Positions 1 to 45,700 of a stretch of DNA of 45,700 nt are shown piece by piece. The position numbers and the translations under genes were made by a program. The DNA comes from an uncultured Chlorobiaceae bacterium (lineage in GTDB: Bacteria > Bacteroidota > Chlorobiia > Chlorobiales > Chlorobiaceae). The stretch is from assembly GCA_903887845.1 (NCBI GenBank), contig CAISRC010000040.1:1-45700 (forward strand). The letters run 5' to 3'. The first letter of the stretch is position 1. Each line of letters begins with the position of its first letter. The notes below the pieces were generated by a model that saw only the letters and a program-made list of their open reading frames with translations, had not been told where the DNA came from and ran no database searches.

Positions 1-664
1 ACTGCATTGAAACGACCAACGTGCAAACAGCCATGGGCACCCACCGTTGGTCTACCGAATCAGTACAGAGAGACAGGTTGTTCCTGGAATATCTGGGAGT
101 GCCCAGCAAATAGTGTACGCTTTATCCTACTTTCAGGATATCATGGAAAATCTGTGAATCAAGCTATTTTTTTAGGGCTAAAAAGATGGTATAATGTTTA
201 ATCATCGCAACGAATATGGTACTGAAAATTGAGGTGGATCATTCCTGAGCAGAATCAAATATAAAATACGGTTTTTTTTGGATATTCCCGCGAAAGCGGA
301 GTAACGCCTTCGCTTCTGCACGTCCGCAGCAGCAGCCAACATGCTGCCCTTGGGCACAAGAGCGCCAATGTAAAGCAAGCTTGCGCCCTGTGCTTCCGGT
401 GCCCGTCACTTCCGCTCTGCGCACGATGTTTTATGCCACTTTGCACGCATGGTACTGGCGCGCCGCTCCGCAAGTAAGATTTACTTGGCACCTTCACAAG
501 CCAGCCGCACTACAGCTCCGGTTCGTGGAGAGCACTTCATAGGCTGACAAGCTTCAGAGCGATGTAAACCCGCTTCAACGACGGTTTGTGTAACAGCTTC
601 ATAAATGATAAATTGCACGTTAATTGCGTTGATTTTTCACGCAATCCATAATCTGGGGTAAAAG
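1..664. other. Region without a supported gene, upstream of the FGE-like gene
   Basis: I see no convincing gene here. The reading frame at 7-201 encodes 64 residues with no recognisable family and no ribosome binding site. The antisense frames at 239-497 are Cys/Ala/Arg-rich and look like chance frames. One imperfect hairpin is visible, with arms GCGAAAGCG at 290-298 and CGCCTTCGC at 305-313. The stretch is probably intergenic DNA or the remains of an older insertion. Confidence 0.45.
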
Positions 665-1616
665 ATGAAACCAAAGACCATTCGAGACCTTATTCCAGCT
701 ATCTTTCTTGCGCTCTTCATGCTTTTCAGTGGAGTAGTGCCAGCAAAAGCGGCGGTAGCACTCTTTGAACCAAAAAACTTTGTGCTGATTCGAGGCGGCG
801 AGTTTATGATGGGAAGTTCTGAGGGTGAGGTTGGCAGGGCTGAAGTCAAGGCGTTAATGCAGAAAAATGGTATTGCGTACAATGAAACTCAACATCAGGT
901 GCGGGTGAGCAACTTTTCTATGAGCAGATATGCTGTGACGGTTGCTGAGTTCAGGAGATTTGTTGAAGCGACAGGGTACCAGACTGATGCTGAAAAAGAT
1001 GGCTTCAGTCTTATCGTCTCCAATGGTGAAGTGAAAGCATCGGAAGGAGTAAGCTGGCGTTATGGCGTGTCAGGTAGAGTGCGCCCCCTGAGTGAAGAGA
1101 GCCATCCGGTTGTGCATGTGAGCTGGAATGACGCGCTGGCTTACTGCAAATGGGTCTCTACAAAAACGGGGAAGCATTTCCGCTTGCCAACAGAAGCAGA
1201 GCGTGAATATGCATGCCGTGCAGGAAGCGGAACACCTTTCAATACTGGAGAGAACCTTACAACTGAGCAGGCAAACTTTGACGGCAACTCTCCCTATAAC
1301 AACAATCCGAAAGGGGGTTATAGAAAAAACACGGTTTCGGTGAACAGTTTTGCGCCGAATGCGTGGGGCTTGTACAACATGCACGGCAACGTATTTGAGT
1401 TGTGCAATGACTGGTTCGGTGGGACGTATTATGATGGCTGTAAAGCGAACGGTACGGTGAACAATCCGGCAGGGCCAGCAACTGGTTTGCACCGTGTGCT
1501 TCTTGGCGGGAGCTGGTACTTACTATGCCGAGGACTGTCGGTCGGCTTATCGCAGTAGCAGCATCACCGGCGACCGCAGCGCCGTTGTTGGCTTCCGCCT
1601 TGTGTTCGTACCGTAG
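665..1616 (+). pseudogene. Secreted FGE/SUMF1-family (C-type-lectin-fold) protein, frameshifted near its C-terminus
   Basis: The protein starts with a signal peptide of about 30 residues (basic start, hydrophobic core, AKA before the likely cut). It continues as an FGE-sulfatase domain: IRGGEFMMGS, FRLPTEAEREYACRAG, NAWGLYNMHGNVFELCNDW and LLGGSW. The family includes formylglycine-generating enzymes and many exported proteins of unknown role that share the C-type lectin fold. After GGSWY near 1519 the frame reads into an early stop at 1556-1558. Shifting by one base near 1520 restores the expected ending (AEDCRSAYRSSS, then VVGFRLVFVP) with a stop at 1614-1616, so one extra base has broken the gene. 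The restored ending resembles the variable region of diversity-generating-retroelement targets. No reverse transcriptase is present in the window. The N-terminus and family call are solid; the function is not. Confidence 0.8.
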
Positions 1617-1918
1617 TCAGTTGGCAGCTCTTCCGACTTTGCTTTTGAGCCTCCCGTAGCCTACCGGTTACCGCACACTGACCTTGAACAAAAAAGCGGT
1701 AAATTTCTGGCGTTGAATTCACTGTGAGCAGTATTGCCGTCCTCTATTCTGGTGCCAATAGCCCGGTTTTGAGAATGGTTCCGGCCACGTTCCTGTGCAC
1801 ATTTTGGTGAGCGAAATTCGCATCCCGCTGGAAAGCTTTATAATGCCCTAAGCGTTGTCGGGCTTGCAGGTGAATTCAGTTGTTTTTTGAAATTTGCAAA
1901 TCCAAAAGGGGGTTGGTG
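1617..1918 (+). other. Non-coding left flank of the IS110-family element (possible bridge-RNA region)
   Basis: These 302 bases hold no gene. They lie between the restored stop of the FGE-like pseudogene and the transposase start. IS110-group elements are known to carry a non-coding RNA in the left end upstream of the transposase, which guides recombination. The element's left boundary cannot be fixed here because IS110 elements lack obvious terminal inverted repeats. AAGGGGG at 1904-1910 is the likely ribosome binding site for the transposase. Confidence 0.35.
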
Positions 1919-3310
1919 ATGAAGGAGTTACCGGTTCTCGATTCTCGGGCAGCCTTCTGTGATGTGGGCAGCGAGCATATGCATGTTTCCATCGCTGGAG
2001 GTCTGCCAAAGGTTTTTGGGACGTTTACCAGCCAGTTGCACGAATTGCGTGATTGGCTGTTGGGAGAAGGTGTCCACTCCATAGCAATGGAAGCTACCGG
2101 GGTCTACTGGCTGTCGCTCTATGGTGTACTTGAAGCGGCTGGCCTTGAAGTGGTGATGGTCAACGGCCAGCAAACACGCAACCTGCCAGGGCGTAAGACT
2201 GACATGAAGGACTGTCAATGGGGAGCTACCCTGCATGCGCACGGCCTGCTGAAGGCAGGGTTCGTGCCTCCATCGAATATTCGCAAGCTACAGGATTACC
2301 AGCGTTTGCGTACAGATCACATAGCATCTGCTGCCAGCCAGGTGCAGCATATGCAAAAGGCGCTTGAGCGCATGAACGTCAAGCTGCACAACGTCATCAG
2401 CTCACTGATGGGAGTCAGCGGCCTTGCCATAGTGCATGCCATTCTGGACGGAGAGCGTGATCCGGCAAAACTGCTGGAGTTGTGCCACTCGATGATTCGG
2501 AACAAAAAGGCGAAAGCGGTCATCGAAGCACTTCGCGATACCTGGGAGCCGGAGCATCTGTTTGCGCTCAGGCAAGCTCTGCAGAGCTGGGAACACTATC
2601 AGCGCCAGATCGCCGAATGTGACCAGCAAATAGAGTTGCTCTTGCAACGGACCACGTATAATGACACGCAGGGTGACGGCATTGGTGAAAAACCCAAAGC
2701 AAAGGGCGGCAAACACCCCAGTGCCAATGCGCCTCAAATCTCCGGCCTTCACAGTATGCTCATTGATCTGTGTCAGGGCAAGGATCTGTCGATACTGCCC
2801 GGACACACCGACTACAGTGTCTTGCAGATCATCAGTGAGGTGGGAACTGACTTGAGCAAATGGCCCACAGAAAAGCATTTCACGGCTTGGTTGGGGCTGG
2901 CTCCCGGAACAAGCCAAAGCGGCAAGCGCAAGAGCAACGTCAAACACCGTCGCAACAGAGTAGGCCGGTATTTTTGCATGATGGCCCGATCACTGGCACG
3001 CAGCAAAGATATGGCGTTGGGCGGCTTTTACCGTCGTCTGGCGGCACGACGAGGGGGACTGATTGCCAATATTGCCCTGGCTCGCAAGCTTGCGGTATTG
3101 TTTTGGCGAGTCATGGTCAAAGGGACGGAGTTTGTCGAGGAAGGACTGGCCGCTTATGAAGCCAAATTCCTCGAAGGCAAGAAAAGAAGCCTTAGCAGGT
3201 TAGCCAGAGAGCTTGGTCAAACCGTTTCTCCTATACCTGTAACAGTTTGAAATAAAGGAAATTACTATACTTGTTCATGGAAAGCGAAAGGAAATAAGAA
3301 ATAACCATCA
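1650..3310 (+). mobile_element. IS110-family insertion sequence, approximate extent
   Basis: The extent is estimated from the intact transposase at 1919-3250 plus non-coding flanks of typical size. No terminal inverted repeats or target duplication were seen, as expected for this family. The right end must lie before pepD, which starts at 3317. Boundaries could be off by more than 50 bases on either side. Confidence 0.5.
1919..3250 (+). CDS. IS110-family transposase (DEDD recombinase)
   Basis: The predicted protein has 443 residues, the usual size for the family. The N-terminal RuvC-like DEDD domain starts with the acidic segment FCDVGSEHMHVSIAG. It continues with the conserved AMEATGVYW and NLPGRKTDMKDCQW motifs. 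The C-terminal Transposase_20 domain is visible as GLAPGTSQSGKRKS followed by an Arg-rich stretch and GGFYRRLAARRGG. The ATG at 1919 is preferred over the upstream TTG at 1880 because AAGGGGG lies about 8 nt before it. The frame is intact, so the element may still be active. It probably inserted beside the already decaying FGE-like gene. These enzymes excise and insert the element through an RNA-guided recombination. Confidence 0.9.
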   Translation: MKELPVLDSRAAFCDVGSEHMHVSIAGGLPKVFGTFTSQLHELRDWLLGEGVHSIAMEATGVYWLSLYGVLEAAGLEVVMVNGQQTRNLPGRKTDMKDCQWGATLHAHGLLKAGFVPPSNIRKLQDYQRLRTDHIASAASQVQHMQKALERMNVKLHNVISSLMGVSGLAIVHAILDGERDPAKLLELCHSMIRNKKAKAVIEALRDTWEPEHLFALRQALQSWEHYQRQIAECDQQIELLLQRTTYNDTQGDGIGEKPKAKGGKHPSANAPQISGLHSMLIDLCQGKDLSILPGHTDYSVLQIISEVGTDLSKWPTEKHFTAWLGLAPGTSQSGKRKSNVKHRRNRVGRYFCMMARSLARSKDMALGGFYRRLAARRGGLIANIALARKLAVLFWRVMVKGTEFVEEGLAAYEAKFLEGKKRSLSRLARELGQTVSPIPVTV

Positions 3311-3316
3311 TTGCAC

Positions 3317-4789
3317 ATGAGTCACAATATTCTTCAGCTCAATCCACCGGCGGTATGGAAACATTTTTACAGCCTGACACAAATTCCACGTCCATCAGGG
3401 AAAGAGGAGCAAATCAGGGAGTTCATCGCTGATTTTGGTAAAAACCTTGGTCTGGAAACTCTTGTTGATGATGTCGGCAATGTTATTATTCGGAAGCCAG
3501 CCACCTCCGGCATGGAGAATTGTCAAGGGGTGATTCTGCAAGGGCATCTTGATATGGTGCCGCAGAAAAACAGCGACAAGCAGCATGATTTTGAAAAAGA
3601 TCCGATTGAAACGGTTCTTGATGGCGAGTGGGTGAGGGCGAATGGCACGACTCTTGGCGCCGACAATGGTCTTGGTGTTGCTGTTGCCATGGCGGTGCTT
3701 GAATCAAAAGAGATTCAGCATGGTCCGCTTGAGGCGCTCTTTACCAGCAATGAAGAGGCTGGAATGACGGGAGCAATCGGGCTGAAACCTGGTATGCTCA
3801 AGGGCAAGATTCTGATCAACATGGATTCGGAAGATGAGGGCAAACTGTTTATTGGTTGCGCCGGTGCTACCAACGCAAAGATCACCTTTCGCTTCAACGA
3901 ACAACCGTTATCAATGGAGTGCAGGGGTTTCAGAATCAGGGTGACGGGGTTGAAGGGCGGCCATAGCGGCGTTGATATTCATTTAGGACGTGGCAATGCC
4001 AACAAAATCATGAACCGGATACTTTATCATGGACATCAGTACGGACTGCAGCTTGCCTCCATTGACGGGGGAAGTCTCCGCAACGCGATTCCCCGGGAAT
4101 CATTTGCCTATGTAGCCATTCCTTTGGCAAGGGTGGAGGAGTGCCTCAACAGCTTAACGAGCTTGACCGGCAAGATCAAAAATGAACTTTCGGGAGTTGA
4201 GCCATCCCTGCAGATTGACGTGATGGCAGCCGAACTTCCAGAGAGCGTTATCGAACAGGATATTTTTATAAAGGTTCTGAATGCGATCTATGCTTGTCCG
4301 AATGGGGTGATGCGCATGAGCAATGAGATGGATGCTCTGGTTGAAACATCCAATAATCTTGCGCTGGTCAAATCCGGCAATGGAGTTATTACCATAGAGT
4401 GTCTGCTGAGAAGTTCGGTTGACTCTGCCCGTGATGATCTTGAGTTCATGATAAAAAGCATCTTTGACCTTGCAGGGGCGGTTTCGGTCTTCGATGGAGC
4501 TTATCCGGGATGGAAACCGAATCAGAATTCCCCTGTCCTGAAGACCATGCAGGCACTCTATACCATGCAGTTCGGTAACGTTCCAGAGATAACGGCGATT
4601 CATGCCGGTCTGGAATGCGGGATTTTAGGCGGCGCCTATCCCGGACTTGACATGATCTCTTTTGGACCGACTATTCGATATCCCCATTCACCGGATGAAA
4701 AGGTGAACATCCTCTCGGTCGGAAAATTCTGGGAGTTTCTTGTTGAAACGCTCCAGAATATACCAATTGATTTTCCTGAAAAAGCCTGA
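3317..4789 (+). CDS. pepD: Aminoacyl-histidine dipeptidase / Xaa-His dipeptidase (peptidase M20C)
   Basis: This 490-residue cytosolic metallodipeptidase hydrolyses dipeptides such as carnosine-type Xaa-His and takes part in peptide turnover. The M20 zinc-site pattern is complete: HLD near residues 77-79, ADNG near 115-118, the catalytic Glu pair in NEEAG near 146-147, MDSED near 169-173, and the late His in IHAGLECGILGG. The ATG at 3317 is chosen because MSHNILQLNP matches the usual family start; a TTG two codons earlier at 3311 is the alternative. A weak AAGGAA lies upstream. It stands alone between the IS element and nrdJ. Confidence 0.92.
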   Translation: MSHNILQLNPPAVWKHFYSLTQIPRPSGKEEQIREFIADFGKNLGLETLVDDVGNVIIRKPATSGMENCQGVILQGHLDMVPQKNSDKQHDFEKDPIETVLDGEWVRANGTTLGADNGLGVAVAMAVLESKEIQHGPLEALFTSNEEAGMTGAIGLKPGMLKGKILINMDSEDEGKLFIGCAGATNAKITFRFNEQPLSMECRGFRIRVTGLKGGHSGVDIHLGRGNANKIMNRILYHGHQYGLQLASIDGGSLRNAIPRESFAYVAIPLARVEECLNSLTSLTGKIKNELSGVEPSLQIDVMAAELPESVIEQDIFIKVLNAIYACPNGVMRMSNEMDALVETSNNLALVKSGNGVITIECLLRSSVDSARDDLEFMIKSIFDLAGAVSVFDGAYPGWKPNQNSPVLKTMQALYTMQFGNVPEITAIHAGLECGILGGAYPGLDMISFGPTIRYPHSPDEKVNILSVGKFWEFLVETLQNIPIDFPEKA

Positions 4790-5004
4790 GTAGCTTATCG
4801 AACAGCTTCAGACAATTATTAAAACTTGCTTTTTTTATACCTTTCGGAGAGAGCTATACCCAACTTTTTTGATAAATGTTATATTGCTAAACATCTGGAA
4901 CATCAAGGTTTATTCCGGGCCTTTTTTGTTTCTCTTTGGTCTGTAACTGATTATTATAAAGTATTCTATACTTCAGTCCATCAAATTTCTACTCCTGAGA
5001 CCTC

Positions 5005-8000
5005 ATGAAAATATCTCGCCTGTTCACCATACCTGGCCAAAATGTCTATGACCGGTTCGAATACACGACAAGGACGTCAGTACTCCGCAACCCCGATGGG
5101 TCGAAGGTTTTCGAAATGAACAATGTAGAGGTGCCGCAGCAGTGGTCGCAGGTTGCTGCCGATATTCTGGCACAGAAGTATTTCCGTAAAACAGGCATTC
5201 CCCAGCGTGATGCGGAGGGGAACGCGATCACCGACAGCGAGGGCAAGCCGGTGACGGGCAGCGAGCATTCGATCAAACAGGTGGTGCATCGTATGGCTGG
5301 CTGCTGGAAGGAGTGGGGCGAAAAGAACGGCTATTTTGATACGCCCGATGACGCCCAGGCCTTTTATGATGAGGTTGCCTTCATGATTCTGGGGCAGATG
5401 GGTGCTCCCAATTCACCGCAGTGGTTCAATACCGGGCTTAATTTTGCCTATGGAACGACCGGGCCAGCCCAGGGCCATTATTATGTTGATCCCGCGAGTG
5501 GCGAGGTGAAGGAGTCGGAGGATGCCTATTCCCGTCCACAGGCCCACGCCTGTTTTATCCAGTCGGTCAATGATGACCTGGTCAACGATGGCGGGATTTT
5601 TGATCTGGCGATGCGCGAGGCGAGGGTCTTCAAGTTCGGCAGCGGTTCCGGCACCAACTACTCGAACCTTCGTTCGGGCGGGGAAAAGCTGAGCGGCGGG
5701 GGAAGCTCTTCCGGGCTGATGAGCTTTCTGAAAATTTTTGATTCGGCGGCAGGAGCTATAAAGTCGGGCGGCACCACACGCCGTGCGGCCAAGATGGTTA
5801 TTGTTGATATTGATCATCCAGATGTCGAAAAATTCATTGAGTGGAAGGCGAAGGAGGAGGACAAGGTGGCCTCACTGGTGGCCGGTTCGAGAATCTGTTC
5901 CCGTTTTCTCCAGGCGATTGTTGAAGAGGCGCTTGCCAACGGCGTTGACCGCAAGACCAACCCGCGATTGAATCAGTTGATCCAGAATGCGTTGAGCCGT
6001 GCCGTGCCGATGAGCTATATCATTCGTGTGCTTGCTTTGGTTGAGCAGGGGTACACCTCACTTGATTTTGCAGAGCACGATGCCAATTATGAATCGGAAG
6101 CGTATGCGACGGTTGGCGGGCAGAATTCCAACAATACGGTGCGGGTGACCAACGAGTTCATGAAGGCGGTTGAAAATGATGATGTCTGGCACCTTCGCCA
6201 GCGCACAACAGGCAAGACCGCAAAAGTGGTCAAGGCGCGTGACCTGTGGGAAAAAATTCTTCTCAGCGCATGGAAGTGTGCCGATCCCGGTTTACAGTTC
6301 GATACCACCATCAACGAATGGCATACCTGCCCGAAGAGCGGCCGCATCAATGCGAGCAACCCCTGTTCAGAGTACATGTTTCTTGACGATACGGCCTGCA
6401 ACCTTGCCAGCCTGAACCTGATCCATTTTGTTGATGAGGCATCGGGTACCATGAAGGTGAAGGAGCTGCAGCACGCTTCAGCGTTATGGACGGTGGTGCT
6501 CGAAATTTCGGTGCTGATGGCCCATTTCCCGTCAAAGGATATAGCCCGTCTGAGCTATGAGTTCAGAACACTTGGCCTCGGGTTTGCCAATCTCGGCACC
6601 GTGCTGATGGTGCTCGGGATTCCTTACGATTCACCGAAGGCGCTTGCCCTTGCCGGTGCAATTTCCGCCTTGATGACCGGTCAGGCTTATGTCACCTCGG
6701 CAGATATGGCCCACGATCTTGGCACGTTCAGTGGTTATGCGGCAAATGCCAATGAGATGCTGCGCGTGATCCGCAACCATCGCAGGGCGGCACGGAACCT
6801 CTCCGAAGAGGAGTACGAAGGGCTGACGGTCAAGCCGCGCGGCATTGATTCGGAGTACTGCCCCAAAGAGCTTTTCGAAGCGGCAGGAAAGGTGTGGGAT
6901 AAAGCGTTACAGAAGGGCGAAAAGTATGGCTTCCGAAATGCCCAGGTCAGCGTTATTGCGCCGACCGGCACCATCGGGTTGGTGATGGATTGCGATACCA
7001 CCGGAATTGAGCCGGAGTTTGCGATTGTGAAATTCAAGAAGCTTGCCGGGGGCGGCTATTTCAAGATTGTCAACCAGTCGGTGCATAAAGCCCTTGAACG
7101 GCTTGGTTATACCAGTGTACAGATTGATGCGATTGAACACTACTGCAAGGGTCATGGCACGCTTGCAGGTTCTCCCTCAATCAATCGGCAGTGGCTGAAG
7201 AGCAAAGGGTTTACGGACGAAAAGATTGAGGTGGTGGAGTCGCAGCTTGCAGCGGTTTTTGATATCCGCTTCGCCTTCAACAAGTGGATTTTGGGCGAGG
7301 ATTTCTGCACCGCACTTGGCTTTACCAAAGAGCAGCTTGACGATCCTGATTTTGACATGCTTCTGGCTCTTGGCGCTACGACTGCGGACGCCGAGGCTGC
7401 CAATGACTACGTTTGTGGTACCATGACTATAGAGGGCGCTCCTCACCTGAAGCTTGAACATTTAGCGGTATTCGACTGTGCCAGCAAGTGCGGCAGAAAA
7501 GGGCTCCGCTACATCAGGCATAATGCCCATGTGTCTATGATGTCGGCTGTTCAGCCCTTTATTTCCGGCGCGATTTCCAAAACGGTCAATATGCCCGGCA
7601 CCGCCACGACCGCTGAAATTGGCGAGGTGTACCAGTCGGCCTGGCTGCTTATGGTCAAGGCTGTCGCCATCTATCGTGACGGCTCAAAACTGTCCCAGCC
7701 GCTCAATATTTCAAGCTATCAGGATCTCGACGAGGTCATCATGCTTGGAACTGAAGAGAACCTTGATGAAACCAAAGGGCCGAAAGAGGTTCAGGAGCGG
7801 ATTGTAGAAAAGGTTTTTCATCGTTCCGAGCGCAGGATGCTGCCGAAACGCAGAAAAGGCTATATCCGCGAAGCCTATGTTGGCGGCCACAAGGTGTTTC
7901 TCAGAACAGGGGAGTATGAGGATGGTTCACTTGGCGAGGTGTTTATCGACATGTACAAGGAGGGCGCGTCTTTCAAGGGACTTCTGAACTGTTTTGCCGT

Positions 8001-8433
8001 GCTTGCCTCCAAGGCGCTGCAATACGGCATGCCGCTTGAGGAGCTTGTTGACAGCTTCACCTTTACCCGCTTTGAACCAGCCGGTGCCGTGCAGGGCCAC
8101 AACGCCATCAAGAATTCAACCTCCATCCTTGACTACGTCTTCCGTTCTATCGGCTTCGACTACCTCGGCCGCAAGGATTTTGTACACGTGAAGGCAGTTG
8201 ACGAGTTACTGGAAAGCAATGGAGAGAATGGTCATGCTCCGGTCGTTGAGCCATCACTGGCCGTGCATGTTGAGCAGTCTGCACACACCGCAACACGCCA
8301 AAGCCAGGTCTATCAGGCCAAAGTGCAGGGCTATACCGGAGAGCAGTGCGAAAACTGCGGATCCATGCGCGTCAAGCAGAATGGAACCTGCAAAGTGTGC
8401 GACGATTGCGGCATGACCACGGGGTGCTCCTAA
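5005..8433 (+). CDS. nrdJ: Adenosylcobalamin-dependent ribonucleoside-diphosphate reductase (class II)
   Basis: This 1142-residue enzyme reduces ribonucleotides to deoxyribonucleotides with a cobalamin-generated thiyl radical, independent of oxygen. The active-site segment NPCSEYMF lies at residues 452-459, with the family's Asn, Cys and Glu. A redox Cys lies near residue 183 (HACFIQS). The loops FGSGSGTNYSNLRS and GGTTRRAAKMV are present, and APTGTIGLVMDCD follows further on. The C-terminal part carries an extra domain and ends in a four-Cys zinc-ribbon-like tail (CENCGSM, CKVCDDCG), typical of the long B12-dependent form. The gene is monocistronic and its stop overlaps the tail of the convergent ftsE by a few bases. 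The 215 bases upstream hold no gene. Confidence 0.95.
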   Translation: MKISRLFTIPGQNVYDRFEYTTRTSVLRNPDGSKVFEMNNVEVPQQWSQVAADILAQKYFRKTGIPQRDAEGNAITDSEGKPVTGSEHSIKQVVHRMAGCWKEWGEKNGYFDTPDDAQAFYDEVAFMILGQMGAPNSPQWFNTGLNFAYGTTGPAQGHYYVDPASGEVKESEDAYSRPQAHACFIQSVNDDLVNDGGIFDLAMREARVFKFGSGSGTNYSNLRSGGEKLSGGGSSSGLMSFLKIFDSAAGAIKSGGTTRRAAKMVIVDIDHPDVEKFIEWKAKEEDKVASLVAGSRICSRFLQAIVEEALANGVDRKTNPRLNQLIQNALSRAVPMSYIIRVLALVEQGYTSLDFAEHDANYESEAYATVGGQNSNNTVRVTNEFMKAVENDDVWHLRQRTTGKTAKVVKARDLWEKILLSAWKCADPGLQFDTTINEWHTCPKSGRINASNPCSEYMFLDDTACNLASLNLIHFVDEASGTMKVKELQHASALWTVVLEISVLMAHFPSKDIARLSYEFRTLGLGFANLGTVLMVLGIPYDSPKALALAGAISALMTGQAYVTSADMAHDLGTFSGYAANANEMLRVIRNHRRAARNLSEEEYEGLTVKPRGIDSEYCPKELFEAAGKVWDKALQKGEKYGFRNAQVSVIAPTGTIGLVMDCDTTGIEPEFAIVKFKKLAGGGYFKIVNQSVHKALERLGYTSVQIDAIEHYCKGHGTLAGSPSINRQWLKSKGFTDEKIEVVESQLAAVFDIRFAFNKWILGEDFCTALGFTKEQLDDPDFDMLLALGATTADAEAANDYVCGTMTIEGAPHLKLEHLAVFDCASKCGRKGLRYIRHNAHVSMMSAVQPFISGAISKTVNMPGTATTAEIGEVYQSAWLLMVKAVAIYRDGSKLSQPLNISSYQDLDEVIMLGTEENLDETKGPKEVQERIVEKVFHRSERRMLPKRRKGYIREAYVGGHKVFLRTGEYEDGSLGEVFIDMYKEGASFKGLLNCFAVLASKALQYGMPLEELVDSFTFTRFEPAGAVQGHNAIKNSTSILDYVFRSIGFDYLGRKDFVHVKAVDELLESNGENGHAPVVEPSLAVHVEQSAHTATRQSQVYQAKVQGYTGEQCENCGSMRVKQNGTCKVCDDCGMTTGCS

Positions 8434-9128
8434 AGCGAAGCCGCCGGTCGAAATCCTGTTGCCGACTGCTCCATGGTGCTCTCCACAAGGTTAAGCCCGG
8501 CAATTTGCAAAGTCCTGAAAGGGGAGTGGCGCACCAGCTCATAGTCGTGGGTTCCGATCACCACGATGATGCCCTTCTGGTTGATTCGCTTCAGATAATC
8601 AAGAATTTCCAGTGACGTATCGGGGTCGAGGTTGCCGGTTGGTTCGTCGGCGAGGATGACGAGCGGCTCGCGCACCAGCGCACGGGCGATGGATATTCTC
8701 TGCTGCTCTCCTCCTGAAAGGTGCAGGGGCATCACTTTGGCGGCATGTTCCAGCCCGACGCTTTCGAGTGCGTGCATCACCAGTTCCTTGACAAGCTTCT
8801 CCTTCGTGCCGGTCACCTTCAGCACAAACGCCAGATTATCATAGACATTGCGGTCTTCAAGCAGGCGGAAATCCTGGAAAACAATACCAAGCTTCCGGCG
8901 CAGCAGCGGGATCTGCCGCTTTTTAATGGTGAGGGAGCTGTATCCGGCAATGCGTATCTCCCCCTTTTTCGGACGAATATCCATGTAGAGCGACTTGAGC
9001 AGTGTGGATTTGCCCGTGCCGCTTTTTCCGACAATATAGACAAGCTCACCCGGCTGAATGGTAAGGTTCAGATTGGTGAATATCGGTTTTTTATCAAGTT
9101 CAAGGTCAACGTTGCTGAAGGAGATCAT
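8430..9128 (-). CDS. ftsE: FtsE-type ABC transporter ATP-binding protein (cell division)
   Basis: The 232-residue ATPase has Walker [11 protein letters not shown]-loop FQDFRLL, signature LSGGEQQR, Walker [13 protein letters not shown] and switch His in GTHDYE. The compact size and the [13 protein letters not shown] segment fit FtsE, which partners with FtsX at the divisome to control peptidoglycan hydrolases. No ftsX is adjacent, which is common outside proteobacteria. Its start overlaps the stop of pdxA by 4 bases (ATGA), so the two are translationally coupled on the minus strand. A LolD-type ATPase is the main alternative. Confidence 0.82.
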
Positions 9129-10132
9129 AGAAATTGTTTTGTTTGTTTTTTTCTGTTTTGGGCGATGGTTATGGCAAGCAGCGTCGCTTCATAACAACTT
9201 CTTTCGGAGGCGACTCCTTTCCCTGCAATATCAAAACCGGTGCCGTGATCGGGAGAGGTTCGAACTATCGGCAGCCCGAGAGTGACGTTTACCCCGGTGT
9301 CGAAAGCGAGCACCTTGAAGGGCAGCAGCCCCTGGTCGTGATACATAGCCACCACAATATCGTAATTGCGGTACATTTTTGAGCCGAAAAAGCCGTCGGC
9401 AGGAAAAGGACCATCCACCCTGAAGCGGGATGAGGCTTTTTCAATGCAGGGACGGATAATCTCCTGTTCTTCACTACCCATAATCCCGCCGTCGGAGGCA
9501 TGGGGGTTGAGCCCGAGCACCGCTATGCGGGGTGAGGCAAGAGCAAAATCGGTGTTCATCGATTCGGCGAGGGATGCGAGAAATGCATCCAGATTCATGG
9601 TGCGGATCAATCCGGGAACCTTTTCGAGAGCTTCATGGATGGTGGCAAGGGCTACCCTGAGCTCCAGGACTGGATCAAAGAACATCATGGTCGGTGAAGG
9701 TATCCCGAAAAGCCTGCCGAGAAATCCCGTATGACCGGTATCAGCACAGCCCGCTCTGGCGATGGCTTCCTTGTGGATCGGCGCGGTGACCAGCGCATCG
9801 CAGAGGCCATCGCGGCAGAGTTCAGCAGCGGCATTGATTGACTTCACCGCCAGTTGACCGGCTTCAGCCGATATCGTGCCGGGCGTAATGCTCTCTGGTT
9901 CAGCGACACTGAAAACAGGCAGCACGCCCTTCCGTGCCTGAGCCATCCCAGCGACACTCTCGATCCGTTCCAGTTTTACCGGCAGATCAAACGTTTTTCT
10001 GTAATAATCCATAACGGCATAGGAACCGGCCACAAGAAACGAATGACCGGAGCGCTCAAGCTTCAGAAAACTTTTCAGGATGATTTCCGGCCCGATGCCG
10101 TGAGGGTCACCGATTGACCAGACAATGCGCAT
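9125..10132 (-). CDS. pdxA: 4-hydroxythreonine-4-phosphate dehydrogenase (pyridoxal phosphate synthesis)
   Basis: This 335-residue enzyme oxidises 4-phosphohydroxy-L-threonine in the DXP-dependent route to pyridoxal phosphate. The family landmarks are present: SIGDPHGIGPEI at the N-terminus, VTAPIHKEA with a metal-binding His, GHTGFLG, the MYHDQGLLPFK motif with a second His, and the C-terminal TSPDHGTGFDIAGKG. Length is normal. It sits between the DUF4293 gene (2-base gap) and ftsE (4-base overlap), so the three probably form a minus-strand operon. The co-regulated block further downstream contains two PLP enzymes, but nothing indicates shared control. Confidence 0.95.
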   Translation of the reverse strand: MRIVWSIGDPHGIGPEIILKSFLKLERSGHSFLVAGSYAVMDYYRKTFDLPVKLERIESVAGMAQARKGVLPVFSVAEPESITPGTISAEAGQLAVKSINAAAELCRDGLCDALVTAPIHKEAIARAGCADTGHTGFLGRLFGIPSPTMMFFDPVLELRVALATIHEALEKVPGLIRTMNLDAFLASLAESMNTDFALASPRIAVLGLNPHASDGGIMGSEEQEIIRPCIEKASSRFRVDGPFPADGFFGSKMYRNYDIVVAMYHDQGLLPFKVLAFDTGVNVTLGLPIVRTSPDHGTGFDIAGKGVASERSCYEATLLAITIAQNRKKQTKQFL

Positions 10133-10134
10133 CC

Positions 10135-10599
10135 TCAGAGCCTTTTGTAAGCATTGGCAATTTTGTCATCCGTTTTAACCCCTTTCAGGGCCAGCATGAG
10201 CAGGACGGGTTCCGGCAGAATAAGGTAAAAACCTGCTTCGGGCCGGTGTGTTATGAGAGCGTGAATGCTTTCGAAATGCTGGTTCAAGAAGTGTGCCGCA
10301 GTAAGGCCGGAGAAAAGGTCGGCAACGAAGAGAAGGATGGCCAGCAGAATGAACTTGCTCTGCAGGGTACGGTTTTTATAAAGAAAAATGGCGGCAATTG
10401 AGATGATGGCGGTCATGATCGAAAAGATGCCTCCAGCAGAACTTGCAACAGAATACTGTATTTCAGTAAAGTCGGATGCACAAAAATCAGAGACGAGAAA
10501 GAGATGGCCGGCGCTGAAACTCCAGAAAGGGAAAAACATGCTCGCTACAGCAAGCAAACCGGCAAGAAACAGGTAAAGATTTTGAATTCTGGCTACCAT
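10135..10599 (-). CDS. DUF4293 family membrane protein
   Basis: The protein has 154 residues and four predicted transmembrane helices: about 5-24, around 45-65, about 72-92 and about 117-137. The N-terminus MVARIQNLYLFLAGLLA matches the characteristic start of DUF4293, a small membrane protein family of Bacteroidota and Chlorobi with no known function. The start at 10599 was chosen over an upstream ATG at 10698 for this reason; the longer form would add a non-hydrophobic extension. It is the first gene of the putative operon with pdxA and ftsE. Confidence 0.75.
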   Translation of the reverse strand: MVARIQNLYLFLAGLLAVASMFFPFWSFSAGHLFLVSDFCASDFTEIQYSVASSAGGIFSIMTAIISIAAIFLYKNRTLQSKFILLAILLFVADLFSGLTAAHFLNQHFESIHALITHRPEAGFYLILPEPVLLMLALKGVKTDDKIANAYKRL

Positions 10600-10706
10600 G
10601 GCGGTGTGCGGTTTAGAGTCATTGAAACAAGTACCGCCAATATACATAATCATGAGAAAAGAGTGCTGATGGAAAAAAGCTCCCGGGTTGCTTCTCACCT
10701 CTTTTG

Positions 10707-10736
10707 GGCATAAAGAATACCGTATTTATGGGATTT
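10707..10736 (+). promoter_or_regulatory. Regulon box, copy 1 of 6 (upstream of permease-metY operon)
   Basis: The sequence fits GGNAT-N5-ATNCC-N8-GGGATTT exactly in spacing: GGCAT at 10707, ATACC at 10717, GGGATTT at 10730. The three half-sites are alternating inverted repeats. The box ends 71 bases before the permease start. Unlike four of the other leaders it has no terminator hairpin after it. This copy links the metY operon to the radical SAM/nitrogenase-like block. Confidence 0.7.
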
Positions 10737-10807
10737 ACTATGAAGCTCTCCTGTGAGATATTGTCATACAGAAAATCAGCAACAAATTCTCAACACAGGA
10801 ACCAGTT

Positions 10808-12265
10808 ATGAGCAGTAATACTATACACCAGCAAACGGGCTCGAACCGGGGGAAAGAGTCTTACGGATTAAAGTCCGGCTCACTTTCTCCGTTGGAAACC
10901 CTCGGGCAATCGATCGCAAACATTGCCCCAACGGCGACGCCGACCGTTGTCATTCCCCTTGTCTTTGCAGTATCGGGTGGAGGCACCTGGCTGGCATACC
11001 TGATTGCGACAGTCAGTATTCTGCTTGTTGCAACAAGTATCAATCAGTTTGCCCGCCGTTCGGCATCACCCGGGTCATTTTATACCTACGCGGTGGAGGG
11101 GCTTGGGTCATTCTGGGGCGCAGTAACCGGGTGGGCGCTTCTTATTGCTTACGTTGGCTGTGCTTCTGCCGTCACTTCAGGCTTTTCCAACTATGCGAAT
11201 GTCCTGCTTGAAAGTGTTGCAGGGTTTAAAATACCACCGGTCATTTTTATTGCAATCAGTGTACTGCTTGCCTGGTATGTTGCCTATAAAGATATCAAGC
11301 TCTCAACGCGGCTGACGCTTGCTCTTGAGTTTGCTTCAGTGTCGCTTGTCCTTGTTCTTGTCGGAGTTACTCTCTATAACTACGGGTTCAAGCTTGATTT
11401 TACCCAGCTCGCCCTGAAGACAACCAGTCTGGACGCGCTTCGTGGCGGTCTTGTTCTTGCCCTCTTCAGTTTTGCCGGTTTTGAAAGCGCTGCGACACTC
11501 GGATCGGAAGCAAGGGATCCCTTGCACAACATTCCGAGAGCAATTGTCAGGAGTGCGGTGATTGTCGGGGCTATTTTTGTGCTTTCATCGTATGCGCAGG
11601 TCATCGGCTTCTATGGCAACAGCGTTACACTCGACAAAAGTTCTGCGCCGCTGAATGTTCTTGCCGACAGGGCAGGCCTCTCCTCTCTTGGTCTCCTGAT
11701 TGATATTGGTGCTATCATCAGCTTTTTTGCCTGTGTGCTTGCAAGCATTAACGCTGCGGCACGAATTCTCTTTCTGATGAGTCGGCACGGAATTTTTCAC
11801 AACTCCGCCGGTGATGCGCATGAGACCAATTCGACCCCACATAACGCGGTGACGATAGCCTCAATTGTTGCCTTTGTTCCGGCAGCTCTTCTCTCATTGA
11901 ACGGCGCGGTGGACTTCGATATTTACGGATGGGTTGGAACCGTGGCGACCCTTGGTTTTATCGTAACCTATATCATTGTTTCCGTAGCCGCTCTTGTTTA
12001 TCTCAAACGTCGTGGCGAGCTGCAGCCGCAGCATCTTGCCATTGCGGTCATTTCTGTCGGCATTCTTGGGCTTGCGATTCTTGGCAATCTCTATCCGGTG
12101 CCACCTGCACCTTATAGTTGGCTTCCTTATCTCTTTTTTGCCCTTCTTCTTGGCGGAGTTGCATGGGTTGCGGTCATTCACAAGTTTCATCCCCATGTTG
12201 TTGATGAAATTCATCGCGAAACGCAATTCAACAGCGCACGCTTCACCGTCGAATCAGAGGCGTAA
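10808..12265 (+). CDS. APC-superfamily amino acid permease
   Basis: This is a 485-residue inner-membrane protein with about 12 hydrophobic segments. The first APC-fold helix is recognisable (SIANIAPTATPTVVIPLV), and a later conserved segment reads LFSFAGFESAATLGSEARDP, typical of amino acid/polyamine/organocation permeases. Members are proton- or cation-coupled symporters or antiporters for amino acids and amines; the substrate cannot be read from the sequence. AGGAA lies about 9 bases before the ATG. It opens a tight unit with the aminotransferase (23-base gap), the AhpD-like gene and metY. That suggests uptake of an amino compound that the aminotransferase then deaminates. Confidence 0.85.
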   Translation: MSSNTIHQQTGSNRGKESYGLKSGSLSPLETLGQSIANIAPTATPTVVIPLVFAVSGGGTWLAYLIATVSILLVATSINQFARRSASPGSFYTYAVEGLGSFWGAVTGWALLIAYVGCASAVTSGFSNYANVLLESVAGFKIPPVIFIAISVLLAWYVAYKDIKLSTRLTLALEFASVSLVLVLVGVTLYNYGFKLDFTQLALKTTSLDALRGGLVLALFSFAGFESAATLGSEARDPLHNIPRAIVRSAVIVGAIFVLSSYAQVIGFYGNSVTLDKSSAPLNVLADRAGLSSLGLLIDIGAIISFFACVLASINAAARILFLMSRHGIFHNSAGDAHETNSTPHNAVTIASIVAFVPAALLSLNGAVDFDIYGWVGTVATLGFIVTYIIVSVAALVYLKRRGELQPQHLAIAVISVGILGLAILGNLYPVPPAPYSWLPYLFFALLLGGVAWVAVIHKFHPHVVDEIHRETQFNSARFTVESEA

Positions 12266-12288
12266 TCAACAGGAATCAGGGTCACCTC

Positions 12289-13677
12289 ATGAGCAACTCA
12301 TCACCATCAGGCGCTGCAGCTCAGCAGTACTGTGAAAAATCGGAGCTGGTTCAACAGGATAGAAGCCACTTGATCCATCCTCAGCATCATCCCGATGAAC
12401 ATCTTGATCCCCAGATCTGGGTGTCGGGCAAAGGGGTGGTGCTGACCAATCTGGAGGGCAGGAGCTTTCTTGACGGACTCAGTGGCATGTGGAATGTTTA
12501 TGTTGGTCATGGACGCCGGGAGTTGGTGGATGCCGCGTCTGCCCAGCTTCAAACACTTGCTTTTGCGACGGCTTATGCCGGGTCAACGAATAAACCGGCC
12601 ATTGAACTTGCCGGAACGCTCAAACGGCTTGTCTATCCCGGCATTGAGGCTTTTTATTTCACCCTCGGAGGTTCTGATGCGACCGATACCTCTATCAGGA
12701 CGGCCCGCTTCTACTGGGGAGCAAAGGGGCGTCCTGAAAAGTTCAAGATCATAGCCCGAAAACTCAGCTATCATGGTTCGACTATTGGAGCTGCGGCAGC
12801 AACCGGAGTCGATGAGTTTTCTGCGGTCTTCGGGCCGAGGGCAAACGGATTTTTGCATATCGATTCACCCTACCCTTACCGCTTCACAACAACAAGAACG
12901 GATGTCTCTCCAGGTGTTGCGGCGGCGGATCTGCTGGAGGAGGCAATTCTGCGAGAGGGGCCTGAGACGGTCGCAGCATTCATTGCCGAACCGGTGCAGG
13001 GCGGCGGCGGCGGAGTGATCATTCCCCCTGCGGATTATTTTCCGCGTATCCGCGAGATTTGTGACCGTTACGATGTTCTGCTGATCAGTGATGAGGTTAT
13101 TACAGGGTTCGGGCGTACCGGGAGGTGGTTTGCCCTTGAACACTGGGGAGTGGAACCGGATATCGTGCAGTTTGCAAAAGGTATTACGAGTGGCTATTTC
13201 CCGCTTGGAGGTGTCGGCGTTTCGGGGGCCATCAAGGAGGTGATGGATTCGGCGGATTCCGCACGTCGCTGGATGCACGGGTATACCTGTTCTGCACATC
13301 CTGTCGCCTGTTCCGTGGCCCTTGCAAATATTCGCATTCTTGAAGAAGAGAATCTTGTAGAGCGATCTGCAACGCTTGGTGCGCGGCTTCTGGAACAGTT
13401 GCAGCCGTTGACCGCCACAGCGCATGTCGGAGAGGTTCGTGCTCTTGGTCTGCTTGCCGGAGTTGAACTGGTTGCTGACCGGGCAACAAAACAGCGTTAT
13501 GCGGAGAGTGCCGGACTTGGCAGAAAAGTGAAGGATGAGCTCCTCTCTCTCGGTCTCTGTACCCGGGTGACCGACGATATTATCTGTCTTGCTCCTCCAT
13601 TGGTGATCAGTGAGGAGGAGATTGACCGGCTTGCGGCACTGGTAAAGCAGGCTGTCCGAAACACCACAGGGCTCTGA
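12289..13677 (+). CDS. Class III (omega-amino-acid type) PLP aminotransferase
   Basis: This 462-residue fold-type I enzyme transfers a terminal or side-chain amino group to a 2-oxo acid. The N-terminal segment DRSHLIHPQHHPDEH and GMWNVYVGHGR resemble taurine/beta-alanine/putrescine-type transaminases. The PLP-contacting Asp is in DEVITGFGRTGR (near residue 268) and the Schiff-base Lys is in FAKGITSGYFPLGG (near residue 297). Length and C-terminal domain are complete. The donor is not determined; taurine-pyruvate, beta-alanine-pyruvate and diamine transaminases all share these motifs. Its position after a permease and ahead of an AhpD-like gene and metY suggests a role in nitrogen or sulfur compound use. 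Confidence 0.85.
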   Translation: MSNSSPSGAAAQQYCEKSELVQQDRSHLIHPQHHPDEHLDPQIWVSGKGVVLTNLEGRSFLDGLSGMWNVYVGHGRRELVDAASAQLQTLAFATAYAGSTNKPAIELAGTLKRLVYPGIEAFYFTLGGSDATDTSIRTARFYWGAKGRPEKFKIIARKLSYHGSTIGAAAATGVDEFSAVFGPRANGFLHIDSPYPYRFTTTRTDVSPGVAAADLLEEAILREGPETVAAFIAEPVQGGGGGVIIPPADYFPRIREICDRYDVLLISDEVITGFGRTGRWFALEHWGVEPDIVQFAKGITSGYFPLGGVGVSGAIKEVMDSADSARRWMHGYTCSAHPVACSVALANIRILEEENLVERSATLGARLLEQLQPLTATAHVGEVRALGLLAGVELVADRATKQRYAESAGLGRKVKDELLSLGLCTRVTDDIICLAPPLVISEEEIDRLAALVKQAVRNTTGL

Positions 13678-13711
13678 AAAATTTATTATAAACCCGAAAA
13701 AGTTAAACGTT

Positions 13712-14290
13712 ATGTCAAGAATATCCAAAGTCATTTATGATGGTGCTTCTCCTGAAATCCAGAAAGAGTATGATAAAGTGGTCGAACATCATGGTTCTGT
13801 CTCAAACATGAAAGCGACGCTTCTGCATTCTCCGGCAGCGTTACGGGCGGTGCTTGAGTGGTACACGCTTTTTGGCAAGGTTAAGCCGGTACTCGGTAAA
13901 CGACTGAGTGTGTTGTTCTGCAATGCTATTTCAAGGGAGAACGCCTGTACGCTTTGCTCGACCTACATGCAGAAAGAGATTGTGGACGGCGGCGAGGATC
14001 CTGAACAGCTCCAGTTGGATGATCGCGACAAAACCATTGTTGCCTTTGGCCGTCAGCTTGCAGCGGATCCGAACCGGGTCTCGGATGAGCTCTTTGCAAG
14101 GCTTCGCAGTTATCTCACTGAAACCCAGATTGTTGAACTGACGGTTTTCGGCGCCCTGATGATTGTCAATAATGTCTTCAACAGTGCGTTGCAGATTGAT
14201 GTGGATGAAAGCTTGTCCGCGTATGCAATCCAGCCGGAAATTGCCTTTGCAGGGTCATCACATGTTCAGAACGTGAAGGAGTCGGTATGA
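13712..14290 (+). CDS. AhpD-like / carboxymuconolactone decarboxylase family protein
   Basis: This 192-residue, mostly helical protein has the AhpD-fold core. A CXXC pair, Cys79 and Cys82 in ENACTLCSTYM, matches the AhpD motif, although the usual His two or three positions later is replaced by Tyr-Met. Many members are thiol-dependent peroxidase partners; others have unknown roles. The stop overlaps the metY start (ATGA), so translation is coupled. A thiol-disulfide or detoxification role next to a sulfhydrylase is plausible but inferred. Confidence 0.75.
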   Translation: MSRISKVIYDGASPEIQKEYDKVVEHHGSVSNMKATLLHSPAALRAVLEWYTLFGKVKPVLGKRLSVLFCNAISRENACTLCSTYMQKEIVDGGEDPEQLQLDDRDKTIVAFGRQLAADPNRVSDELFARLRSYLTETQIVELTVFGALMIVNNVFNSALQIDVDESLSAYAIQPEIAFAGSSHVQNVKESV

Positions 14291-15594
14291 GCGAGAGAAC
14301 ACTTCATTTTGATACTCTTCAGGTTCATGCCGGTCAGGTTCCTGACCCGACAACCGGGGCCTGTGCGGTACCGATTTATCAGACGACATCGTTTGTCTTC
14401 AAGAACTTTGAACAGGCAAAAGCGATCAGTTCGGTGGAGGAGTTTGGCTTTGATTATACACGCATCACCAATCCTACCAATGAAGTTCTTGAAAACCGTA
14501 TAGCTATTCTTGAAGGTGGCAGCGGCGCACTGACCGTCGCCTCCGGTTCTGCGGCAACGGCCTATTCTATCCTGAACATCACCCATGCCGGGGATGAAAT
14601 TGTGGCGGCCAAAACGCTGTATGGCGGCAGTTTTAATCTTTTTCAAAATACACTGCCGAAGCATGGGGTACGTACCCATTTTGTTGATCCGGTTGACCCG
14701 GAGAATTTTCGCAAAGTGATCAACGACAAGACTCGGGCCATCTTTATCGAGACCATCGGCAACCCTGATATCAACATCATTGATTTTGAACAGGTGGCGC
14801 GTATTGCTGAAAAGAACGGTATTCCGCTCATTGTTGACAATACCTTTGGAACTCCGTACCTTTTTCGCCCTTTTGACTACGGGGCCAATATTATTGTTCA
14901 TTCAGCCACCAAATATATCGGTGGTCATGGCACCAGCATCGGCGGCTTGATTGTGGATGGAGGTAATTTTGACTGGTCACGGAGCGGCAAGTTTCCCGAC
15001 TTTACGACCCCCGATCCGGCCTATAACGGTTTTGTCTACTGGGATCGCTGGGGAAATTATCCCGGGGCGGGCAATATTGCCTACATTATTAAAGTCAGGC
15101 TCCAGTATCTGCGCGATCTTGGCGCCTGCATGAGCCCTTTCAATGCGTTTCTCTTTCTTCAAGGTCTTGAAACCCTCTCCTTCAGAATCTCCCGACAGGT
15201 GGAGAGTGCCCAGCGGATTGCCGAATATCTTGAGTTGCACCCTGAGGTTGCGTGGGTATCGTACCCTGGACTTGCCAGCAGCCCATATCATGGGTTGGCA
15301 CAAAAATATCTGCCAAAAGGGCCGGGCGCCATTCTTGCATTTGGAGTCAAAGGCGGTTTTGAGCGGGCTAAAAAATTTATTGAAGCCATGAAGGTCTTTT
15401 CATTTCTGGCAAATGTTGGCGACTCGAAATCACTTGTCGTGCATCCTGCAACGGTCACTCACGGACAGCTCACGGAGGCGGAACAGAGGCTTGCCGGGGT
15501 AAAGCCGGAGCAGATCCGTATTTCGATTGGGACTGAACATGTTGACGATCTGCTCTGGGATATTGCGCAGGCGTTTGATGCATCTGCCTTGTGA
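14287..15594 (+). CDS. metY: O-acetylhomoserine sulfhydrylase (O-acetylhomoserine aminocarboxypropyltransferase)
   Basis: This 435-residue cytosolic PLP enzyme makes homocysteine from O-acetylhomoserine and sulfide, or methionine directly from methanethiol. The N-terminus LQVHAGQVPDPTTGA with PIYQTTSFVF, YTRITNPTNEVLE, SGSAATAYSI and the insert around FTTPDPAYNG is characteristic of the MetY branch of the Cys/Met metabolism enzymes. The PLP Lys is in HSATKYIGGHG (Lys209). The C-terminal SKSLVVHPATVTHGQL is intact. It ends the permease operon, and the following intergenic region carries a regulon box for the next unit. Direct use of methanethiol would fit a C-S-bond-cleaving system nearby. Confidence 0.93.
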   Translation: MSERTLHFDTLQVHAGQVPDPTTGACAVPIYQTTSFVFKNFEQAKAISSVEEFGFDYTRITNPTNEVLENRIAILEGGSGALTVASGSAATAYSILNITHAGDEIVAAKTLYGGSFNLFQNTLPKHGVRTHFVDPVDPENFRKVINDKTRAIFIETIGNPDINIIDFEQVARIAEKNGIPLIVDNTFGTPYLFRPFDYGANIIVHSATKYIGGHGTSIGGLIVDGGNFDWSRSGKFPDFTTPDPAYNGFVYWDRWGNYPGAGNIAYIIKVRLQYLRDLGACMSPFNAFLFLQGLETLSFRISRQVESAQRIAEYLELHPEVAWVSYPGLASSPYHGLAQKYLPKGPGAILAFGVKGGFERAKKFIEAMKVFSFLANVGDSKSLVVHPATVTHGQLTEAEQRLAGVKPEQIRISIGTEHVDDLLWDIAQAFDASAL

Positions 15595-15646
15595 CAGCTT
15601 TCTGATGATTGACGTCGAGTGAAATCATAAACAATAGCCTGTTTAT

Positions 15647-15676
15647 GGTATGCAATATGCCGTTTAAAAGGGATTT
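15647..15676 (+). promoter_or_regulatory. Regulon box, copy 2 of 6 (upstream of tandem radical SAM genes)
   Basis: GGTAT at 15647, ATGCC at 15657 and GGGATTT at 15670 have the same 5- and 8-base spacers as the other copies. The flank TTTAT just before the first half-site is also shared with two other copies. It lies 53 bases after metY and about 340 bases before the radical SAM start. Confidence 0.75.
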
Positions 15677-15852
15677 ACAAAGTTCTTATTATTGTCGATT
15701 TTTATGCCATAAAGTTCTACGAAATCATATTTTTTTTGATATAAATAATGCTGTTCAGAATTTAAATTTTTTTGTTATGTCAACTATCTCTTTTTATTGT
15801 TGTTGTTGCATAAAATTGCATACAGACATCAAAGTTTTCGCTCTGGAATAGT

Positions 15853-15917
15853 ACTTGATTATATAAATAAGTATAAGGAAGCCGATTCTTATTGTCCGGA
15901 GAGTCGGCTTTTTTATT
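15853..15917 (+). terminator. Two-hairpin leader module with intrinsic terminator, copy 1 of 4
   Basis: Hairpin A pairs ACTTG (15853-15857) with TAAGT (15868-15872) across a 10-base loop, including one G-U pair. Hairpin B pairs AGCCGATTCT (15880-15889) with AGAGTCGGCT (15900-15909), one wobble pair, and is followed by a T-run. The same pair of hairpins occurs before three other units of the block, so a regulated (attenuating) terminator is more likely than a simple end signal. Confidence 0.75.
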
Positions 15918-16019
15918 TCCAGTAATAGTTTGATGAGCCAATAATCGCAATAGAAGTTCGTTTTTTTGTATTCAAAAAAGAGGTCTCACAGGTTTTCAAC
16001 AAAACAAAGAAAAAAAATT

Positions 16020-17243
16020 ATGGCTGTTGTAGCACAAGAAATATATAACGGTTTACCTGTTACACAATCCCGCAAGGATGACGTAAGGCAGATTCTTCTT
16101 GATGAAGCAAAATTGAGCTTGAATATTACCGAAAAAGGAATTTCGTACGATGCTGAAGAGATAAAGAGGTTTCTGGATCCAATCGAACTCAAGTCTGGAT
16201 TTAATCGCGGGGGCGGAATAACCGGTTTTTCATTGCCGCATGGTTACAGTACAAGGGGGCGTTTTGCTCGCTGGACTCCCTATTCTCTGGTCGTTGAAGA
16301 TGCCCGGCCGGTTTTATATGATGATGGTGCGCGTATTGGAGAAATCATCTTTAACAAGGGTAACCCGGTCTCAGAGCAACTGCTCAGCACCGGTGAAAAA
16401 GTTCGCGATATAACAAATATCAGTGCACAGGGTGGCCTTCATGTCATGTACAGCAATGAGTGTTCATTGAAAGATTTGGGCGAGGACTGCCTGTATTGCG
16501 CCTTTAATGAACGTGCCAAAGATGGCGCTCTCAACAAGGTGCTGTTAAAATCGCCACGGCAGGTAGCTGAAGCGTATGATATCGCTCGCAAGGCAGGAGC
16601 AGCAAACCATTTTCGTATTACCGGCGGGTTCGTTCCTGAACGTCGTGAGCTTGAATACTACCTTGATGTGGCTGATGCCATAAAAGAGAAGTACAGCTCT
16701 TTTTATGGCTGCGCTGTCGTCGGTGCCCCCGCTGATCTTTCTGTTCTTTCAAAGTACAAAGAGGCCGGATTTGCCAATATCTCGACCAATATTGAGGTCT
16801 GGGACAAGAATATTTTCGCAGCCATGTGTCCTGGCAAAGAGAAGCGAAATGGCGGCTGGCAGCATTGGGTTGATGCCCTTGAGTATTCGGTGGAGCTGTT
16901 TGGTAAAGGAAATGTTCATTCAGCAATAGTCGCGGGCCTTGAACCACTGGAATCAACATTGGAGGGTATTGAGTATCTCGCATCAAAAGGGGTGGTTTGC
17001 CATTTCAGCGCATTCCGCCCGGAAAAGGGGACTCCTCTGGAGGGGTATCGGAGTCCGGAAGCAGCATGGCACTGGGAGTTGCTCGACAAAGCAACCGATA
17101 TTTTCCGCCGTTACGGTTTTACCACTCTTCAAATGTATAGCGGAAATGCATCGGGCCCGCATAGTGCACAGTTTTTCCAGATTAAAGCTGGAGAATTCGA
17201 AGGCGATAAACTTGTGCCATGGAAATTTCCGTCGCTTGATTAG
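16020..17243 (+). CDS. Radical SAM protein with CX8CX2C motif (paralogue 1)
   Basis: The protein has 407 residues. Cys148, Cys157 and Cys160 in NECSLKDLGEDCLYC form a CX8CX2C triad, presumably binding the SAM-cleaving [4Fe-4S] cluster. The spacing differs from the canonical CX3CX2C. A domain of about 140 residues precedes the triad. The barrel follows, with RITGGFVPERRELEYYLD (a GGE-like, SAM-binding region) and IEVWDKNIFAAMCPGKEK. The start at 16020 is set by alignment with the next paralogue; an upstream TTG frame at 15966 would add 18 unsupported residues. No strong Shine-Dalgarno sequence is seen. It is followed 50 bases later by a close paralogue. The reaction is unknown. Confidence 0.8.
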   Translation: MAVVAQEIYNGLPVTQSRKDDVRQILLDEAKLSLNITEKGISYDAEEIKRFLDPIELKSGFNRGGGITGFSLPHGYSTRGRFARWTPYSLVVEDARPVLYDDGARIGEIIFNKGNPVSEQLLSTGEKVRDITNISAQGGLHVMYSNECSLKDLGEDCLYCAFNERAKDGALNKVLLKSPRQVAEAYDIARKAGAANHFRITGGFVPERRELEYYLDVADAIKEKYSSFYGCAVVGAPADLSVLSKYKEAGFANISTNIEVWDKNIFAAMCPGKEKRNGGWQHWVDALEYSVELFGKGNVHSAIVAGLEPLESTLEGIEYLASKGVVCHFSAFRPEKGTPLEGYRSPEAAWHWELLDKATDIFRRYGFTTLQMYSGNASGPHSAQFFQIKAGEFEGDKLVPWKFPSLD

Positions 17244-17293
17244 TTCCTTAACAATAAAAAACTCACTCACTCACGCAAAAGGAAAAACAGGTT

Positions 17294-18523
17294 ATGGCTA
17301 TTTTGGAAAAGGAACTCACAACAGCAACGCTGGTTGCGAAAAACGATAAAGAGGCCGCAAAGCAGGTTCTTCTTGATGAAGCGAAGCTTGGGTTGTTGCT
17401 CACCGAAAAAGGGATCAATTATGATATTGAAGAGATAAGAAAGTTTCAGGATAAATTTGAACAGAGTTCCTCATATCATCGCCAGAAAGGAGTCACCAAC
17501 TTGACCCTGCCCAATGGCTTTACTGCCCGGTATTTAAGTGGATACAGCCGATATACGCCATATTCGCTTGTTGTTGAAGGTGATGTCGTGGTGCTGTATG
17601 ATGATGGCCGGCGTCTTGGCGTTGTGACGTTTCCAACGACTCATCCTCTCACTGAACAGTTGCTCAGTAGCGGTGAAAAGTTCCGCCATATTGCAAATGT
17701 CAGTGCAGAGGGCGGAATCAGTGTGGCATACAGCTCAGAATGTTCACTGAAAGACAGAGGTGAAGATTGCCTCTTCTGCTCAATCAACGAGCGGGCAAAA
17801 GATGGCGTTTTGAATAAAGTACTCATCAAATCGCCCAAACTGGTTGCGGAGGCATATCATCTTGCGCGTCAGGCTGGAGTGGGGAACTTCTTCCGTCTTA
17901 CTGGCGGCTTTGTTCCTGAACGTCGGGAGCTCGAATACTACCTTGATGTTGCTGATGCCATACGAGAGAGGTACAGCTCATTTTATGGTGTAGGAATTAT
18001 TGGCGCCCCGGTCGATTATTCAGTGCTGTACAAATACAAAGAGGCCGGGTTTAAAAATATCTCTCATAATATGGAGGTGTGGGACAAAAATATTTTTGCA
18101 GCTATTTGCCCGGGTAAGGAGAAGCGTAATTCTGGCTGGCAGCATTGGGTTGACTCTCTTGAGTATGCTGTTGATATTTTCGGAAAAGGAAATGTGCACT
18201 CAAATATTGTGGGTGGATTGGCGCCTTTGGACTCAACTCTTGAAGGTATTGAGTACCTCGCATCAAAAGGCATAGTCTGCCATTTCAGCGTGTTCCATCC
18301 TGAAAAGGGGACTCCGCTGGAAGGGTATCGGAGTCCTGAAGCTTCATGGCATTGGGCATTGCTCGACAAGGCAACCGATATTTTTATCCGTTATGGATTT
18401 ACGACACTTCAAATGTATAGCGGACCTGCTTCTGGCCCACATAGCGGCCAGGTGTTCCAGATTAAAAAAGGAGAATTTGAAGGCAGCAGACTTGCTCAGT
18501 ATAAATATCCATCCCTTGATTGA
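17294..18523 (+). CDS. Radical SAM protein with CX8CX2C motif (paralogue 2)
   Basis: This 409-residue protein aligns with its upstream neighbour over the whole length, indicating a tandem duplication. Cys150, Cys159 and Cys162 (SECSLKDRGEDCLFC) repeat the CX8CX2C triad. Shared segments include FVPERRELEYYLDVADAI, MEVWDKNIFAAICPGKEK and FHPEKGTPLEGYRSPEA. AAAAGGAAA lies about 7 bases before the ATG. It forms one unit with paralogue 1 under the box at 15647. The two may form a heterodimer or act on related substrates; neither can be shown here. Confidence 0.8.
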   Translation: MAILEKELTTATLVAKNDKEAAKQVLLDEAKLGLLLTEKGINYDIEEIRKFQDKFEQSSSYHRQKGVTNLTLPNGFTARYLSGYSRYTPYSLVVEGDVVVLYDDGRRLGVVTFPTTHPLTEQLLSSGEKFRHIANVSAEGGISVAYSSECSLKDRGEDCLFCSINERAKDGVLNKVLIKSPKLVAEAYHLARQAGVGNFFRLTGGFVPERRELEYYLDVADAIRERYSSFYGVGIIGAPVDYSVLYKYKEAGFKNISHNMEVWDKNIFAAICPGKEKRNSGWQHWVDSLEYAVDIFGKGNVHSNIVGGLAPLDSTLEGIEYLASKGIVCHFSVFHPEKGTPLEGYRSPEASWHWALLDKATDIFIRYGFTTLQMYSGPASGPHSGQVFQIKKGEFEGSRLAQYKYPSLD

Positions 18524-18560
18524 GTTGTATAATAACAGTCGCGTCCAATAGTCTATTTGT

Positions 18561-18590
18561 GGTATGCAACATCCCCTATGGAGGGGATTT
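18561..18590 (+). promoter_or_regulatory. Regulon box, copy 3 of 6 (upstream of radical SAM/transporter operon)
   Basis: GGTAT at 18561, ATCCC at 18571 and GGGATTT at 18584 keep the common spacing. The middle differs from the other copies, but the changes are symmetrical (CCCCT-ATGG-AGGGG), which preserves the dyad between the second and third half-sites. Confidence 0.75.
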
Positions 18591-18772
18591 CAAGACAAAT
18601 TTATATTGCTGATATTATCAATTGAGGAAATAATAAAGAGAGTTTGACTAGTATATTGTTGGTTAAAATCAAGTGTTTTTGCTATGAGTTATATTAAACT
18701 GTTATGTGCTTTGTATTGCTGTCGCTGCTGAATGATATATGATGACATCAATATTTCGCCTTTAAATAAAGT

Positions 18773-18838
18773 ACTTGATTATATAGACAAGTTCATAAGA
18801 GAGTCGATTCTTGCTGTCAAAGAATCGACTTTTTCTTT
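18773..18838 (+). terminator. Two-hairpin leader module with intrinsic terminator, copy 2 of 4
   Basis: Hairpin A pairs ACTTG (18773-18777) with CAAGT (18788-18792), loop 10 bases. Hairpin B is a perfect 11-bp stem, AGTCGATTCTT (18802-18812) with its complement at 18820-18830, then a T-rich run. The third pair is T-A here but C-G in the other copies, a compensating change that supports a real RNA stem. The gene starts 52 bases after the T-run. Confidence 0.78.
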
Positions 18839-18890
18839 TATTAGATTTTTCAAATTACATCAGCTTATTCATTAAAGGAGTATATCTCGT

Positions 18891-20153
18891 ATGGCTTATT
18901 CAGGAGACCGTAAAGCGCTGAAAGAGTCGCTTTATAATGAATTGGAACTTCAACTTGATCTTGCGATTCAAGGTATCAGTTTTGATGCTGAGGAGATCGG
19001 AAAACTGAATGCTTCTTTTGCCACTGAACTGTTGAATGCGACACCGGCTTCTCCTTTGGCATTCAATTTTGTCGGTGGAAAAATAAAAGGACCAGGCTTT
19101 GATACCGGTTTTCGTCAGCAAAATAATTCGATCTATGGATTGGAGGCTGAAGAGGGGAATCCTGTCATTTATAAGTATGGAAGAAATAAATCAAGGATTG
19201 GGGAGATTGAGTTTCGTAACAGAACCCGCCATCCATTGCTTGACCTGAAAACACGGGACGGAGTACCGTTTCATACCATCGCCAGTGTGCGCGAGGATGG
19301 TCAGGTGCATGTTAATTACAGTCAGGAGTGTGTGCTGAAAGAGAAGGGCGAGGATTGTTTCTTCTGCAATTACAGCGTCAGGAACGCAACCCTGAAAACA
19401 CCACAGCAGGTAGGGGAAGTTTTTTCAACACTGTATGAAGCTGGTGCTGGCAAACATCTCAATTTGACCAGCGGCTTTTTGTTTGAACGCAAAGAGCTTG
19501 ACTATTACCTCGATGTTGCCGATGAAATCCAGAACCGTACCGGTCAGAAGGAGTTCAGAGCTACAGCAGTGGTTGGGGCTCCGCTTGATTTCAGTGTAAT
19601 CGATAAATATAAAGAGGCGGGCTATTTCAGTATTCGGATGAATATAGAAATCTGGGATAAAAATATCTGGAACACTATCTGCCCCGGTAAACGAAATCAC
19701 TGTGGTGGCTGGGATAACTGGGTAAAGGCGTTGGAATACGCTGTAAATGTTTTTGGAAAAGGTCGGGTGGCCTCGAACATCGTTGGCGGAATTGAACCTA
19801 AAAACTCGATTCTGGATGGAATTGAGTACAAGGCGTCAAAAGGAATTATTGGCTCGGCGTCAACATGGAGAGCAGTCGTCGGATCTGTTCTTGAAGGGCA
19901 TCGTTCTCCGGAAACCGCATGGCACTTTGACTTGCAGCAGAAGATAGCGAGCATTTATAAACGATATGGTTTTTCATTTTCAGACCTGCATAATGTGAGT
20001 CCTTCGGCAGGTCTTGCCACAACCATATATCAGATTGAGCAGGAAGATTTTGATGATAACGGAATATTGACACCATGGCAATACCCTGAGCCTCAGCAGG
20101 TGTTGCAATCAGCTTTGGCAGATGAACCGCACATAATTTATGAAGAAACATAA
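18891..20153 (+). CDS. Radical SAM protein with CX8CX2C motif (paralogue 3)
   Basis: The protein has 420 residues and is a more distant paralogue of the two upstream radical SAM proteins. Cys147, Cys156 and Cys159 in QECVLKEKGEDCFFC give the CX8CX2C triad. The barrel shares FLFERKELDYYLDVADEI, MNIEIWDKNIWNTICPGK and EGHRSPETAWH with the pair. The HFS segment that follows KGIVCHFS in paralogues 1 and 2 is replaced by GSASTWRAV, so the substrate pocket probably differs. The C-terminal tail after residue 395 is acidic and unique. AAAGGAG precedes the ATG. It heads a unit of nine tightly packed genes reaching to 28783. Confidence 0.8.
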   Translation: MAYSGDRKALKESLYNELELQLDLAIQGISFDAEEIGKLNASFATELLNATPASPLAFNFVGGKIKGPGFDTGFRQQNNSIYGLEAEEGNPVIYKYGRNKSRIGEIEFRNRTRHPLLDLKTRDGVPFHTIASVREDGQVHVNYSQECVLKEKGEDCFFCNYSVRNATLKTPQQVGEVFSTLYEAGAGKHLNLTSGFLFERKELDYYLDVADEIQNRTGQKEFRATAVVGAPLDFSVIDKYKEAGYFSIRMNIEIWDKNIWNTICPGKRNHCGGWDNWVKALEYAVNVFGKGRVASNIVGGIEPKNSILDGIEYKASKGIIGSASTWRAVVGSVLEGHRSPETAWHFDLQQKIASIYKRYGFSFSDLHNVSPSAGLATTIYQIEQEDFDDNGILTPWQYPEPQQVLQSALADEPHIIYEET

Positions 20154-20173
20154 ACCTGAAGGAGAATAAAACA

Positions 20174-20632
20174 ATGAGCAACACAGAGAACCAGAGTGAA
20201 ATCCTGCAATACATTCTCGATACCAAACATGCCTTGCTCACCTATGTGCGCAGCGACCTGACCCCGGTATCACGTGCAATAGGGAGCTTCGCACCGGATG
20301 GTGAGGATCTCTTTTTTTCCACGAGCAAGGAAAGTGCCAAGGTGCAGGAGATCGAGAAAAACAGGCGGGTATCGTTTTATTTCCAGCATGACAACCAGGT
20401 ACCGGAACGCTGGAGGAGCCTCCTCCTGATCGGTGATGCGGAGCCTCTCAGCATCGGCTCAGCCGATTACGGAAAAGCTCTTGAACGCCTCGCCGCCAAG
20501 AGTCCCCGGTTCAGGGAGCGTATCGCCAAAAATGATCTCGGCAGTGCGGTGATCTATAAAATCAAGACCACTCAATTCGAATATCTTGACCGCAGCAAGG
20601 CAAGTGGCCCTGCCCGTAAGATTGCCGTGTAA
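20174..20632 (+). CDS. PNPOx-like (FMN-binding split-barrel) protein
   Basis: This 152-residue protein has the look of the pyridoxamine-phosphate-oxidase-like split barrel: ALLTYVRSDLTPVSRAIGSFAPDGEDLFFSTS near the start, then a long amphipathic stretch and a terminal beta-rich part. Members bind FMN, F420 or haem and are often small reductases. GAAGGAG lies just before the ATG. It sits between a radical SAM gene and an importer operon. A second protein of the same fold follows another radical SAM gene of the same unit at 28310, suggesting a repeated radical-SAM/flavoprotein pairing. Confidence 0.7.
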   Translation: MSNTENQSEILQYILDTKHALLTYVRSDLTPVSRAIGSFAPDGEDLFFSTSKESAKVQEIEKNRRVSFYFQHDNQVPERWRSLLLIGDAEPLSIGSADYGKALERLAAKSPRFRERIAKNDLGSAVIYKIKTTQFEYLDRSKASGPARKIAV

Positions 20633-20649
20633 CCGTTACAAGGAACATT

Positions 20650-21546
20650 ATGAAGGAAGCAATCCTTGAAAGAAGCAGTGTTGCTGCGGCAAATGGATAT
20701 GCGGCCCTTGCCTTCAAACTCGATGGCAGTCACAGGGAACCACCTGAATCTTTTGTCAAACGCCCTGTAAAGCTCTCCATCAAGGATCTGGTAATCGGAT
20801 ACCTCGACAAGCAGAGCGGCCACACCATGGTGGCGGTTGATAACGTGACACTTGATATACGCGAAGGGGAGTTTGTGACCATCGTGGGGTTGTCCGGTTG
20901 CGGTAAATCGACATTTCTTAACGCTATTGCCGGCTTGGTAAAACACCAGCATGGTGAAATCAGAGTCAATGATCGAATTGTCACGGGGCCAGGAATGGAC
21001 AGGGCTGTGGTGTTTCAAAAAGCATCACTCCTCCCATGGAGGAAGGTTGGGCGCAATATCACATACGGACTCGAATTGAGCGGAATGAAGCCGGCGGCTG
21101 CAAGAGAAAAAGCCGGTTACTATGTGAACCTGGTGCGGCTCAACGGTTTTGAGGATCATTATCCGCATCAATTGTCGGGAGGAATGCAACAGCGAGTGAA
21201 TCTGGCGCGTGCTCTGGCCTGTGATCCTGAGGTGCTGCTGCTTGATGAGCCGTTTGCTGCTCTGGATGCCATTACTCGTGAACTGATGCAGAACGAGCTG
21301 CTCGAACTGTGCGAAAAAGTTGGCAAGACTGTTCTGATGGTTACGCATCAAATTGACGAAGCGGTACTCCTTTCTGATCGAGTTATCATTTTTTCGTCCC
21401 GGCCGGCTTATGTGCTTGCTGATATACGGATACCTATTGAGCGACCACGTAAAAGCGTCATCAAAGATTCTGAAGAGTTCAGGCGGTTGATGAACGAAAT
21501 CTGGAGAGTTATTGAAGGTAATGCAAATATCGGGGGTGGTATATGA
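20650..21546 (+). CDS. SsuB/TauB/NrtD-type ABC importer ATP-binding protein
   Basis: The 298-residue ATPase has Walker A GLSGCGKST, Q-loop FQKASLLPW, signature LSGGMQQR, Walker B LLLDEPFAALDA and switch His in VTHQIDEA. The LPWRKV and MQQRVNLARALACDPEVLLLD segments are typical of the nitrate/sulfonate/taurine importer group. A 40-residue N-terminal extension precedes the domain. AAGGAA lies before the ATG. Its stop overlaps the permease start by 4 bases. It works with the permease at 21543 and the lipoprotein at 22390. Confidence 0.88.
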   Translation: MKEAILERSSVAAANGYAALAFKLDGSHREPPESFVKRPVKLSIKDLVIGYLDKQSGHTMVAVDNVTLDIREGEFVTIVGLSGCGKSTFLNAIAGLVKHQHGEIRVNDRIVTGPGMDRAVVFQKASLLPWRKVGRNITYGLELSGMKPAAAREKAGYYVNLVRLNGFEDHYPHQLSGGMQQRVNLARALACDPEVLLLDEPFAALDAITRELMQNELLELCEKVGKTVLMVTHQIDEAVLLSDRVIIFSSRPAYVLADIRIPIERPRKSVIKDSEEFRRLMNEIWRVIEGNANIGGGI

Positions 21547-22352
21547 GAAAAGTGACGGTATTTCCAAAATCAAACGAAGTGAAAAGGGAAAAAATTGCAA
21601 GTACGCTCTTGGGTTCAAGCGTTATTCTGCTGTTTTTGATCAGTTGGGAGCTTCTGTTTCAATTCAGGTTTGTCAATCCGCTTTTTATTAGCTCTCCTTC
21701 CCGAGTGGTGCTCGCTTTACTTACAATCATCATGGACGGATCGTTACTTCAAAATCTGATAATAAGCGGCCAGGAGTTTGTTTTTGGATATGGTGTGGCA
21801 ATTCTTCTCGGTTTTCCCATAGGGATCATGCTTGGGTGGTTTAAACTGGTTCGAGCTGCTTTTGGTCCGTTTATTGCTGCCATGCAGGCAACGCCGCGTA
21901 TTGCGCTGATGCCGCTGTTTATTATCTGGTTTGGACTTGGTATCACCTCCAAGATTGTGATTGTGCTTTTGAGCGCCATTTTTCCCCTTATCGTGAATCT
22001 TCAGGTTGCCATGAGCACAATTGACAATGATTTAATCCATGTCGCTCGCGCCTACGGTGCGTCACGCTGGCAGGTATTCCGCAGTATAGCGCTGCCAACC
22101 ACCCTGCCGTTTCTGATAACCGGATTACGGCTCGCCGCCGGACGGGGTCTGCTTGGTGTTATTGTGGCTGAGGTTTTCGGTGGTGCAGCGGGTCTTGGCT
22201 ACATGATTCAGTATGCCGGTTCAACGTTTCAGACCGATAAGGTTTTCGCCGGTGTTCTGGTAGTTGCATTTACAGGTATTACGCTGGATTTTACACTTGA
22301 TCGGCTTGGTCGCCATTTCGATAGATGGCGCGGTGAAGTTGCCGTGCATTGA
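21543..22352 (+). CDS. SsuC/TauC-type ABC importer permease
   Basis: This 269-residue membrane protein has about six transmembrane segments. The cytoplasmic coupling loop reads ARAYGASRWQVFRSIALPTTLPF, the EAA motif of the BPD_transp_1 family as found in nitrate/sulfonate/taurine permeases. It begins inside the end of the ATPase gene and lies 37 bases before its binding protein. The substrate is not readable; sulfonates, taurine, nitrate, pyrimidine precursors and aromatic acids are all carried by relatives. Confidence 0.88.
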   Translation: MRKVTVFPKSNEVKREKIASTLLGSSVILLFLISWELLFQFRFVNPLFISSPSRVVLALLTIIMDGSLLQNLIISGQEFVFGYGVAILLGFPIGIMLGWFKLVRAAFGPFIAAMQATPRIALMPLFIIWFGLGITSKIVIVLLSAIFPLIVNLQVAMSTIDNDLIHVARAYGASRWQVFRSIALPTTLPFLITGLRLAAGRGLLGVIVAEVFGGAAGLGYMIQYAGSTFQTDKVFAGVLVVAFTGITLDFTLDRLGRHFDRWRGEVAVH

Positions 22353-22389
22353 ATGTTTCAAAAAACTATAAATAAAGCAGATAATTGCT

Positions 22390-23370
22390 ATGCAGAGATT
22401 AAAGATCATAAAACTTGTTCCGCTTTTTTTGCTTGCCGTGTTTGTAGCAGGCTGCGCTAAAAAAAATGAGCGACAGGCAAAGGATGGTGTTGAGCAAAAA
22501 ACCCTCGTCAGGTATGCTACAAGTGCGGGAAATCTCCCAATTTCTTTTGGTATAAAAAAGGGTTATTTCGCTGAACAGGGACTTGAGGTGAAAATTGTCA
22601 CCATTACCGGAGGAGTTGAGGCTGTTACTGCCGCAGCGGCAGGGGAGGCTGACCTGGGTGGTATGGGCTCTCCAGTTCTTGTTGGAGCTGTGGCAGGAGT
22701 GCCTATTACCATTATTGGATCACCACCGGCAAATGGCCAGCATTTTATACTTGTATCCAAACCCCAATACAAAAGTTTTGCTGAGTTGAAAGGCAAACCG
22801 GTCAGTCCTGGTGCTCCTGGTCAGGGGACGATTCAGGCATTTAATGTTATTGCAAAAGCAAAAGGGTTCAAGCCATCGGATTTTCAGTATGTGAATGCTG
22901 GTACAAGCGCAAATGCATTGGCTGCATTGCAGGCAGGGAAGGTAGAGGCGGTCATAACGTCGGAAATAGTAGGGGTGAAAGCTGAAATTGAGGGGTTTGG
23001 CAAGATTTTGGAGCATGCCGCCGATTATTTCGGTCACTACCAGCACTCGTTCATTTTTGCAACCAACTCGTTTATCAAGGAAAAACCTGAGGCTGTACGA
23101 GGATTTCTCGCAGCGTATCGAAAAACGGTCGAATATCTCAAAGTCCATCCCGATGAGGCGATTCAGTTCGCTGTAAAAGAGTTGCAACAGGATGAAGTTC
23201 CCTTTAGAAAGGTCAATGAAAAAGAAATTCCCACCTGGGATACCAGTGGAAGAATTGATTTTGCTGGTACCGAACATGCGATTAAAATTTTGAAAGATCT
23301 GGGCGATATTGACCCGAACTCGAAGATTACTGCTCAACAGATAGTCGATGAGCAGTTTCTTCCAAAGTAA
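22390..23370 (+). CDS. NMT1/SsuA-type substrate-binding lipoprotein
   Basis: The 326-residue protein starts with a lipoprotein signal whose lipobox is VAGC (Cys at residue 21). Two alpha/beta lobes follow, typical of the NMT1/SsuA family: RYATSAGNLPISFGIKKGYFAEQGLEVKIV at the start, then GSPVLVGAVAG and KGKPVSPGAPGQGT. Three Cys-free binding loops are rich in Gly and Pro. It completes the first importer. The exporter pair follows 18 bases later without a break, so the whole unit appears co-transcribed. Confidence 0.87.
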   Translation: MQRLKIIKLVPLFLLAVFVAGCAKKNERQAKDGVEQKTLVRYATSAGNLPISFGIKKGYFAEQGLEVKIVTITGGVEAVTAAAAGEADLGGMGSPVLVGAVAGVPITIIGSPPANGQHFILVSKPQYKSFAELKGKPVSPGAPGQGTIQAFNVIAKAKGFKPSDFQYVNAGTSANALAALQAGKVEAVITSEIVGVKAEIEGFGKILEHAADYFGHYQHSFIFATNSFIKEKPEAVRGFLAAYRKTVEYLKVHPDEAIQFAVKELQQDEVPFRKVNEKEIPTWDTSGRIDFAGTEHAIKILKDLGDIDPNSKITAQQIVDEQFLPK

Positions 23371-23388
23371 GCCGGTAAACCAAAAATT

Positions 23389-25245
23389 ATGAGAGGATTA
23401 CGGATTGTTGGCTTACATATCAGAAGACACTGGTTTATCTACTTTGCGGGTATAGGTATGGTTGCTGCTGCCAGTTTTTTTGCGGCACAGATTCCGCGAT
23501 TGCTGGGCATTATTACTGACCGCCTGCGCGATGGTACGCTGGGGACAAGACAAATGGCGCAGTATGTTGGCCTGATTATTGTGATCGGTGTTGTGCGTGT
23601 TGTCACCGGTTGGGGTGGGCGTGTTCTTGTTCACCACAAGGGACGTGAGCTGACTTATAGTCTGCGCAAACAGTTATTTGAAAAATGGGGTACCCTTTCC
23701 CCCTCCTACTATCATCGTCACAGCGTTGGTGACATGATTTCTCATGCGTTAAGCGATGTTGAGGTGGTGCGTGAGCTGGTTTCTCAAGGAATCAATCAGG
23801 CGGTGAGCGGGTTGGCGATGCTGCTTGTTGCAGCGTGGATTATGGTCACTCATGTCGATTGGAGGCTGACGCTGGCCGGGCTTGGCCCACTGCTGCTTAT
23901 TCCACTTCTTGTCAAGTGGCTTGGTCCTCAAATTCGCCATCAATCCCAACGTTCTCAGGAGGCGCTTGGCGCTATGGCACAGACGACGGAGGAGGTTATT
24001 GGCGGTATTCGTGCCGTTAAGGCGTTTGGCACTGAGCATGTCGTTATAAGCCGTTTTGAAAAAACGGTTGATACGATTGTTGAAGAGAAAATGCGCTTTG
24101 TTCGCCTCTCCTCATTGTTTGGAGCTTTGGTTCCGTTGATGGTGAATTTCGGGTTTATTTTTGTCCTTGGATATGGCGGTTTTCTGCTGATAGAAAAGGT
24201 TATTTCGCTCGGAGATTTTGTGGCATTTACCCTTTACGTCGCGTTGTTGCGCCAGCCATTGGAGCAGTTGGGTAATGTGCTCAATATTGTTCAGCGCTCT
24301 ATTGCTTCGCTGAACAGGATCGATGAACTTCTGCATGTGGTTCCTGAAGTGTTCGACAGGGCAGTTCCGCTGCTCGATCGTCCGCTGCAGGGAGATCTTC
24401 AGGTAAAAGGTCTGACGTTTCGTTATTCGGGTAGCAATAGTGATGTGCTGACCGACATATCCTTCAAAGTAAAACCAGGCCAAACCCTTGGTATCATTGG
24501 GGCGATGGGAAGTGGAAAGTCAACCTTGGCAGACCTTCTGTTGCGTCTGTACGATCCGCCTGAGGGAACTGTTTTTATTGATGGAGAGGATATTTTGCAT
24601 TACCCGCTGGCGCGCCTTCGCGACGGCATCGCGTATGTTCCACAGGATGGTTTTCTATTTTCCACGACAGTGCTTGAAAACATTGCTTTTTCTGATGAAT
24701 CACCTGATCGAAAGAGAGCTGAACGCTGTGCGGAAATTACGGTGGTTCATGACAACATCATCAGTTTTCCTGAACAATATGATACAGAGATTGGTGAGCG
24801 TGGAGTTCGGCTCTCCGGCGGTCAAAAACAGCGTATAGCGATTGCCCGTATGATTTACAAGGATGCGCCCTTTCAGATTATGGACGACTCTCTGAGCGCA
24901 GTTGATACCAGTACTGAGCGTCGTATTCTCTCTAATCTTAGTGATTTAGCAAAATTATTTCCAGATTCGACACAGAACGCGCCAAAGGCAACCATTATCA
25001 TTTCCCACAGGTTGAGTGCCGTGCAACATGCCGATGAAATCGTGGTGTTTGACGAAGGCCGCATTATTGAGCGAGGTAATCATGCTCAACTGCTTGCCCG
25101 TGGTGGACACTATGCTGGATTGTGGTTCATGCAGGCTGGTCTTTCGGAGGAGGGCGATTCAGACAGCGAGCGGGATAATTCACAGCCTGATCTTGATGTC
25201 GAGATGAATGCCCTTGAAGCAGGTAGAATGGAGGAGGTTTTATGA
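23389..25245 (+). CDS. Heterodimeric ABC exporter, subunit with degenerate Walker B (first pair)
   Basis: This 618-residue half-transporter has six membrane segments in the first 300 residues and an ATPase domain from about residue 340. Walker A GAMGSGKST is near residue 371 and the signature LSGGQKQR is canonical. The catalytic Glu after Walker B is replaced by Asp500 (IMDDSLSAVD). In heterodimeric exporters such as TM287/288 this marks the partner that contributes the degenerate ATP site. The next gene overlaps by 4 bases and carries the matching catalytic Glu. The C-terminal tail of about 40 residues is acidic. The cargo is unknown; relatives export peptides, lipids or drugs, and some import siderophores or cobalamin. 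Confidence 0.88.
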   Translation: MRGLRIVGLHIRRHWFIYFAGIGMVAAASFFAAQIPRLLGIITDRLRDGTLGTRQMAQYVGLIIVIGVVRVVTGWGGRVLVHHKGRELTYSLRKQLFEKWGTLSPSYYHRHSVGDMISHALSDVEVVRELVSQGINQAVSGLAMLLVAAWIMVTHVDWRLTLAGLGPLLLIPLLVKWLGPQIRHQSQRSQEALGAMAQTTEEVIGGIRAVKAFGTEHVVISRFEKTVDTIVEEKMRFVRLSSLFGALVPLMVNFGFIFVLGYGGFLLIEKVISLGDFVAFTLYVALLRQPLEQLGNVLNIVQRSIASLNRIDELLHVVPEVFDRAVPLLDRPLQGDLQVKGLTFRYSGSNSDVLTDISFKVKPGQTLGIIGAMGSGKSTLADLLLRLYDPPEGTVFIDGEDILHYPLARLRDGIAYVPQDGFLFSTTVLENIAFSDESPDRKRAERCAEITVVHDNIISFPEQYDTEIGERGVRLSGGQKQRIAIARMIYKDAPFQIMDDSLSAVDTSTERRILSNLSDLAKLFPDSTQNAPKATIIISHRLSAVQHADEIVVFDEGRIIERGNHAQLLARGGHYAGLWFMQAGLSEEGDSDSERDNSQPDLDVEMNALEAGRMEEVL

Positions 25246-26999
25246 GCGCGCAATCACAAACGAGGGGCGCTTTTGCAACCTTGTTTCCTTATATCAAATC
25301 ACATCAAAAGAGGTTGGCGATTGTCTGCACTCTGGTGGTGGCAGTGGTGGTTATTGATCTGGTGCAGCCATGGATGGTCAAAGAGGCTATTGATCGTTTT
25401 GTGACTGTTTCCAAACCGGATTCTGGAGCAATTGTGCTCATGGCGTTGAGCTACCTTGGGCTGGTGTTGCTCGCCTTTGGTCTAACCTATTACCAGGACA
25501 TCGTCTTACAACAGATAGGCCTCTCAATTGTCCGATCAATTCGAATCGATCTGTTCAAGCACATTCAGCGGTTGGCCCTGCGATACTTCGACCAAAACAG
25601 CCCGGGTCGTATCATTACCAATGTTGTCAGCGATACTGAAGCGCTTAATAACTTTTTTACCCAGTTTTTGGCCAACACGTTGAGAGGTACTTTTTCGCTT
25701 GTGCTGATCATGTTTTTTATGTTGCGTTTGAACGTGGTTATAGCCTTGTACTGCTTTCTTCTTGTGCCGCCGGTTGTTTTTTTAGCATTCTTTTTTCAAA
25801 GTAAAATTCGAGCAATCAATACCGAAGTTCGTCATCGGCTTGGTGTACTCATAGGATTTCTTGCTGAGAATCTGAGCGGCATGGCGATTGTTCAGATTTT
25901 TCATCAGGAAGAGAAGCAACGGAGGCGACTGGATGAGCGCAATAAAGCATTGCTTGAATGGACTATTCTCGAAAATCGGTGGTTTCTGCTCTTTTTTAAT
26001 ATCACCGAACTCCTGGGAGATCTTTCGATTGCTGCCCTTATCTGGTTTGGTGGTAAAGGGGTGATTGGCGGGACAATTTCTTTTGGTGTTTTGTATGCCT
26101 TTGTAGGCTATATCCGGCGATTTTTCCAGCCGATTAACACCATTTCCCAGCAGATGAACACCCTCCAGTCTTCGATTGTTGCTTCTGATCGCATCAGCCG
26201 AACACTTCAGGAGGTTCCTGATATTCAGGAGGTTTCTGGTGCGACAGCTCCGAAGGTAACGGGTTTGATTACCTTAGATGGCGTCTCTCTTGCCTATCGT
26301 CCAGGTCATCTCGTACTGCACGATCTTCACTTGACGATTCTTCCTGGAGAGCGTATTGGTTTTGTTGGTGCTACTGGCGCAGGCAAAACCTCTATCATGA
26401 ATCTTGTTACCAGATTTTATGATGTCACGGCAGGTTCGTTGATTATTGACGGCAAGGATATTCGTGAGTGGCCGCTGGATAGACTACGGCGTTCAGTTGG
26501 CATTGTTCAGCAGGATGTGACACTCTTTTCCGGAACCATTATTGATAACATCCGCTTTTTCCAGACCGACATCTCAGAGGAACGAGTTAAGGAGGCGTGC
26601 AGGCTGGTGGGGGCTGAACCGTTTATTCTGCGTCAACCCCAGGGGTACGAAACCATTCTTTCGGAGCGAGCCAGTACACTTTCAGCCGGTGAGCGGCAAC
26701 TCCTCTCTTTTGCGAGAGTCCTGATATTTGATCCGAGAATCCTGATTCTTGATGAAGCAACAGCCTGCCTCGATTCACGAACAGAGGAGGTGCTTCAGAA
26801 AGCGATTCACCGCGTATCTGCTGGTCGTACTCTTCTGGTTATTGCTCATCGTTTATCGACAGTGCAGCAAATGGATACTATTTGCGTGCTGGAGAAGGGA
26901 AAGATTGTCGAAAGCGGAACTCATAGTGAGTTGCTTGGTCGGCAGGGGCACTATTGGAGCCTGCATCAGGCGGGGATATTGCTGGAGGAGATGGTCTGA
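25242..26999 (+). CDS. Heterodimeric ABC exporter, subunit with catalytic Glu (first pair)
   Basis: The 585-residue half-transporter has six membrane segments followed by an ATPase domain. Walker A is GATGAGKTS, and Walker B LILDEATACLD has the catalytic Glu505. The signature is LSAGERQ rather than LSGGQ. Together with the previous protein this gives one full ATP site (Glu here plus LSGGQ there) and one weak site (Asp there plus LSAGE here). The 4-base overlap supports equal expression of the two halves. Confidence 0.88.
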   Translation: MSAQSQTRGAFATLFPYIKSHQKRLAIVCTLVVAVVVIDLVQPWMVKEAIDRFVTVSKPDSGAIVLMALSYLGLVLLAFGLTYYQDIVLQQIGLSIVRSIRIDLFKHIQRLALRYFDQNSPGRIITNVVSDTEALNNFFTQFLANTLRGTFSLVLIMFFMLRLNVVIALYCFLLVPPVVFLAFFFQSKIRAINTEVRHRLGVLIGFLAENLSGMAIVQIFHQEEKQRRRLDERNKALLEWTILENRWFLLFFNITELLGDLSIAALIWFGGKGVIGGTISFGVLYAFVGYIRRFFQPINTISQQMNTLQSSIVASDRISRTLQEVPDIQEVSGATAPKVTGLITLDGVSLAYRPGHLVLHDLHLTILPGERIGFVGATGAGKTSIMNLVTRFYDVTAGSLIIDGKDIREWPLDRLRRSVGIVQQDVTLFSGTIIDNIRFFQTDISEERVKEACRLVGAEPFILRQPQGYETILSERASTLSAGERQLLSFARVLIFDPRILILDEATACLDSRTEEVLQKAIHRVSAGRTLLVIAHRLSTVQQMDTICVLEKGKIVESGTHSELLGRQGHYWSLHQAGILLEEMV

Positions 27000-27038
27000 A
27001 TGGTGCGCGTGTTAACCTTCTAAATATGGAGATCGTAC

Positions 27039-28313
27039 GTGTCTTTCGTGTTGCTAAAAAGAGCCGTTAAGACGGATCTGGATAAAGTGGCGGCACGTTA
27101 TCCGGATGTCCCTCGTCTGATTATCCTCAAAACCGATGTGCAGCGTCGAGGAGTTTTCTATACTGATGCAGCTATCGAACTACTGGATGAAGCGCAGCAT
27201 CAGACTACGGGCACCCATATTTTTGGGGCTCGTGACGGCAGAACGGCAGTTCGTCCCGAGTCTCTGCTCTTGCGGGATGGAACATCGATCATTACCACAC
27301 CAACCCCTATGGAAGAAGATCCTTATGTGGTTGATGTACTGGAAGGAGAGCCCTGGCTTTTCGATAATGGTATGTCGGTAGAGTCAGTTGATTATTGGCC
27401 CGCGCCGGCATATTACGCAAAGAGCTGTCGTTCCGGAGTGCCGATGAAACGTATCGTCAGTGCTCGTCCCCAGCGGTTGAACATTTTCCCATACCGATAC
27501 TGCACCTTCTGGAATGATGCTAAAGGCTGTGCTTTTTGTGATATTGTTGTTCAGCTTAAAAAGGGGCGCGAGGTATTGAAAATTCCGGCAAAACTTGATC
27601 CTGTCGAGGTGGGTGAGGTGATCGGGGAAGCACTTAAGGAGGAGGGGCGTTTTTCGACCATTTTTTTGACCTCAGGCTCTATAACCGGAGGGGTGCGGCC
27701 ATTTGATGATGAAGTCGATTATTATATCGCCCTTCTCAAAGAAGTCGGCAAAAATTTCCGCACGAAAAAGTATCCGAGCCAGATGATCGCAACCGCATTT
27801 GAAAAGGATCAGTTGAAACGGCTTTACGCAGAAACGGGATTGACCAGTTATACCTCCGACATAGAGGTGTTGGACGAGGGTTTGTTCAACCGCTATTGCC
27901 CGGGGAAGTCAGAATGGATCGGTTATCAGGAGTGGAAACGTCGTTTGGTTGATGCTGTCGATGTTTTTGGTCCGGGCAGGGTGAATACCGGTCTTGTAGC
28001 TGGAATTGAACTTGCCGGGCCGCACGGATTCAAAAGCGAGGAAATTGCGTTGGAGCGAACCCTCTCTGAAGCTGAAGATCTTGCCCGGCAAGGAGTCAGT
28101 ACGGTTTTTATCGTCTGGTCGCCCCGTCCCGATACTCCCTTGGGCAGTTACAAGAATGCTTCGCTGGACTATTACATCCGTCTGGCTCGTGGACTTCATC
28201 AACTGCGGGTCAAGTACCGACTGCCTGTTGATCATGACAGCTATCGGAATTGCGGGAATCATCCTGACACTGATCTCTCCAGAGTGTTGCCCCTATGGGA
28301 GGATGAGTTATGA
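27039..28313 (+). CDS. Radical SAM protein with CX8CX2C motif (paralogue 4, divergent)
   Basis: The protein has 424 residues. Cys155, Cys164 and Cys167 in YCTFWNDAKGCAFC again form a CX8CX2C triad, with a separate N-terminal domain of about 150 residues. The barrel shows LTSGSITGG, SDIEVLDEGLFNRYCPGKSEW and VSTVFIVWSPRPDTPLGSY. The IEVxDxxxFxxxCPGK signature is shared with paralogues 1-3, so this is the same family although overall similarity is lower. The GTG at 27039 is used, with GGAG about 8 bases upstream. The stop overlaps the next gene by 4 bases. Confidence 0.8.
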   Translation: MSFVLLKRAVKTDLDKVAARYPDVPRLIILKTDVQRRGVFYTDAAIELLDEAQHQTTGTHIFGARDGRTAVRPESLLLRDGTSIITTPTPMEEDPYVVDVLEGEPWLFDNGMSVESVDYWPAPAYYAKSCRSGVPMKRIVSARPQRLNIFPYRYCTFWNDAKGCAFCDIVVQLKKGREVLKIPAKLDPVEVGEVIGEALKEEGRFSTIFLTSGSITGGVRPFDDEVDYYIALLKEVGKNFRTKKYPSQMIATAFEKDQLKRLYAETGLTSYTSDIEVLDEGLFNRYCPGKSEWIGYQEWKRRLVDAVDVFGPGRVNTGLVAGIELAGPHGFKSEEIALERTLSEAEDLARQGVSTVFIVWSPRPDTPLGSYKNASLDYYIRLARGLHQLRVKYRLPVDHDSYRNCGNHPDTDLSRVLPLWEDEL

Positions 28314-28783
28314 CTGACGAATTACACAAGCGCATTGGTACCCTGCTCGCAGATCCCGGTACAATCGCTACGATTGCAACCCTGGAAGAAAGCGGTGCTC
28401 CTTGTTGTGTTCCGAGTCTTTTTCTCAAGCAGGATGAGTCGGGAATGCTTGTGCATCTTGAACTGCTGGAAACCTCCTCTACCCATCGCAATCTGCTCCG
28501 CAGTATCTGGTTTGATCGTCCGGTTTCTGTTACGCTCAGTGGTCGCGAAAAACAGGTCCTCGTTATTTCAGGACGGCCGCATAAAGCCCTTGTGTCCGGC
28601 TCAATGTTCACCGCCTGCTACCGCGAGGTGCGTTCACGTATGGGTGATGTTGATCTGGCGGCGGTCTGGCTTATAGAGCAACTGCAGATACGTGATGAAA
28701 CTTATCTGATTCGCAAGGCTCAGGAAGAGGCCTTACATCCGTTTTATCAGCATTTGGACCGATTGGTGATTCATCATGAGTAA
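28310..28783 (+). CDS. Second PNPOx-like (FMN-binding split-barrel) protein
   Basis: The 157-residue protein has the split-barrel pattern: IATIATLEESGAPCCVPSLF at the start, a middle strand pair around SIWFDRPVSVTLSGREKQVLVISGRP, and a helical C-terminus. Similarity to the protein at 20174 is limited to the fold. It is translationally coupled (4-base overlap) to the fourth radical SAM gene, which suggests a direct partnership, for instance as an electron donor or in handling the product. It is the last gene of the unit; the next leader begins right after it. Confidence 0.6.
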   Translation: MTDELHKRIGTLLADPGTIATIATLEESGAPCCVPSLFLKQDESGMLVHLELLETSSTHRNLLRSIWFDRPVSVTLSGREKQVLVISGRPHKALVSGSMFTACYREVRSRMGDVDLAAVWLIEQLQIRDETYLIRKAQEEALHPFYQHLDRLVIHHE

Positions 28784-28884
28784 CTCTCTCTTGTGTCAAG
28801 CTGGTAAATAAAATTCGTTAAATTATTTGTTCCGCTTTTGGGGATAACAAGAAATATGAAACGTTTTCAAGTTAACCGGTTTAT

Positions 28885-28914
28885 GGTATGAGAAATGCCG
28901 TTTAAACGGGATTT
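28885..28914 (+). promoter_or_regulatory. Regulon box, copy 4 of 6 (upstream of nitrogenase-like operon)
   Basis: GGTAT at 28885, ATGCC at 28895 and GGGATTT at 28908 have the common spacing. The centre CCGTTTAAACGG is a perfect 12-bp palindrome, the clearest form of the second dyad among the copies. Confidence 0.78.
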
Positions 28915-29121
28915 GCAGGATTTAATTTATTGCTTACGTTAAGAGCAATTGATTGAATCAACTCTATTTTGATGAAAAAAGTTGTCGTTGAAATCAGAAA
29001 TCGGCGACATAAGATATAATTACTATCAAGAGGTTTTTTATGATGGCAAGCATTATTTTAAATAGTTGTTGTGTATGTTTTTCAGCGCTTTCTGACCTTA
29101 AAGTTATTTTCTCTATGTAAG

Positions 29122-29188
29122 ACTTGATGATAAAAACAAGTTTCAAAAAGAGCCGATTCCTGCTGTCAGAGAATCGGCTCTTTTTTTT
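29122..29188 (+). terminator. Two-hairpin leader module with intrinsic terminator, copy 3 of 4
   Basis: Hairpin A pairs ACTTG (29122-29126) with CAAGT (29137-29141), loop 10 bases. Hairpin B pairs AGCCGATTC (29151-29159) with GAATCGGCT (29171-29179) and is followed by eight T residues. The nitrogenase-like H gene starts 57 bases later, so read-through would be required for expression of the operon. Confidence 0.8.
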
Positions 29189-29245
29189 AAAGATATAAGA
29201 TTATTCAGGCAAAAGAACTTTTTCGATTACATAATCAATCAGAAG

Positions 29246-30121
29246 ATGAGTGAAAAAACAGGCAAACATATTGCCATCTACGGTAAAGGGGGAATCGGTA
29301 AGTCGACAACAACGTCAAATATCAGTGCCGCGCTTGCTGAGTCTGGTTACCGGGTAATCCAGATTGGCTGTGATCCGAAAAGCGATTCAACGACGATTCT
29401 GAGAGGAGGGAATGATCTTCCGACAGTGCTTGACACGTTGCGCGAGCAGAGCAAACTCAGAATTGAGGATATTTCTGCCATAGGTTTCGGTGGTGTACTC
29501 TGCATCGAGGCAGGCGGACCTGTGCCGGGTGTCGGATGTGCAGGCAGGGGAATCAATGCCGCAGTTGAGCTGCTCCAGGAGCTGAAGCTGTTTGAAGAAT
29601 TTAAACCTGACTTTGTGCTTTACGATGTTCTTGGTGATGTTGTCTGCGGCGGATTTGCGGTACCTATTCGCGATGGTCTTGCAGACCGCGCTTTTGTGGT
29701 AACCTCCTCAGACTTTATGGCGATTTTTGCTGCCAACAACCTTTTCAAGGCGGTCAACAAATATGCGCCCTCTGGTGGAGCGCGTCTTGGCGGAGTTATT
29801 GCCAACAGTATTCTGGCTGCTTATGCACCGGCGCTCATTGATGATTTTGCTGAAAAAACCGGAACACAGGTTATCGGTTATGTGCCACGTTCACTGGTTG
29901 TTGCCCAGAGTGAATTGTATGGTAAAACGGTCATAGAGGCAGTGCCTTTATCAGAACAGGCTCAGGTGTACAGGAATCTGGCTCAATATATCGACAAGAA
30001 TAAAGATTCGGTTATTCCAAAACCACTGAATTCCCCAGAACTGAAAAAGTGGGCCAGAGAGTGGGGCGACAGGATATTTGATGTTGAAACTGGTGTGGTG
30101 CACGAAATGGCCTCTATATAA
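29246..30121 (+). CDS. NifH/BchL-like ATP-dependent iron-protein reductase
   Basis: The 291-residue protein is a P-loop ATPase of the nitrogenase iron-protein superfamily. Walker A GKGGIGKS is at 13-20, and the switch segment GCDPKSDST follows. Cys98 (GVGCAGRG) and Cys134 (GDVVCGGFA) are the two ligands that, from each half of the dimer, hold a shared [4Fe-4S] cluster. Family members donate single electrons with ATP hydrolysis to a D/K-type partner. The partner genes follow directly. It is distinct from true NifH in context: no nifB, nifE, nifN or nifDK with a full ligand set is present. It could be related to methylthio-alkane reductase or tetrapyrrole-type iron proteins; I cannot assign the clade without a tree. 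Confidence 0.88.
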
Positions 30122-30157
30122 TTAATGATTTAACAGAGCGAAACGTATAAAGTTATT

Positions 30158-31570
30158 ATGAGTCCATTACGCGCAAAAGCACCACGCAGCCGCGAAAAAC
30201 GTCTTGATACTCTGGGAGCATGGCTCGGTCCTGTTTCGGCGGCATCAACAGAGTTTGCCGGAGATGAAATTGCTCAACGGATCAGAACCTTTTCCCAGAG
30301 CAGCCATGATGATCTGCTTTTTGCGTTGCGCATTCTGGCAGGTATCCGTGACAGTGTCACTCTTGTTCATGGTCCGCGAGGTTGTGCTGCCGCTGGCCTG
30401 AACCATATTGCGGCCGGAAGCAATACCCGCTGGGCTGTTACCAATCTTGATGAGCGCGACACGATTATGGGGGCAGACAGTAAGTTGCGCAAGAGCGTTG
30501 TCGCGTTGTATCATCGCTATCATCCAGCCGTTGTTTTCATTGTTGGTAATCCGGTGACAGCGATTAATAACGATGATATTCAGTCCGTTGTCGAAGAGCT
30601 GCGTGAAGAGCTGAAACTCCCGATAATACCGGTCTATGTGACCGGATTTTCCTCCCGGAACGCGGTCTCCGGTTACGATACGGTGCTGCATTCCTTGTTG
30701 AAGTATCTTTCAGGCCATATCGTTCCGACGCTTAAAAATGAGACCGTTAATCTTCTTTCAGTTGCTGAACATCCTCAGGACAGAAAAGAGGCTCAGGAGC
30801 TTATAGAGCAACTCGGTATCGAATTGAATGTCATTCCCGATGATTCGACGATTGACGTATTCAGATTGGCCGTTGCAGCCCGCGCATCTATTCCGCTTAG
30901 CCCTGATGCGCCCGAGTATCTTGGTGCAATACTGCATAAAATATATGGAGTGCCGCTCATCGATGTGTTGCGACCTGTTGGTATTGAGGGAACCGGTCGC
31001 TGGCTGAAGTCGATAGCAGCTTTTTTGGGCAAGAAGGATGTTGCTGAAGAGCTTCATGGAAGCAAAGCAGCAGAAACAGTTCGTCAACTTGGTGATTTTT
31101 CCCTGAAAGGAGTCAAGACCTATATATCGTTATCATCAGCCAACGCTTTCAGTGTGCTTGAACTGGTCGAAGAGCTGGGCGGAGAAGTTGCGGGCCTTAC
31201 CATTACGCACCTCGACAGATTGCATGTCCGGCATCTTGATGAGCTTGCCGCACGGCATCCGTCGCTCCAGATTCATGTCTCGGATGGTCAGGCTTTTGAA
31301 GAGATTTCAATTCTCCGCAAACTTGCTCCCGATCTCTATCTGGGTGATTCTACCCATCTTGGTCAGGTAGCCCGCATTGGAATTCCAGTGGTTTCGTTAG
31401 AGTCTCTTGCTATAGTCGGTTACAGAGGTGTTGTCCGTCTGGTTCGACGTCTCAAAACTGCGCTGGCAAACAATTCGTATGGGCACTCTGTGGGCAAGAT
31501 CAATTCAGCCTATCAAGATGAGTGGTTTCGCCGCAGCCACAACTGGCATATAAAGCAGGAGGTCAAATAA
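30158..31570 (+). CDS. Nitrogenase-superfamily component 1 subunit (NifD/K-like), single-cysteine
   Basis: The 470-residue protein belongs to the oxidoreductase/nitrogenase component 1 superfamily. LVHGPRGCAAAG (Cys76) matches the HGPxGC cluster-ligand motif, and TNLDERDTIMGADSKLRKSV matches the segment that is FGGDKKL in NifD. Where NifD has its third P-cluster Cys this protein reads FIVGNPVTAINNDD. Cys76 is the only cysteine in the protein, so no Cys ligand for a FeMo-co-type cluster exists. It should supply one ligand to an inter-subunit cluster with the next protein. An N-terminal 30-residue basic stretch is extra. It lies 36 bases after the H gene and 1 base before its partner. Confidence 0.8.
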   Translation: MSPLRAKAPRSREKRLDTLGAWLGPVSAASTEFAGDEIAQRIRTFSQSSHDDLLFALRILAGIRDSVTLVHGPRGCAAAGLNHIAAGSNTRWAVTNLDERDTIMGADSKLRKSVVALYHRYHPAVVFIVGNPVTAINNDDIQSVVEELREELKLPIIPVYVTGFSSRNAVSGYDTVLHSLLKYLSGHIVPTLKNETVNLLSVAEHPQDRKEAQELIEQLGIELNVIPDDSTIDVFRLAVAARASIPLSPDAPEYLGAILHKIYGVPLIDVLRPVGIEGTGRWLKSIAAFLGKKDVAEELHGSKAAETVRQLGDFSLKGVKTYISLSSANAFSVLELVEELGGEVAGLTITHLDRLHVRHLDELAARHPSLQIHVSDGQAFEEISILRKLAPDLYLGDSTHLGQVARIGIPVVSLESLAIVGYRGVVRLVRRLKTALANNSYGHSVGKINSAYQDEWFRRSHNWHIKQEVK

Positions 31571-31571
31571 T

Positions 31572-32891
31572 ATGGCGCATCATGTGGAAGGATCCCGCAA
31601 CTCATGTGCTCAGCATGGAGCATTGCAGCTCTTTGAGTCAATCGAAGGAGTTATTCCGGTAATACACAGCACTTCCGGCTGCGGTGTACAGCATTATCTG
31701 GGTGTAACACGCCTGACGGGAGGTAACGATCCTTTCGGCAGTCCACCGGTCTCATCCAGCAATATTGCTGAAAAACATGTGGTCTTTGGGGGTAGCTCCC
31801 GTTTGCGTGAGCAGCTAAAAAATACGGTCAAGGTCGTTCGGGGAGACCTTTACGCAATAGTTACCGGCTGCTCGACCGAAATGGTCGGTGATGATATTGC
31901 GGCAATGACCAAAGAGGGTCGTGATCAGGATTGGCCGGTTATTTATGCAAATACCCCCGGATTCAGCGGCGATGTACATAATGGGTATCATCTGGCGGTC
32001 AAAGCATTGATCGAGCAGCTTCCCGGAATCTGGCAGAGTATCGGGGAGAAACAGTCCCGACTGGTAAATGTTTGGGGTATTATTCCTAATCAGGATCCGT
32101 TCTGGAGGGGCAATCTCAATGAGTTGGGGCGATTACTGGAAGGGATTGGTCTGGTTCCCAATCTGCTGATCGGTTCCGGACAGGGTATTGCTTCATGGAA
32201 ACAGCTTCCTGAAGCGGCGATCAATCTGGTTGTCTCTCCATGGGGAGAGTTGCCGGCCAGAATGCTTGAAGAGCTGTATAGCACCCCTTCAATTCAACTG
32301 CAGGGATTGCCGGTTGGCTCTGAGGCAGGGATTCTGCTCCGTAGTCTGACCGAACAGCTCGGTCTTGATCCACTTCGAACAGAATTATTTATAAATCGTG
32401 AAGAAGCACTTTTGAACCATCAATTTGCCCGATTGGCAGACAGCTATTACCGGGCCGGTTTTCAGCGTGAATTTGCATTGGTCGGCGAGTCTTCTCAGGT
32501 TGTTGGTATCAGCGAGTTTCTCGGTAAGTACTTTGGCTTGTTGCCGCGTTCGCTCGTTATCACTGATAATCCGCCCGATATTTTGCGTGAGGCACTGATC
32601 AGCCGTCTATCGGCTATAGTTCCCGGATATGATACTGAGGTGATATTCAGTGAAGACAGATCCGAAATAACCGATGTTGTCAGAAAAGGGGGAGCGCAAC
32701 TCATTCTTGCCAGCAGCCTTGAGCTGGATGTGGCTGTGGAGTCGGGAGTTCCTTTTTTAGCGGTTTCATTTCCGCTTGCTGATCGAATTGTGCTTGATCG
32801 AGGCTACGCTGGCTACCGGGGAGCAACAGCCCTCCTTGAGGATATCGGCAGTGCTCTTCTTGCCTTCAGCAATGGCCGGTATGCATGTTGA
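31572..32891 (+). CDS. Nitrogenase-superfamily component 1 subunit (NifD/K-like), three-ligand partner
   Basis: The 439-residue protein has the three cluster-ligand positions of the superfamily: Cys12 (NSCAQHGA), Cys37 (HSTSGCGVQ) and Cys100 (VTGCSTEMVGDDI). VVFGGSSRLREQL follows the family pattern. The only other cysteine is the C-terminal residue 439. Together with Cys76 of the upstream protein this gives a 3+1 cysteine set, as in chlorophyllide reductase BchY/BchZ. Protochlorophyllide reductase BchN/BchB has 3 Cys + 1 Asp. The pair probably forms a heterotetramer that accepts electrons from the H-like protein. The substrate is unknown. An importer operon follows 76 bases later. Confidence 0.8.
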   Translation: MAHHVEGSRNSCAQHGALQLFESIEGVIPVIHSTSGCGVQHYLGVTRLTGGNDPFGSPPVSSSNIAEKHVVFGGSSRLREQLKNTVKVVRGDLYAIVTGCSTEMVGDDIAAMTKEGRDQDWPVIYANTPGFSGDVHNGYHLAVKALIEQLPGIWQSIGEKQSRLVNVWGIIPNQDPFWRGNLNELGRLLEGIGLVPNLLIGSGQGIASWKQLPEAAINLVVSPWGELPARMLEELYSTPSIQLQGLPVGSEAGILLRSLTEQLGLDPLRTELFINREEALLNHQFARLADSYYRAGFQREFALVGESSQVVGISEFLGKYFGLLPRSLVITDNPPDILREALISRLSAIVPGYDTEVIFSEDRSEITDVVRKGGAQLILASSLELDVAVESGVPFLAVSFPLADRIVLDRGYAGYRGATALLEDIGSALLAFSNGRYAC

Positions 32892-32967
32892 GAGCATCTG
32901 TTTTGAAAATAGAGAGGAGATGATTGAGAAGTATACATAAACCATGCACTATAAAGGGACGGAAATG

Positions 32968-33801
32968 GACATCATCGTAGCAGAGAACGTGCATAAGAAA
33001 TTCAAGCTCAAGCAAGGTCAGCAGGTGAACAACAATGGAATCATATCCGATGAAATAGAGGTTCTGAGCGGGTTTGGGCTGAAGATCAAAAAGGGTGAAT
33101 TTCTGGTGCTTGTGGGGCCGAGCGGCAGCGGTAAGTCGGTTTTTCTTGATCTGGTTGGCGGCTTAAGCGCTCCGACAAGCGGGGTGGTTTACCTTGACGA
33201 TAAACCAGTGGAGGCTCCAAGCGCGAAAACAGGGTACGTCTTTCAGCAGTATGCCCTTTTCCCGTGGAGAAGCGCTCTTTCAAATATTGAATTCGGACTT
33301 GAATCGCGAGGTGTCGTTAAAGAGGAGCGGGTAAAAATTGCTCGGGAGCTCCTCTCCCTTTTCGGTCTTTCTGATTTTGAAGACCGCTTTCCCTACCAGC
33401 TTTCCGGCGGTATGCAGCAGCGGGTTGCCATTGCGCGGGCGCTTGCGACAAAGCCGGAAGTGTTGCTGATGGATGAGCCGTTTGCTGCGCTTGATGCCCA
33501 GACGCGCGAGATTCTCCAGAACGAACTGATCAAAATATGGGAAGGTACCGACACAACTGTGATTTTTGTAACGCACAGCATTGACGAGGCTGTATTTCTT
33601 GCAGACCGGGTTGCGGTCGTTACAGCGCGTCCTGGAAGGATCAAAGATATCATAGAGATTGATCTGCCCAGACCGAGAAAAGTGGATATCAGATCCAGTC
33701 CAGAGTTTGCTGCCAATCGCCATAAGGTTTGGGGTGCGCTCAAGGCTGAGGTAAACAAAGCTCAACAGGACTGGAAACTCGCACCGGTGTTCAGTGAGTA
33801 G
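32968..33801 (+). CDS. SsuB/TauB/NrtD-type ABC importer ATP-binding protein (second importer)
   Basis: The 277-residue ATPase has Walker A GPSGSGKSV, Q-loop FQQYALFPW, signature LSGGMQQR, Walker B LLMDEPFAALDA and switch His in VTHSIDEA. The final Thr/Ser of Walker A is followed by Val instead of the usual Thr, a mild departure. I chose ATG 32968 because AAGGG lies about 7 bases upstream; an in-frame ATG at 32944 lacks such a site. It belongs with the permease at 33834 and the two binding proteins that follow. Confidence 0.85.
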   Translation, partial: DIIVAENVHKKFKLKQGQQVNNNGIISDEIEVLSGFGLKIKKGEFLVLVGPSGSGKSVFLDLVGGLSAPTSGVVYLDDKPVEAPSAKTGYVFQQYALFPWRSALSNIEFGLESRGVVKEERVKIARELLSLFGLSDFEDRFPYQLSGGMQQRVAIARALATKPEVLLMDEPFAALDAQTREILQNELIKIWEGTDTTVIFVTHSIDEAVFLADRVAVVTARPGRIKDIIEIDLPRPRKVDIRSSPEFAANRHKVWGALKAEVNKAQQDWKLAPVFSE

Positions 33802-33833
33802 GTCAACAAATTCAAGAATCAAGGAGAGAGATT

Positions 33834-34700
33834 ATGTCAGAAGAAGTGATTGTTGCTTCGGAAGTCGGATTGAAAAACCGATCTATAGATTTCAGCAGTT
33901 ATGCAAAACATGGTAAGTATCTGCTGAAAGGCTTTAACAAATGGTCGCAAGGAATTCCGCTGGTGCTTGTGTTTTTTTCGATATGGGAGGCGCTGCCACG
34001 GCTTGGAGTTATCGATCCATTGTTTCTGCCTACGTTTTCGACTACGATCAAAACGTTGTTTGATTTGACCGTATCGGGAAAGTTGTTACTGCATGTAGTG
34101 GTGAGCTTGCAAAGGGCATCGGCAGGATTCGGTCTCGCGATTCTGGTCGCCGTACCTCTTGGCTTTTTGATGGGTTGGTACAACAAATTTGAACGATATA
34201 CTGATCTTTTGGTGCAGAGCCTGAGAAACATCTCAACCTTTGCTCTTCTGCCGATCTTTCTTCTGGTATTAGGGCTTGGTGAATCGTCGAAGATTGCAAT
34301 CATTTTTTATGGTGCCAGTTGGCAGCTATTGATGAACACGATAAGTGGTGTCAAGAGTATTGATCCGATTTATATCAAGGCAGCCAAATCGATGGGTGTC
34401 TCAGATTGGGATCTATTCCGGAAAGTTATTCTCCCTGCAAGCATACCCTCCATAATTATCGGAGCAAGGCTGGGCGCGAAGATTTCTTTGATGGTCGTTA
34501 TTGCCGCAGAGATGATTGGAGCCAAGTCCGGACTTGGATTTTTCATACAGAATGCCCAGTTCAATTTTATGGTGCCCGAAATGTATGCAGGGATTCTGGC
34601 ACTCGCCTTTCTGGGCCTGCTGGTTAATTACCTGCTTGTCTGGTTTGAAAAGAAAACAACAAGCTGGAAAGGTGAAATAGGCAGTTCAATTCTTGGATAA
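33834..34700 (+). CDS. SsuC/TauC-type ABC importer permease (second importer)
   Basis: This 288-residue protein has about six transmembrane segments after a 40-residue cytoplasmic N-terminus. The EAA coupling loop reads AAKSMGVSDWDLFRKVILPASIPS. A GGAGAGA ribosome binding site precedes the ATG. It is 32 bases after the ATPase gene and 15 bases before the first binding protein. It is a paralogue of the permease at 21543, but the N-terminal extension and periplasmic loops differ, so the two importers may have different substrates. Confidence 0.87.
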   Translation: MSEEVIVASEVGLKNRSIDFSSYAKHGKYLLKGFNKWSQGIPLVLVFFSIWEALPRLGVIDPLFLPTFSTTIKTLFDLTVSGKLLLHVVVSLQRASAGFGLAILVAVPLGFLMGWYNKFERYTDLLVQSLRNISTFALLPIFLLVLGLGESSKIAIIFYGASWQLLMNTISGVKSIDPIYIKAAKSMGVSDWDLFRKVILPASIPSIIIGARLGAKISLMVVIAAEMIGAKSGLGFFIQNAQFNFMVPEMYAGILALAFLGLLVNYLLVWFEKKTTSWKGEIGSSILG

Positions 34701-34715
34701 CCTGGAGACAAAAAA

Positions 34716-35792
34716 GTGAAAAACATCGGAACGAGGCTCTCTGTTGTGCTCATTGCTCTGGCTATTGCAGCAGTTGGATGGTTTACTCTCAACAAGTCTC
34801 AGTCAAAGGCTGAAAGCATTGCCATTCGGGTGCTTGAATCAACCGCTCCAACGCAATGGGAGCTTGTCAAAAAACTGACTGGTCGAGACATTCTTGACGA
34901 AGAGAATGTAACTCTTGAGCCTGTTCAGAGTGTGCAGAGCGGGGGAGGTACGGTATCGCTTCAGGCTCTTCTGGCCAATAACGTTGATACTGCCGGTTCG
35001 GCATGGCCTGCGTGGATAAATATCATTGCTCATGGCGGGAAAATCAAGGCGCTTCTCGGTACTATCGTATCGACAAAAGAGAACAAGAGCGGTACAAGTG
35101 GCCTGTTGGTTCTTGAGGAGAGCAGCATTCGAACGATCAAGGATCTTGTTGGTAAAAGGATTGCGGTCAACGTGTTGGGTGCTGAGGCGGATTATGTGAT
35201 TCGCCAGTATCTCAAAAATAATGGAGTTTCAATTTCCCAGGTTGAATTGGTGGTTGTGCCATCCGAAAATCAGGAACAGATGCTTCGCAGCAGGCAGGTT
35301 GATGCAGTAGCATGGACAACCAGTGGGGGGCCATATTTTGATATAACTGTTGAAAACGGCGGCGTTCGTGAAATTCCAGGAACAAGAAACTTCGATACAA
35401 AGGGTGAGACGGTACTCTATGGCATCGGTTTTCGCAATGATTTCATCGATAAACACCCTGATGCGGTCAGAAAATATATCAGAGCTTACGATACCTCCCG
35501 GCGGATTTTGTATACCGAGTTTCATAAAAATCCTGATCGGGTAAGGAAAGCTTACGAGGAGATCGCGACAAAGAAGGGAAGTAATCCGCGTATGGCCAGA
35601 TATTATGAAGCCTCAAGCTGGACGCCAAAATTCCCGTTCATTGCTGACAAGGATCTTCAGTGGTGGATTGATCGATTTACCGAGAATGGATTGCTGAAAC
35701 CAGGCCAAATCAGGCCCACTGATATTTATACCAATGAATTCAATCCGTTGTATAAGAAAAATGGTGTTGATGAATCTTTAAACAGCCGATGA
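34716..35792 (+). CDS. NMT1/SsuA-type substrate-binding protein, membrane-anchored (a)
   Basis: The 358-residue protein has a single N-terminal hydrophobic segment (about 8-24) without a lipobox Cys, so it is either a cleaved signal or an uncleaved anchor. The binding lobes show SIAIRVLESTAPTQWELV, IKDLVGKRIAVNVLGAEAD and VVVPSENQEQMLRSRQVDAVAW. GTG is used as start with GGAGA about 9 bases upstream. It is a tandem paralogue of the next protein; they share the LTGRDxLxEExV, VNVLGAEAD and KPGQIxPxDIYTNxFNP segments. Two binding proteins for one permease suggest a broadened ligand range. Confidence 0.85.
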   Translation: MKNIGTRLSVVLIALAIAAVGWFTLNKSQSKAESIAIRVLESTAPTQWELVKKLTGRDILDEENVTLEPVQSVQSGGGTVSLQALLANNVDTAGSAWPAWINIIAHGGKIKALLGTIVSTKENKSGTSGLLVLEESSIRTIKDLVGKRIAVNVLGAEADYVIRQYLKNNGVSISQVELVVVPSENQEQMLRSRQVDAVAWTTSGGPYFDITVENGGVREIPGTRNFDTKGETVLYGIGFRNDFIDKHPDAVRKYIRAYDTSRRILYTEFHKNPDRVRKAYEEIATKKGSNPRMARYYEASSWTPKFPFIADKDLQWWIDRFTENGLLKPGQIRPTDIYTNEFNPLYKKNGVDESLNSR

Positions 35793-35799
35793 TAGCTTC

Positions 35800-36843
35800 A
35801 TGAAAAACATAAAATTTGCAGTTATAGCTGTCCTATTCCTTGTTGTTGCCGCTTCATGGAGGCTTTATTTTCAGACGTCGCGCCATAATAATGAACGCGC
35901 TTTTTCAATAAGGGTAAGCGATTCTTCAGCGCCGAATAACTATGAATTAGCGAAAAAGCTCACAGGGAGGGATGTTCTTGAAGAGGAGAAAGTGATACTC
36001 ACTCCGATCACGATTCAGGGTGGAGGCGGTGGAACGGTAACGATGCAGGCGTTACTGGCAAATAACATCGATGTTGCAGGAGGCTCGATTTCTATATGGG
36101 TAAATGCGGTCAGCAAAGGAGCGAAAGTAAAACTCTTGCTGCCCGGTTCCGTGACAGAGGAACCAGAACATTCCGGTTTGCTGGTTCTTGCAGAGAGTAA
36201 CATTCACACCATCAAAGATCTGGCTGGGAAAAAAATAGCAGTTAATGTGCTCGGTGCGGAAGCTGATTTTATTGTTAGAACTTTTTTGAAGCAGAATGGT
36301 CTGACGGTCAATCAGGTGGAGTTGGTTGTCGTGCCTGCTGAAAATCAGGAACAGGTTTTGCGGAGCCGTCAGGTTGATGCCATAGGATGGACAACCAGCG
36401 GCGGGACCCAATTCGATCGCACGGTTGACCATGGAGGAGTCAGAAGAATTCCTGGTACAAGCAGTTTTGAGACTCGTGGCAATCAGAGTTTACTGACCAC
36501 CAGTGAAGGGTTTTTGGAAAAGTTTATCAAGGCTCATCCTGATGATGTCAGGCGGTATTTGAGAGCTGTCGATAAAGCAAGGCGCATTGTATGGGAAGAG
36601 TATCAGAAAAATCCTGATCGAGTGCGCAATGTCTATGCTGAAATCACGGCAGCAAAAGGGGGTAATCCTGAATTGGCCAAGTATTACCGTGGAGTGCGCT
36701 GGTCGCCGGAACATCAATTGATTACAGACAATGATATACAGTTCTGGATCGAAAAATTTACCGAAGATGGGATTTTGAAGCCAGGCCAAATTAAGCCTTC
36801 TGATATTTATACCAATTCCTTCAATCCGCAGTACAAAAAATAA
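35800..36843 (+). CDS. NMT1/SsuA-type substrate-binding protein, membrane-anchored (b)
   Basis: This 347-residue tandem paralogue of the preceding protein starts 7 bases after its stop. The N-terminal hydrophobic segment (about 5-19) again lacks a lipobox Cys. Shared landmarks are IRVSDSSAPNNYELAKKLTGRD, AVNVLGAEADFIV and VVVPAENQEQVLRSRQVDAIGWTTSGG. The segment facing the likely ligand differs (GGSISIWVNAVSKG against GSAWPAWINIIAHG in copy a), in line with related but different ligands. About 70 bases separate it from the exporter genes. Confidence 0.85.
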   Translation: MKNIKFAVIAVLFLVVAASWRLYFQTSRHNNERAFSIRVSDSSAPNNYELAKKLTGRDVLEEEKVILTPITIQGGGGGTVTMQALLANNIDVAGGSISIWVNAVSKGAKVKLLLPGSVTEEPEHSGLLVLAESNIHTIKDLAGKKIAVNVLGAEADFIVRTFLKQNGLTVNQVELVVVPAENQEQVLRSRQVDAIGWTTSGGTQFDRTVDHGGVRRIPGTSSFETRGNQSLLTTSEGFLEKFIKAHPDDVRRYLRAVDKARRIVWEEYQKNPDRVRNVYAEITAAKGGNPELAKYYRGVRWSPEHQLITDNDIQFWIEKFTEDGILKPGQIKPSDIYTNSFNPQYKK

Positions 36844-36911
36844 AAAGAAATGAACAAGTCAGCTACCGGCAGTATTTATGCTGGATTTTTTCTTGAATCA
36901 ATGATGTTTTC

Positions 36912-38666
36912 ATGCAAGCCTTACTGAAATTATTACAATTCTTGAGGCCGCATTGGCGTTTTACCTTAATGGCACCCATTTTGATGTTGTGCGAAGTCGT
37001 GCTTGACCTGATGCAGCCACGCCTGATACAACGCATTATTGATTATGGTGTTGCCCGTTCAGATACCCACATGGTTATTGGTACCGCTTTTTTGATGCTC
37101 TGCTTTATGGCGCTTTCCGGGCTTTGCGGTTTAGGTTGTGGATATTTTGCCGTTCGGGCGGCTTATGGGCTTGGTGGAGATTTGCGAGCAGCCCTGTTTC
37201 TCAAGGTGCAAACGCTCTCTTTTGGAAATCTGGACCGGCTTGAAACCGGTGCGTTGATTACCCGTTTGACCAGCGATGTCAACAAGGTTCAGGAGATGGT
37301 TATGATGATGATGCGCGGAATGGTGCGAATGCCTCTTCTTATGGTCGGAAGTCTGGTTATGGCGACGGTAATCAGTCCGCAGCTCGGGTTGATTTTTATC
37401 GTGATATTACCGGCGTTGACTATAGCGCTGAGCATGATCATCCGTAAGACATTTCCTCTTTATCGCCAGGTGCAGGAGGGTTTGGATGGCATAAACACTG
37501 TGCTGCAGGAAAATCTTGCAGGGGTTAGGGTCGTCAAGGCGTTTGCCCGTTCCGCGCATGAATCTGTGCGTTTCGCCACAGCGAACAATGCGTTGATCCA
37601 ACGGATGACAGATGCTGTGCGAATGAGTTCTCGGACTACTCCGGTGATGATGCTGACCTTGAACGTTGGAGTCGTAGCCGCTCTATGGATTGGGGCTGGT
37701 CAGGTTCAAACAGGTGGAATGCGTGTTGGTGAGCTTGTAGCATTTATTAATTATCTCGGACAGGCCGTCATAACCCTGATGATGTTCAGCACGTTGACAA
37801 TACAGATTTCGACGGCCCAGGCTTCGGCACGGCGGGTTCTTGAACTTCTTGATAGTGAGCCAATGCTGATGACCCCGACCGAAGAACCACAGTTCTCCTC
37901 CCGGCCATCGGGAAAGGTTGTATTCGATAACGTGAGCTTTAACTATTCCACTGCCAGCCAGGATATGATATTGAGGAATATCAGCTTTGAGGCTGAGCCC
38001 GGTCAGACGGTTGCTATCCTTGGCGCAACAGGTTCCGGCAAGTCAACTCTGGTGCAACTGATTCCCCGTTTTTACGATGTTTCCGAGGGCAGTGTGACAC
38101 TTGATGGCGTGGATGTACGCGAAATTCCTGAGGAAGAGCTGCGCCGCCATGTAGGAATTGCCCTGCAGGAGTCGATCCTTTTCAGTGCTTCGATTAAAAA
38201 CAATATTCGTCTGGGAGAACCTGACGCCTCCTTCGAAAAATTATCAACTGCCGCGAGAAATGCCCAGGCTGATGACTTCATTCGCAATCTTCCTGACGGA
38301 TACGAAGCGCTTGTGGGACAACGCGGGGTGAATCTTTCCGGAGGTCAAAAACAACGGCTGGCCATTGCCCGTGCATTGCTTTTGCAGCCATCAGTGCTGA
38401 TTCTTGATGACAGCACAAGCGCTGTTGACGTACGAACAGAGGCCCTTATCCAGGAAGCACTTGAACGGGACAGTTACCGGCAAACCAGGTTTATTGTGGC
38501 TCAACGCATCAGTTCCGTGTTGAACGCGGACAAGATTCTTGTGCTTGATAACGGTGAAATTATTGCACAGGGAACCCATTATGAGCTTCTTGATGCGTGT
38601 GACATATACCGGGAAATTTATGAATCACAGACCGAAAATGGGGTGTTAATTTATAGTGGGCACTAA
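36912..38666 (+). CDS. Heterodimeric ABC exporter, subunit with degenerate Walker B (second pair)
   Basis: The 584-residue half-transporter has six membrane segments and an ATPase domain from about residue 335. Walker A is GATGSGKST and the signature LSGGQKQR. Walker B reads LILDDSTSAVD with Asp500 in place of the catalytic Glu. The ATG at 36912 follows a leader of about 70 bases with no strong ribosome binding site. The next gene overlaps by 11 bases and supplies the complementary Glu. Overall organisation repeats that of the pair at 23389-26999, so each importer in the block is followed by its own exporter. Confidence 0.88.
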   Translation: MQALLKLLQFLRPHWRFTLMAPILMLCEVVLDLMQPRLIQRIIDYGVARSDTHMVIGTAFLMLCFMALSGLCGLGCGYFAVRAAYGLGGDLRAALFLKVQTLSFGNLDRLETGALITRLTSDVNKVQEMVMMMMRGMVRMPLLMVGSLVMATVISPQLGLIFIVILPALTIALSMIIRKTFPLYRQVQEGLDGINTVLQENLAGVRVVKAFARSAHESVRFATANNALIQRMTDAVRMSSRTTPVMMLTLNVGVVAALWIGAGQVQTGGMRVGELVAFINYLGQAVITLMMFSTLTIQISTAQASARRVLELLDSEPMLMTPTEEPQFSSRPSGKVVFDNVSFNYSTASQDMILRNISFEAEPGQTVAILGATGSGKSTLVQLIPRFYDVSEGSVTLDGVDVREIPEEELRRHVGIALQESILFSASIKNNIRLGEPDASFEKLSTAARNAQADDFIRNLPDGYEALVGQRGVNLSGGQKQRLAIARALLLQPSVLILDDSTSAVDVRTEALIQEALERDSYRQTRFIVAQRISSVLNADKILVLDNGEIIAQGTHYELLDACDIYREIYESQTENGVLIYSGH

Positions 38667-40530
38667 CATTCAAGAGAAATCGCAAGCAGCCGCAGCACCA
38701 GCCCTTATGGGTCGGTTCGGTCAGGCTCAATCCTACAGCGAAGTGCAGCGCCCCCAACAAACGCTGGGAACGCTTCTTCGTATATGGTTTTATCTTCGTC
38801 GCCAGAAACTGTCATTGATTTTGACAGCCTTGATGGTTGTTGGTACGGTTTGCCTGGATCTTGCTGGACCTATTCTGCTCGGGCATGTTATTGATGGTCA
38901 TGTTGTCACGCGCAACCTGATTGGCTTGCCACGGATTCTTTTGCTGATGCTCATTGTTTATGTCGGCAGCGGCACGCTCAATCTGCTGCAAAGTTATGTA
39001 ATGGCAGGCGCAGCACAACGTACCATGCGGGATCTGCGTGCTGATCTTTTCAGCAAACTGCTGCATCTGCCCCTCAATTTTTTTGACCGCCGGATTCATG
39101 GAGAGTTGATGAGCCGACTGACTTCTGATGTGGAAAACATCAACCAGGTCTTAAGCAACTGTGTAACGCAGATTGTCTCTGGTTCATTGAGTACCATAGG
39201 CGTGGCAATTGCCATGTTCTTTATCAATCCTCGATTGGCAGCGGTCAGTGTCGTGACCATATCACTGTTGACGATTCTTGGTAATCGGTGGCTTGCTGCT
39301 AAAACGCGTGTCAGGTTTCGTGTTCAGCAGGCAGCCCTTGGTCGTCTCTACGGATTTATGGAAGAGACGATCGGAGTGCAGAAAGTGGTCAAAGCTTACG
39401 GCCAGGAAAAGGCATTTACCACGCAGTTTGATGTGGTCAATGAGGACTTTCGTCATGCCGGTATCAGGGCGCAGAGTTTCAGTGGTCTGACCGGTCCGAT
39501 GATGAATACCATACATAACACAGCCTATGCGATTGTGGCTGGCGTTGGAGGTCTCATGGCAATTTCCGGTATGACAACCGTTGGTGTCATTGCGATGTTT
39601 ATCAGCTACACTCGTCAGTTCGGAAGGCCCATGAATGAAATCGCCATCCTCTATAACCTTCTCCAATCTGCCATGGCGGGTGCTGAACGTGTCTTTGAAA
39701 TTATCGATGAAAACCCGGAAGTCGATGCTGAACATGTTGAATTACTTCAAAAAATCCGGGGGGATGTTATTTTTGACCGTGTGTCGTTTTCCTACCGTCA
39801 GGATGTGCCTGTTCTGAAGGAGGTAATCCTTCATGCCAGACCAGGCCAGACAATAGCATTGATCGGGCCAACCGGTGCGGGAAAAACCACCATTGTCAAT
39901 CTGCTTACCCGCTTTTACGAGACCGATAGCGGACGCATTTTCGTTGATGGTCGTGATCTTCGCGAAATTCCTAAGGTTGAACTGCGTCGTCAGCTTGGCA
40001 TAGTCCTTCAGGATACCTTTCTTTTTTCCGGTACGGTCAGGGAAAATATCCGTTATGGCCGACTTGATGCTACTGATGAAGAGATTGTTGAGGCGGCTCG
40101 TCTCTCAAACGCTGATTCCTTTATCCATCTGCTCCCGCTTGGCTACGATACACTTCTTACAGAGCGGGGAAGCAATTTCAGCCATGGTCAGCGGCAGATG
40201 CTCGCCATAGCGAGGGCGATTCTGGCTGATCCTGCAATCCTGATTCTGGACGAGGCGACCAGCAGTGTGGACACCCGAACGGAGCAGCATATTCAGGAGG
40301 CGATGCATCGCTTGATGGACGGACGTACCAGCTTTGTAATTGCACATCGGCTCAGCACCATTCGCGGTGCAGACCAGATTCTTGTAATCAATCATGGCGA
40401 AGTCACTGAGCGCGGAACTCACTGCGAACTTCTGGCGCAAAAAGGTTTTTACTGGCGACTTTCTTCAAGCCAATGGAAGGACGCTCAACAGGATGAAATG
40501 GCTATGGTTGAGGAAGATTGCCTTGTTTAA
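38656..40530 (+). CDS. Heterodimeric ABC exporter, subunit with catalytic Glu (second pair)
   Basis: The 624-residue half-transporter has a 45-residue N-terminal extension, six membrane segments and an ATPase domain. Walker A is GPTGAGKTT, and Walker B LILDEATSSVD has Glu533. The signature is FSHGQRQ, departing from LSGGQ, so the second ATP site formed with the previous subunit is weak, as in other asymmetric exporters. The GTG start at 38656 lies inside the end of the previous gene, indicating coupled translation. Confidence 0.88.
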   Translation: MGTNIQEKSQAAAAPALMGRFGQAQSYSEVQRPQQTLGTLLRIWFYLRRQKLSLILTALMVVGTVCLDLAGPILLGHVIDGHVVTRNLIGLPRILLLMLIVYVGSGTLNLLQSYVMAGAAQRTMRDLRADLFSKLLHLPLNFFDRRIHGELMSRLTSDVENINQVLSNCVTQIVSGSLSTIGVAIAMFFINPRLAAVSVVTISLLTILGNRWLAAKTRVRFRVQQAALGRLYGFMEETIGVQKVVKAYGQEKAFTTQFDVVNEDFRHAGIRAQSFSGLTGPMMNTIHNTAYAIVAGVGGLMAISGMTTVGVIAMFISYTRQFGRPMNEIAILYNLLQSAMAGAERVFEIIDENPEVDAEHVELLQKIRGDVIFDRVSFSYRQDVPVLKEVILHARPGQTIALIGPTGAGKTTIVNLLTRFYETDSGRIFVDGRDLREIPKVELRRQLGIVLQDTFLFSGTVRENIRYGRLDATDEEIVEAARLSNADSFIHLLPLGYDTLLTERGSNFSHGQRQMLAIARAILADPAILILDEATSSVDTRTEQHIQEAMHRLMDGRTSFVIAHRLSTIRGADQILVINHGEVTERGTHCELLAQKGFYWRLSSSQWKDAQQDEMAMVEEDCLV

Positions 40531-40567
40531 CGATCGCTTTAAATAATATAAAATAGGAACCAGGAAA

Positions 40568-40807
40568 ATGGCATGTGCTTGCAAATTTAAGGAATTTCTT
40601 GAGGTCGAATGGTCTGTTCCGACTATTTTCTCCAGGGAATGTGCAGAGAGAGTGGGTATGGCGCTTGAAGAGATAGCAGACGTTCGCGGGGTCAGGGTGA
40701 ACTTGCTGTTGAAAACCGTGACGGTATGCTTTGATGATGACCGTATTGGTTTGACGCAACTGAAAGATGCCATGAGTAACGCAGGATTTCCCGCTGTTTT
40801 GGCTTAG
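40568..40807 (+). CDS. Small HMA-fold (metal-binding-domain-like) protein without the CXXC motif
   Basis: This 79-residue protein has the beta-alpha-beta-beta-alpha-beta order of heavy-metal-associated domains: ECAERVGMALEEIADVRGVRVNLLLKTVTVCFDD, then LTQLKDAMSNAGFPAV. The usual MxCxxC loop is reduced to a single Cys25 (SREC). A CXC pair, Cys3 and Cys5, sits at the extreme N-terminus. It may bind metal through the N-terminal pair, or it may have lost metal binding and serve as a small carrier. AGGAA lies before the ATG. It sits 37 bases after the exporter and 42 bases before a radical SAM gene. Confidence 0.65.
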   Translation: MACACKFKEFLEVEWSVPTIFSRECAERVGMALEEIADVRGVRVNLLLKTVTVCFDDDRIGLTQLKDAMSNAGFPAVLA

Positions 40808-40849
40808 CGATGCTGATAACAAACTCTTTGATCCAGTAAGGATACCTCA

Positions 40850-41473
40850 ATGTCTGAAGATGAAAACCCTAAATGGCGAAAGAAAAAAGCGGCCACTTTA
40901 GCCTATAAAAACGGTCACTCCCTCTACCTCATTATCACCAACAGATGCTCAAATACGTGCATATTCTGTCCGAAATTCAACCAGTACAAACTTTATGGCC
41001 AAGATTTGCTGCTTGAGAAAGAACCATCTTTCGAAGAGGTCATGGCTGCGGTTGCAGTTGTAGAGCCAACGGGAATAGATGAGATTGTTTTTTGCGGATT
41101 TGGTGAATCGCTGCTCAGACTGGAGCTGGTTGTGCGCATTGCACAGGAACTCAAACGTCGCTACAGCTATCCCATTCGAATCAATACTGATGGTCAGGCC
41201 AATCTTGTCCACGACCGCGACATTGTTCCTGAACTGGCCGGATTGGTGGACACTATTTCTGTAAGCCTGAACGCCTCCGATCCAGCAACGTATATAAAGT
41301 TGTGCGATACCCCTTTTGGTGATAAAGGCTTCTTCGGTGTTTGTGATTTCATACGTTTGGCAAAACAACAGATACCTAACGTGATAGCATCGGTTGTGGA
41401 TTATCCGGGAGTTGACCTGGATGCTTGCCGGGCACTGGTCCTTTCGCTGGGAGTCTCGTTCAGGGTCAGGTGA
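40850..41473 (+). CDS. Radical SAM protein of the TatD-associated (QueE-like small) type
   Basis: The 207-residue protein has a canonical CX3CX2C triad, Cys33, Cys37 and Cys40 in NRCSNTCIFC, preceded by SLYLIITN, and a GFGESLLR segment as the SAM-binding GGE-like motif. The short barrel and the sequence VDTISVSLNASDPATY match the family often linked or fused to TatD nuclease genes. No tatD gene is adjacent. The end (SLGVSFRVR) is a few residues shorter than I would expect. It differs in motif and size from the four CX8CX2C paralogues. Its reaction is unknown. It is the last gene of the nitrogenase-like unit. Confidence 0.78.
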   Translation: MSEDENPKWRKKKAATLAYKNGHSLYLIITNRCSNTCIFCPKFNQYKLYGQDLLLEKEPSFEEVMAAVAVVEPTGIDEIVFCGFGESLLRLELVVRIAQELKRRYSYPIRINTDGQANLVHDRDIVPELAGLVDTISVSLNASDPATYIKLCDTPFGDKGFFGVCDFIRLAKQQIPNVIASVVDYPGVDLDACRALVLSLGVSFRVR

Positions 41474-41866
41474 TTTCTCCAGTGGAAACTGGCTCAAAGG
41501 TCACGTCACCAATACTCATTTTCCTCTACTCGCAGCTCACTGATCACACTCTTGGAATCGTGAGGAATGATGATTGTTTTATCAATCAGCCGGATGAATG
41601 CTGTGCTCTTTTAATAAGACATTACAAGTGTCTAACTTGTTTATGGTATGTATTTTAACACTTAAACGGGATTTGCGTATTGCTTTGTTTGACTATATTT
41701 AATTGTTACCAAAAGAACGTATAGAATATTTTCGTATGCAAGGGTTTGGGTCGCTATTTCTATTGGTTTTTATATATGAAATTCACATTAGCACCACTTT
41801 TGCACAATGAAGCACTCTGTTCAAGTGTGATGATCTAAATTTCACAACCATCAAGGAGAACGACGT
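41474..41866 (+). other. Leader region before the first HgdB-like gene
   Basis: These 393 bases have no gene. The regulon box lies at 41645-41674. Just before it is a short inverted repeat, ACAAGT at 41624-41629 and ACTTGT at 41635-41640. Unlike the leaders at 15595, 18524, 28784 and 43247 there is no ACTTG/CAAGT hairpin followed by a GCCGATTC-type terminator. A strong AAGGAG site precedes the ATG at 41867. Confidence 0.55.
41645..41674 (+). promoter_or_regulatory. Regulon box, copy 5 of 6 (upstream of first HgdB-like gene)
   Basis: GGTAT at 41645 and GGGATTT at 41668 are exact and at the standard distance. The middle half-site is degenerate (TTAAC instead of ATNCC), making this the weakest copy. 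The 5' flank TTTAT is shared with copies 2 and 4. Confidence 0.62.
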
Positions 41867-43246
41867 ATGAGTAAACAGCTTTTCAGATATTCAGAGGTAA
41901 ATAAGGAGAGGTTCTTGTCAAGTGAAGATATAACGTTCAGTGATGGAAGTGTTGCGACCCCGGAAGCTGTATGGCATTATCTGACTGAAGAAGGGCCAAA
42001 AAAATATCCGCACGCATTCGAAATCAATCTACACCAGGGTAGCCGGGGCAGCAAGGATGAGACGTTGCCAACAGTACTCAAAACCCAGTACTTGAGCCTC
42101 ACCTTGAGTGAACGGATGGAGAAAGCCAGAGATAACGGCAAAAGCATAGCCTTTATCCAGGGTGGGCAGACTATCGACGCCTATACAGCAGCCGATACGA
42201 TTGCACTCAGGCCAGCAAATGTCGGCAACTGGATCAATGGCCGGCACCATGGCAAGAATATCTATGAAAATGCACAGATCAGGAAAGAAAAGAAAGAAAA
42301 ATCACACCATGATATGACCTTTGAGGCCTGCCAGACCGCAGGCTATGAGCATATTCAGGAGGGAGATCTGCGTATAGACATAGTTGCTCCATATACAACC
42401 CTGCGCTGCTCGGATGTTTCCTACGGCGTTGAGGCACATCGTCATGGTCCCAATCAAAATGTCAAGTTGTTCAATGTTGATTTTCCCTTGCGGAACCAGG
42501 CCGGCAAGCCGTGGGCGATTGAATATTTTTCAAAAAACCTGCGAAAATTAGTCCGGCTTCTTGATGAATCAACGGGAAGGAGCACAACGGATGAGGATTT
42601 ACTGAAGGCGATAAAACTGCATAACACAGGTCGTCGGCTCTCTATCGAATTGGCTGATATCTGGTGGTCGGCAGATATTCCACCGACGAACAGTGATGAT
42701 CGACAGACTCTTTCCTCACTTGGACATCTCGAATACGGGGATACGAAAGCATCCTTGAGTGTGCTTAAAGAGGCCAAAAAGTACCTTGTTGAACGAGTTG
42801 AAAACGGCGTAAAAGGGCATGGTGTTCCGGATAATCCGAAGAGGTTGTTTATTCTCGGCTCCTGTGTCGGGGTGAACAATGCCAGAAGCGAAGTCGATGG
42901 CGCAATAGTTGTCGGCAAGGACGATGGCTGGAGCACTATCAACTCTCTGGTTGATGAAGAGGGCGATCCCTTCTTCAATCTGGCCAAAGCCACCCTTAAC
43001 TATCCTTATGAACAGGGAATTGAGGAAAGAGCCCGGTGGACAATCGAACAGATCAGAAGGTCAAGAGCTGAGGGCGTTATTTTTATCCACAGATGGGGCT
43101 GCAATACACAGGCCTCAATATCGAGAGCCGTCGTTGATGTTATCAAGCGGGAGACAGGAATACCGACTTACATTCATGAAAGTGAATTCGGATTACAGTA
43201 TGAACAGGAACATAATCGTATCAGCGCCTTCATCGAAATGCTTTAA
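41867..43246 (+). CDS. HgdB/BcrC-type 2-hydroxyacyl-CoA dehydratase-family reductase subunit (full length)
   Basis: The 459-residue protein resembles the HGD-D family of [4Fe-4S] dehydratase/reductase subunits that receive electrons from an ATP-driven activator. It has four cysteines in all: Cys155 (FEACQTAGYEH), Cys181 (LRCSDVSYG), Cys333 (LGSCVGVNNAR) and Cys412 (HRWGCNTQ), enough for one [4Fe-4S] cluster. GVEAHRHGP and a late RWGCNTQ segment are in the places expected for cluster loops. No CoA ligase or CoA transferase lies nearby, so the usual acyl-CoA chemistry is doubtful. The activator gene is at 43759 and a close paralogue at 44660. Strong AAGGAG site. Confidence 0.75.
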   Translation: MSKQLFRYSEVNKERFLSSEDITFSDGSVATPEAVWHYLTEEGPKKYPHAFEINLHQGSRGSKDETLPTVLKTQYLSLTLSERMEKARDNGKSIAFIQGGQTIDAYTAADTIALRPANVGNWINGRHHGKNIYENAQIRKEKKEKSHHDMTFEACQTAGYEHIQEGDLRIDIVAPYTTLRCSDVSYGVEAHRHGPNQNVKLFNVDFPLRNQAGKPWAIEYFSKNLRKLVRLLDESTGRSTTDEDLLKAIKLHNTGRRLSIELADIWWSADIPPTNSDDRQTLSSLGHLEYGDTKASLSVLKEAKKYLVERVENGVKGHGVPDNPKRLFILGSCVGVNNARSEVDGAIVVGKDDGWSTINSLVDEEGDPFFNLAKATLNYPYEQGIEERARWTIEQIRRSRAEGVIFIHRWGCNTQASISRAVVDVIKRETGIPTYIHESEFGLQYEQEHNRISAFIEML

Positions 43247-43341
43247 AGAGTATTGAAGAAACTCTGTCAACGTTTCAATCTTTGTAATGCAGAGATATAA
43301 ATTTCAATCAAAAATCTGATTTCACGTTATAGCCTATTTGC

Positions 43342-43371
43342 GGGATAAAATATACCTTTTAAAAGGGATTT
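43342..43371 (+). promoter_or_regulatory. Regulon box, copy 6 of 6 (upstream of activator gene)
   Basis: GGGAT at 43342, ATACC at 43352 and GGGATTT at 43365 keep the common spacing. The centre CCTTTTAAAAGG is a perfect 12-bp palindrome whose inner bases differ from the one at 28898-28909, so symmetry rather than exact sequence is conserved. Confidence 0.75.
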
Positions 43372-43585
43372 TTAACTTCCTTTTTATTCCTCATATTAAT
43401 AAGGAAGGTTGAATTAGATCTTTTCTGATTAACGAATGATGGGATGAAAACAATTAACTGGATAGTAAAAGTATAAAATTAATTCGGTTCATTAATTATG
43501 AAAAAGAGCAGGATATCAGACAGCTTTCTTTATTGTTGTTGCTTTAAAGAGAATCAAGAAGCCATTATTATCATTCCGACATAGT

Positions 43586-43652
43586 ACTTGAAACTGCAGG
43601 CAAGTTTATATGGAAGCCGATTCTTATGGTCAAAGAGTTGGCTTTTTTTGTG
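43586..43652 (+). terminator. Two-hairpin leader module with intrinsic terminator, copy 4 of 4
   Basis: Hairpin A pairs ACTTG (43586-43590) with CAAGT (43601-43605), loop 10 bases. Hairpin B pairs AGCCGATTCT (43615-43624) with AGAGTTGGCT (43634-43643) through two wobble pairs, then a run of eight T residues. The wobble pairs keep the RNA stem but would break a DNA palindrome, pointing to function as RNA. Confidence 0.78.
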
Positions 43653-43758
43653 TTAAAAAATTCGAATCAATTGAACTATGGCAATAGAACGTACAAATTG
43701 TGATTGCAAAATATCCTGACAAGAAAAAATTTATATAACTCAACAATTGGAGTATTCG

Positions 43759-44568
43759 ATGTCGTTAAGTGGAAATTATTTTGCTGGTGTTGATGTCGGT
43801 TCGCTGGCAGCAAAATCTGTGATTCTGAAAGATGGCGATATTTTCGCTACAGGACTTGTCCCGAGTGGAGTAAATTCTGTGGAAAGCGGGTTGAATGCGT
43901 TGAACCTGGCTCTGGAGTCGGCGGGACTCAAGCAGGAAGAGCTGACTTATATCGTAGGAACAGGGTATGGACGCGTTTCTGCCCCTTACGCCAATAAAGC
44001 TGTAACGGAAATAACCTGCCACGCCAAAGGCGCAAACTACCTGCATCCGACTGTCCGGACGATCATTGATATGGGTGGTCAGGATTGTAAAGCCATACGG
44101 ATAGATCAGGATGGAGCAGTTGTCGATTTTGCCATGAACGATAAATGCGCCGCAGGCACCGGCCGTTTTCTTGAAGTAATGGCCGGGGTTTTTAAAGTTG
44201 AGCTTAAAGATCTTGGAGCTATAGCCTTGTCGGCCACCGATACGGTACCCATGAGCAGCACCTGCACAGTCTTTGCAGAGTCTGAAACGATCTCGCTTGT
44301 AGCCAGAGGCGAAAAGCCTGAAAATATTCTGAATGGTATCCACCACTCTATTGCCAATCGAATTGCCGGACTCTTTTCAAGAGTTGGAATTGAAAGCGAA
44401 GTCTTTTTTTCCGGTGGCGTAGCCAAGAACAGCGGCATGAAAAATGCGATCGAACAGGCCCTGAAAGTCACCATCGTCAAGCCGGAAATTGATCCTCAAC
44501 TTATTGGAGCCCTTGGTGCCGCAGTTATAGCGCGCAATTTTGCCAAAAAAGAAGGACTATGGGTCTGA
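43759..44568 (+). CDS. HgdC/BadF-type ASKHA ATPase activator
   Basis: The 269-residue protein is an ATP-driven one-electron donor of the activator family of 2-hydroxyacyl-CoA dehydratases and benzoyl-CoA reductases. The ASKHA ATP-binding motifs are visible: GVDVGSLAAKSV at the start, GTGYGRV, and DMGGQDCKAIRID. The cluster ligands are Cys130 (NDKCAAGTGRF) and Cys169 (SSTCTVFAESE), 39 residues apart as in HgdC, where they bridge the dimer with one [4Fe-4S]. ATG 43759 is preferred over TTG 43747 because TTGGAG lies 6 bases before it. It lies between two HgdB-like genes, with one box and terminator module upstream. Confidence 0.9.
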   Translation: MSLSGNYFAGVDVGSLAAKSVILKDGDIFATGLVPSGVNSVESGLNALNLALESAGLKQEELTYIVGTGYGRVSAPYANKAVTEITCHAKGANYLHPTVRTIIDMGGQDCKAIRIDQDGAVVDFAMNDKCAAGTGRFLEVMAGVFKVELKDLGAIALSATDTVPMSSTCTVFAESETISLVARGEKPENILNGIHHSIANRIAGLFSRVGIESEVFFSGGVAKNSGMKNAIEQALKVTIVKPEIDPQLIGALGAAVIARNFAKKEGLWV

Positions 44569-44659
44569 CCACACAGGTAAAGAATGATGCTTATTGAGAG
44601 CACGCTCATTGCATTTAAAGAAATGATAAAAAATAAACTCCTCAAGGAGGGACGCATTC

Positions 44660-45607
44660 ATGGGTAAGCAGTTATTCAAATATTCGGAGGCAAACAAGGA
44701 AAAGTTTCTGGAGAGTGACAACATCACGTTTAATGACGGGAGCACGGTCTCTCCAGAGGAAATTTGGCATTATTTGACTGAAGAAGCACCGGTGAAATAC
44801 CCGAGCGCCTTTGAAGTTAATCTCTATCAGGGAAATCGCGGCAGCAGGGATGAGACCTTGCCAACATCGCTGAAAACCCGCTATCTGGGACTCACCTTCA
44901 GTGCGCGGATGGAGAAGGCAAAAGACAATGGCAAAAGCATCGCCTTTATTCAGGGAGGACAAGCAGTAGACCCTTATACGGCTGCCGATACCATTGCACT
45001 GAGGCCCGGGCTTGTTAACCAGTGGAACAACGGTCTGGAGTATGGCAACGATATAAATAAAGAGAATTTAAGACGCAAAAAATCGAAAGAGAAAGCCTTT
45101 CATGATATGAGCTTTGAGGCCTGTCAAACAGGCGGCTATGAGCATGTACAGGCTGGAGATTTACGTATTGATGTCATCGCTCCCTATACCGTTCTTCGCT
45201 GTTCAGATATTTCCTACGGAGTTGAGGCTCACCGGCATGGTCCGAAAAAAAATGTCAAGCTGCTGAACGTTGACTACCCGTTGCGATATCAGGCCGACAA
45301 GCCATGGGCCATTGAATATTTCGCTCAGAATCTGCGCAGGCTTGTCAATACCCTGGATGAAGTAACCGGCAGAAAAACCAGTGAAGATGATTTGTTGAAG
45401 GCGATAAAGCTGCATAACACAGGGAGAAGACTTGGAACGGAATTGGCTGAATTATGGTGGTCGGCCGATGTTCCGCCAACCAACAGCGATGACCGCGCAT
45501 CCATGGTCTCGCTTGGAAATCTGGAAGTTCATGGAGACGTGCAGGCATCCTTGAGCGTTCTTAAGGGAACCTCTAAAAAGTGTCTTTTGATACATGTTGA
45601 AAAATGA
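44660..45607 (+). pseudogene. Second HgdB/BcrC-like subunit, truncated at its C-terminus
   Basis: The first 302 residues align closely with the protein at 41867, including Cys155 (FEACQTGGYEH) and Cys181 (LRCSDISYG). At codon 302 (SLSVLK, ending at 45565) the match stops, and 13 unrelated residues lead to a stop at 45605-45607. The lost part would hold the third and fourth cluster cysteines, so the product is unlikely to carry a complete [4Fe-4S] site. The break coincides with the start of a sequence that looks like an insertion-sequence end. AAGGAGG precedes the ATG. Without the insertion it would have been a close paralogue and perhaps a heterodimer partner of the first subunit. Confidence 0.75.
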
Positions 45608-45700
45608 GTATCACCAATATACTATTCCACAATAGTATCAAAAGCATTGCTCTTTGACATATTTTTTGATGTAGAAATCCCTTGTTTGTTTTCGACTGAG
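45565..45700. mobile_element. Probable insertion-sequence left end interrupting the second HgdB-like gene
   Basis: The sequence changes character right after codon 302. GGGAACCTCTAAAAAG at 45565-45580 has the look of a terminal inverted repeat. A further inverted repeat, CTTTTGATAC (45583-45592) and GTATCAAAAG (45633-45642), follows. The window ends before any transposase gene, so the family cannot be stated. Confidence 0.45.

Follow-up and report, generated by a model that had tools for sequence, protein, structure and literature searches.

Background

The isethionate reductase (Isr) family lets anaerobic bacteria draw sulfur from organic sulfonates. The described system closest to the locus reported here is IsrBHDK of Rhodobacter capsulatus SB1003 (rcc02234-rcc02237), a nitrogenase-like enzyme that is required for growth with isethionate as sulfur source (Morimoto et al. 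2024, PMC11423573). Genetic studies in R. capsulatus demonstrated that IsrB, IsrH and IsrDK are all needed, and sulfite release was established by complementation; the isethionate lyase IslAB takes over the function of DK (PMC11423573). The isrB gene is located directly upstream of isrH, and its product is nearest to BciD in Swiss-Prot (PMC11423573). IsrD has a single cysteine, Cys74, and IsrK has Cys12, Cys37 and Cys99, with no equivalents of the FeMo-co ligands Cys275 and His442; the cluster cysteines of IsrH are Cys99 and Cys135 (PMC11423573). The neighbouring methylthio-alkane reductases (Mar) carry a P-cluster and an [Fe8S9C] cluster (PMC12552129).

The D-K pair and its cysteine ligands

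The stretch of DNA analysed, called the window, is the forward strand of contig CAISRC010000040.1 (GCA_903887845.1) from an uncultured Chlorobiaceae bacterium, positions 1 to 45,700. The following three genes form its nitrogenase-like core:

29246-30121, + strand: IsrH-like reductase of the NifH family (291 aa); P-loop GKGGIGKST, cluster Cys98 and Cys134; Pfam Fer4_NifH 2.1e-98
30158-31570, + strand: IsrD-type catalytic subunit (470 aa); Cys76 is the only Cys, and Asp51, Pro132, Ser248 and Ser398 occupy the lost ligand sites
31572-32891, + strand: IsrK-type catalytic subunit (439 aa); Cys12, Cys37 and Cys100 invariant, Cys439 not; family motif RLREQLKN at 77-84

The H gene lies upstream of D, and the D and K reading frames are separated by one base. 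Both D and K belong to nitrogenase component 1 (Pfam PF00148 Oxidored_nitro, 1.1e-66 and 3.9e-65). A preliminary description of this DNA assigned Cys76 to D as its only cysteine, and to K three cysteines at ligand positions (Cys12, Cys37 and Cys100) plus a terminal Cys439. A count of the cysteines in both proteins gave exactly this result.

Cys76 of D aligns with Cys91 of Rhodospirillum rubrum MarD (PDB 9FMG), which corresponds to NifD Cys88, the middle P-cluster cysteine. Cys12, Cys37 and Cys100 of K align with MarK Cys32, Cys56 and Cys121 and with all three P-cluster cysteines of NifK. The relatives in which conservation was counted came from the window's genus as well as from 76 loci of named genomes. 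Cys76 is a cysteine in 42/42 D relatives and the three K residues are cysteines in 46/46 K relatives, both sets reaching down to about 32-35% identity, and thus the 1+3 cysteine set is not due to chance. These counts and the alignment to the P-cluster sites support the earlier proposal that the four residues are enough for one [4Fe-4S] cluster between the subunits. Cys439 was considered as a fifth cluster ligand and ruled out because it is conserved in 5 of the 46 K relatives.

The same alignment to R. rubrum MarD shows what has been lost from D. The P-cluster residues Cys66 and Cys158 of MarD are replaced by Asp51 and Pro132, the cofactor ligands Cys270 and His429 by Ser248 and Ser398, and Arg428 by Asp397; Trp195 is also missing. 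The absence of a FeMo-co-type cysteine from D, noted in the preliminary description, is therefore correct for this protein. The column of Ser248 is freely variable among the 42 D proteins (Asp 19, Asn 8, Cys 7, Ser 4, Phe 3, Lys 1). Several close Chlorobium and Geobacter orthologues have Cys here, but they do not have the Mar-type partner His, so a cysteine in the cofactor column is not a trait of the family. Position 51 is Asp in 39/42 D proteins and the next residue is Asp or Glu in 42/42. Asp51 is a candidate for an extra oxygen ligand of the cluster since an Asp serves as cluster ligand in BchB (PMC11423573). The 2024 Isr paper gives Arg at the equivalent of D position 51 (PMC11423573), and its alignment differs from the present one there.

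Phylogenetic placement

All trees were quick searches with SH-aLRT as the sole measure of support. In the D tree, all D proteins with a single cysteine (29 rows) form one clade with support of 99; the partner K proteins (31 rows) likewise form one in the K tree, with support of 100. The window proteins fall inside both. This Isr clade adjoins the Mar group and falls outside it in both trees. Concatenated D-K pairs gave the Isr clade support of 98, in a tree from which just the Isr and Mar groupings are drawn as its Nif rows were poorly aligned. Members of the clade come from Chlorobiaceae, Geobacter, Paenibacillus, Rhodopseudomonas, Rhodoblastus, Cereibacter (K only), Treponema (D only), Lachnospiraceae and others, and the nearest companions of the window pair are from Chlorobiaceae and Geobacteraceae. 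A search of viral contigs found no relative. Two full-length plasmid matches turned out to be Mar.

The likeness to the R. capsulatus enzyme is drawn from its published residues and from proxy sequences placed in the trees, and orthology is in this sense indirect. For a direct comparison with R. capsulatus, up to 395 family genomes were searched, and Cereibacter ovatus was the sole match. The proxies, both of them phototrophic proteobacteria, carry the published residue numbers: K of C. ovatus has Cys12, Cys37 and Cys99, and D of Rhodopseudomonas rhenobacensis has Cys74. The pair was assigned to the Isr type because of the published cysteine hallmark, the single clade and the proxies with exact positions. 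It is thus very likely that the D-K pair is the catalytic component of an Isr-type nitrogenase-like sulfonate reductase, one that would act with an IsrB-type protein to break the C-S bond in a small alkanesulfonate. The preliminary description implied that the 1+3 pair without a cofactor cysteine was new, and took a place inside a characterised clade as evidence to the contrary. The trees do place the pair in a described clade, and the 1+3 set was already published in 2024 as the hallmark of IsrDK in R. capsulatus (PMC11423573).

Predicted structure

The pair modelled was that of Geobacter sp. OR-1 (L067), whose D and K share 75% and 73% identity, respectively, with the window proteins. D and K are in one frame there, so they were translated as a single chain with the intervening stop codon read as Gly. 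The model, built with 33 aligned sequences, has a mean pLDDT of 81 and a pTM of 0.60, and the artificial junction (residues 459-478) has pLDDT under 50. Both halves of the chain are covered by its match to NifEN, a naturally fused heterodimer (PDB 9i0g; 786 residues, rmsd 4.3 Å, Z 33.6), and the K half matches MarK with Z 43.4. The predicted arrangement of D and K is nitrogenase-like on the basis of these two matches. The alignment and this fold together predict that the four cysteines converge on the P-cluster/O-cluster site.

The sulfur island and the radical SAM genes

The genes of the window form a large island for sulfur scavenging in a green sulfur bacterium. Four of its features, besides the core and the radical SAM genes, are:

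14287-15594, + strand: O-acetylhomoserine sulfhydrylase / homocysteine synthase, probable sulfide sink; NCBIfam TIGR01326 4.4e-186, above cut-off
20650-23370, + strand: ABC importer set 1, sulfonate/nitrate/taurine type; ATPase 20650, permease 21543, NMT1/SsuA-type binding protein 22390
32944-36843, + strand: ABC importer set 2, directly after K; ATPase, permease, two SsuA-family binding proteins
41867-45607: double-cubane-type HgdD/HgdC set

The binding protein of importer set 1 matches Pfam NMT1 at 1.4e-28, and its ATPase and permease match those of set 2 by BLAST. The closest NCBIfam models for set 2 are TauB/SaoA, SaoP/TauC and SsuA_fam, all matched below their curated cut-offs. That the binding proteins fall below the cut-offs of the SsuA-family models is a point against the Isr assignment. 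Exporters are present between importer set 1 and the second radical SAM family, and again after importer set 2. Sulfonate-type ABC genes are found in 30-31 of the 43 Isr loci. MarB- or NifX-type genes occur in 1/43 Isr loci, and that locus has a Mar operon next door, whereas comparator loci have MarB in 13/32 and NifX in 12/32. Such rarity is consistent with a complex that has no [Fe8S9C]-type cofactor. Together with the lost NifDK/MarDK-type cofactor ligands and the place of the pair outside Mar, it bears out the earlier claim that the complex is distinct from nitrogenase and Mar.

The window also encodes two families of radical SAM proteins:

15966-17243, + strand: IsrB-type radical SAM copy 1, CX8CX2C; NCBIfam variant_rSAM 1.8e-107; tree
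17294-18523, + strand: IsrB-type radical SAM copy 2; 68% identical to copy 1; tree
18891-20153, + strand: IsrB-type radical SAM copy 3; 42% identical to copy 1; tree
27039-28313, + strand: rSAMd, a second radical SAM family; variant_rSAM 7.5e-52; often beside isrHDK
28310-28783, + strand: small protein travelling with rSAMd, paired with it in relatives

The identity of the three copies as IsrB was set by family and position and not by the sequence of the R. capsulatus protein. The radical SAM family to which they belong is directly beside HDK in most relatives, and in the tree the closest orthologues of copy 1 are directly upstream of H in two loci (L060 and L084). All 65 members of the IsrB-type family have the CX8CX2C motif. 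An IsrB-type gene lies within the fetched stretch in 34/43 Isr loci, and 6/6 genomes checked among those without a nearby gene carry one elsewhere, mostly as tandem copies. A point against the Isr assignment is that the IsrB-type genes of the window are 9-13 kb upstream of H, while the gene of R. capsulatus is directly upstream. In the host genome this family consists of the three window copies only, apart from the distant 27039 protein. The latter, rSAMd, was rejected as the IsrB partner, as it forms a separate clade (support 100) and does not occur near HDK in close orthologues. The small protein that follows it has no Pfam or NCBIfam match and appears PNPOx-like from a reading of its sequence.

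Per HDK set, two to six IsrB paralogues are often present, with three in the window and up to six in one locus (L076). Orthologous members of the IsrB array are 89-93% identical between the genome of that locus and another (L071), with dN/dS of 0.03-0.06. Array members overall have dN/dS of 0.03-0.07 and are thus under strong purifying selection. The D and K proteins of the same two genomes are less alike (73-75% identical). K is more conserved than D in many comparisons. Could a single HDK set serve several radical SAM enzymes? A tentative and rather unlikely proposal is that the core is a mirror image of nitrogenase, with the electron path and pocket on the K side, and that in Chlorobiaceae and Geobacteraceae one HDK is a shared ATP-driven electron source for exchangeable IsrB enzymes, each acting on one sulfonate. 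As a hypothesis, a shared electron source with the substrates defined by the IsrB set fits the array data. If it is true, the range of substrates is set by the radical SAM array.

Proposed pathway

The gene families and the R. capsulatus precedent suggest that sulfonates would be taken up by the adjacent Ssu/Tau-type importers. As judged by its family and conserved motifs, IsrH would use ATP to pass electrons to the DK cluster, which is probably a single [4Fe-4S] cluster between the subunits, held by D Cys76 and K Cys12, Cys37 and Cys100 on the K-facing side of the former P-cluster site. DK and an IsrB-type radical SAM protein may then carry out the reductive C-S cleavage of an alkanesulfonate and free sulfite, a step for which the genetic evidence comes from R. 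capsulatus only. Sulfite would be reduced to sulfide and assimilated by a sulfite reductase-like gene product of the host and the homocysteine synthase of the island. In the host genome, a gene resembling siroheme sulfite reductase stands next to one resembling CysH, and there is also a pair of genes of the size of DsrAB; all of these were named from sequence and size and not by a family search.

Either the nitrogenase-like core or IsrB itself may be what breaks the C-S bond, because this radical SAM protein is genetically essential in R. capsulatus. The preliminary description held that the active site must bind a substrate or another cofactor directly. This may be so, yet it overlooks the essential IsrB partner, which has three copies in the window.

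Alternative interpretations

The closest alternative keeps the pair in the same clade with another substrate class in Chlorobiaceae and Geobacteraceae, such as taurine, sulfoacetate, aromatic sulfonates, other organosulfur compounds or a mixture, in place of isethionate. This is quite possible, if somewhat less than probable. It is suggested by the gene content of the island (two Ssu-type importer sets, with three binding proteins in all, alongside three IsrB-type genes), by the good separation of the window sub-clade from the alphaproteobacterial one, and by IsrB copies that belong to distinct, maintained sub-families. However, no determined substrate was found for any member beyond R. capsulatus, and the divergence by itself does not indicate specificity.

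A different function for the pair itself is less probable. The whole-chain fold match to NifEN, which likewise has one [4Fe-4S] cluster between its subunits, could point to a scaffold for maturation or assembly instead of a catalyst, but the cofactor Cys of NifE is absent, no MarB/NifX-type cofactor genes are nearby, and a lyase, IslAB, replaces DK function in R. capsulatus (PMC11423573); a scaffold is improbable. It is very improbable that the pair is a methylthio-alkane reductase that has diverged and whose metal site has degenerated. MarD and MarK are the closest solved structures (2e-43 and 4e-81) and the two clades adjoin, but the place outside the Mar clade is strongly supported, the six MarD residues Cys66, Cys158, Cys270, His429, Arg428 and Trp195 are all lost, and the loci have a different radical SAM family and no MarB/NifX. 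A chlorophyllide-reductase-like or other tetrapyrrole reductase might be expected in a green sulfur host, given a ligand set sized for a single [4Fe-4S] cluster as in COR and DPOR and the nearness of IsrB to BciD, a relative that acts on bacteriochlorophyll e. Such an activity seems hardly probable at all, as the genome has candidates of its own for BchN, BchB, BchY and BchZ, homologues of the pair occur in the non-phototrophs Paenibacillus, Geobacter and Lachnospiraceae, the ligands are on the opposite subunit, and the context is one of sulfur uptake. These candidates are four other component-1 genes of the host; elsewhere in its genome there is also a four-gene component-1 set fitting nifDK and nifEN.

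Distribution and significance

What is new is the Isr family in Chlorobiota and the frequent occurrence of one HDK set with two to six IsrB paralogues. The 148 Chlorobiota genomes searched include 6 of the window's genus, its host among them, with Isr-type genes, and one of these has two copies; such genes are also found in Geobacteraceae. The main carriers named in 2024 were Bacillota, Spirochaetota, Pseudomonadota and Myxococcota, with Chlorobiota not among them (PMC11423573), and two papers on freshwater and photoferrotrophic Chlorobia (PMC5498476, PMC8125076) do not mention sulfonates. Many of the carriers are uncultured Chlorobiaceae known from metagenomes. Isr-type sulfonate reduction is now placed in green sulfur bacteria. 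The sulfite reductase-like and CysH-like genes of the host hint at a low-sulfide life, where sulfonate scavenging would pay. The family-wide data also sharpen the question of whether the C-S bond is broken by the nitrogenase-like core or by its radical SAM partner.

Comparison with known systems

NifDK has ligands for the P-cluster and FeMo-co, and the window pair is without the full set. NifEN is similar in the overall fold of the heterodimer and in its single [4Fe-4S] cluster between subunits, but it has a 3+1 arrangement with three Cys on NifE (most NifN have one Cys), the L-cluster ligand Cys is present, and it functions as a scaffold.

BchNB and BchYZ form a deep separate clade. They resemble the window pair in having one ligand set of [4Fe-4S] size between the subunits and no cofactor ligands, and the analogy with chlorophyllide reductase that was made in the preliminary description is apt in the number of cysteines. 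It does not extend to their distribution: BchN and BchY, the D-like subunits, keep three Cys, and their partners supply a single ligand (Cys in BchZ, Asp in BchB); in the window pair this is reversed. Since K keeps three Cys and D gives one, the half of the P-cluster site expected to hold the Isr cluster is the one on the K side, which would make the pair a mirror image of the BchY, BchN and NifE enzymes.

The nearest solved structure is MarHDK of R. rubrum (PDB 9FMG, 9D9U; PMC12552129). Mar also cleaves C-S bonds and is the neighbour group in the trees, but its six P-cluster cysteines, its [Fe8S9C] cluster held by Cys270 and His429, and its MarB partner are missing in the window pair.

Set side by side with the published description of IsrBHDK from R. 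capsulatus, the window differs in its Chlorobiota host, the three IsrB-type genes 9-13 kb upstream, the extra rSAMd pair, the exporters and the double-cubane-type genes. The H-D-K order, the 1+3 cysteine positions, the lack of cofactor Cys and His, the IsrB-type radical SAM protein and the sulfonate importers are the same. As described for Isr, the window pair also belongs to a separate Group IV clade that lies near Mar (support of 99 in the D tree and 100 in the K tree).

Radical SAM arrays and genes flanking HDK

In the Chlorobiaceae, a single set of the isethionate-reductase-type nitrogenase-like genes (HDK) often stands beside two to six genes for its radical SAM partner family, the IsrB type, arranged in tandem. 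The array copies belong to distinct sub-families and purifying selection acts on them. Such arrays are found in the window and in four of the related loci fetched from other genomes (L071, L072, L076 and L113). The neighbouring features in the window are as follows.

15966-20153, tandem array of IsrB-type radical SAM genes
23389-26999 and 36912-40530, MsbA-like ABC exporters, one pair on each side of HDK
40850-41473, TatD-associated radical SAM protein (TIGR04038)
41867-45607, genes of the double-cubane reductase type adjoining the island, coding for two HGD-D family members and an ATPase of the BadF/BcrA type

Both exporter pairs are retained in Chlorobiaceae relatives. The TIGR04038 gene lies after the second pair and before the HGD-D genes, and HgdC-type genes are also found with HDK in L069, L072 and L113. 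A second CX8CX2C radical SAM family, rSAMd, is paired with a small protein at 27039-28783; this pair is frequent near isrHDK, but some of the nearest orthologues lack it at that place.

Some relatives have loci that look disrupted. The isr locus of Cereibacter ovatus (L099, 8763-11356) appears to be broken: the H match ends at residue 182, there is no D, and K follows directly. In a Chlorobiaceae MAG (L112, 6290-7702) isrD is divided between two ORFs by a frameshift or stop.

Former ligand positions of the D subunit

Two sites in D were compared with those of its relatives.

30308-30313, Asp51-Asp52, site of the lost first P-cluster Cys
30899-30901, codon 248, Ser, in the cofactor-cysteine column

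The position of the lost P-cluster Cys is now held by a near-invariant Asp, and the Asp51-Asp52 site is possibly an additional ligand (compare BchB). The cofactor column holds Cys in several close Chlorobium and Geobacter orthologues (for example L058, L060, L062, L066, L067 and L070), and the partner His of the methylthio-alkane reductase (Mar) type is absent there.

Additional deep clades of D/K pairs fall on the Mar side (L096, L101 and L105; also L098, L100, L109 and L111), in two adjacent sets in Methanoperedens, Geobacteraceae and Bryobacterales. These pairs have the cofactor Cys, but they are without the Arg428 and His429 of Mar.
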